Assembly: GCA_017302655.1 (NCBI GenBank)
Contig: JAFLDE010000029.1
Location: 1-40,781 of the forward strand
Direction: 5' to 3'
Length of the DNA stretch: 40,781 nucleotides
Source of the DNA: Burkholderiales bacterium
GTDB taxonomy: Bacteria > Pseudomonadota > Gammaproteobacteria > Burkholderiales > Burkholderiaceae_C
Both the position numbers and the translations under genes were made by a program. Positions 1 through 40,781 of this stretch are shown here, piece by piece; within the stretch, counting starts at the first letter, position 1, and the number at the start of each line of letters is the position of its first letter. The notes below the pieces were generated by a model, which did no database searches, was not told the DNA's origin, and saw only the letters and a program-made list of their open reading frames with translations.

Positions 1-23
1 AGCAGCACGAGGAGCCGGAGCAT
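1..23 (-). CDS. Start of the gene after urtA (probably urtB, partial)
   Basis: An ATG on the minus strand (bases 21-23) follows the urtA stop codon directly, and the seven readable codons give Met-Leu-Arg-Leu-Leu-Val-Leu, the beginning of a hydrophobic segment. In urea transporter operons urtA is followed by the permease gene urtB, so this is the expected neighbour. Only 23 bases are visible, so the identity comes from gene order and not from the sequence. Confidence 0.45.
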
Positions 24-1268
24 TTACTTCGCCGGGACGTTGGCCTTGCCCTTGTTCTCAGGGATGTAGTCGCTCCACGGATCGGCCGCCACCGGACCGG
101 GGGTCTTCCACACCACGTTGAACTGGCCATCCGCCTTGACTTCGCCAATGAACACCGACTTGCGCAGGTGGTGGCTCGCGTCCATGGTGGAGGTGATGCC
201 CGAGGGCGCAACGAAGGTCTGACCGACCATGGCGGCGCGCACCTTGTCCACGTCGGTGCTCTTGGCTTTTTCCACCGCCTGCTTCCACATGTGGATGCCG
301 ATGATGGTGGCCTCCATCGGGTCGTTGGTCAGCGGCTTGTCCTTGTGGCCGGCGACGCCCTTGGTCTTGGCATAGGCCGCCCATTGCTTCTTGAAGGCGT
401 CGTTGGCCGGCGCCTTGATGGACATGAAGTAATTCCAGGCCGCGAGGTGCCCGACCAGCGGCTTGGTGTCGACGCCGCGCAGCTCTTCCTCGCCCACGCT
501 GAAGGCCACCACGGGCACGTCCGTAGCCTTCAGGCCCTGGTTGCCGAGCTCCTTGTAGAAGGGCACGTTGGAGTCGCCATTGATGGTGGAGACCACGGCG
601 GTCTTCTTGCCCTCGCTGGCGAACTTCTTGATCTTGGCGATGATGCTCTGGTAGTCGCTGTGGCCGAAGGGCGTGTAGTCCTCCATGATGTCCGCCTCGG
701 CCACACCTTTGCTCTTCAAGAAGGCACGAAGGATCTTGTTCGTGGTGCGCGGGTACACGTAGTCGGTGCCCAGCAGCACCCAGCGCTTGGCCGAGCCGCC
801 GTCCTTGCTCATCAGGTACTCCACCGCAGGGATGGCCTGCTGGTTTGGCGCCGCGCCCGTGTAGAACACGTTCTTGCTGAGTTCCTCGCCCTCGTACTGC
901 ACCGGGTAGAAGAGCAGCGCGTTGTTCTGCTCGAACACTGGCAGCACCGACTTGCGACTCACCGAGGTCCAGCAGCCGAACACCACGGCCACCTTGTCCT
1001 GCGTGATGAGTTGCTTGGCCTTCTCGGCGAACAGCGGCCAGTTGGAGGCTGGGTCGACCACCACCGCCTCCAGCTTCTTGCCCATCACCCCGCCCTTGGC
1101 GTTGATGTCGTCGATGGCCATCAGCACGGTGTCCTTGAGCACCGTTTCCGAGATGGCCATGGTGCCGGACAGCGAGTGCAGCACGCCGACCTTGATGGTG
1201 TCCGCGGCAAAGGCCGGGAGGGTGGCGGCGAGGGAGACGGATACAGCCAACAGGGAACGACGCAGCAT
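24..1268 (-). CDS. urtA: Urea ABC transporter substrate-binding protein UrtA
   Basis: Periplasmic urea-binding protein (414 aa) that delivers urea to the UrtBCDE importer. The chosen ATG is preceded by AGGAG at a normal distance and starts a typical signal peptide (basic MLRR, hydrophobic core, cleavage after AFA, about residue 21). The mature part begins DTIKVGVLHSLSGTMAIS, the hallmark opening of the urea/amide group of type I periplasmic binding proteins, and FGCWTSVSRK and FYPVQYEGEE are typical UrtA segments. A longer reading frame reaches 1337 but adds a non-signal-like stretch. It is divergent from the urease operon, so uptake and breakdown of urea are encoded back to back. A minus-strand sigma-54-type promoter lies about 45-60 bases upstream of the ATG, consistent with nitrogen control. 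Confidence 0.95.
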   Translation of the reverse strand: MLRRSLLAVSVSLAATLPAFAADTIKVGVLHSLSGTMAISETVLKDTVLMAIDDINAKGGVMGKKLEAVVVDPASNWPLFAEKAKQLITQDKVAVVFGCWTSVSRKSVLPVFEQNNALLFYPVQYEGEELSKNVFYTGAAPNQQAIPAVEYLMSKDGGSAKRWVLLGTDYVYPRTTNKILRAFLKSKGVAEADIMEDYTPFGHSDYQSIIAKIKKFASEGKKTAVVSTINGDSNVPFYKELGNQGLKATDVPVVAFSVGEEELRGVDTKPLVGHLAAWNYFMSIKAPANDAFKKQWAAYAKTKGVAGHKDKPLTNDPMEATIIGIHMWKQAVEKAKSTDVDKVRAAMVGQTFVAPSGITSTMDASHHLRKSVFIGEVKADGQFNVVWKTPGPVAADPWSDYIPENKGKANVPAK

Positions 1269-1312
1269 GGGCAGACTCCTGGGTTGATGAGGAAGGGTTC
1301 CGTGCTGCACTG

Positions 1313-1331
1313 CCGCAAAGGCCGTGCCAGT
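1313..1331 (-). promoter_or_regulatory. Sigma-54-type promoter for urtA
   Basis: On the minus strand the sequence reads CTGGCACGGCCTTTGCGGC. It has the GG (bases 1328-1327) and GC (1316-1315) dinucleotides exactly 10 bases apart, and it matches the TGGCAC-N5-TTGC consensus closely. Transcription would start near 1303, about 35 bases before the urtA ATG. The match is visible in the sequence; activity and NtrC control are inferred. I did not find a convincing NtrC site. Confidence 0.7.
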
Positions 1332-1341
1332 TTCCACCTCG

Positions 1342-1359
1342 TTGGCACAGGGCTTGCAG
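1342..1359 (+). promoter_or_regulatory. Sigma-54-type promoter for the urease operon
   Basis: The plus strand reads TTGGCACAGGGCTTGCAG. GG (1344-1345) and GC (1356-1357) are 10 bases apart, fitting the -24/-12 pattern. The start would be near 1369, giving a leader of roughly 175 bases that contains the whole 49-bp repeat array before ureA. It faces away from the minus-strand site 10 bases to its left. Confidence 0.7.
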
Positions 1360-1398
1360 AACTACGATGGCTCCCTTCTTTGCATCGCTCGCGCCGGC

Positions 1399-1446
1399 TT
1401 GGAACTCACTCCTCGTGTTCGGCCTCAGGCCGCACGATCTGACTGA
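1399..1446 (+). CDS. Putative leader mini-ORF 1 upstream of ureA (TTG start)
   Basis: Sixteen codons including the stop, reading [15 protein letters not shown] if TTG is used as start. The first six residues are the same as the usual beginning of UreA proteins. It ends with TGA at 1444-1446, one base before the ATG of the next copy. No good ribosome-binding site is visible. Four of its six differences from the next copy fall in third codon positions, which hints at coding but is a very small sample. Confidence 0.35.
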   Translation: MELTPRVRPQAARSD

Positions 1447-1447
1447 T

Positions 1448-1495
1448 ATGGACCTGACTCCTCGAGTTCGGCCGCAGGCCGCACGAGCTGACTGA
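1448..1495 (+). CDS. Putative leader mini-ORF 2 upstream of ureA
   Basis: ATG-started 15-residue frame, [15 protein letters not shown], ending TGA one base before the next ATG (TGA-T-ATG). This spacing is the kind that lets a terminating ribosome restart. The hairpin of the repeat lies inside its coding part. Translation is not demonstrated. Confidence 0.4.
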   Translation: MDLTPRVRPQAARAD

Positions 1496-1496
1496 T

Positions 1497-1544
1497 ATGG
1501 ACCTGACTCCTCGAGTTCGGCCGCAGGCCGCACGAGCTGACTGA
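1497..1544 (+). CDS. Putative leader mini-ORF 3 upstream of ureA
   Basis: Identical to mini-ORF 2 ([15 protein letters not shown]) and ending TGA one base before the ureA ATG at 1546. If translated, it would couple ureA translation to its own termination, because only a weak ribosome-binding sequence (CACGAGC about 9 bases upstream) precedes ureA. Confidence 0.4.
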
Positions 1545-1545
1545 T

Positions 1546-1848
1546 ATGGACCTGACTCCTCGAGAAAAAGACAAGCTGCTGCTCTTCACCGCGGCCCTTC
1601 TTGCAGAGCGCCGCAAAGCCCGGGGACTCAAGCTGAACCACCCCGAGGCCGTGGCCCTCATCAGTGCTGCCGTGCTGGAAGGGGCGCGCGATGGCAGGAC
1701 GGTCGCGCAGTTGATGAGCGACGGCCGCCAGGTGCTCACGCGCGACGACGTGATGGAAGGGGTCGCCGAGATGATCCCGGACATACAGGTCGAAGCCACC
1801 TTTCCCGACGGCACCAAACTGGTGACCGTGCACCAACCCATTGCCTGA
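1546..1848 (+). CDS. ureA: Urease gamma subunit UreA
   Basis: Smallest structural subunit of cytoplasmic nickel urease, which hydrolyses urea to ammonia and carbamate. The 100-aa length is exactly that of the family. Typical segments are [12 protein letters not shown] at the start, [18 protein letters not shown] near residues 22-39, and the C-terminal [14 protein letters not shown]. The start is fixed by this N-terminus. Oddly, its first 19 bases are the head of the 49-bp repeat that occupies the leader, so the gene start has been copied upstream, or the gene start lies in a repeat. First gene of a plus-strand urease operon driven by the putative sigma-54 promoter. Confidence 0.97.
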
Positions 1849-1856
1849 ATGCACCA

Positions 1857-2426
1857 ATGACACGCATCGCTGCCCTGCTCCTGCTCACGTTCGCGCCGTC
1901 GGTCTTTGCCCATGCCGGCCACAACGGCCTGCATGACGCCCTCGATGGGCTGCTGCATCCACTCACCGGTGCCGACCACCTAGCGGCCATGTTGGCCGTA
2001 GGGCTCTGGGGCGCGCTCACCGAACCCCGTTGGCCGCAGGCGGCGCGCGCGCCGCTGGTGTTCGCGGCGGCGCTGCTGGCCGGTGCGCTGAGCGCCATGT
2101 TCGGTGGCTGGCATCCGCCCGGCGTGGAGCCCGGCATCGCCCTCTCGTTGCTGGCCCTGGGCCTGCTGATCGCCCGCCGGACCGCGTTGCCGCAGGGGCT
2201 CGGGCTGGTGCTGGTGGCGCTCTTCGCTTGGGCGCACGGCGCCGCGCACGGGCAGGAGCTGGTCAGCGTTTCGGCGCTGCTGGGCATGGTGCTCGCCACG
2301 GCGCTGTTGCATGGGGCGGGCATCGGCTTCGGGCTGCTGCTGCGGCCCACCGCGCTGCGCTGGAGCGAGGGCATTGGCGCGGTGTTGATGACCTTCGGCG
2401 CGCTGCGCCTGTCGGGGGTGCTGTGA
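1857..2426 (+). CDS. ureJ: HupE/UreJ family membrane protein
   Basis: A 189-aa inner-membrane protein of the HupE/UreJ family, thought to move nickel (or otherwise assist metal supply) for urease or hydrogenase. It has a signal-like N-terminus ([18 protein letters not shown]) followed by HAGH, the family signature HPLTGADH near residues 34-41, further histidines ([12 protein letters not shown]) and about five to six hydrophobic segments. It lies 8 bases after ureA, and its TGA overlaps the GTG start of ureB, so expression with the structural subunits is likely. ureJ between ureA and ureB is a common arrangement in Burkholderiales. The transported substrate is inferred from the family. Confidence 0.88.
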
Positions 2427-2734
2427 TTCCGGGCGAGTTGCTGGTCAACGAGGAGGCGGGCCCGCGCGTGCTCAACCAGGGCCGGCGCACGCTGAGCCTG
2501 CAGGTGGCCAACACCGGGACGCGGCCCATCCAGGTGGGCTCGCACTACCACTTCTTCGAAACCAATGCCGCCCTGCGCTTCGACCGCGAGGCAGCGCGCG
2601 GCATGCGCCTGAACCTTTGCAGCGGCACGGCAGTGCGCTTTGAGCCAGGCCAGACGCGCACCGTGGAGTTGGTGGAACTGGCTGGTGCGCGCGAAGCCTG
2701 GGGCTTCCGCGGCATGGTGCAGGGCAAGCTATGA
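2423..2734 (+). CDS. ureB: Urease beta subunit UreB
   Basis: Structural beta subunit (103 aa), normal family length. I chose the GTG at 2423 because it gives the conserved beginning [11 protein letters not shown], has GGGGG upstream, and overlaps the ureJ stop by four bases (GTGA). A longer open frame to the left is not conserved. Family segments visible are [19 protein letters not shown] and the [17 protein letters not shown] block. Its stop overlaps the ureC start (ATGA). Confidence 0.95.
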
Positions 2735-4449
2735 AACTGTCCCGACGCGCCTACGCCGAGATGCTCGGCCCCACGGTGGGCGACCGCCTGCGCCTGGCCG
2801 ACACCGCCTTGGTCATCGAGGTTGAGGAGGACTTCACCCTGCGCGCCGGCAGCTATGGCGAGGAGGTCAAGTTCGGTGGCGGCAAGACGGTGCGCGACGG
2901 CATGGGCCAGAGCCAGCGCCCGAACGGCCCCGGCCCCGCCGACGCGGTGGACACCGTCATCACCAACGCCGTCATCATCGACCACTGGGGCATCGTCAAG
3001 GCCGACATCGGCCTGCGCGGCTGCCGCATCGCAGCCATCGGCAAGGCCGGCAACCCGGACATCCAGCCCGGGGTGGACATCGTCATCGGCCCGGGCACGG
3101 AGGTCATCGCCGCCGAGGGAATGATCGTCACCCCCGGCGCCATCGACACGCACATCCACTTCATCTGCCCGCAGCAGATCGAAGAGGCGCTGATGAGTGG
3201 CGTGACCACCATGATCGGCGGCGGCACCGGCCCGGCCACCGGCACCCTGGCCACCACCTGCACGCCAGGGCCTAGCCACCTCGCCACCATGCTGAAGGCC
3301 GCCGAGGCCTTCCCGATGAATCTCGGCTTCATGGGCAAGGGCAACGCCAGCCGCCCGGAGGCCCTTCGTCAGCAGATCGAGGCCGGCGCCATCGGCCTCA
3401 AACTCCATGAGGACTGGGGCACCACGCCGGCGGCCATCGACTGCTGCCTGTCCGTGGCCGAAGAGACCGATACCCAGGTCGCCATCCACACCGACACGCT
3501 CAACGAGTCGGGCTTCGTCGAGGACACCATCGCCGCCTTCAAGGGCCGCACCATCCACAGCTTCCACACCGAAGGAGCGGGCGGCGGCCACGCGCCGGAC
3601 ATCATGAAGGTGGTGGGCGAGGCCAACGTGCTGCCCTCCTCCACCAACCCGACGCGCCCGTTCACGGTGAACACCCTGGACGAGCACCTCGACATGCTGA
3701 TGGTCTGCCACCACCTCGACGCCGGCATCGCCGAGGACCTGGCCTTCGCCGAGAGCCGCATCCGCAAGGAGACCATCGCCGCCGAGGACATCTTGCACGA
3801 CCTCGGCGCCATCAGCATGTTCTCGTCCGACTCGCAGGCCATGGGCCGCGTCGGCGAGGTCGTCATCCGCTGCTGGCAGACGGCGCACAAGATGAAAGTG
3901 CAGCGCGGGGCCCTGCCCGGCGACACGGAGCGCCACGACAACGCCCGCGTCAAGCGCTACCTCGCCAAGCTCGCCATCAACGGGGCGCTGGCGCACGGCA
4001 TCGCCCACGAGGTTGGCTCCATCGAGGTCGGCAAGTGGGCCGACCTGGTGCTCTGGAAACCCGCCTTCTTCGGCGTCAAGCCCAGCCTCATCCTGAAGGG
4101 TGGCTTCATCGCCGCCGCACAGATGGGCGACCCCAACGCCAGCATCCCGACGCCGCAGCCGGTGCACTACCGGCCAATGTTCGGCAGCTTCGGCGGCGCG
4201 CTCAGCCAGGGTTCGCTCACCTTCGTCTCCCAGGCTGGCCTGGGCGCCGCGCAGCAGTTGGGCCTCAAGAAGTCCCTCAGCACCGTGCGCGACTGCCGGA
4301 CCGTGAAGAAGGCCGACATGGTGCTGAACCACTACCTGCCCAAGATGGAGATCGACGCGCAGACCTACGAAGTGCGGGCCGACGGCGTGCTGCTGACCTG
4401 CGAGCCGGCGAAGGTGCTGCCCATGGCGCAGCGCTATTTCCTCTTTTGA
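2731..4449 (+). CDS. ureC: Urease alpha subunit UreC (catalytic)
   Basis: Catalytic subunit, 572 aa, a full-length amidohydrolase with a di-nickel centre. Metal ligands are in place: H141 and H143 in [10 protein letters not shown]224 in GLKLHEDWG (the lysine that is carbamylated to bridge both nickels), H253 in AIHTDTLNE, and the mobile flap Cys326-His327 in MVCHHLD. All are shifted by about seven from the Klebsiella numbering, as expected for a slightly longer N-terminus. It overlaps ureB by four bases. Its last 16 bases overlap the end of a convergent toxin gene, which separates ureC from the accessory genes ureEFGD. Confidence 0.98.
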
Positions 4450-4829
4450 CTGTTGGCGCGCAGCCAGTTGGCGAGTTGCTCCTCACCGATCTCCCCGGCC
4501 GCCACACCCAGCATCGTGAGGGTGGCGGCCGCCTGACTGGCCACCAAGCGCTGCCCGTTGAGCGCGAGGAACAAGCCGATGGACAGGAAAGCGACCCGCT
4601 TGTTCCCGTCCACGAACGCTTGGTTCTTCGCCAACGCCACGCCGTAGCAGGCGGCCAAGCCGAAGACATCGGGGTTGCCGTACAGCGCAAGGTTCTGCGG
4701 TCTCGCCAGCGCGGACTCCAACAGGCCTTCATCGCGGAGGCCCGATGCGCCACCGTGTTCAGCCAGGCTCTCGTCGTGGAGCAATTCCAAGGCAGCGCGC
4801 TGCACCCAGCGCCAGCGCGGCGGCGTCAC
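4434..4829 (-). CDS. doc: Doc-type (Fic fold) toxin of a toxin-antitoxin pair
   Basis: A 131-aa death-on-curing family protein. Family marks are the conserved N-terminal part ([22 protein letters not shown]) and the Fic core [11 protein letters not shown] near residues 71-81. Known Doc toxins phosphorylate EF-Tu. The residue at the catalytic histidine position of the HxFx(D/N)GNKR motif is glutamine here (codon CAA, Q70), so activity may be lost or changed. It starts with GTG overlapping the stop of the AbrB-like antitoxin (GTGA), and its stop lies inside the end of ureC on the other strand. The pair is inserted, in reverse orientation, in the middle of the urease operon. Confidence 0.87.
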
Positions 4830-5050
4830 TTGGCCAGCTGGTGGAAGGTGTCGCGGTACTCGCGCATGAATTCGCGGCCCGCTTCGATCTGCTCATTCAG
4901 GCTCGGGTCGTACGGTGTGAGGTTCACGCCGTTGGCCGCCTCGGTCAGGTACAGCACATCGCCCTTTCCCACCTTCAGCCGCGCCAGCACCTCCTTGGGC
5001 AGGATGACCCCGACCGAGTTGCCAATCTGGGTGAGTTTGAGGGCGCTCAT
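4826..5050 (-). CDS. AbrB/SpoVT-type antitoxin
   Basis: A 74-aa protein with the swapped-hairpin AbrB DNA-binding domain in its first 45 residues ([18 protein letters not shown], then [11 protein letters not shown]) and an acidic, flexible C-terminus that would bind the toxin. The ATG at 5050 gives the standard [10 protein letters not shown] beginning; the open frame extends further left on the minus strand but is antisense to ureE. It is first in the pair and overlaps the toxin gene by four bases, the usual order for autoregulated type II systems. Short palindromes just upstream (GTTATAAC, AACGTT) are good operator candidates. Confidence 0.88.
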
Positions 5051-5065
5051 GGCGAAGGCTCCAGC

Positions 5066-5086
5066 GTTATAACGTTCGTAATAATA
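5066..5086. promoter_or_regulatory. AT-rich palindromic stretch between the antitoxin gene and ureE
   Basis: This short AT-rich island in very GC-rich DNA holds two perfect palindromes, GTTATAAC (5066-5073) and AACGTT (5071-5076), and the -10-like TAATAATA. The gap between the two divergent starts is only 42 bases, so the operator and promoter of the toxin-antitoxin pair and any local promoter for ureE must share it. The role is inferred from position and composition. Confidence 0.4.
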
Positions 5087-5092
5087 CCGAGC

Positions 5093-5680
5093 ATGATCCA
5101 AGCCAACAAGCGCGTGCCTGCGCAGACCCTCGCCCCCGCCCTGCTCAAGCGCGCCGCCACACTCGAACTCGATTGGGACACGCGCCAGAAGAGCCGCTTC
5201 GGCGCCACCGATTCCACAGGCCGTGAACTGGCGGTGCTGTTGAACCGTGGCACCGTGTTGCGCGGTGGCGATGTGCTGGTGGCCGAAGACGGCTCGCTGG
5301 TGCGCGTGATCGCCGCGCCGCAGCCCGTGCTGCAGGTGCGCCACTGCAACGAGCACGGCTCGCCTTTTGATTTGCTGCGGGCCGCCTACCACCTGGGCAA
5401 CCGGCACGTGCCGCTGGAGCTGCAGCCCGCGCTGCTGCAGTTCGAGCCCGACCCCGTGTTGGCGGACATGCTGCGCCAGCAGCACCTCATCGTGACCGAG
5501 GCCATGGCGCCGTTCGAACCCGAAGCCGGGGCGTACGGCGGCGGCGGACATGGGCATGGCCACGCCCACCATGGGCACGAGCATGGCCACGATCACGGGC
5601 AACCGGCCAAGCCGGCGCGCGCCACCATCCCCATCGCGGCGCCGCACGTGCACGGCCCCGGTTGCGGCCATGAGCACTGA
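5093..5680 (+). CDS. ureE: Urease accessory nickel carrier UreE
   Basis: Nickel metallochaperone (195 aa) that hands Ni2+ to the UreG/UreF/UreD complex. After the N-terminal domain comes the metal-site region [23 protein letters not shown], and the C-terminus is strongly histidine-rich ([18 protein letters not shown] near residues 155-172, then [11 protein letters not shown]), as in nickel-storing UreE proteins. The start ATG at 5093 fits the homologous N-terminus; the upstream extension is antisense to the toxin-antitoxin pair. The ribosome-binding site is weak. It overlaps ureF by 11 bases. Confidence 0.95.
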
Positions 5681-6335
5681 CGCCTCGCTGCTGCACCTGC
5701 TCTGGCTCGCCAGCCCCACGCTGCCGGTGGGGGCCTTCAGCTACAGCGAAGGCCTGGAGGCAGCAACGGACGCAGGCTGGGTGCAGGACGAAGCGAGCTG
5801 CGCGCGCTGGCTGCGGAATCAGCTGGAGCTGGTGCAAGCGCGCGCCGAGCTGCCGCTGCTCGCGGCGGCGTTCCGCGCGGCCGAAGCGCGTGACGACGAG
5901 AAGCTGGCACAGCTCAACCACTGGGTGCTCGCCACGCGCGAATCCAGCGAGATGCTCCAGCAGACCCAGCAAATGGGCCGCAGCCTCACGGCATGGCTGA
6001 AGGGCCTGCAACTCGACACCCGCTTGCTGGACGCGCTGACCCCCCCCACCTGGCCCGTGGCTTACGCCGTGGCCGGGCAGCTGCGCGGCGTTCCCCTGCC
6101 CGCCCTGCTGCAGGCCGCGGCCTTCGGCTGGGCCGAGAACCTCGTCATGGCCGCCGTGCGCGGCGTGCCGCTGGGTCAGAGCGCCGGCCAACGCTTGCTG
6201 GCGCAGCTGGTCGACGCCATCCCGGCCGCTGTGGAACAAGCCTTGCAGGCCGAGGAACCGATCGCCTTCGCGCCCATGCTCGGCATCGCCAGCATGCAGC
6301 ACGAGACCCAGTACTCCCGACTCTTCAGATCATGA
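5670..6335 (+). CDS. ureF: Urease accessory protein UreF
   Basis: All-helical accessory protein (221 aa) that joins UreD and UreG in the pre-activation complex on apo-urease. Family segments are [21 protein letters not shown] near residues 9-29 and [27 protein letters not shown] near 152-178. The ATG at 5670 lies inside the end of ureE and gives a normal-length protein. It overlaps ureG by four bases (ATGA). Confidence 0.95.
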
Positions 6336-6961
6336 ATCCACGCACCAAGAAACTCCCACCGCTGCGCGTCGGCGTCGGCGGCCCGGTGGGCTCCGGCAAG
6401 ACCACGCTCGTGGAGATGCTCTGCAAAACCATGCGCGACCGGTACGACCTGGTAGTCGTCACCAACGACATCTACACCAAGGAAGACCAGCGCCTGCTCA
6501 CCGTGGCCGGTGCGCTAGAACCCGAACGCATCATGGGCGTGGAAACCGGCGGCTGCCCGCACACCGCCATCCGTGAGGATTGCAGCATCAACCTCGAAGC
6601 GGTGGACCGCATGCTGGAGAAGTTCCCCGACGCCGACATCGTGTTCGTGGAAAGCGGCGGCGACAACCTCGCGGCGACGTTCAGCCCGGAACTGAGCGAC
6701 CTCACCATCTACGTCATCGACGTCGCTGCCGGCGAGAAGATTCCGCGCAAGGGTGGCCCGGGCATCACCAAAAGCGACCTCTTCGTCATCAACAAGACCG
6801 ACCTGGCACCCCATGTGGGTGCCGACCTGGACGTGATGCGGGCCGACACCGCCCGCATGCGCCCCACCAAGCCCTGGGTGATGACCAATCTGAAGACGCG
6901 CGAGGGCCTGGCCGAGGTGGTGCGCTTCATCGAAACCCAGGGCCTGCTGCTTGCCCGCTGA
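6332..6961 (+). CDS. ureG: Urease accessory GTPase UreG
   Basis: SIMIBI-class GTPase (209 aa) that supplies energy for nickel insertion. It has the P-loop GPVGSGKTT (residues 17-25), the segment [12 protein letters not shown], the nickel-binding Cys-Pro-His in [17 protein letters not shown], the [16 protein letters not shown] block and the base-recognition motif NKTDL. Start by homology and by ATGA overlap with ureF. The 3' end overlaps ureD by 11 bases. Confidence 0.97.
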
Positions 6962-7766
6962 CGCCCCGGCACGCTGGCCGGCCCGCTTGCGCTTGCAGGC
7001 CAGCGGCGCCACCTCGGTGCATGCCGCGCACGAGGGGCCGCTGCGCCTCCTCAAGACCCTGTACCCGGAAGGCCCACAGATCGCGCACGCCGTGGTCGTG
7101 CACCCGCCCGGCGGGCTGGTGGGTGGCGACCGGCTGACGATCGAGATCGACGTCGCCGCCGGTGCGCACCTGCTCGTGACCACGCCGGCGGCGACGCGCT
7201 TCTACCGCAGCGCCCAGCTGGAGGCGGTACAGGAGGTGCGGGCGCAGGTCGCCGGGCGCCTGGAATGGCTGCCGCAGGAGACCCTGGCCTACCGTGGCTG
7301 CCGGGCGCGCAACCAGCTGCAGGTGTCGCTGCAGGGCCAGCTCATGGCCAGCGAGCTGCTGGCGCTCGGCCTGCCCGAGGCCGGGGAGCCCTTCGATCAG
7401 GGCGAAATGCTGCAGCACCTGGAGATCGACGGGCTGTGGCTGGATCGCGCCCGGATCCGCGCCGAGGACGAGGCGCTCATGCGAGGCCCCTGCGGCCTGG
7501 CCGGGGCACGCGTGATGGGCACCTTGCTGCTGGCGCAGGCCGGGCCCATCGAAGCGGCGGAATCCCTGCTGCTGCACGCGCGCGGGCAGCTTCAGGCCAG
7601 CGGCCTGCGGGGCGGTGCCACCCTGCTGCACGGCCGCCTGCTGCTGCTGCGCGTGCTGGCGGCGGATCTGGAGCCCGCCACCGCGCTGCTGCGCGCCGTA
7701 CGCGGCCTCTGGCGGCGCCTGGCCTGGGGCGTGGCCGAGCACGAGCCGCGCATCTGGGGCACCTGA
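6951..7766 (+). CDS. ureD: Urease accessory protein UreD (UreH)
   Basis: Scaffold protein (271 aa) that binds apo-urease and channels nickel from UreG through UreF. Diagnostic segments are [40 protein letters not shown] and [14 protein letters not shown]. The proposed start is a TTG at 6951 inside the end of ureG; it places WPARLRLQ at the usual distance from the start, and no ATG is available. ureD is the last gene here instead of the first gene seen in many urease operons. Four bases separate it from the convergent ATPase gene. Confidence 0.93.
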
Positions 7767-7770
7767 GCCG

Positions 7771-9711
7771 CTACTGGTTGGTGGCGGCGAGCACCTCGGG
7801 CAAGTCGGTCAGTCCGGCCAGCAGCTTCTCGATGCCGTCCTGCCGCAAGGTGCGCAAGCCCCCGCGCTGGGCGGCCTTGAACATCTCGGCGGCCGGCGCG
7901 CGCTTGCGGATCAGCTCTCGGATCGCGTCGTCGCTGACCAGCAGCTCGTGAATGCCCAGGCGCCCCTTGTAGCCGCTGCCGTTGCAGGCCTCGCAGCCGC
8001 AGCGGCGGTACTGCTGCAAGCGGCCTGCCACGCCAAAGCGCTGCAGCCAGTCGGCCACCAGCGCCTGCTCGTCCGGCACCTCGGCCTGACTGCCTGCCGA
8101 CTGCTGGTAGAGGCGCACCAGGGAACGCAAGGCACGTTCGTCCAAGGGTTCGGCCACGCGGCATTGCAGGCACAGGCAACGCACCAGGCGCTGGGCCAAC
8201 ACGGCCAGCAACGAGTCCGAGAACATGAAGGGGTCGAGCCCGATCTCGAGCAAACGCGTCACGCTCTCGGGCGCCGAGTTGGTGTGCAGGGTGGACATCA
8301 CCAGGTGCCCGGTCAGCGAGGCTTCGACGGCGATGCGCGCGGTCTCCTCGTCGCGCATCTCGCCGATCATGATCACGTCCGGGTCGGCGCGCAGGAAGGT
8401 GCGCATGGCCGCCGCAAAGCTCCACCCAATACGCGCGTTCATCTGCACCTGACGCAGGCCCTCCTGGCTGATCTCGATCGGGTCCTCGGCCGTCCAGATC
8501 TTGCGCTTGTCCTCGTTGAGCTCGCGCATCACCGAGTGCAGGGTGGTGGTCTTGCCGCAGCCGGTGGGGCCGCAGATGAGCAGCAGTCCGTAGGGCTTGG
8601 CCATCACCTGGCGCAGGCCGGCCAGGTTGGTGTCGGACAGGCCCACCTCGTCCAGCGGCAGCGGCCGCATGCCGCCCAGCAGGCGCAGCACCACATCCTC
8701 CAGGCCCGCGCTGGTGGGCACGGTGACGATGCGCATCTCCAGCGGCGGGCCGCCGAAGCGCGTGAAGTCGATCTTGCCGTCCTGCGGCCGGCGGTGCTCG
8801 GAGATGTCGAGCTCCGCCATGATCTTCAGCCGCGCCACCAGCGCGAAGCGCACCTTGGCCGGCAGGTCGATGAAGCGGATCAGATCGCCGTCCACGCGCA
8901 GACGCACGCGCACGGGCTTGGGCGCATCGAAGCATTCGATGTGGATGTCCGAGGCGCGCGCCTCGATGGCGTCGGCAATGATGCGGTTGACCAGGCGCAC
9001 GAGCACGTTGTCCGACTCGGAGATGACGTTGCTCTCGCCCTCGGTGACGGTGGTTTCGGCCGCATTGAGCTCCTGCACCAGTTCCCGGGCCGTGACGGCC
9101 TGGCGCGCGTAGGCGGCGCCCGCAGCAGGTGCCGTCACGGCCGCCTTGCCCAGCTGGTAGGCCTTGGCGATGGCAGCCGGCAGGCTGCCCGGAAGGGCCA
9201 GCACCGGGCGCACCTTGCGTTCGCTGACGAAGCGCAGCATGTCGAGCAGGCGCTGGTCCCACGGGTCGTGCACGACGACCACCAGCGTGTCCTCGCGCAC
9301 CATCAGCGGCAGCACCTGCTCCCGCTGGGCCAAGGCACGAGGCAGCACATCCAGTGCCTCCGTTTCAGGCACGGCCACCGACAAATCCACCGTCGGCACC
9401 CCGAGCCACACCGCCAGGGTGATGCGCAGCTGCGCCTGGCTGATGAGCCCCTGCTGGACGAGCAACTCGCCGATGGGCAGGTGCTGCCCCAACGCGGACT
9501 GGCGCTGCAGCATCTGCGTCAGCGCGGTCTGGTTCAGCAGGCCGGCTTCCACCAAGGCCTCGCCCAGATGCGCGGCGTGCCGTATCGGCTGGGCTTGCAG
9601 GGCCGTCCATAAGGCATCCAGGCTCACCATCAACGGGGGCGGGCGCAGCGACTCCAGGCTCTTCGCGGAGGCCTCCAGGGCGGCGGGAACGGTGTCGTGC
9701 TCTTGGCTCAT
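7771..9711 (-). CDS. GspE/PilB-type secretion ATPase with N-terminal MshEN domain
   Basis: A 646-aa hexameric ATPase of the type II secretion / type IV pilus assembly class. In order: MshEN-like N-terminal region (LGEALVEAGLLN, GELLVQQGLISQAQL, about residues 48-180), N2 domain with ASDIHIE, Walker A GPTGCGKTT (K387), Asp box, Walker B DPDVIMIGEMRDEETA, His box TGHLVMSTLHTN, and a tetracysteine zinc site (CLQC and CGCEAC) before a C-terminal helical region. No other secretion or pilus gene lies nearby, so partner and substrate are unknown. A second member of the family lies at 18438-20222. A perfect 13-bp hairpin sits just before the start codon. Confidence 0.92.
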   Translation of the reverse strand: MSQEHDTVPAALEASAKSLESLRPPPLMVSLDALWTALQAQPIRHAAHLGEALVEAGLLNQTALTQMLQRQSALGQHLPIGELLVQQGLISQAQLRITLAVWLGVPTVDLSVAVPETEALDVLPRALAQREQVLPLMVREDTLVVVVHDPWDQRLLDMLRFVSERKVRPVLALPGSLPAAIAKAYQLGKAAVTAPAAGAAYARQAVTARELVQELNAAETTVTEGESNVISESDNVLVRLVNRIIADAIEARASDIHIECFDAPKPVRVRLRVDGDLIRFIDLPAKVRFALVARLKIMAELDISEHRRPQDGKIDFTRFGGPPLEMRIVTVPTSAGLEDVVLRLLGGMRPLPLDEVGLSDTNLAGLRQVMAKPYGLLLICGPTGCGKTTTLHSVMRELNEDKRKIWTAEDPIEISQEGLRQVQMNARIGWSFAAAMRTFLRADPDVIMIGEMRDEETARIAVEASLTGHLVMSTLHTNSAPESVTRLLEIGLDPFMFSDSLLAVLAQRLVRCLCLQCRVAEPLDERALRSLVRLYQQSAGSQAEVPDEQALVADWLQRFGVAGRLQQYRRCGCEACNGSGYKGRLGIHELLVSDDAIRELIRKRAPAAEMFKAAQRGGLRTLRQDGIEKLLAGLTDLPEVLAATNQ

Positions 9712-9719
9712 GATTCTTC

Positions 9720-9748
9720 GGTTGAAGGCTCACCTTGAGCCTTCAACC
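9720..9748 (-). promoter_or_regulatory. Perfect 13-bp inverted repeat in the leader of the GspE-type gene
   Basis: GGTTGAAGGCTCA (9720-9732), three-base spacer, TGAGCCTTCAACC (9736-9748). In the minus-strand RNA it forms a 13-bp stem ending 8 bases before the ATG, so it covers the region where ribosomes bind. It has no T tract, so it is not a typical terminator. It could be an operator, a translational control hairpin or a protein-binding RNA. Confidence 0.75.
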
Positions 9749-9868
9749 CTCAGTATCTGAACGGGGGGACCGTGAGACCGAAGACCCACCTCCAGAACTT
9801 GCGCTGGATCAGGCCCTTCCCGTGATGTGTTGCACCAAAGCCAAGGTCCGTACGGAGCCCGAACAAAA

Positions 9869-9892
9869 AAAGGCGCCCCGAAGGGCGCCTTT
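9869..9892 (-). terminator. Rho-independent terminator of the liv operon
   Basis: AAAGGCGCCC, loop CGAA, GGGCGCCTTT, flanked on the left by further A residues (9865-9871) that read as a U tract on the minus strand. It lies about 17 bases after the stop of the livK-type gene and would end the ten-gene minus-strand run. Confidence 0.9.
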
Positions 9893-9909
9893 CATCGCGA
9901 GCAGATGCT

Positions 9910-11064
9910 TTACTGCGCGTAGTCGCGCACCACGCGCCAGCGGCCGTCCTGGATCTGCGACAGGCGCACCGCCGTGCTGCCCAGGCGCTTGGTGGCCGTG
10001 AACGTGGCGCCCGCCGAGCCGAAGATGTCAGGCGGGATGGTCATCGAGTCCATGGCCTTGATGAAGCTGTCGGTGGTCAGGTTCGCCCCGGCCTTGTCGG
10101 CCGCACGGATGAAGCCGTCCATGATGATGTAGCCGTAGGCCGAGAACACCGTCGGGTCTTCGTTGAACTTGGTCTTGTACTTGTTGGCCCAGAAGCGGAT
10201 CGGCTGGGAGGCCTCGTCCAGGTAGGGGTTCTGCACCGTCATGGCGGCGTAGAAGCCATCGGTGAACTTGGGCCCGAGGCGGTGGATGAGGTCGGTGTAG
10301 GCGCCGCTGGAGCCCAGGAAGGTCGGGTTGAAGCCGGTCTTGCGCGATTCACCGATGGTGCCGATGGTTTCGCGGATCAGGGTGCCCATGACGACGAAGT
10401 CGCAGCCGCTGCTCTTGAGCTTGGCGACCTGCGAGCTGAACTCGGTGGCGCCGCGCTTGAAGGTGGTCTTCTCGGCGATGGCCACGCCGCTGGCTTCGGC
10501 GCCGCGCAGGATCTCCAGGCCGAAGTCGTCATCCTGGTAGTGCACGCAGACCTTCTGCGCCTTCTTCTCGGCCACCAGCAGGGGCAGCATGACCTTGATC
10601 TGGTCGAAGTAGGGCACGGCGAAGGAGTACTTCAGCCGGTGGTGCGGCTCGTACATCTCGCGCGCCGCGGTGAGCGGGAAGAAGTTGATGACGTTCTTCT
10701 GGAACTGGATGGGCATGGCCGCCATGTTGTTGGCGGTGCCGATGTGGCCGGCCATGGCGAAGATCTGGTCCTGATTGACCAGCTTCTGTGCGGCCAGCAC
10801 GGCGCGGCGCGGGTCGTAGCCGGAGTCCTCGAAGAGCAGCTTGATCTTGCGGCCTTGCACGCCGCCTTGCTCGTTCAGTTCTTCCACGCGCAGCAGCATG
10901 CCGTTGCGCGCCTGCTTGCCGAAGGGCGCCAGTGGGCCGGAAAGGTCCTGGATGGAGCCGACAACGATCTCGGACTTGCTCACGCCCTGGGTCTTCTGGG
11001 CCTGGGCGACGGGAAGCATCAGCGCTGCAGCGGCAGCGGCGGTGAGGAGCTGGGTGAACTTCAT
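9910..11064 (-). CDS. livK: Branched-chain amino acid-type ABC transporter substrate-binding protein
   Basis: Periplasmic binding protein, 384 aa, of the type I Leu/Ile/Val-binding family. Signal peptide about residues 1-22 (MKFTQLLTAAAAAALMLPVAQA). The mature part starts with VSKSEIVVGSIQDLSGPLAPFGKQARNG, typical of the family, and includes LFEDSGYDPRRAVLAAQKLV. It is the last gene of a liv set, 12 bases after an acyl-CoA ligase gene and before a strong terminator. Because the neighbour is an acyl-CoA ligase, the true ligand may be an aromatic or other organic acid; the sequence does not decide this. Confidence 0.92.
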   Translation of the reverse strand: MKFTQLLTAAAAAALMLPVAQAQKTQGVSKSEIVVGSIQDLSGPLAPFGKQARNGMLLRVEELNEQGGVQGRKIKLLFEDSGYDPRRAVLAAQKLVNQDQIFAMAGHIGTANNMAAMPIQFQKNVINFFPLTAAREMYEPHHRLKYSFAVPYFDQIKVMLPLLVAEKKAQKVCVHYQDDDFGLEILRGAEASGVAIAEKTTFKRGATEFSSQVAKLKSSGCDFVVMGTLIRETIGTIGESRKTGFNPTFLGSSGAYTDLIHRLGPKFTDGFYAAMTVQNPYLDEASQPIRFWANKYKTKFNEDPTVFSAYGYIIMDGFIRAADKAGANLTTDSFIKAMDSMTIPPDIFGSAGATFTATKRLGSTAVRLSQIQDGRWRVVRDYAQ

Positions 11065-11076
11065 CGAGCGGGTCTC

Positions 11077-12924
11077 CTAGGGTTGTGGGGCATACATCTG
11101 GTCGATCAGCGCGGCGTACTTCTTCTGCACGAAGCTGCGCTTGAGCTTCATGGTCGGGGTCAGTTCCTCATCTTCCGCGCTGAGCTGGGTCTCAAGCAAG
11201 CGGAAGCGTTTGATTTGCTCGACGCGGGCAAACTCGCGGTTGACGCGGTCGACCTCGGTCTGGATCAGCGCCACCACCTCGGGGGCGCGCGTCAAGCTGG
11301 CGTAGTTGCTGAAGGGGATGTCGTGCTCCTGCGCGTAGCGCTCGACGTTCTCCTGGTCGATCATCACCAGCGCCGTCAGGTAGGCGCGCTTGTCGCCAAT
11401 CACCACCGCGTCCGTCACGTAGGGCGAGAACTTCAGCTGGTTCTCGATCTCGCTCGGGGTGATGTTCTTGCCACCGGCGGTGATGATGATGTCCTTCATG
11501 CGGTCGGTGATGCGGAACAGGCCGTCGGCGTCGACCTCGCCGACGTCGCCGGTGTGGAACCAACCCTCAGCATCCATCACCTCGGCGGTCTTGTCCGGCA
11601 GGTTCAGATAGCCCTTGAAGAGATGAGGGCCTCGCGTCAGCAACTCGCCGGTGGACGGATCGACCCGCATCTCCACCCCGGTGGCGGCCGGGCCGATGGA
11701 ACCCGGGCGGATGCGATCGGGCTGGGTGAGCGTGCCGTAGGCGCAGGTTTCGGTCATGCCCCAGCCCTCGAGCATGGGCACGCCCAGGGACAGGTACCAA
11801 CGGATCAGCTCAGGCGAGATAGGCGCCGCCCCGCTGAGCAGCACGCGCGCACGCTGGATGCCGAGCATGCGCCGCACATTGCCCAGCACCAGCCAGTCGG
11901 CCAGCTGGTACTCGCACTTCAAGAGGGCGGGCACGGACTGGCCGGCCAGCACGCGGTCGGCCACGCGGCGGCCGCAGCCCAGCGCCCAGGCATAGGCCAA
12001 CTGCTGCAGCTTGCCGGCCTCGCGCACGGCGATGTGGATGCCGCTGTAGAACTTCTCCCACACGCGGGGAACGGCGAAGAGCACGTGCGGCGCCACTTCG
12101 CGGACGTTCTCGGCAAAGGTCTCAGGGCTCTCGACGAAGTTCAGCGAGGCCCCGCTGAGGATGCCCGAATAGGCACCGATCATGCGTTCGGCGATGTGGC
12201 ACAGCGGCAGGAAGCAGATGCGCTCGTCCTGGTCGTTCTGAGGCAGGTTGCTCACCGCGCTGCGCGTCGCGTACACGAGCCCTCCCTGGCTGTGCATCGC
12301 GCCCTTGGGTTTGCCGGTGGTGCCTGAGGTGTAGACCAGGATGGCGAGCTGCTCCGGCCGCACGGCCTGCCAGTCCAGCGTGGCCGGGCTCCCCCGACCA
12401 AGCTGACGCAGCCGTTCCAGGCTGATCACCATCGGGTCGTTGAAGGTCTCCAGGCCCTTGAAGTCGAAGACCACGATGTGCTGGAGCAGGGGCAGGCGCT
12501 CGCGCACCTCCAGCACCTTGTCCAGTTGTTCGTCGTCCTCCACGAACAGCACCCGAGTCGCACTGTCCAGGCACAGGTACTCGACCTGACTGGGCGCGTC
12601 GGTCGGATAGATGCCGTTGGCGACGCCGCCGAGGCTCTGGATGGCCAGGTCGGTGAGCAGCCACTCCAGCCGCGTGTTGGCCAGGATGCCAGCCACCTGC
12701 CCGTCCTGCAGGCCGAGCTCGCGCAGGCCCAGCGCCATCTCGCGCACCGCCTCGCCTACCTGCCGCCAGGTCCAGCTGCGCCAGATGCCGAGCTTCTTCT
12801 CGCGCAGGAAGACGCGGTCGCCCCGCTGCGCGACGCCGTTCCAGAACAGCGCGGGGATCGTGTCGCCAGGCAGTTCCGGGCCTTCGCCGCGCGCGGCCGT
12901 CTGCGGTTGCCAGAGTTTGCTCAT
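11077..12924 (-). CDS. AMP-forming acyl-CoA synthetase (long-chain fatty acid type)
   Basis: A 615-aa adenylate-forming enzyme that activates a carboxylic acid with ATP and CoA. Motifs: P-loop-like LVYTSGTTGKPKGAMHS, LEGWGMTET (A5 region), GWFHTGDVG, the hinge RITDRMKDIIITAGGKN, and the C-terminal lysine region TPTMKLKRSFV. It resembles the FadD15-type long-chain fatty acid ligases found inside liv clusters of many Burkholderiales. It lies 7 bases after livF and 12 before livK, so the imported acid is probably its substrate. The substrate is not readable from the sequence. Confidence 0.92.
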   Translation of the reverse strand: MSKLWQPQTAARGEGPELPGDTIPALFWNGVAQRGDRVFLREKKLGIWRSWTWRQVGEAVREMALGLRELGLQDGQVAGILANTRLEWLLTDLAIQSLGGVANGIYPTDAPSQVEYLCLDSATRVLFVEDDEQLDKVLEVRERLPLLQHIVVFDFKGLETFNDPMVISLERLRQLGRGSPATLDWQAVRPEQLAILVYTSGTTGKPKGAMHSQGGLVYATRSAVSNLPQNDQDERICFLPLCHIAERMIGAYSGILSGASLNFVESPETFAENVREVAPHVLFAVPRVWEKFYSGIHIAVREAGKLQQLAYAWALGCGRRVADRVLAGQSVPALLKCEYQLADWLVLGNVRRMLGIQRARVLLSGAAPISPELIRWYLSLGVPMLEGWGMTETCAYGTLTQPDRIRPGSIGPAATGVEMRVDPSTGELLTRGPHLFKGYLNLPDKTAEVMDAEGWFHTGDVGEVDADGLFRITDRMKDIIITAGGKNITPSEIENQLKFSPYVTDAVVIGDKRAYLTALVMIDQENVERYAQEHDIPFSNYASLTRAPEVVALIQTEVDRVNREFARVEQIKRFRLLETQLSAEDEELTPTMKLKRSFVQKKYAALIDQMYAPQP

Positions 12925-12931
12925 GGGGTGC

Positions 12932-13701
<770 letters not shown>

Positions 13702-13705
<4 letters not shown>

Positions 13706-14475
13706 TGGGCGGCCCCCAGGTAGCTCTCGACCACGGCGGGGTCGCGCTGCACCTCCTCGGGCGTGCCCAGCGCCAGCTTCTCGCCATGGTGCATGGCCAG
13801 CACGCGCGTGCTGGCGCGGCCCACCAGGCTCATGTCGTGCTCGACCATCAGCACGGTGATGCCCAGCTGCTGCGTGATGTCGGCGATCCAGAAGGCCAGG
13901 TCGGTCGTCTCCTCGACGTTCAGGCCGCTGGACGGCTCGTCAAGCAGCAGCAGCTCGGGCTCGCAAGCCAACGCCCGCGCCAGTTCGACGATCTTGCGCA
14001 CGCCATAGGGCAGGCCGGCGACCAGGGTGTCGCGGTAGGGCTGGAGGTTCAGGAAATCGATGACCTCCTCGACCTTCAGGCGGGCGGCGCGCTCCTGTTC
14101 GCGCACGCGGCTGGTGAACAGCATCTCGCGCCACAGCGAGTGCTGCAGGTGCGTGTGCCGGCCGATGAGCAGGTTCTGCAGCACGCTGGCGTACTCGAAG
14201 AGCTCGATGTTCTGGAAGGTGCGCGCGATGCCCAGCCGCGCCATCGCGTGGGCGGGCAATCGGGAAATCTCCTGGCCCTTGAAGAGGATGCGACCGCTGG
14301 TGGGCGGGTAGAGCCGGCTGATCAGGTTGAACACCGTGGTCTTGCCCGCGCCATTGGGTCCGATCAGGGTGAAGACCTCGCCCTTGCGCACGTCAAAGCT
14401 GATGCCATTGACGGCCTTCACGCCGCCGAAGTGGCGGGTGAGGTTCTCGACGTTCAGCAGCACGTCTCCCTTCAC
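13702..14475 (-). CDS. livG: Branched-chain amino acid-type ABC transporter ATP-binding protein LivG
   Basis: Second ATPase subunit, 257 aa. Walker A GPNGAGKTTVFNL, the LivG-style signature LPYGVRKIVELARALA in place of LSGGQ, Walker B LLLLDEPSSGLNVEE and H-loop VLMVEHDMSLV. It overlaps livM and livF by four bases on each side, so the stoichiometry is probably set by coupled translation. Confidence 0.94.
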
Positions 14476-15548
14476 CGCAATCTCTCCGATTTCTGATAGC
14501 TCTTCTGCCGCGCCAGCAAGCCGCGCCGGTAGAAGGGGAAGAGTTGCAGCCAGGTGCGGATCTTCAGCCAGCGGCCGTAGATGCCGCGTGGCTCGAACAT
14601 CACGAAGGCGATGAGCACCAGACCGTAGACCGCCGCCTTCAGGCCCGGTGCCTGCGCGATGTGGTCGGGCAGGAAGTCCTTCAGCTGCGAGATGGCCTGC
14701 GGCGCGGCGACCAGGAAGATGGCGCCCAGGAAGGCGCCGTGCACGCTGCCCAGGCCGCCGATGGTGACGAGCAGCAGCAGGTCGATGGAGTGCAGGATGC
14801 CGAAGTCACCCGGCGAGAGAAAGGTGATGAAGTGTGCGTACAGCGCCCCGCCGATGCCAGCGAGCAGCGCCGACAGCGCAAAGGACAGGGTCTTGGTGCG
14901 CGCCAGATGGATGCCCATGCATTGCGCGCTGATCTCCGAGTCGCGCACCGCCACGAAGGCGCGTCCGGTGGGAGAGCGCAGCAGGTTCAGCACGCCCAGG
15001 CAGGACAGCACGGCGATCGTGAGGCACAGGAAGTAGAACTCGCGCTCGCTCTCCAGCACCCATCCGAAGGCCTGCGGACGGCTGACCAACAGGCCGGCGT
15101 TGCCGCCGGTCAGCGACTGCCAGCGCGCGAACACCTCTTCGATGATGAAACCGAAGCTCAGCGTGGCGATGGCGAGGTAGATGCCCTTCACGCGTAGCGA
15201 GGGCAGCGCCACCACCACGCCCACCGCCGCCGCCAGCAGGCCGGCCAAGGGAATGGTGAGAAAGAAGGGCCAGCCTTGCGCGTTCATCAGAGCCTGCGCA
15301 TAGGCCCCCACCCCGAGCAGGCCGGCGTGGCCCATGCTGAAGAGCCCGGTGAAACCCGCCAGCAGCATCAGCCCGAGGCCGACCACGCCGTAGATCAGCA
15401 TCAGCGTGAGTTGCGACAGGCCGTAGCTTTCCAGCCACCAGGGCGCAGCGAACAGCACAACCAGCAGCAGCGCGTACCAGAAGCGCTGGCCGCCGTGCTT
15501 GACCAGGTCGATGTCCTGGTCGTAGGAGGTCTTGAAGAGGAACCTCAT
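14472..15548 (-). CDS. livM: Branched-chain amino acid-type ABC transporter permease LivM
   Basis: Inner-membrane permease, 358 aa, with about eight to ten hydrophobic segments and the family's coupling region GRAFVAVRDSEISAQCMGI. It also has GVVGLGLMLLAGFTGLFSMGHAGLLGVGAYAQA, which is typical of LivM. It overlaps livH by four bases and livG by four bases. Confidence 0.94.
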   Translation of the reverse strand: MRFLFKTSYDQDIDLVKHGGQRFWYALLLVVLFAAPWWLESYGLSQLTLMLIYGVVGLGLMLLAGFTGLFSMGHAGLLGVGAYAQALMNAQGWPFFLTIPLAGLLAAAVGVVVALPSLRVKGIYLAIATLSFGFIIEEVFARWQSLTGGNAGLLVSRPQAFGWVLESEREFYFLCLTIAVLSCLGVLNLLRSPTGRAFVAVRDSEISAQCMGIHLARTKTLSFALSALLAGIGGALYAHFITFLSPGDFGILHSIDLLLLVTIGGLGSVHGAFLGAIFLVAAPQAISQLKDFLPDHIAQAPGLKAAVYGLVLIAFVMFEPRGIYGRWLKIRTWLQLFPFYRRGLLARQKSYQKSERLR

Positions 15549-16426
15549 ACCTTCTTCGCCAGCCTTTCACCGAACAGGCCGTGCGGCATCACCCACAGCA
15601 TGACGAGCACCAGGATGTAGGGCGTCACGTCCTTGAAACCCTCGGGCAGGTAGAAGCCGGCCAGGCTTTCCACCACGCCGATGATGACGCCGCCCACGAT
15701 GGCGCCGGGCAGGCTGCCGAAGCCTCCAACCACGGCGGCGGGGAAGGCTTTCAGGCCGATGAGGCCCATGTTGGCGTGCACGAAGGTGATGGGCGCGAGC
15801 AGCACCGCCGCCAGGCCGGCCACGGCGGCGGCCAGCGCCCAGACATAGCCGTTGATGCGCCGCACGGGGATGCCCATGTAGTAGGCCGCCAACTGGTTCT
15901 GAGAAGCGGCCTGCATGGCCACACCGACGCGGGTGTAGCGGAACAGCGCGTACAGAAGCGCGCACAGCAGCAGCGTGGCGCCGATCACCACCAGTTGCTC
16001 GGCCGCCATCACCAGCCCACCGGGCAGTTGAAGCGGGCCGGTGTAGGGCAGCTTGAGCGCGTGGGTGTCGGTGCCCACACCGGGCAGCATGGTGATAACG
16101 CCTCTGGCCACATAGCCCAGGCCCAGGGTCAGCATGACGATGGAGAAGGCCGGCTGCCCGAGCACCGGGCGGATGGCCGCGCGTTCCACAAGCCAGCCCA
16201 CAAAGGCCATCACCAGCAGCGTCAGCGGCAGCGCCAGCCACAGCGACATGGCCTGCTGGTTGAGCAGGAAGAGCGCCACGAAGGCGCCCACCATCATCAG
16301 GTCGCCCTGCGCGAAGCTGACCGTCTCGGTGGCCTTGTAGATGAGCACGAAGCCCAGCGCGATGAGGCCGTAGATGCAACCCGCCGCCACCCCCGAAACA
16401 AGGATCTGCAACAGCGCGCCACTCAT
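15545..16426 (-). CDS. livH: Branched-chain amino acid-type ABC transporter permease LivH
   Basis: Inner-membrane permease, 293 aa. The chosen ATG at 16426 has GGAGG eight bases upstream and starts MSGALLQILVSGVAAGCIYG, the usual LivH beginning; a longer frame to 16477 would run into tctA. Family segments are LGFVLIYKATETVSFAQGDLMM, the AMQAASQNQLAAYYMGI coupling loop and AFPAAVVGGFGSLPGAIVGG. It follows tctA by 19 bases. Confidence 0.94.
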   Translation of the reverse strand: MSGALLQILVSGVAAGCIYGLIALGFVLIYKATETVSFAQGDLMMVGAFVALFLLNQQAMSLWLALPLTLLVMAFVGWLVERAAIRPVLGQPAFSIVMLTLGLGYVARGVITMLPGVGTDTHALKLPYTGPLQLPGGLVMAAEQLVVIGATLLLCALLYALFRYTRVGVAMQAASQNQLAAYYMGIPVRRINGYVWALAAAVAGLAAVLLAPITFVHANMGLIGLKAFPAAVVGGFGSLPGAIVGGVIIGVVESLAGFYLPEGFKDVTPYILVLVMLWVMPHGLFGERLAKKV

Positions 16427-16445
16427 GGCGATAGCCTCCGGTGCC

Positions 16446-17951
16446 TCATGCGTCCTCCTCCTTGAAGGTTTCCTCACGCTTCTTGCTGATGGAGGGCAGC
16501 AGCACCACGAGGCAGATCAGCAGTGCCGCGGCCAGCAGCCCAGCGGACAAGGGACGCGACAGGAAGCTGCCCCAGTCGCCGCGCGCGATGAGCAGGGCCC
16601 GGCGCAAGTTTTCCTCCATCAGCGGGCCGAGGATGAAGCCCAGCAGCAGCGGCACGGGTTCGCAATGCAGCTTGTGAAAGACGTAGCCCAAGGTCGCGAA
16701 GCCGGCCGTCATCAGCACGTCGAAGGGGTTGTTGTTGATGGAGTACGCACCCACGCAGCAGAAGCAGACGATGGCGGGGAACAGCAGCCGGTAGGGCACG
16801 GTGAGCAGCTTGACCCACATGCCGACCAGCGGCAGATTCAGCACCACCAGCATCAGGTTGCCGATCCACATGCTGGCGATCAGGCCCCAGAACAACTCGG
16901 GGTTCGCACTCATCACCAGCGGACCAGGCTGGATGCCCTTGAGCACCATCGCACCGGCCATCAGGGCCATCACCCCGTTGGGCGGGATGCCCAGCACCAG
17001 CAGCGGCACGAAGCTGACCTGGGCGCCGGCGTTGTTCGCGCTCTCCGGCGCCGCCACCCCCTCGATCGCCCCCTGGCCGAAGCGGCTCGGGTCCTTGGCC
17101 AACTTCTTCTCGATGGTGTAGCTGGCAAAGGCGCCGAGCATGGCGGCATTGCCGGGCAGCGCGCCCAGCAGAGAACCCAGGGCCGTGCCACGCACCATGG
17201 CTGGGAACGCGGCCTTCAGATCTTCCTTGGTCGGCATCAGGCCATGCACATGCTTGGTGTAGACCTCGCGGTGCTCGCTGCCCTTGGCCAGGTGAGCGAT
17301 CAACTCCCCGAACCCGAACAGGCCCATGGCCACCACCACCACGCCGAAGCCGTCGGCCAGTTCCGGCCGATCGAAGCTGAAGCGGGCGACGCCGCTGATG
17401 ACATCGGAATTCACCTGCCCGAGCAGGATGCCCAGGATCACCATGGCCAGGGCCTTGATGAAGGAGCCCGAGGCGAGGATGACCGCCGCCACCAGACCCA
17501 GCACCATCAGCGCCACGTACTCATGCGCGCCGAACTGTTGCGCCATCTGCACCAGCGGCGGCGCAAACAGCGCGATCACCAGTGTGCCCACGCAGCCGGC
17601 GAAGAAGCTGCCGATCGCGGCGATGGACAGTGCCGCTCCCGCCCTGCCCTTGCGCGCCATCTGGTAGCCGTCCAGCGTGGTGACCACCGAGGTCGCCTCG
17701 CCCGGCACGTTCAGCAGGATGGCGGTGGTGCTTCCGCCGTACTGCGCGCCGTAGTAGATGCCGGCCAGCATGATGAGCGCCGGCAGCGCGTCCATGCCGT
17801 ACACCGAAGGCAGCAGCATGGCGATGGTGGCGATCGGCCCCAAACCAGGCAGCACACCGATCAGGGTGCCGACCAGCACGCCGCCCAGCGCATACAGCAG
17901 GTTTTGGAAGGTGAAGGCAACCGCGAAGCCCATCAACAGGTTGTCGAGCAT
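16446..17951 (-). CDS. tctA: Tripartite tricarboxylate transporter large membrane subunit TctA
   Basis: Large permease subunit (501 aa, about 10-12 hydrophobic segments) of a tripartite tricarboxylate transporter. Typical features are GTLIGVLPGLGPIATIAMLLP near residues 28-48, YGGSTTAILLNVPGEATSVVT, and the mirrored GLPGNAAMLGAF-like segment near the middle. It follows tctB by 13 bases. No TctC binding-protein gene is present in the window, so the solute receptor must be encoded elsewhere. It is placed between a secretion ATPase gene and livH in one continuous run. Confidence 0.93.
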   Translation of the reverse strand: MLDNLLMGFAVAFTFQNLLYALGGVLVGTLIGVLPGLGPIATIAMLLPSVYGMDALPALIMLAGIYYGAQYGGSTTAILLNVPGEATSVVTTLDGYQMARKGRAGAALSIAAIGSFFAGCVGTLVIALFAPPLVQMAQQFGAHEYVALMVLGLVAAVILASGSFIKALAMVILGILLGQVNSDVISGVARFSFDRPELADGFGVVVVAMGLFGFGELIAHLAKGSEHREVYTKHVHGLMPTKEDLKAAFPAMVRGTALGSLLGALPGNAAMLGAFASYTIEKKLAKDPSRFGQGAIEGVAAPESANNAGAQVSFVPLLVLGIPPNGVMALMAGAMVLKGIQPGPLVMSANPELFWGLIASMWIGNLMLVVLNLPLVGMWVKLLTVPYRLLFPAIVCFCCVGAYSINNNPFDVLMTAGFATLGYVFHKLHCEPVPLLLGFILGPLMEENLRRALLIARGDWGSFLSRPLSAGLLAAALLICLVVLLPSISKKREETFKEEDA

Positions 17952-17964
17952 CAGGCGGCCTTTC

Positions 17965-18441
17965 TCACAAGGCGCCCCAGCGCGACAAGGGGATGGGCCA
18001 CAGCGGCAGGTTCAGCTTGAGGGCTCCGATGAAGACCGCCGTGCAGAACGCCGCCAAGCCCAGCGCCAGCAGCGCCGACTCCAACCACCTGGATTCGCGG
18101 CTGGCGCGCGTCGCCAGCAAGGCGGTCAGCACCACCGCAATCGGCAAGCCCAGGCGCGGCAGGGTCAGCGCAAAGAGCACGATGGCGCCCACCACCACCA
18201 GCAGCGGTCGCCAGCCGATGCGGCCGATGGGCTCCCCATCGCGGCTCTCTATGCTCATGGCTTTGAACAGCACCAAGGCCCCGAGCAGCGCCAGCAGCAC
18301 GCCCAGGCCGAAGGGGAAGTAACCCGGACCGGGGTTCGAGGAGTTGCCGAAGTCGTACTGCGTGGACCCATAGGCGAAACCCACGCCGGTGACCACAAAC
18401 AGCAGTCCGGCGAAGAGGTCGCGCTGGCTCTTGGCCTTCAT
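17965..18441 (-). CDS. tctB: Tripartite tricarboxylate transporter small membrane subunit TctB
   Basis: Small permease subunit, 158 aa, with four predicted hydrophobic segments and the family pattern YDFGNSSNPGPGYFPFGLGVLLALLG. The ATG at 18441 overlaps the TGA of the upstream GspE-type gene (ATGA). The frame is open further upstream, but only as a shadow of that gene. Confidence 0.88.
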   Translation of the reverse strand: MKAKSQRDLFAGLLFVVTGVGFAYGSTQYDFGNSSNPGPGYFPFGLGVLLALLGALVLFKAMSIESRDGEPIGRIGWRPLLVVVGAIVLFALTLPRLGLPIAVVLTALLATRASRESRWLESALLALGLAAFCTAVFIGALKLNLPLWPIPLSRWGAL

Positions 18442-20222
18442 CCGTTCTCCCAGACTGGCGTGCCGCGCAGCACCTCTTCGACGGTGGTGACCCCTTCGGC
18501 CACCTTGCGGGCTCCGCCCAGGCGCAGCGAGCGAAGACCCTCTTGCGCAGCGGCGCGACGCAACTGCGCCAGCGTGCCGCCACTCTGCAGCAGGGCGCGC
18601 ATCGGTTCGTTGAAGACCATGAGCTCGTACAGGCCAGCGCGCCCCTTGTAGCCGGTGTGCCGACACTCAAGACAGCCGACGGCCTTGTAGGCCCCCTTCA
18701 CGGTGCCGATGCGCCAGGGTTTGACCAGCTCGGTCAGCGACTCGGGCGTGACCGTCGGGTCGGGCAGCTTGCACACCGGGCAGAGCGTGCGGATGAGCCG
18801 CTGCGCAAGCACGCCGACCACGGTCGCACCAATCAGGTAGGGCGGCACCCCGATGTCGGTGAGCCGGGTGATGGCACTGGCGGCGTCGTTGGTGTGCAGG
18901 GTGCTGAACACCAGGTGACCGGTGAGCGCGGACTGGATCGCCATCTCGGCGGTCTCCAAATCGCGGATTTCACCGACCATGATGATGTCCGGATCCTGCC
19001 GCATCAGCGCTCGCAAACCCTCGGCAAAGCCAAACTCCAGCGCGCTTTGCACCTGGGTCTGGTTGAACGAGGGCTCGATCATCTCGATCGGGTCCTCGAT
19101 GGTGGTGACGTTGACCTCGTCGGTGGCCAGGCGCTTGAGCGTGCTGTAGAGCGTAGTCGTCTTGCCCGAACCGGTCGGGCCGGTCACCAGGATGATGCCG
19201 TTCGGTTGCGAGATCAGCTGCTGCCAGCGCTCGGCCTCGTGCCGGCCGAAGCCCAGCGCATCGAGCGACTTCATGGCGTTGTCGGGGTCGAAGATGCGCA
19301 TCACCATCTTCTCGCCGAAGGCAGTCGGCAGGGTCGACAAGCGCATCTCGATCTCGTCGCCCGCCGGGTTGCGCGTCTTGATGCGTCCGTCCAGAGGACG
19401 GCGGCGCTCCACCACATCCATGCGCCCGAGCAGCTTGATGCGCGAGATCATCGCGTTCATCACCGAGGCCGGCAGCTGGTACACGGTGTGCAGCACGCCG
19501 TCGATGCGGAAGCGGATCACGCCCATCTCGCGGCGCGGTTCCAGGTGGATGTCGCTGGCACGCTGGTCGAAGGCGTACTGCCAGAGCCAGTCCACCACCT
19601 GCACCACGCCCTGGTCGTTGGCGTCGAGCTGCTTGTTCGTCTTGCCCAGTTCCACCAGCTGCTCGAAGCTGGTGACCTGCGAGCTCTCGCCGGTCTTGGT
19701 CGCCGCGCGCACGCTCTTGGCCAGCGTGAAGAACTCGGTGGTGTAGCGCGCCACGTCCAGCGGGCTGCTCACCACCCGCTTGATCGGCTTGCGCGAGTGG
19801 CCCTCGATCTGCGCCAGCCAGTCGGTGTCGAAAGGTTCGCAGGTGGCCACCGTGATCTCGGTCATGCCCACCACCACCGGCAGGCAGCGGTTCTTTTCGG
19901 CGTAGGCAGCGCTCATCACGTCGCCGATGCGGCCCACCTCGACCTTCAGCGGGTCGATGCGCAGATAGGGCAAGCCGGCCTGCTTGGCCACCCACTCGGT
20001 CAGCAACTCGATGTCCAGGGTCTTGCCGTCGCTGGCGCGGGTGAGACCGGCGCGCCCCAGGCGCACCAGCGGGTGCTGGGCGGAGTCGCCGGCGGCGAAG
20101 CGCGCTTCGGTGCTGGCCACCTGCTCCGCTGCAATGAGGCCGCTCTCGGCCATCGCATGCAGCATGGCGCGCCAGTCGAGTCGCTTGTCGGGTCCGTGAA
20201 GTGGCTTGGTCAGGGTGCTCAT
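18438..20222 (-). CDS. Second GspE/PilB-type secretion ATPase
   Basis: A 594-aa ATPase related to GspE. It carries a divergent N-terminal region (about residues 1-160), ASDIHLE, Walker A GPTGSGKTTT (K354), Asp-box EDPIEMIEP, Walker B DPDIIMVGEIRDLETAEMA, His box TGHLVFSTLHTND, and zinc cysteines CPVC and CLEC. It starts by four-base overlap with the spermidine-synthase-like gene and ends by four-base overlap with tctB. Orphan GspE-like genes next to a spermidine-synthase-like gene recur in Burkholderiales, but I do not know their role. Confidence 0.92.
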   Translation of the reverse strand: MSTLTKPLHGPDKRLDWRAMLHAMAESGLIAAEQVASTEARFAAGDSAQHPLVRLGRAGLTRASDGKTLDIELLTEWVAKQAGLPYLRIDPLKVEVGRIGDVMSAAYAEKNRCLPVVVGMTEITVATCEPFDTDWLAQIEGHSRKPIKRVVSSPLDVARYTTEFFTLAKSVRAATKTGESSQVTSFEQLVELGKTNKQLDANDQGVVQVVDWLWQYAFDQRASDIHLEPRREMGVIRFRIDGVLHTVYQLPASVMNAMISRIKLLGRMDVVERRRPLDGRIKTRNPAGDEIEMRLSTLPTAFGEKMVMRIFDPDNAMKSLDALGFGRHEAERWQQLISQPNGIILVTGPTGSGKTTTLYSTLKRLATDEVNVTTIEDPIEMIEPSFNQTQVQSALEFGFAEGLRALMRQDPDIIMVGEIRDLETAEMAIQSALTGHLVFSTLHTNDAASAITRLTDIGVPPYLIGATVVGVLAQRLIRTLCPVCKLPDPTVTPESLTELVKPWRIGTVKGAYKAVGCLECRHTGYKGRAGLYELMVFNEPMRALLQSGGTLAQLRRAAAQEGLRSLRLGGARKVAEGVTTVEEVLRGTPVWENG

Positions 20223-20995
20223 GCCGGGTCGTGGGTCACGGCCTTCAGGCCGCGCAACCAGCGCACTGCCGGTAGGCCCAGGGCGAGATCCATGTTAGTG
20301 GCGCGGCGCTTGAGCTCGGCCTTGTCGGGCAGCGGGGTTTCCCGGGTGCAGACCACGACCGTGTTGCCCTCTTTGGTGGCCGCCAGGCGCCACACTTGGC
20401 CGGGCCCGAAGGCCTGCAGCAGGCGCTGACAACTCCCATCAAAGCTGGCACGTCGACCGAACAGGTTGACCGCCATCGCACCATCTGGGCTCAGCAACTC
20501 GCGGCAGGCGGCATAGAAGTCGGCGCTGTCCAGCACGGGGGCAGCGGCCTCTTCGTCGTACAGATCCACATGCAGCAGGCGCACCGTGCCGGCGCGCGAA
20601 GGGTCGCGCACCCAGGCGTCGGCGTCCTGCAGCTCCACGCGCAGGCCGGCGCCGTCAGGGGGCAGCGCAAACCACTGCCGGCAAGCCGCCAGCACGCCGG
20701 GGTGGCGCTCGACCGCGACCGTCGGCCGGCCGAGCACCTGGTGGCAGAACTTGGTGAGCGCACCGGCGCCCAGGCCGAGCTGCACGGCCTGACCCTCGCG
20801 CCAGGTCTCCACTGCTTGCCAAAGCAGCGGCGCCATCATGCGCTGCACGTATTCCAGCTCCAGGTGCAGGGGCTTGCTCTTGCGCATCGCGCCCTGCACC
20901 CAGATGGAGTCCAGATGCAGCGCGCGCACCCCGCCGAACTCGGAGACGGTGACTTCTGGGAGCCGAGGAAGGGGCGTGATGGGGAGGTCGGACAT
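20219..20995 (-). CDS. Spermidine synthase-like protein
   Basis: A 258-aa Rossmann-fold protein of the spermidine synthase / methyltransferase-like superfamily. Visible are a nucleotide-site motif LGLGAGALTKF where true spermidine synthases have GGGDG, VERHPGVLAACRQWF, and the Asp-containing VDLYDEEAA followed by LLSPDGAMAVNLFGR. The changed glycine motif and missing N-terminal beta domain make real aminopropyl transfer doubtful. I chose the ATG at 20995 because homologous sequence begins about there; an upstream open part to 21148 looks non-coding. First gene of the ten-gene minus-strand run. Confidence 0.75.
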   Translation of the reverse strand: MSDLPITPLPRLPEVTVSEFGGVRALHLDSIWVQGAMRKSKPLHLELEYVQRMMAPLLWQAVETWREGQAVQLGLGAGALTKFCHQVLGRPTVAVERHPGVLAACRQWFALPPDGAGLRVELQDADAWVRDPSRAGTVRLLHVDLYDEEAAAPVLDSADFYAACRELLSPDGAMAVNLFGRRASFDGSCQRLLQAFGPGQVWRLAATKEGNTVVVCTRETPLPDKAELKRRATNMDLALGLPAVRWLRGLKAVTHDPA

Positions 20996-21189
20996 GGGCG
21001 GCGGATTCTCTACACCGCCAGGAGGCCGAGGCCCTGGGGATGCCCCCGAGAGCCATGCCTCACTTCGGCGAGCCAGCGCTCGGTGTGCCTGCACCCGACC
21101 CGTCGAGCGGCCGCACTGCATGCCCTCGATGTTGGTGACGAGAGTCAAACGCGCCCGGTCGAACGCTCAGCTTGCTGCCCGAAGGCGCT

Positions 21190-22935
21190 TCAGAACGAGG
21201 TCCAGTCGCCGTCCGCCGTCGCCAAGGCAGGCTGGCCGGCTGCAGGCACGCCGGCCAGAGCCCAGGTGCCTTGGGCGCGATGGGCACGCACGATGCGGGC
21301 GGGACGGGTCGTGCGGGTCTGGGTCCCGGCAGCGAGCGGCGCCTCGGCGGGCGAGCCTCGCCGTGCTGCGGCCGCGCTCGGCTCATCGTCACCGATGCGG
21401 AACACGGCCACCGCCTGCTGAAGCTGCAGCGCTTGTTGCTGCAGGCTGTCTGCGGCGGCTGCACTCTCTTCTACCAGAGCGGCGTTCTGCTGGGTCACCT
21501 GATCCAGCTGGCTCACGGCGTCGCCGATCTGGCCGATGCCCTTGCCCTGCTCAGTCGACGCGGCACTGATCTCTCCGATCAGGTCCGAGACGCGACGCAC
21601 CTGCGTCACCACATCCTGCACCGTGCGGCCGGCTTCGCCGACCAGCTGGTGGCCTGCTTCGACGCGCTCGACGCTGGCATGGATCAGACTCTTGATTTCC
21701 CTGGCAGCTTCGGCGCTGCGCTGGGCCAGCACGCGCACCTCACCCGCCACCACGGCAAAGCCACGTCCTTGGTCGCCGGCGCGTGCAGCCTCCACCGCCG
21801 CGTTCAGGGCGAGGATGTTGGTTTGGAAGGCAATGCCGTCGATGGTGCCGATGATGTCGGCGATGCGCTGGCTGCCTTGGCTGATTTGCTCCATCGTCTG
21901 TACGACCTGACCCATCACTTCGCCACCGCTCTGGGCCACCTGGGCAGCGGCGCCGGCCAGCTGGGCGGCCTGACGTGCGGTGTCGGTGTTGTGATTGACG
22001 GTGGCCGTGACCTGTTCCATCGAAGCCGCAGTCTGCTGCAGGTTGCTCGCCTGTTCCTCGGTTCGCTGGCTCAGATCCGCATTGCCCTGTGCAATCTGCC
22101 CACTGGCCGTCGCCACCGACTCGGCGTTGCCACGCACGGCACCGACGATGGCCACCAGGGCCGAACTCATGCGCTGCAGCGCAGTCAGCAGCTGGCCCAC
22201 TTCGTCGCGCCGGTCGACTTGCAGCTCGGTGCGAAGGTCGCCCGCTGCCACCGTTTCTGCCAGCTTCACGGCCTGACGGATGGGTTGGACGATGGAGCGG
22301 GTGATGAGTGCCGCCAGCGTGGCACCGATCAGTGAGGCGGCCAAGGCAACGCCGATCAGCATCGCGCTGGCGCTGGATACCGCCGCCGCCGTCTCCGTTC
22401 CAGCCTCGGCCATCAACCGCTCCTGGTAACCAATCAGACCGGTGATCGCGGCGAAATAGGCGGTCTGGGCCTGGCGCAGCTCGCCCATCAGCTGTTGACG
22501 AGCCTCCTCGGGCCGATCCTTCATGCCCAGGTCGATGGCCCGCTGAACGGCCTCGTTGTAGGGCGTGCGGCGCGCTTCCAGGTCATGCAGCAGGCGTTGA
22601 CCTTCTGGCGAGGTGATGCTTGCCTCCAGCCGGCGGATGAGCTCCGCATTCCCGGCACGCGCCTTCTCGATGGCGCCCAGTTCGCTGGACTTGCCGGCCG
22701 CGTCGGAGAGCAGCGCCAGGTTGCGCACGCTCACGGCGATCTCGTTGGCGTTGTCGATGACCGTGTTCAGCTGCTTGACCTTGGCCACCCGGTCCCCCAG
22801 CAACAGTTGCAGGTCAGCGTCGATGTGCTGAAGCTGCTGACGCGCGAAGAGTGCCAAGGCAAGGGTGAAAACGATGGAAATAGCAAATGCAATCGCAAGG
22901 CGGGTGCCAATGCGAAGGTTATTGAGCAATTTCAT
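21190..22935 (-). CDS. Methyl-accepting chemotaxis protein
   Basis: Transmembrane chemoreceptor, 581 aa. TM1 about residues 12-31, periplasmic four-helix bundle (4HB_MCP type) 32-188, TM2 189-212, HAMP 213-265, then the cytoplasmic signalling coiled coil with the hairpin tip [23 protein letters not shown]. After a linker rich in Ala, Gly and Pro it ends DGDWTSF, matching the xWxxF tail that binds CheR and CheB in Tsr/Tar-type receptors. The ligand is unknown. No che or flagellar genes are nearby. Confidence 0.95.
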
Positions 22936-22992
22936 GGAGACTTCCTGACCAAAATTGCGATCGATGGATTGGATCGTACGACCCCAAACGAT

Positions 22993-23008
22993 TTAAGTGA
23001 CACCTTAA
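22993..23008. promoter_or_regulatory. Inverted repeat TTAAG-N6-CTTAA upstream of the chemoreceptor gene
   Basis: TTAAG (22993-22997), TGACAC, CTTAA (23004-23008), a 16-base imperfect dyad in an AT-richer stretch of an intergenic gap of about 230 bases between the divergent chemoreceptor and MscS genes. The position suits an operator or a promoter part, but the binding factor is unknown. Confidence 0.35.
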
Positions 23009-23168
23009 GAATCACTTTTGTCGATTTATGCGGACTAACGCACGGTCCTGGCGCAGCCACCGCCCCGCACCCGGTGTGGCTCAAGCCATGGAGCGGGGCA
23101 TCAGGGCCTTGCTACGCCGCGCGCCCTCCTTACAGTGCATTCGCCCTTCACTTGCCTGCAACCACTCC

Positions 23169-23978
23169 ATGAACACCGAAGCCCTCTGGCAATTCCTCTC
23201 GACACAAGGTAGCGAGTTCGGTTTGAAGATCCTGGCGGCGATCGCCGCGTGGATCTTGGGCCGATGGGTCATCGGCTTTGCGCTGAACCTGTTCAGCCGC
23301 GCCCTTGCCGCCGGCAAGAAGGTCGACGCCACGCTCTCGAACTACCTTCGCTCCATCCTGAACGTGGTGCTGAACATCGTCCTGATCCTGGCCATCCTGG
23401 ACATCTTCGGTGTGCAGACCACCAGCTTCGCGGCCTTGCTGGCCGGCGCTGGCCTGGCCATCGGCACGGCCTGGGGCGGTTTGCTCACGCACTTTGCGGC
23501 CGGTGTCTTCATGCAGGTGCTGCGCCCCTTCAAGGTGGGCGACTTCGTCACCGCCGGCGGCGTCACGGGTACGGTGACGGAGATCGGCCTCTTCGGCACC
23601 ACGCTGGCCACGCCCGACAACGTGCACACCATCGTGGGCAACAACGCGGTGTTCAGCAGCCAGATCCAGAACTTCAGCACCCTGCCCCACCGTCGCGTGG
23701 ACTGCGTGGCCAAGGTCGCCCACAGCGTCGACCCGCTGGACGCCATCGCGCGCCTCAAGCCCGTCATCGCCGCCATCGCCAACGTGAAGGACAGCCCGGC
23801 GCCGGACATCGAGATCCTGCAGTTCACGCCCGAAGGCCCGCTGCTGGCCGTGCGCCCCTACTGCCACACCGACCACTACTGGCAGGTGTACTTCGACACG
23901 CACAAGGCCATCGTGAGCACCTTTGGCGCGGCCGGCTACCCGGTGCCGGAAACGCCCATCGCACCTCGCAATCGCTGA
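23169..23978 (+). CDS. Small-conductance mechanosensitive channel (MscS family)
   Basis: Inner-membrane channel, 269 aa, that opens on hypo-osmotic shock. Three hydrophobic segments (about 18-38, 57-80, 84-110). The pore helix is Gly/Ala-rich (FAALLAGAGLAIGTAWGG) and is followed by the signature LRPFKVGDFVTAGGVTGTVTEIGLFGT at the start of the beta domain. The ATG at 23169 fits the normal MscS N-terminus; the frame is open upstream without homology-like sequence. Confidence 0.9.
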   Translation: MNTEALWQFLSTQGSEFGLKILAAIAAWILGRWVIGFALNLFSRALAAGKKVDATLSNYLRSILNVVLNIVLILAILDIFGVQTTSFAALLAGAGLAIGTAWGGLLTHFAAGVFMQVLRPFKVGDFVTAGGVTGTVTEIGLFGTTLATPDNVHTIVGNNAVFSSQIQNFSTLPHRRVDCVAKVAHSVDPLDAIARLKPVIAAIANVKDSPAPDIEILQFTPEGPLLAVRPYCHTDHYWQVYFDTHKAIVSTFGAAGYPVPETPIAPRNR

Positions 23979-24037
23979 TCTGGCAAGCCGGGCCATGACC
24001 TGCGGCTGGCCCGGCTCGATTGCCTAGAGTGGAGCGC

Positions 24038-25000
24038 ATGCCGAGTCGTCGAACCGCCGCCCTGAGTTTGCTCACCCTCCCCGCCTTGGCAAGGGCGGCC
24101 GCAACGCCCGAGGTTCAGCGAGGCGCCTGGGACGCGTCGCAAGCGCAGACCGATCAGTTCCGGCTGTGGCAGGGCACCGAAGGCAGGCGCCTGGTGTTGC
24201 TCTTGCCACCCTTTGGCGGCGATGCCGACTACTACCGGAGCTCCAAGCTGCCGCAGCTGCTCGCTGTGCGTGGTATCGACCTGGCGGTGCTGCACACCCA
24301 TGCAACAGGCTTCCTGGAGCGCGCCGAATTGGCCCGGCTCGACCGGCTGATCGGGGTCTTGCTGCAGCGCTATGCCCGCCCTCCGGCGCGTGTGGCCATC
24401 GGCGGGTTTTCGGCGGGTGGCTTTGCGGCCCTGCGCTACGCCCAGTGGGCCGCAGAGGCCGGGACATATCCACCGGCAAATGAGGCTCCACGCCTTCGCC
24501 CTGTCGCTGCTTTTTCGGTGGATGCACCGCTGGACCTGGTTCGCTGGTACGAAGGCCTGAAGCGCGGGCGGGATCGGCTGCTCGCGCACCGCCCTTCCAG
24601 CCCCTACCTGGGCGAGATGAAATACTTGGTGCCCTTCCTGGAAGGCCTGATGGGTGGCTCGCCGGAGCGTGCGCTCGCCGCCTACGAGGGCCAATCGGTG
24701 TTCAGCGCGGCCCGAACCGACGGCGGCAACGCCCGCTGGCTGCGAGATGTGGCCCTGCGCCTCTATACCGAGCCGGATGCGGCTTTCTTTGTCGAGCAGG
24801 GCCTGGATTGGGTCAGCAGCAACAGCAGCGACCAGCTCGCGCTGACCGCTCTCTTGCGGCTACAGGGCCATCATCAGGTGTCCTTGGTCCTCACTCAAGG
24901 CCGCGGCATCCGCCCCGAGTTGGGGAACGCTCGCATGCCCCACGCTTGGTCCATCGTGGACGAACCCGAGTTGGCGGACTGGCTCGACCGAAACCTTTGA
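24038..25000 (+). CDS. Secreted alpha/beta-hydrolase-like protein, function unknown
   Basis: A 320-aa protein with an N-terminal export signal (PSRRTAALSLLTLPALARA; the twin arginine and short hydrophobic part would also fit a Tat signal). It has a nucleophile elbow GGFSAGGFAAL with Ser125, preceded by a beta strand (RVAIGGFSAGG), and the early segment LVLLLPPFGGDADYY that may form the oxyanion hole. A late His in MPHAWSIVDEPE may complete the triad. GGAG lies upstream of the ATG. I cannot assign a substrate. It is convergent with the next gene, one base apart. Confidence 0.7.
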   Translation: MPSRRTAALSLLTLPALARAAATPEVQRGAWDASQAQTDQFRLWQGTEGRRLVLLLPPFGGDADYYRSSKLPQLLAVRGIDLAVLHTHATGFLERAELARLDRLIGVLLQRYARPPARVAIGGFSAGGFAALRYAQWAAEAGTYPPANEAPRLRPVAAFSVDAPLDLVRWYEGLKRGRDRLLAHRPSSPYLGEMKYLVPFLEGLMGGSPERALAAYEGQSVFSAARTDGGNARWLRDVALRLYTEPDAAFFVEQGLDWVSSNSSDQLALTALLRLQGHHQVSLVLTQGRGIRPELGNARMPHAWSIVDEPELADWLDRNL

Positions 25001-25001
25001 G

Positions 25002-25793
25002 CTAGCGAACGTCAGGCACCGGCGGGCTGGTCTTCCAGGCCTGCACGCCGCGTTCCACGAATTCCTTCATGCGCTGTTCGCGCGAAAGCTTGTACATGGC
25101 ACGGGCCAGTTGGCCACGCAACTGCGGCGTGTTGCAGTCGCTCTGGTGGCTCAGGGTGAGAAACAGCCGCTCCTGCGCCACCGGGGGCTGCAGTTCCTTG
25201 AGACCGCCGATGTTCAAGCTGGCCATAAAGGCCTGCGCGGGGCTGTCCTCGTACAGCAGGTAGTCGCCTCGCCCGATGCTCAGCATGCGCAGGGCTTGCT
25301 CCAGGCTGGCCGTGCGCGTCAGCTTCAAGCGTTCGCGCATGAAGCGGTCGAACTCTTCGCCGAAGCTGTTGTTGACCACGGTGACGCCTTCCTTGCCTTC
25401 CAGATCGGCCCAGCGCGTGTAGCGAAAGCCCTGCTTCTCGCGCACGATGACCACCGAGCGGGTTTCCCGAAAGGGTGGGTGCACATAGTCCATGTACTCG
25501 GTGCGAGGCACCGTGAAGAAAGCGCCGGCGATCAGATCGATCCGCCCGGAGCGTGCCTCCTCCTGCACCCGGCTCCAGGGGCCGACATAGCGCACGTCGA
25601 TGGGGATGCCGATCTCGCGGGAGAGCCACTGCATCAGCTCTTGGTTGGCCCCCATGAGCAGGTCTGGGTCGGCAGGGTTCCGCCACAAATAGGGAGGGTA
25701 CTGCGGGTTTCCGGATGCCACGAGGCGGGAACAGGTCTGGGCGGAAGCCAAGCCGGCCCACAGCGTGAGCGCAAGCACAAGGAATCGAAGCAT
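25002..25793 (-). CDS. Periplasmic amino-acid-type solute-binding protein (SBP_bac_3 family)
   Basis: A 263-aa type II periplasmic binding protein with a signal peptide (MLRFLVLALTLWAGLASA, cleaved about residue 18-19). The family pattern YPPYLWRNP, GANQELMQWLSREIG, GRIDLIAGAFFTVPRTEYMDY is clear. No permease or ATPase gene accompanies it, so it may serve a distant transporter or have a sensing role. It is divergent from polA with 31 bases between the start codons. Confidence 0.85.
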   Translation of the reverse strand: MLRFLVLALTLWAGLASAQTCSRLVASGNPQYPPYLWRNPADPDLLMGANQELMQWLSREIGIPIDVRYVGPWSRVQEEARSGRIDLIAGAFFTVPRTEYMDYVHPPFRETRSVVIVREKQGFRYTRWADLEGKEGVTVVNNSFGEEFDRFMRERLKLTRTASLEQALRMLSIGRGDYLLYEDSPAQAFMASLNIGGLKELQPPVAQERLFLTLSHQSDCNTPQLRGQLARAMYKLSREQRMKEFVERGVQAWKTSPPVPDVR

Positions 25794-25824
25794 GGCGGCA
25801 TTGTGCAGAACCGAGAATGCCCCG

Positions 25825-28578
25825 ATGAGCGAATCCTCCTCCTTGCTTCTACTGATCGACGGCAGCAGCTACCTGTACCGCGCCTTCCACGCCATGCCGG
25901 ACCTGCGTGGCCCCGAAGGTCAACCCACCGGCGCGGTGCACGGCATGGTGGCCATGCTCAAGCAACTGCGCAGCCACTTTCCCAGCGCCCATGCCGCCTG
26001 CGTGTTCGACGCCTCCGGGCCGACCTTCCGCGACGATTGGTACCCCGAGTACAAGGCGCAACGGGCGCCTATGCCCGAGGAGCTGCGCGCGCAGATTCCG
26101 CTCATCCATGAGGTGGTGAGGCTGCTGGGCTGGCCGGTGCTGACCGTGCCCGGCATCGAGGCCGATGACGCCATCGGCACGCTCGCCCAGCTGGCCGAGG
26201 CGAGCGGGCACGAGGTGCTCATCTCCACCGGCGACAAGGACCTCGCCCAGCTGGTGACCTCCAAGGTCACGCTCATCAACACCATGAGCAACGAGCGCCT
26301 GGACCCGATGGGCGTGCTCGCCAAGTTCGGCGTGCCACCCGAGCGCATCGTGGACTACCTGACCCTGATGGGCGACACCGTGGACAACGTACCCGGCGTC
26401 GAGAAGGTCGGCCCGAAGACCGCCGCCAAGTGGATCGCCGAGTACGGCTCGCTCGACGGTGTGGTGGCCGCTGCCGCCAGCATCAAGGGCGTGGCCGGCG
26501 AGAACCTGCGCAAGGCGTTGGACTGGCTGCCCACGGGCCGCCGCCTCGTCACGGTGAAGTGCGACTGCGACCTCTCCGCCCACCTTCAACCCTGGCCCTC
26601 GGTCGAGGGCCTGGCCTTCCGGCCGGTGGACTCCGAAGGCCTGCTCGCCTTCTACGCCCGCCATGGCTTCAAGACCTGGAAGCGGGAGCTTGAAAGCCAG
26701 GGCGCGGCTGCGACCCCGCAGAGCGCGCCGGGTGGTGCCGAGGAGGCGCCAGCCCCTCCGCCACCACCACAGGACAAGCGCTACGAAACCATCATCCGCT
26801 GGGATCGCTTCGACGCCTGGCTGGCACGCTTGCAGGAGGTCGAGCTGGTGGCGTTGGACACAGAAACCGACTCATTGAGCAACATGGAGGCGCGCATCGT
26901 CGGTCTGTCCTTCAGCGTCGCGCCTTGGGAGGCCTGCTACATCCCGCTGCGCCACGCCGGCATGGACGCGCCCGAGCAACTGCCGCAGGACGAGGTGCTG
27001 GCGCGCCTGCGCCCCTGGCTGGAGGACCGATCGCGCCCCAAGCTCGGCCAGCACGTGAAGTACGACCAGCATGTGTTCGCCAACCATGGCATTGCCGTGC
27101 AGGGCTATGTGCACGACACCATGCTGCAAAGCTATGTGCTGGAAGCGCACAAGGGCCACGGCCTGGAAGCCCTGGCCGAGCGCGAACTGGGCCGCAAGGG
27201 TCTGTCCTACGAAGACCTCTGCGGCAAGGGCGCCAAGCAGATTCCCTTTGCCCAGGTGGAGGTGGCGCGCGCCGCCGAGTATTCCTGCGAAGACAGCGAG
27301 ATGACCCTGGGCGTGCACCATCGCCTGCTGCCGCGCATCCAGGCCGACGAGAAGCTGCGCTTCATCTACGAGCAGATCGAGATGCCGACCTCCAGCCTCT
27401 TGATGCGCGTGGAGCGCAACGGCGTGCTGATCGACGCCGCCATGCTGCAGGCGCAGAGCCATGAACTGGGTCAGCGCCTGCTGGCACTGGAGGGCGAACT
27501 GGCCGAACTGGCCGGGCAGCCCTTCAACATTGGCAGCCCCAAGCAGATCGGCGACATCCTGTTCGGCAAGCTCGGCCTGCCGGTGAAGAAGAAGACGGCC
27601 ACCGGGGCGCCCAGCACCGACGAGGAGGTGCTCACCGAACTGGCCGCCGACTTCCCTTTGCCCAAGAAGATCCTGGAGCACCGCTCGCTGGCCAAGCTCA
27701 AGGGCACGTACACCGACAAGCTGCCGCTGATGATCAACCACCACACCGGCCGCGTGCACACGCACTACGCGCAGGCGGTGGCGGTGACCGGGCGCCTGGC
27801 CAGCAACGACCCGAACCTGCAGAACATCCCCGTGCGCACCCCCGAGGGCCGGCGCATCCGCGAAGCCTTCGTCGCGCCGCCGGGGCATTGCATCGCGTCC
27901 AGCGACTACTCGCAGATCGAGCTGCGCATCATGGCCCACCTCAGCGAGGACGCAGCCATGCTCGCAGCCTTTGCCGGCGGCGAGGACATCCACCGCGCCA
28001 CGGCCAGCCAGGTCTTCAACACACCGCTGGCCGAGGTGTCCGGGGAACAGCGCCGCGCCGCCAAGGCCATCAACTTCGGGCTGATCTACGGGATGGGCGC
28101 CTTCGGACTGGCGGCGCAGCTGGGCATCGAGGTGAAGAGCGCCAAGGATTACATCGACGCCTACTTCGCGCGATTCCAGGGCGTGCGGCGCTACATGGAC
28201 GACACGCGGGCCTCGGCCAAGGCCCGTGGCTACGTGGAGACCGTGTTCGGCCGGCGCCTGTGGCTGCCCGAGATCAACGGTGGCAACGCCATGCGCCGCT
28301 CCGGTGCCGAGCGCCAGGCCATCAACGCGCCCATGCAAGGCACGGCGGCCGACCTCATCAAGCTGGCCATGCTGGCCGTGCAGCGCGAACTCGACGTCCA
28401 GGGTCTGGCCACGCGCATCGTCATGCAGGTGCACGACGAACTGGTGTTCGAGGTGCCCGAGGACGAAGTGGCCTGGGTGCGCGCCGAGGTGCCGCGACTG
28501 ATGGCTGGTGTGGCCGCGCTCAAGGTACCGCTGCTGGCCGAGGTGGGCTTTGGCGCCAGCTGGGAGGCGGCGCACTGA
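25825..28578 (+). CDS. polA: DNA polymerase I
   Basis: Full-length repair and Okazaki-fragment polymerase, 917 aa. N-terminal 5' nuclease (LLIDGSSYLYRAFHA, GDKDLAQLV, GVEKVGPKTAAKW), then a proline-rich linker near 300-325. The proofreading exonuclease keeps the DxE pair (D345, E347 in LDTETDSLSN). The polymerase domain has motif A SSDYSQIELR (D694), motif B RRAAKAINFGLIYGMG and motif C QVHDELVFE (D871). The ATG at 25825 fits the homologous start; an upstream in-frame extension overlaps the promoter of the divergent gene. Confidence 0.98.
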   Translation: MSESSSLLLLIDGSSYLYRAFHAMPDLRGPEGQPTGAVHGMVAMLKQLRSHFPSAHAACVFDASGPTFRDDWYPEYKAQRAPMPEELRAQIPLIHEVVRLLGWPVLTVPGIEADDAIGTLAQLAEASGHEVLISTGDKDLAQLVTSKVTLINTMSNERLDPMGVLAKFGVPPERIVDYLTLMGDTVDNVPGVEKVGPKTAAKWIAEYGSLDGVVAAAASIKGVAGENLRKALDWLPTGRRLVTVKCDCDLSAHLQPWPSVEGLAFRPVDSEGLLAFYARHGFKTWKRELESQGAAATPQSAPGGAEEAPAPPPPPQDKRYETIIRWDRFDAWLARLQEVELVALDTETDSLSNMEARIVGLSFSVAPWEACYIPLRHAGMDAPEQLPQDEVLARLRPWLEDRSRPKLGQHVKYDQHVFANHGIAVQGYVHDTMLQSYVLEAHKGHGLEALAERELGRKGLSYEDLCGKGAKQIPFAQVEVARAAEYSCEDSEMTLGVHHRLLPRIQADEKLRFIYEQIEMPTSSLLMRVERNGVLIDAAMLQAQSHELGQRLLALEGELAELAGQPFNIGSPKQIGDILFGKLGLPVKKKTATGAPSTDEEVLTELAADFPLPKKILEHRSLAKLKGTYTDKLPLMINHHTGRVHTHYAQAVAVTGRLASNDPNLQNIPVRTPEGRRIREAFVAPPGHCIASSDYSQIELRIMAHLSEDAAMLAAFAGGEDIHRATASQVFNTPLAEVSGEQRRAAKAINFGLIYGMGAFGLAAQLGIEVKSAKDYIDAYFARFQGVRRYMDDTRASAKARGYVETVFGRRLWLPEINGGNAMRRSGAERQAINAPMQGTAADLIKLAMLAVQRELDVQGLATRIVMQVHDELVFEVPEDEVAWVRAEVPRLMAGVAALKVPLLAEVGFGASWEAAH

Positions 28579-28582
28579 GCCT

Positions 28583-29131
28583 TCAGGCTGCCTTGCCTCT
28601 TTCGGCGGCATAGCGCCGCCGCCGGTCAGATGGCAAGTCCTGCCGGGCCGGCACCGCACGCTGCAATTGCAGCGTCGCTTCGCGGGTCTGCAGGCGCAGG
28701 TCCGCCAAGGCCAGCCACGATGCCGCACCGCGGCGGGCTTCCAGCGCGCGGGCCGCGCCGAAGGCAAGCACCACGCCGTTCGGCGCCAACTTCGTCAGGC
28801 GCCGGTGCATGCCCATCAGCAGACGTTTGACTTCGTCTGGCCCGGGTGGCCCGGGCATCAGCAGAGCGGCTTGGCCACCGCGCAGCCGGAAGCCAGGATA
28901 GGCCTGCCGCGCCACCTCGCTGTGCAGCATGTCTTCGGCCACATCGGGGGCCAACACCTGGCTGGGGCGCACGCAGGCCTCCAGCATCAACAGCACGCAG
29001 TCGGCTCCTGCGGCTTCGTGGGCGCTGGCGTGCCGATCCTCCATGGCCAGTCGCAGCATGCGCCGGTCGCGCAGCGAGGCACCGGTGTGGCGCTTCGCGC
29101 TGGCCTCCATCTCGTCGATCCAGATCCCCAT
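28583..29131 (-). CDS. Small protein with a degenerate GGDEF-like domain
   Basis: A 182-aa protein starting after a strong GGAGG ribosome-binding site. No family name came to mind, but the middle reads like a decayed diguanylate cyclase. DVAEDMLHSEVARQA resembles the helix before the active site, RLRGGQAALLMP sits where RLGGDEFALLLP is expected, VVLAFGAARAL where VTVSIGVA lies, and LALADLRLQTREA where the C-terminal ADxALYxAK helix lies. The catalytic D/E are absent, so it would not make cyclic di-GMP. The C-terminus is very basic. It is convergent with polA, four bases apart. The domain assignment is an inference by eye. Confidence 0.55.
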   Translation of the reverse strand: MGIWIDEMEASAKRHTGASLRDRRMLRLAMEDRHASAHEAAGADCVLLMLEACVRPSQVLAPDVAEDMLHSEVARQAYPGFRLRGGQAALLMPGPPGPDEVKRLLMGMHRRLTKLAPNGVVLAFGAARALEARRGAASWLALADLRLQTREATLQLQRAVPARQDLPSDRRRRYAAERGKAA

Positions 29132-29264
29132 CCATCCTCCTGAGTACCGCGCACTGCGCTGTTCTTCGTCTGCCTACGCAAGTATCGGCAGCCAGACGGC
29201 TCATGGTCTGGGCATCACTCCCCAAAGCTGTGGTCGTTTCAAGGCTTGACCGCTGACAAGGAAC

Positions 29265-29672
29265 ATGGTTGACCGTGCCGGTAGACTGCCGCCCGTGCAT
29301 TCCCTCCCCGCCTCTCGCCGCATCCTGCTGGGCCGCCTGCTGGCCCTGCTGATGCTGGTCATGGCCCTGCTGCCTGCCGCTTCGCGCGCCTGGGCCGCCG
29401 GGCAAGGCGACTGGGTGGAGCTGTGCACGGCGCAGGGCACACGCTGGGTCTCGCTGAGCACCGGCGAGGCCGGCGAGCCGGACTTCAAGCCGCTCGACAG
29501 CCCCTGCGCGGCCTGCCTGGTGCAGGCCCATGGCATGGCACCGCCGCCGGCGGCGCCGGTCTGGGCACCCACCCCCTTGATGGCCGAGCGCCCGCTCGCC
29601 TTCCTGCATGCGCCACGGCTGTTGCCCGTCTGGCGCAGCGCCTCCTCTCGCGGCCCTCCGGCCTCGCTTTGA
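29265..29672 (+). CDS. DUF2946-type small membrane-anchored protein
   Basis: A 135-aa protein with one hydrophobic segment (about residues 19-44, ILLGRLLALLMLVMALLPAASRAWA). It is followed by the DUF2946 pattern with a lone Cys in WVELCTAQGTRWV and a CxxC in DSPCAACLVQAHG, which suggests metal or redox chemistry outside the membrane. AAGGAA lies before the ATG; a GTG at 29295 is an alternative start. DUF2946 proteins are often found near copper genes, and a PCu(A)C gene follows downstream. Confidence 0.72.
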   Translation: MVDRAGRLPPVHSLPASRRILLGRLLALLMLVMALLPAASRAWAAGQGDWVELCTAQGTRWVSLSTGEAGEPDFKPLDSPCAACLVQAHGMAPPPAAPVWAPTPLMAERPLAFLHAPRLLPVWRSASSRGPPASL

Positions 29673-29841
29673 CCTGCTGCCGCGCCTGCGGCGTGTTGGC
29701 CCTGAGCTTCGGCTGAGCGGCCCACGTCGCCCGTGGCGCGGCCCGCCTGCGGCTTGAAGCGCGGGCGTCGTCGGCCCCTGGGCCGTGCATGTCCGGCCAC
29801 CCCATCCGCGCCCCGCGGCGGGGTGGCGCGAGAGGAGTTCC

Positions 29842-30414
29842 ATGTCTGTCCTTTCCACCCCTTCCCCCACCACGCCCCTGGCTCTGAAGGCCGGCGAGTG
29901 CTGGCGAGTGCCTGCCCTGGACCGTCCCTGGCGCCTTCGCCGCGGGGTGCTGCGCTCCCTGGCCGCCGACGGCAGTGATGCCGTCGGCACCGGCTTGCTG
30001 CTGCCGGGCGACCTCGTCGGCTTCGAGGCCCTGCTGAAACCGCCGCAAGCCTGCACCGCGCTGGCCTGGCGCGATTGCGAACTGCACGCCGTGCAAGCCG
30101 GCACCCCCAGCGACTGGCTGGCCGAAAGCCTCGCCCAGCAGCTGCGTCGCCAGCAGCAGCTGATGAGCTGGCGCCATGGCCCGGTGCCGAAGCGCGTGGA
30201 AGCCCTGCTTGCCGTGCTCTGCCCCGAAGGCGGCGCCGATCCCGAGTTGCTGCCCACGCTGCGCGAGATGGCCCTCGTGCTGGATACCACCTTCGAGTCG
30301 GTGTCGCGCGCCCTGGGCCAGTTGCGCCGCCGCCAGCACCGCCCGCTGCGCACCCGCTGGGCGCCGGTGCGCGCCGAACGGCTGCCCTTCGGCGCCGCGC
30401 TTCGCGCCGCCTGA
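29842..30414 (+). CDS. Crp/Fnr-like transcriptional regulator with degenerate sensor domain
   Basis: A 190-aa protein. The N-terminal part has the outline of a cyclic-nucleotide-binding fold (LLLPGDLVGFEALL near residues 52-65) without clear cyclic nucleotide contacts or Fnr-type cysteines. The C-terminal helix-turn-helix (LREMALVLDTTFESVSRALGQLRRR, about 143-167) is Crp-like. The start has AGAGGAG upstream. It lies between DUF2946 and the PCu(A)C chaperone gene on the same strand, so it probably controls this small set; its signal is unknown. Confidence 0.75.
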   Translation: MSVLSTPSPTTPLALKAGECWRVPALDRPWRLRRGVLRSLAADGSDAVGTGLLLPGDLVGFEALLKPPQACTALAWRDCELHAVQAGTPSDWLAESLAQQLRRQQQLMSWRHGPVPKRVEALLAVLCPEGGADPELLPTLREMALVLDTTFESVSRALGQLRRRQHRPLRTRWAPVRAERLPFGAALRAA

Positions 30415-30454
30415 ACTCCTTGACCCCATCCCGTTCCATGAAAAGGACTTGACG

Positions 30455-30907
30455 ATGAAGACCTGCCTCCCCGCCCTGACCCTCGTAGCTTGCTGCCTCG
30501 TCGGCAGCGCCATGGCCCAGACCACCGCCACCGAACCCTGGGTGCGCGGCACCCTGAGCCCGGCGCAGAAGGCCACCGGCCTGTTCGTGCAGTTGCAAAA
30601 CGCCCAGGGCGCTCGCCTGGTGACAGCCGCCAGCCCGGCCGCCGGCATCGTGGAGATCCACGAGATGGCGATGGTGGACGGCGTGATGCGCATGCGCGCT
30701 CTGAAAGACGGCCTGGAGCTGCCGGCCGGCCAGACCGTGCACCTGAAGCCCGGCGGCTATCACGTCATGCTCATCGACCTGAAGCAGCCGCTCAAGGAAG
30801 GCGACACCGTACCCGTCACGCTCACCCTGAAGGGCAAGAACGGCAAGGACGAGGTGCTGAGCCTGCAGGCCCCGGTGCGCCAGTCGGCGGCGCCGATGAA
30901 GCACTGA
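30455..30907 (+). CDS. PCu(A)C-type periplasmic copper chaperone
   Basis: A 150-aa periplasmic protein with a signal peptide (MKTCLPALTLVACCLVGSAMA). The mature part carries the Cu(I) ligands H69, M80, H103 and M105 in the family pattern HEMAMVDGVMRMR and HLKPGGYHVML. Known members deliver copper to the CuA or CuB centre of cytochrome oxidases. It is the third gene of a small plus-strand set with DUF2946 and a Crp-like regulator, and ends next to a convergent regulator gene. Confidence 0.92.
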   Translation: MKTCLPALTLVACCLVGSAMAQTTATEPWVRGTLSPAQKATGLFVQLQNAQGARLVTAASPAAGIVEIHEMAMVDGVMRMRALKDGLELPAGQTVHLKPGGYHVMLIDLKQPLKEGDTVPVTLTLKGKNGKDEVLSLQAPVRQSAAPMKH

Positions 30908-31972
30908 TCAGCGCAGCGGCAGGCCTTCGTGCAAGGCCAGGCGTTCCAGCGCAGACTCGAACAGGGCGCGTGATGCGCCGGCCACCTGGTGCAAGTAGGC
31001 GTGCAACTGAGCGTCGGCCGAGTCGCGATGGAGGCAGCCGGCGCTGTAGGCCTCGAAGCTGGACAGCTGCATCAAGAGCTCGGCGACATGGCGGGGGCAT
31101 TCGCACGCCAATGTCGGCGAGAGCCCCGCGAAGCTGGTGAGGATGGCGTCGTCGTAGCGGCGCGGCGGCACCTGGGCGGCCACCTGCGCCGGCATGGCGA
31201 ATGCATGCTCGGGCGACGCGCTGCGGGCGGCGGGCTCCGCAGCGGTCGCCGTGGCCAGCGCGAGCTGGTCCATCAGCTGACCGAGCCACGCGCCCAGCAC
31301 CTCGTCGTCCGCGGGCTCGCGCAGCGAGGCCATGCCGGCCTCGGCCAGTTCGCCGATGACCGGAGTCCCCGCGAACCGATAGACCACGCCCACCCGTCGG
31401 GCACCACTCGCCTCCCGAGCGGCGGCCAAGTCGGTGGGCAGCGGCAGTCGGAGCTCGGGGGCATGCCACAGCAGCAGGTCGGCCTGCGTGCCAGCCTGCG
31501 CGGCCTCGTCCAGCGAACCCACCACGCTGAGCAAACGACCCGCCAGAGCGAGGTGCCGCGCCACGCGGGGGCGGTGCAAGCGCGCGGCCAAGGCCGAGCC
31601 GACCACGAGCACGCGCAAGCGCTGGTGCCCTGAGGCCGCCCTTCGCCCCGTCGCCGCCATCGACCCGGGCGAACCAAGCCGGGCTTGCTGAGCGACCTCA
31701 TGGAGCTGCGCCGCGTCGAGCGCCGCAAGGGTGCCGATGGCATGCCCCTGCTCGGTCAATTGACGCAGCATCAGCACGCGCTGCACATCGGCGGGCGAGT
31801 ACAGCCGATGCCCCGAAGCCGCGGTGGCGGGGTGCACGGCCTGGTAGCGCTGCTCCCAGATGCGCAGGGTGGCCACCGGCATGCCGACCATGCGTGCCAC
31901 AGCCCCACTGCGGAAGGTCGGTGCGGCGGCGCTGGGCGCAACTGCCGGCGCGTCGCTTGGTGCTTGCTTCAT
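30908..31972 (-). CDS. MerR-type regulator related to CarH/LitR
   Basis: A 354-aa regulator. Residues 20-88 are a MerR helix-turn-helix of the CarH/LitR kind (RSGAVARMVGMPVATLRIWEQRYQ, GHRLYSPADVQRVLML). From about residue 118 a Rossmann-like part follows (RLRVLVVGSALAARLHRP, LLSVVGSL), where CarH binds adenosylcobalamin. The ExH and DxHxxG cobalamin motifs are not visible, so direct B12-based light sensing is unlikely. It is divergent from a run of photolyase-type genes, which such regulators control in other bacteria. The regulatory link is inferred. Confidence 0.8.
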   Translation of the reverse strand: MKQAPSDAPAVAPSAAAPTFRSGAVARMVGMPVATLRIWEQRYQAVHPATAASGHRLYSPADVQRVLMLRQLTEQGHAIGTLAALDAAQLHEVAQQARLGSPGSMAATGRRAASGHQRLRVLVVGSALAARLHRPRVARHLALAGRLLSVVGSLDEAAQAGTQADLLLWHAPELRLPLPTDLAAAREASGARRVGVVYRFAGTPVIGELAEAGMASLREPADDEVLGAWLGQLMDQLALATATAAEPAARSASPEHAFAMPAQVAAQVPPRRYDDAILTSFAGLSPTLACECPRHVAELLMQLSSFEAYSAGCLHRDSADAQLHAYLHQVAGASRALFESALERLALHEGLPLR

Positions 31973-32058
31973 TGGTGGTGAGTTTGTTTTGAGTTCGAAT
32001 AATACCGATTTCCAGCAGCCTAATGCCTACATGAGTCGTTTCTGAAGTTGCAGGAGAT

Positions 32059-32448
32059 ATGCTGCCTCGCATGGCAGCGCATGACCCCTCCAGACCCACC
32101 CTCTACTACGACGGGGCGTGTCCGGTGTGTGCCCGCGAGATCGCGCTGTACCGCCGCCAACCCGGCGCCGAGGCGCTGCACTGGGTCGACGCCGCCCGCT
32201 GCGAGCCCGCCGAGCTGGGCATTGGGCTGAGCCGGCAGGCCGCCCTGGCTGCCCTGCACCTTCGCCAGCCCGATGGCTCCTTGGTGGCGGGTGCTTCGGC
32301 CTTTGCAGCGCTCTGGTTGGCGCTGCCTCGCTGGCGCTGGCTGGGTCGGCTGTTCAGCGCGCCGGCGGGCGCTTTCTTGCTGGAGCACGCCTACCGCGCT
32401 TTCCTCGCCTTGCGGCCGCTCTGGCGGCGCGCGCAGCCCACGCGATGA
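32059..32448 (+). CDS. DUF393 (DCC family) thiol-disulfide oxidoreductase-like protein
   Basis: A 129-aa protein with the family signature LYYDGACPVCAREIALYRR; the CPVC pair lies at residues 21-24. The C-terminal part RWRWLGRLF ... YRAFLALRPLWRR is typical. AGGAG lies only two bases before the ATG at 32059 and 14 before the ATG at 32071, so the start is uncertain. First gene of the photolyase run, overlapping the FAD oxidoreductase gene by four bases. Its partner is unknown. Confidence 0.85.
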   Translation: MLPRMAAHDPSRPTLYYDGACPVCAREIALYRRQPGAEALHWVDAARCEPAELGIGLSRQAALAALHLRQPDGSLVAGASAFAALWLALPRWRWLGRLFSAPAGAFLLEHAYRAFLALRPLWRRAQPTR

Positions 32449-33539
32449 AGCCCGCGCTGCGCCGCGTGGCGATCGTGGGTGCGGGCATCGCTGGCGCCAC
32501 CCTGGCGCGCCGGTTGACCGATGTCGGCATCGGGGTGCAAGTGTTCGAGAAGTCCCGTGGGTTGGGCGGACGGCTGGCCACGCGCCGCACCGACTGGACG
32601 GCGCCTGACGGCCGCGTGCACCGCGCCCGCTTCGACCACGGGGCCCCGGCCTTCGCCGCCCACACGCCGGCCTTCCGCCGCTTCATGGAGCAAGCGCAGC
32701 GCGCCGGCCGGGTGACGACTTGGTCGCCAAGGCTGGCTCCAGCACTTCCAATCGCGCAGGATGCCGCGCCCCTGTGGCTGCCCATGCCCGACATGCCGGC
32801 GCTGTGCCGGCACTTGCTGCAGGGCCTGGACCTGCGAACCGGCTGCACCATCGATGCGCTGCGGCGCGGTTCGGGCGGCTGGTCGCTGCAGTCCGCGGGG
32901 GCTTGCGCGGGCGATGGCTTCGATGCCGTCGTGCTCGCCATGCCAGCCCCGCAGGCGGCCGTGCTGCTGCACCCCCACCAACTCGGCTGGGCCGAACACG
33001 CGGCTCGCGTGGTCTGGCAACCGGGCTGGGTGCTGATGGGGGTGGCCGAAGCCGCCGACGCCGCACCGTACTGGGACATGGGCCGCCCATCTGCAGGGCC
33101 GCTGTCCTGTGTGTTGCGCACCGACGCCCGGCCAGGACGCGAGCGCATCGCCGGCCTGACGCACTGGGTGGCGCACGCCACACCCGCCTGGAGCCAGCAG
33201 CACCTGGAGGAGGCGCCCTTCGAGGTGCAGGCCGCGCTGCTGAACGCTCTGCAATCGGCGCTCGCCGAATGGCAGGTTCACGTGACGGCCTGGCGTCATG
33301 TGGCGGTGCACCGCTGGCGCTACGCCTCGGCCCTCGGCCCGGCCGACCCGGCCGTTGCCCTCGAAAGAGACAGCACGCACTGGTGGCATGAAGCCACCGG
33401 CATTGGGGCTTGCGGGGATGCCGTGGGTGACGCCCTGGGCGACCCGCTGGCTGGCGCGGGGGTCGAGCTCGCCTGGTGCTCTGCCACAGCCCTGGCCGCG
33501 CACATGGTGGGTGGGCAGCCGGGACAGCCCGCCCCATGA
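32445..33539 (+). CDS. FAD-dependent amine oxidase/renalase-like oxidoreductase
   Basis: A 364-aa flavoprotein. The N-terminal Rossmann motif VAIVGAGIAGATLARRL is followed by VFEKSRGLGGRLATRR, and the C-terminal FAD contact GIGACGDAVGDALGDPLAGAGVELAW closes the fold. This matches NAD(P)/FAD proteins of the renalase-like group that accompany bacterial photolyase genes. Start and end overlap the neighbours by four bases (ATGA both sides). The substrate is unknown. Confidence 0.87.
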   Translation: MKPALRRVAIVGAGIAGATLARRLTDVGIGVQVFEKSRGLGGRLATRRTDWTAPDGRVHRARFDHGAPAFAAHTPAFRRFMEQAQRAGRVTTWSPRLAPALPIAQDAAPLWLPMPDMPALCRHLLQGLDLRTGCTIDALRRGSGGWSLQSAGACAGDGFDAVVLAMPAPQAAVLLHPHQLGWAEHAARVVWQPGWVLMGVAEAADAAPYWDMGRPSAGPLSCVLRTDARPGRERIAGLTHWVAHATPAWSQQHLEEAPFEVQAALLNALQSALAEWQVHVTAWRHVAVHRWRYASALGPADPAVALERDSTHWWHEATGIGACGDAVGDALGDPLAGAGVELAWCSATALAAHMVGGQPGQPAP

Positions 33540-33712
33540 AGCCGGCCACGCCCTCCGCTTTTCGCGGCAACAAGCAAGGATTGCCGGGCAAGGCCTGTGC
33601 GACCTGCGGGCGCTGGATGAGCTGGCGCAAGCGCTGGGCGCGCCAGTGGGACGAGGTGAAGCACTGCTCGGACGCCTGCCGCAAGCATCGCCGCAGCACC
33701 GGCACACCATGA
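33536..33712 (+). CDS. DUF2256 small zinc-ribbon-like protein
   Basis: A 58-aa protein with two Cys pairs, C21/C24 (KACATCGRWMSWRKRW) and C44/C48 (KHCSDACRKHRR), which fits a small metal-binding ribbon. This pattern is DUF2256, a family commonly found just before FeS-type photolyase genes. The start lies within the end of the FAD gene (ATGA) and the stop within the start of the photolyase gene (ATGA). Function unknown. Confidence 0.88.
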   Translation: MKPATPSAFRGNKQGLPGKACATCGRWMSWRKRWARQWDEVKHCSDACRKHRRSTGTP

Positions 33713-35259
33713 AGCCGCTGCGCACCCTGGTGCTGGTGCTGGGCGACCAGCTCGACCTGCACGCTGCCGCCTTCGATGGCTTCGACCCCGCCCAGGACGC
33801 GGTGTGGATGGCCGAGGCGGACGAAGAGTCGACGCATGTCTGGTCGAGCAAGCAGCGCATCGCCATCTTTCTGGCCGCCATGCGCCACTTCGCGGAAGCC
33901 CTGCGCGCGGCCGGCCGGCCGCTGCACTACCTTCGCCTGGACGACCCTGGGAACTGCGGCAGCCTGGCCGGCAATCTGCAGGCGGCGCTGACCCGACTCG
34001 CGCCACAGCAGGTGGTGATGACGGCGCCGGGAGACTGGCGCGTCTGGCAATCGCTGAAGGCGGTGGTCGCGGCAGCGGGCCTGGTGTTGGACGTGCGCGA
34101 AGACCGGCACTTCTTCTGCACCGTGCGCGAGTTCGCGGCACATGCCAAGGGGCGCAAGACCCTGCGCCTGGAGTACTTCTACCGCGAGCTGCGCCAGCGC
34201 CACGCGGTGCTGATGGAGGGCGACCAGCCCTGCGGCGGCCAGTGGAACTTCGACGCCGACAACCGCGAATCCTTCGGGTCGCACGGCCCGGGTTCGCTAC
34301 CGCCCCGCCCCATGTTCGAGCCGGACGCACTGACACGCGAGGTCATCGCGTTCGTCGAGTCCCGCTTCGCCGCGCACCCCGGCGCACTCGCCCGCTTCGC
34401 CTGGCCGGTGACGCGAGAGCAGGCGCTGGCAGCGCTGCATCGCTTCATCGACGAGCGCCTGCCGCTCTTTGGTCGCTACGAGGACGCGATGTGGCCGGGC
34501 GAGCCCTGGCTGTACCACTCGCAACTGTCGGCTGCGCTCAACCTCAAGCTGCTCTCGGCGCGCGAGGTGGTGCAGGCGGCCGAAGCGGCGTACCGCGACG
34601 GCCGCGCGCCCATTGAAAGCGTCGAGGGTTTCATCCGCCAGATCCTGGGCTGGCGCGAGTACGTGCGCGGCATCTACTGGACACAGATGCCCGGCTATGC
34701 CTCGCTCAACGCGCTGGAAGCCACCCAGGACCTGCCCGCCTGGTACTGGAGCGGCGACACCGACATGGCCTGCCTGCGCGACGCCATCCGCCAGACCCTG
34801 GATCACGGCTACGCGCACCACATCCAGCGCCTGATGGTCACCGGCCTCTTCGCGCTGCTGCTGGGCGTGCGGCCGCAGCAGGTGCACGCCTGGTACCTGG
34901 CCGTGTACGTGGACGCGGTGGAGTGGGTGGAACTGCCCAACACCCTGGGCATGAGCCAGTACGGTGACGGCGGCCTGATGGCCAGCAAGCCCTATGTGGC
35001 GACCGGCAAGTACATCCAGCGCATGGGCGGCGGCTGCGCCGGCTGCCGGTACGACCCGGCGCTGCGCACCGGCGACAAGGCCTGCCCCTTCACCACGCTG
35101 TACTGGGACTTCCTGATGCGCCACGAACAGCGCCTGGCGGGTAACGCGCGCATGGCGCTGCAGGTGAAGAACGTGGGGCGCCTGGCGCCGGCCGAGCGCG
35201 TGGCGGTGGCGCAGCGCGCCGAAGCCATCCGTGCCGGCGCCGTGGGTGGAAGTTCATGA
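33709..35259 (+). CDS. Iron-sulfur bacterial photolyase/cryptochrome (FeS-BCP, PhrB-like)
   Basis: A 516-aa flavoprotein of the FeS bacterial cryptochrome/photolyase group, known for light-driven repair of (6-4) photoproducts. The N-terminal alpha/beta domain starts TLVLVLGDQLDLH. The four cluster cysteines are present at C355, C443, C446 and C459, each offset by five from the Agrobacterium PhrB positions as I remember them. The FAD domain includes FIRQILGWREYVRGIYW and NTLGMSQYGDGGLMASKPY. Start fixed by the four-base overlap with DUF2256; it ends by overlapping the next gene. Confidence 0.95.
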   Translation: MKPLRTLVLVLGDQLDLHAAAFDGFDPAQDAVWMAEADEESTHVWSSKQRIAIFLAAMRHFAEALRAAGRPLHYLRLDDPGNCGSLAGNLQAALTRLAPQQVVMTAPGDWRVWQSLKAVVAAAGLVLDVREDRHFFCTVREFAAHAKGRKTLRLEYFYRELRQRHAVLMEGDQPCGGQWNFDADNRESFGSHGPGSLPPRPMFEPDALTREVIAFVESRFAAHPGALARFAWPVTREQALAALHRFIDERLPLFGRYEDAMWPGEPWLYHSQLSAALNLKLLSAREVVQAAEAAYRDGRAPIESVEGFIRQILGWREYVRGIYWTQMPGYASLNALEATQDLPAWYWSGDTDMACLRDAIRQTLDHGYAHHIQRLMVTGLFALLLGVRPQQVHAWYLAVYVDAVEWVELPNTLGMSQYGDGGLMASKPYVATGKYIQRMGGGCAGCRYDPALRTGDKACPFTTLYWDFLMRHEQRLAGNARMALQVKNVGRLAPAERVAVAQRAEAIRAGAVGGSS

Positions 35260-36485
35260 ACACGCAGGAGCCTTTCCCCGCCACGCTGGCCGCGGCGCAC
35301 GAGCGCATCGCGGCCGTGCGGGTGGCCGAGTACGCGCGCACCCGCAACGCCCTGGGCGGCGCGGTGACGCGACTCTCGCCCTACATCACCCACGGCTTCG
35401 TCAGCCTGCCCGAGGTGCTGGCCGGCGTGGCCGGCGGGGCCGCCGCCCAGCGCCTGAGCCTGCAGCACAAGTTCGTGTTTGAACTGGGCTGGCGCGAGTT
35501 CTTCCAACACCTGTGGCAGCACCGGGGCTCGGGCATCCTGGCCGACACCCACCCCGGCCCGCTGCCCGCGCAGGCCTACACGCGCGAACTGCCGGCCGAC
35601 ATCCGCCAAGCGCGCACCGGCGTGCCCGTCATCGACCAGGCCGTGCGCGAGCTGTACGCCACCGGCTACCTGCACAACCACGCGCGCATGTGGCTGGCCA
35701 GCTATGTGGTGCACCTGCGCAAGGTGCATTGGCGCGCCGGCGCCGACTGGATGCAGGCGCACCTGCTGGATGGCGACCTGGCCAGCAACCACCTGAGCTG
35801 GCAGTGGGTGGCTGGAACCGGCAGCGCCAAGCCTTATCTGTTCAACGCCGACAACGTGGCCCGCCATGCCCCGACCGTCTGGCACAGCCCGGGCAGCGTG
35901 GTGGACGCTTCCTACGAGACGCTGGAAGCACGGGCCCGCACGCCTGAACCCGTGCCGGCCCAGCCCGTGGGCGAAGGCGTGGAGGAACCGCTGGTGTACA
36001 CCGAACCCCCACTGCCCCTGCAGGCGAACGGCCCCACCTTGGCCAGCGAACTCTCGGAGCGCGACGTCTGGATCGTCCACCCCTGGGCGCTGGGCGCGCC
36101 GCCCGCCGACCTGCCCGCAGGCTGCCGGACATTGGCCTGGTGGCCGGCTGAACATCACGAGGCCTGGCCCTGGAGCGCCGCGCGCTGGCGCTTCGTGGGC
36201 ACACGCATGGCCGAGCTTGACGGGCCACCCTGGCTCGGCAACCAGCGGCAGCTGGCCCAAGCCCTGTCCACGGCGCGCTCGGTGCAGACCCTGGGCAACG
36301 GTCATGTGATGGCCTGGCTGCCTGCCTGCGTGACGGTGCGGCCGGCGCCTCGGCTGTTTGCCGAGGTGGATGGGCCCTGCCCGTCCTTCTTCGCCTGGTG
36401 GAAGCGGGCCACGCAAGGCATGCGCAGCCTGTCCGATCTGCCGGGCCTGCAGACGCTGGAACTTTCCGCAGCGACACCGCCATGA
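35256..36485 (+). CDS. Photolyase-like FAD-binding protein lacking the N-terminal antenna domain
   Basis: A 409-aa protein. Residues 1 to about 225 match the C-terminal helical FAD-binding domain of photolyases: NALGGAVTRLSPYITHGFVS, FELGWREFFQHLWQ, NHARMWLASYVVHL and LDGDLASNHLSWQWVAGTGS. The usual N-terminal alpha/beta antenna domain is absent. Residues about 260-400 form another region with alternating strands and helices (ERDVWIVHPWALGAPP, RWRFVGTRMAEL, ARSVQTLGNGHVMAWLP). This may be a relocated alpha/beta domain. It overlaps both neighbouring photolyase-type genes by four bases. Repair activity is not proven by sequence. Confidence 0.85.
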   Translation: MNTQEPFPATLAAAHERIAAVRVAEYARTRNALGGAVTRLSPYITHGFVSLPEVLAGVAGGAAAQRLSLQHKFVFELGWREFFQHLWQHRGSGILADTHPGPLPAQAYTRELPADIRQARTGVPVIDQAVRELYATGYLHNHARMWLASYVVHLRKVHWRAGADWMQAHLLDGDLASNHLSWQWVAGTGSAKPYLFNADNVARHAPTVWHSPGSVVDASYETLEARARTPEPVPAQPVGEGVEEPLVYTEPPLPLQANGPTLASELSERDVWIVHPWALGAPPADLPAGCRTLAWWPAEHHEAWPWSAARWRFVGTRMAELDGPPWLGNQRQLAQALSTARSVQTLGNGHVMAWLPACVTVRPAPRLFAEVDGPCPSFFAWWKRATQGMRSLSDLPGLQTLELSAATPP

Positions 36486-36925
36486 GAAGCGATGCCGCGC
36501 TGCAGCTGGTGTGGTTCAAGCGCGACCTGCGCGTGTCCGACCACGAACCCCTTGCGCGGGCAGCAGCGCGTGGCCCGGTGGCTGGGCTCTTCGTCTACGA
36601 GCCCAGCGTGCTGCGGAGCCCGGACTTCGACGCGTCGCATCTCGACTTCATCAACGACTGCCTTGCGGAGCTGCGCGAGGCGCTCGCGCGACTGGGCTGC
36701 CCGCTGTTGCTGCGCGTGGACGAGTGCCCGCAAGTGCTGCAGGACCTGGACGCCGAGCACGGCCTGCACACCCTGTGGAGCCACGAGGAAACTGGGCTCG
36801 AAGTGACCTACGCGCGCGACCGGCGGGTGGGCGCCTGGTGCCGAGCTCAAGGCATTCCCTGGCAGGAGCTTCCGCAGAGCGGCGTGGTGCGCCGGCTGCG
36901 CAGCCGCGACGGGTGGGCGCGCCGC
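36482..36925 (+). pseudogene. Photolyase, N-terminal fragment cut at the junction
   Basis: About 148 codons of a classical cryptochrome/photolyase: LQLVWFKRDLRVSDHEPLAR, AGLFVYEPSVL, LWSHEETGLEVTYARDRRV, and GVVRRLRSRDGWARR where the linker to the FAD domain begins. Full-length relatives have about 450-500 residues, so the whole FAD domain is missing. The start overlaps the preceding gene (ATGA), so the gene was intact at its 5' end. Beyond about 36,920 the sequence belongs to a different gene and probably a different organism. The frame happens to stay open into nagZ, but that is an accident. Confidence 0.88.
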
Positions 36926-36930
36926 TGTGC
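36905..36930. other. Chimeric junction between betaproteobacterial and alphaproteobacterial DNA
   Basis: Photolyase coding sequence can be followed to about 36,925 and SPOR-domain coding sequence can be recognised from about 36,920 in another frame. Both genes lack the other half. The overlap zone contains GGCGCGCC (36916-36923), a GC-rich palindrome that could have served as microhomology. No insertion sequence, tRNA, integrase or att-like repeat is seen. An assembly join of two genomes fits best; recombination in a cell cannot be excluded from one sequence. Confidence 0.85.
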
Positions 36931-37154
36931 AAATTGGGGCCTTCTCGACCGAACAGGCGGCCGAACGCGCCTATGCGGACGTCGCGGCGGCCTTTCCGCA
37001 GTTCGCCACGGGGCGGACCCGCGGCATTCGGCGTGTGACCACTTCGGATGGTCGGACGGTTTACCGCACCACGGTCAACGGCCTGTCGGCGGACGAGGCA
37101 CGGGCCTTCTGCGGCGCGATGCGTGCGTCCGGACGGGACTGCCTGGTTCAGTGA
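36927..37154 (+). pseudogene. SPOR-domain protein, C-terminal fragment
   Basis: The C-terminal 75 or so residues of a SPOR-domain protein: VQIGAFSTEQAAERAYADV, with the domain's second half VYRTTVNGLSADEARAFCGAM and a closing CLVQ. SPOR domains bind denuded peptidoglycan at division sites. The N-terminal part is missing because of the junction; the GTG at 36927 is not a credible start. The stop overlaps the GTG start of nagZ. The gene order SPOR, nagZ, scpA, scpB is as in Caulobacterales. Confidence 0.85.
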
Positions 37155-38203
37155 CCCAGACCTCGGCGGCGATCTACGGCCTGTCGGGCACGTCGCTGTC
37201 GGCGGGGCAGCGTGCTTTCTTCAGGGACGCGTCGCCGTGGGGCTTCATCCTCTTCAAGCGCAATGTGCGCGATGCTGATCAGCTGAGGGCGCTGACGTCC
37301 GAGCTGAGAGACACGGTCGGGCGCGATGCGCCGGTTCTGATCGACCAGGAAGGTGGCCGGGTCCAGCGAATGGGGCCGCCGCACTGGCGAAAGTACCCTC
37401 CGGCTTCGGCCTATCTTGCGGCGACGAAGGGCGACGTTGAGGCGGCGGCTGATTTGGTGAGGGTGGGACACCGGCTGATGGCCGATGACCTGCGCACCGT
37501 CGGTATCAATGTCGATTGTGCGCCGGTCCTGGATGTGCCGATCCAAGGCTCGACCGACGCGATCGGCGACCGTGCCTTCGCCCATGGTCCTGAGGCGGTG
37601 ACGCGGCTGGGCCGTGCTGCGGCGGAGGGTCTGTTGGCAGGCGGTGTGCTCCCAGTCATCAAGCACATTCCCGGCCATGGGCGAGCGATGTGCGACAGTC
37701 ATCATGATCTACCAGAGGTGAAGCTGGATCTGGTCAGCCTGGATGGATGGGATTTCGCGCCGTTCAAGGCGCTCAGGGACCTGCCGGCGGCGATGACGGC
37801 CCATGTGGTGTTCAAGGCGGCGGACGCCGAGCAACCAGCCACGACATCACATGACACACTGGAGATCATTCGCGAGCGGCTGGGATTCGGGGGGCTGTTG
37901 ATCACCGACGACCTGTCAATGAATGCCCTGAAGGGCTCGTTGCGGGAGCGGGCGGATCGGGCGCTGACGGCGGGATGTGATATCGCCCTGCATTGCAACG
38001 GTGACCTGAACGAGATGCGTCAGGTGGCCGAGGCGGCCGTGGCGCTGCAAGGCCGTTCACTGGAGAGGGCGGAGGCAGCGTTGGCGCGGATCGCGACCGC
38101 ACCGGAGCCGTTCGACGCCGAGGCCGAGGCGGCCCGGTTCGCCGCCGCCATAAAGGGTCATCTGGACGCCAAGGCGGGCCCGGCTATCGGCGAGGCACCA
38201 TGA
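37151..38203 (+). CDS. nagZ: Beta-N-acetylhexosaminidase NagZ
   Basis: Glycoside hydrolase family 3, single domain, 350 aa. It removes N-acetylglucosamine from recycled anhydromuropeptides in the cytoplasm. Signatures are LIDQEGGRVQR, the KHIPGHGRAMCDSHHDLP loop (K171, D182 and H184) that holds the general acid/base pair, and the nucleophile D253 in LLITDDLSM. It starts with GTG overlapping the SPOR gene stop (GTGA) and ends overlapping scpA (ATGA). Codon use is visibly different from the left part, with more GCG, CGG and GAT. Confidence 0.93.
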   Translation: MTQTSAAIYGLSGTSLSAGQRAFFRDASPWGFILFKRNVRDADQLRALTSELRDTVGRDAPVLIDQEGGRVQRMGPPHWRKYPPASAYLAATKGDVEAAADLVRVGHRLMADDLRTVGINVDCAPVLDVPIQGSTDAIGDRAFAHGPEAVTRLGRAAAEGLLAGGVLPVIKHIPGHGRAMCDSHHDLPEVKLDLVSLDGWDFAPFKALRDLPAAMTAHVVFKAADAEQPATTSHDTLEIIRERLGFGGLLITDDLSMNALKGSLRERADRALTAGCDIALHCNGDLNEMRQVAEAAVALQGRSLERAEAALARIATAPEPFDAEAEAARFAAAIKGHLDAKAGPAIGEAP

Positions 38204-39024
38204 GCGACGCCTTTCAGCCCAATCTGGATTTTTCAGCCGTCGACAACGCTGACGCCGGCGAAGCCTTTGTCGTGGATCTGGAAGGGTTCGAAGGGCCGCT
38301 GCACGTCCTCTTGGCGCTGGCGCGGACGCAGAAGGTCGACCTCTTGAAGCTGTCGATCACCAAGCTGGCGGAACAGTATCTGGCCTTTGTGCATGAGGCG
38401 CGGCGGCGCAATTTTGCGCTAGCGGCGGACTATCTGGTGATGGCGTCGTGGCTGGCCTATCTGAAATCGCGGCTGCTGCTGCCCAAGCCGGAAGCCAAGG
38501 TCGAGGGCGAGATCCCGGCCGAGGAGATGGCCCAGCGGCTGGCCTTCCGGCTGATGAAGCTCGAAGCGATGCGCAAGGCGGTCGAGGCGCTGACGAGCGG
38601 GCCGGTGCTGAACCGCGATGTGTTCGGGCGCGGCGATCCGGAAGCGATCCAGGTCATTCCGTCCAACCGACTGGACGCCAATCTCTACGACCTCATGGCG
38701 GCCTACGTCTCTCAGCGCCGGCGCGAGGCCGAGCGGCACTATAATCCGACGCAGCGGGTGGAGGCCTTTGCGCTGGAGGAGGCGCGCGACTGGATGTTGA
38801 AACAGCTGCCGCGGCTGAGCGCCTGGACCGAACTGCGAGCGATCACGCCTGACGGACGCGCCGATGGCGACGGGCCGACCGGTGCGTCCTATCTGGCCTC
38901 GACCTTGTCGGCGAGCCTGGAGCTGGTCAAGGAAGGCCGGCTGAGCGCCAGACAGATGGAGGCCTTCGATCCGCTGTTCGTGAAGTCGCGCCGCGACACC
39001 CTGGTTCTGGAGGCGGAGGGATGA
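38200..39024 (+). CDS. scpA: Segregation and condensation protein A (kleisin)
   Basis: Kleisin subunit (274 aa) of the SMC-ScpAB complex that folds and segregates the chromosome. The N-terminal part carries the family pattern FVVDLEGFEGPLHVLLALARTQKVDLLKLSITKLAEQYL and ADYLVMASWLAYLKSRLLLPKPE. The C-terminal winged helix ends LEAEG. It overlaps nagZ and scpB by four bases, a compact operon. Confidence 0.95.
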   Translation: MSDAFQPNLDFSAVDNADAGEAFVVDLEGFEGPLHVLLALARTQKVDLLKLSITKLAEQYLAFVHEARRRNFALAADYLVMASWLAYLKSRLLLPKPEAKVEGEIPAEEMAQRLAFRLMKLEAMRKAVEALTSGPVLNRDVFGRGDPEAIQVIPSNRLDANLYDLMAAYVSQRRREAERHYNPTQRVEAFALEEARDWMLKQLPRLSAWTELRAITPDGRADGDGPTGASYLASTLSASLELVKEGRLSARQMEAFDPLFVKSRRDTLVLEAEG

Positions 39025-39683
39025 TCAAATTCGCCCCAGACGAGGCCGAGATCGAACGCCGGGTCGAGGCCCTGTTGTTCGCTGCCGCCGGGCCATTGAC
39101 CTTGGCCGAGATCGCGCGGCGACTGCCCGAGGGTGCCGATGCGGGTCAGGCCATTGCGGCGCTGCGCGCGCGTTTCGCCGGGCGCGGGGTCGAGCTGGTC
39201 TGCGTGGCCGACCGCTGGGCCTTCCGCACGGCCCAGGACCTAGCCTTCATGATGACCGAGCAGAGGGAAGAGCCGCGCAAGCTGTCCAAGGCGGCGCTGG
39301 AGACCTTGGCCATCATCGCCTACCACCAGCCGACTACGCGCGCCGAGATCGAAAGCGTTCGTGGCGTCGGCCTGTCCAAGGGCACGCTGGACCTCTTGCT
39401 CGAACTGGGGATGGTGCGGCTGCGCGGACGGCGACGGACGCCAGGGCGGCCTGTGACCTACGGGACGACGGAGCACTTCCTGGAGCATTTCGGACTGGCG
39501 CATCTGGCTGACCTGCCGGGCGCGGTGGATATGCGGGCGGCGGGCCTGCTTGACCTGTCCTTGCCGGCAGACTTCATGGCCCCGGACCCTTCACGAGCGG
39601 GTGACGAGGATCTGGATCCGATCGAGGACGGTGATGACGCCCCTGAGTTCGCTCAGGACTTCGTGACCGAGGACGAAGAGTAG
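39021..39683 (+). CDS. scpB: Segregation and condensation protein B
   Basis: Partner of ScpA in the SMC complex (220 aa) with two winged-helix domains. Family segments are RRVEALLFAAAGPLTLAEIARRLP near residues 13-36 and LSKAALETLAIIAYHQPTTRAEIESVRGVG. The C-terminus is an acidic, low-complexity tail (DEDLDPIEDGDDAPEF ... EDEE). The start overlaps scpA (ATGA). Confidence 0.95.
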   Translation: MIKFAPDEAEIERRVEALLFAAAGPLTLAEIARRLPEGADAGQAIAALRARFAGRGVELVCVADRWAFRTAQDLAFMMTEQREEPRKLSKAALETLAIIAYHQPTTRAEIESVRGVGLSKGTLDLLLELGMVRLRGRRRTPGRPVTYGTTEHFLEHFGLAHLADLPGAVDMRAAGLLDLSLPADFMAPDPSRAGDEDLDPIEDGDDAPEFAQDFVTEDEE

Positions 39684-39740
39684 CTCGGCCCTATTTCCGC
39701 CCCTTGTCTTTTGAAGAGTTCCAGCGGGGAGGACGCGCAG

Positions 39741-40415
39741 ATGAAGTTGATCGCCGTCTTGGCGCTGACATTGCTCATGGCGCAACCGACGCGCGCGCAA
39801 CCCGCCGATCCGGTCGAGACGGCTCGCACCGAGCTGGAAGCAGTGATGACACGTGAGTCCCTGATCAGGGAGCTCGCCGGAATGGGGGCGATGGACCAAT
39901 TGGTGCGGCAGCGTTTTCTCGCTGCCCGCCGTGACGCGTCCGATGCTGACCGTGAGCGCTTGGAATCCGAGGCCTGGCCGATCGCTGAGGCCGTTGACCA
40001 GGCCAATACCGCGCGGATGCGCGACATCCTGGCAGGCCAAGACGGGTGGTTTCCAATCTCTCAGTTCGGCCGACACGCGGCTGACGGTGCCTATTCGGTC
40101 GTTCAGCACTCCGGGAACCTGGATTTGATGCGCGACACCTTGGCCAGGATGGCACCGCTGGCTGGAACTGTAGATCTGGATGGAAGCCAATACGCTCGTC
40201 TCTGGGATCGAACGGCTGTGATGGAAGGCCGGCCGCAGCGCTACGCCACCCAAGGTACGACCTGCGCCAACGGTCGCTACGTCTTGCCGGACGACATTGA
40301 GGACCCGGATAATATCGACGTTAGACGCGCTGCTCTCGGCCTGGACTCGTCGGCTGACTATGTCGCGGGTCTCAATCAGGCCTATGGTCGATGCTCTTCG
40401 CCCGCCGGCGATTAA
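39741..40415 (+). CDS. DUF6624-type exported protein
   Basis: A 224-aa protein with a signal peptide (MKLIAVLALTLLMAQPTRAQ). The region around residues 100-175 (GWFPISQFGRHAADGAYSVVQHSGN ... YARLWDRTAVMEGRPQRYATQG) fits the DUF6624 pattern. Two cysteines near the C-terminus could form a disulfide outside the cytoplasm. GGGGAGG lies about eight bases before the ATG at 39741; an upstream GTG at 39711 is less likely because it would spoil the signal. It follows scpB by 57 bases, where many Caulobacterales have tatA. Function unknown. Confidence 0.75.
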   Translation: MKLIAVLALTLLMAQPTRAQPADPVETARTELEAVMTRESLIRELAGMGAMDQLVRQRFLAARRDASDADRERLESEAWPIAEAVDQANTARMRDILAGQDGWFPISQFGRHAADGAYSVVQHSGNLDLMRDTLARMAPLAGTVDLDGSQYARLWDRTAVMEGRPQRYATQGTTCANGRYVLPDDIEDPDNIDVRRAALGLDSSADYVAGLNQAYGRCSSPAGD

Positions 40416-40480
40416 ATTTCGGAAATGGCGCGTTCTGACTGCGGGATGGGGTTAGGGTGCCCGTGAATGGAGATCCGCCC

Positions 40481-40781
40481 ATGAATCGCCGCGCCTTTCT
40501 GATGTCCGCCCCGGCCTTCGCGCTGATCGCTACGGCCTGTGGTCAGCAAGGTGGTGGAGCCGGGGCTCCGGCGAGAACCACTCCAGTGTTTGGGACGTTC
40601 GGGTTCGATACGGCGGGGGTGGACCCCCCCATCGCGCCGGGGGGGGACTTTTTCGGGTTTGCCAACGGGGGTTGGGTTCGGACCACGGAAATTCCGGCGG
40701 ACCGGTCCAGCTTCAACAGCTTCACGCGGCTGGCAATCCAGGCCGACGAGCGCACCAAGGTCATCATCGAAGAAGCGGCTG
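40481..40781 (+). CDS. M13 family metallopeptidase, N-terminal part
   Basis: About 100 codons are visible before the window ends. The signal-like start MNRRAFLMSAPAFALIATAC ends at a possible lipobox cysteine (C20), so this may be a lipoprotein. The following GFDTAGVDPPIAPGGDFFGF and ANGGWVRTTEIPADRSSFNSF are the usual beginning of the mature M13 (neprilysin/PepO-like) peptidases. The zinc-site HExxH lies beyond the window. It contains runs of seven C and eight G without loss of frame. Confidence 0.85.
   Translation, partial: MNRRAFLMSAPAFALIATACGQQGGGAGAPARTTPVFGTFGFDTAGVDPPIAPGGDFFGFANGGWVRTTEIPADRSSFNSFTRLAIQADERTKVIIEEAA

Follow-up and report, generated by a model that had tools for sequence, protein, structure and literature searches.

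A contig of the Burkholderiales draft genome UWPOB_BURK1 that is probably an assembly chimera with Caulobacteraceae DNA

Does a change from betaproteobacterial to alphaproteobacterial DNA inside a photolyase gene of a Burkholderiales draft genome record a recombination between two classes, or an error of metagenome assembly? The window, that is, the whole stretch of DNA that was analyzed, is the entire contig C126 (40,781 bp) of a genome of 4,432,668 bp in 203 contigs that is scored 99.96% complete and 0.99% contaminated. Table 1 of the source report (PMC8103865) lists this genome, GCA_017302655.1, as UWPOB_BURK1 (Burkholderiaceae, 4.44 Mbp, 203 contigs), one of 86 genomes from a photosynthetic phosphorus-removal bioreactor (photobioreactor). 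A preliminary description of the window had placed the switch within 36850..37154 and had preferred an assembly chimera to inter-class recombination. We compared each side of the switch with related genomes and found support for both statements.

The left part of the window resembled Burkholderiales DNA. Its features were as follows.

1..36906, no strand: Burkholderiales-like (betaproteobacterial) part that ends within the photolyase gene, assigned from the matches of relatives and the polA protein
33298-35259, + strand: open frame, DPRP-type photolyase-related gene (Pfam PF04244, E 3.7e-76)
35256-36485, + strand: FAD_binding_7-type photolyase-related gene (Pfam PF03441, E 2.2e-28)
36482..36927, + strand: N-terminal third of a deoxyribodipyrimidine photolyase gene, cut at the join (Pfam PF00875, E 5.5e-21, residues 9-134)

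The comparison with relatives covered positions 24000-36906, and within 1-24000 seven frames were scanned by Pfam. The stretch 24000-36906 was matched in all 29 relatives searched, the window genome itself being left out, and the top same-genus stretch showed 84% identity over 2.7 kb. The polA protein (DNA polymerase I, 25765-28578) was 73% identical to that of Mitsuaria sp. 7, the best of 572 matching records in the plasmid collection, and the eight next best records were from Burkholderia and Caballeronia (61-63%). Closer to the join, 24 of 59 relatives had matches to 36,000-36,930 (E <= 0.001), often short ones, and a search of plasmid records with the DNA of 35256-36906 returned short Deinococcus matches alone (six records), which were uninformative on the host. 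Three photolyase/cryptochrome-related genes (DPRP, FAD_binding_7 type, and DNA_photolyase) stand in a row at 33298-36927; in several relatives the matches to these three genes also lay close together, sometimes in a different order. Because gene order around the photolyases varies among relatives, it was left out of the evidence.

The third of these genes was incomplete. The frame from 36,482 showed 46-59% identity with photolyases of relatives in 9/9 loci tested, which were the best hits of the relatives' search with 36,000-36,930. When the 564-aa open frame of one relative was used as the query, matching ended at window base 36,937. The corresponding open frames in four relatives were 533-564 aa long (counted stop to stop), which indicated that roughly the last two thirds of the window photolyase is missing, as the preliminary description had stated. 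It had also proposed that the lost C-terminus be sought on another contig. A protein search of the window genome with one relative's photolyase did not find this remainder there; its only hits were the fragment in the window itself and another photolyase, on contig C142 (pieces with 32% and 29% identity).

The right part was traced by a NagZ protein scan of GTDB r220 (one genome per species), from which the best 80 of 544 confirmed matches were fetched as loci. Among these best 80, the top match was JAFLCS010000003.1 of Caulobacterales bacterium UWPOB_CAULO2, with 100% identity over 350/350 residues, and the second was Brevundimonas aveniformis with 77%. UWPOB_CAULO2 (2.57 Mbp, Caulobacteraceae, Brevundimonas) is named in table 1 of the same source report (PMC8103865). 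At the DNA level, 36,907-40,618 was identical to JAFLCS010000003.1 (locus L020) over 3,712 bp, beginning inside the interval given by the preliminary description. The features of this part were as follows.

36928..37154, + strand: C-terminal part of a Caulobacterales SPOR-domain gene with its N-terminus missing, corresponding to the 3' end of the 245-aa gene in L020
37151..38203, + strand: nagZ-type glycoside hydrolase 3 gene, as in UWPOB_CAULO2 (350/350 residues, PF00933)
38200..39683, + strand: scpA and scpB, as in UWPOB_CAULO2 (Pfam PF02616 and PF04079; DNA identical in L020)
39711..40781, + strand: DUF6624 gene and the first part of an M13 peptidase gene, assigned to the Caulobacteraceae population from Pfam and the comparison with UWPOB_CAULO2

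When the whole UWPOB_CAULO2 genome was compared with window positions 30,000-40,781, matching ran from 36,903 onwards, with one 36-bp match elsewhere, and no match to 30,000-36,902 was present in that genome. The host contig in UWPOB_CAULO2 is 418 kb long and carries the complete SPOR gene (245 aa, L020 5267-6004; Pfam SPOR PF05036, E 3.9e-08), of which about 82 codons (36,907-37,154) remain in the window; the N-terminal loss noticed in the preliminary description was thus evident from the intact counterpart. Seven mismatches to UWPOB_CAULO2 were clustered at 40,619-40,659, after which the last 122 bp matched again. These seven fall in a 41-bp stretch inside the beginning of the M13 peptidase gene, where they alter several residues; the remainder of the 3.9 kb is identical. 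Differences between strains may account for them, or perhaps another local misassembly close to the end of the contig; the simplest chimera account leaves them unexplained.

The arrangement in UWPOB_CAULO2 was also found in the other loci. Among the best 80 of 544 matches, nagZ was followed by scpA in 80/80 fetched loci, L020 included. More than 800 bp of DNA upstream of nagZ was available for 74 loci, and 72 of these had a SPOR match as the immediate neighbour on that side. L020 was among these 74, the six loci with less upstream DNA having been left out of the count, and the two loci without a SPOR match at the threshold were L023 and L051. The conservation of the nagZ neighbours among the fetched loci indicated that UWPOB_CAULO2 has the normal arrangement, and the same counts ruled out UWPOB_CAULO2 as the chimeric genome. 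The right-hand 3.9 kb of the window is the same SPOR-nagZ-scpA-scpB cluster as in Caulobacterales, except that the SPOR gene, intact in UWPOB_CAULO2, is truncated here. Among relatives of the window genome, 36,930-38,200 was matched in 6/59, the genome itself again being left out of the count, and all matches were about 100 bp or shorter. The window genome has a separate scpA on contig C24 (33% identity) and two other NagZ-type genes on C2 and C101 (39% and 37%). The sequences that flank the piece in UWPOB_CAULO2 had no near-identical copy in the window genome; they gave nine and one weaker matches, the longest being 67% over 627 bp. On the taxonomic assignment of the two sides, the preliminary description was correct in that a betaproteobacterium-like left part gives way to an alphaproteobacterial right part within a gene.

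It had further reported a change in codon use. GC3 did fall across the join, from 0.86-0.90 in three left genes to 0.71-0.83 in four right genes, and GC skew changed there from about 0 to +0.12; the left side also reached a skew of +0.116, at 10,001-11,000. By themselves, GC3 and GC skew are weak evidence and insufficient to prove a switch of source.

The join itself was resolved to a short interval, which lies within a long open frame.

36907..36927, no strand: join of up to 21 bases, exactly alphaproteobacterial and probably native photolyase sequence too
36482..38203, + strand: spurious 573-aa open frame with the photolyase N-terminus, the SPOR stretch out of frame, and NagZ in frame (Pfam)

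The match to L020 begins exactly at 36,907, and 36,906 is the final base for which an alphaproteobacterial origin can be excluded. The bases 36,907-36,927 are readable as either side: the photolyase frame through them reads R-D-G-W-A-R-R, as in photolyases, and the next codon is TGT in the window versus Trp (TGG) in 8/9 relatives. These readings suggested that the two genomes probably have up to 21 bp in common at the join, a word that could be shorter. A 20-bp core of this word, allowing at most one mismatch, had no site in the window genome besides the window's own. The longest word common to window positions 1-36906 and the 13-kb L020 was 16 bp, and shared 11- to 16-mers between these two sequences were 1.5- to 2.6-fold above a random model. 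For genomes of these sizes and GC contents, about 45 shared 21-mers and about 1e-5 shared 33-mers are expected at random. The smallest default word size of SPAdes is 21. In another study, metaSPAdes was run with word sizes of 21, 33, 55, and 77 (PMC8567270). The start of the join word has a 14-bp near-copy (93%) 86 bp upstream, within the photolyase (36821-36834 versus 36907-36920), which is possibly a chance occurrence in GC-rich DNA.

We also considered whether the join marks the border of a transposon or phage, or a tRNA site, and found nothing of either kind in the features scanned. No tRNA was found in the window, Pfam assigned none of the 17 scanned window frames to a mobile-element family, and the repeats around the join were short or imperfect ones of 14-24 nt. 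The statement in the preliminary description that no mobile element lies at the join agreed with these results.

Each part of the contig matched a different organism in its native context, and genes were cut at the join with the remainder not found elsewhere in the bin. From these sequence comparisons, we consider it very probable that the contig is an inter-species metagenome assembly chimera and not the product of natural gene transfer; the normal context of the right piece in UWPOB_CAULO2 and the failure to find the photolyase remainder in the bin favored the same choice in the preliminary description. On this view, a 3.9-kb fragment from a co-resident Brevundimonas-like bacterium (the UWPOB_CAULO2 population) would have been attached by the assembler to a Burkholderiales contig. 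Both organisms presumably occurred in one sample set, given the identity of the genome with UWPOB_BURK1. The link would have been made through a chance-shared word of up to 21 bp, and a chance link of such length in a poorly covered stretch is, we infer, a sufficient mechanism. The hybrid contig may then have been binned whole with its larger part.

The published procedure is compatible with this sequence of events. According to the methods text of PMC8103865, three samples were sequenced on an Illumina HiSeq 2500 (2 x 150 bp), and SPAdes 3.9.0 was run in metagenomic mode on the samples together and one by one, followed by binning with MetaBAT2 and then dRep; for the word sizes, its assembly passage states default parameters and gives nothing further. 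If the two genomes of this project came from different assemblies, this would account for the presence of the same 3.7 kb in both. Chimeric contigs have been described in species of low to intermediate coverage with all assemblers tested (PMC7881036). The relative abundances on three dates in PMC8103865 were 0.38/0.42/0.55 for UWPOB_BURK1 (rising) versus 1.58/0.91/0.12 for UWPOB_CAULO2 (falling), and because they diverge, read depth should tell the two apart.

A real and very recent inter-class recombination in the reactor would have inserted Brevundimonas housekeeping genes, 3.9 kb or more, into the Burkholderiales photolyase gene, and sequence identity would be expected between members of one community in that case also. 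However, the piece begins inside one gene and extends to the contig end, so that one border is visible, and this border had no mobile element, integration site, or flanking homology (17 frames scanned), with only short repeats near it. The cargo would consist of redundant housekeeping genes (scpA and NagZ). Moreover, an insertion should leave the rest of the photolyase on its far side, possibly on another contig, whereas this rest was not found in a genome scored 99.96% complete, although an assembly gap could hide it. We regard such a transfer as highly improbable. A library chimera of ligated fragments, or a scaffolding error, in place of a shared-word graph error would likewise yield a hybrid contig with cut genes, but it is very unlikely here, as the join contains no N gap, the product of a single ligation would on general reasoning be too shallow in depth for assembly, and ligation does not favor a join in a stretch that fits both genes.

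With an assembly chimera as the preferred reading, 3.9 kb of Caulobacteraceae DNA sit in the draft genome, which also has an extra scpA, scpB, and nagZ as well as a false photolyase/NagZ frame of 573 aa. The domains of this frame are DNA_photolyase (PF00875) at residues 9-134 and Glyco_hydro_3 (PF00933) from residue 254, and it may have entered the deposited record as a fusion protein through automatic annotation. On this reading, the photolyase/SPOR junction is an artifact. These genes and this frame could be mistaken for real ones in surveys of gene transfer, searches for fusion proteins, and domain databases, and the contamination score of 0.99% is low enough to pass the usual filters. The chimera matters as a correction only and is worth flagging in the deposited genome.

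Interspecies translocations are among the extensive misassemblies distinguished by MetaQUAST (PMC10174551), and in chimeras of that class two parts of a contig likewise align to two co-occurring species. The contig described here shows no difference of substance from them; its parents belong to different classical classes, and for this reason the chimera is easy to see.
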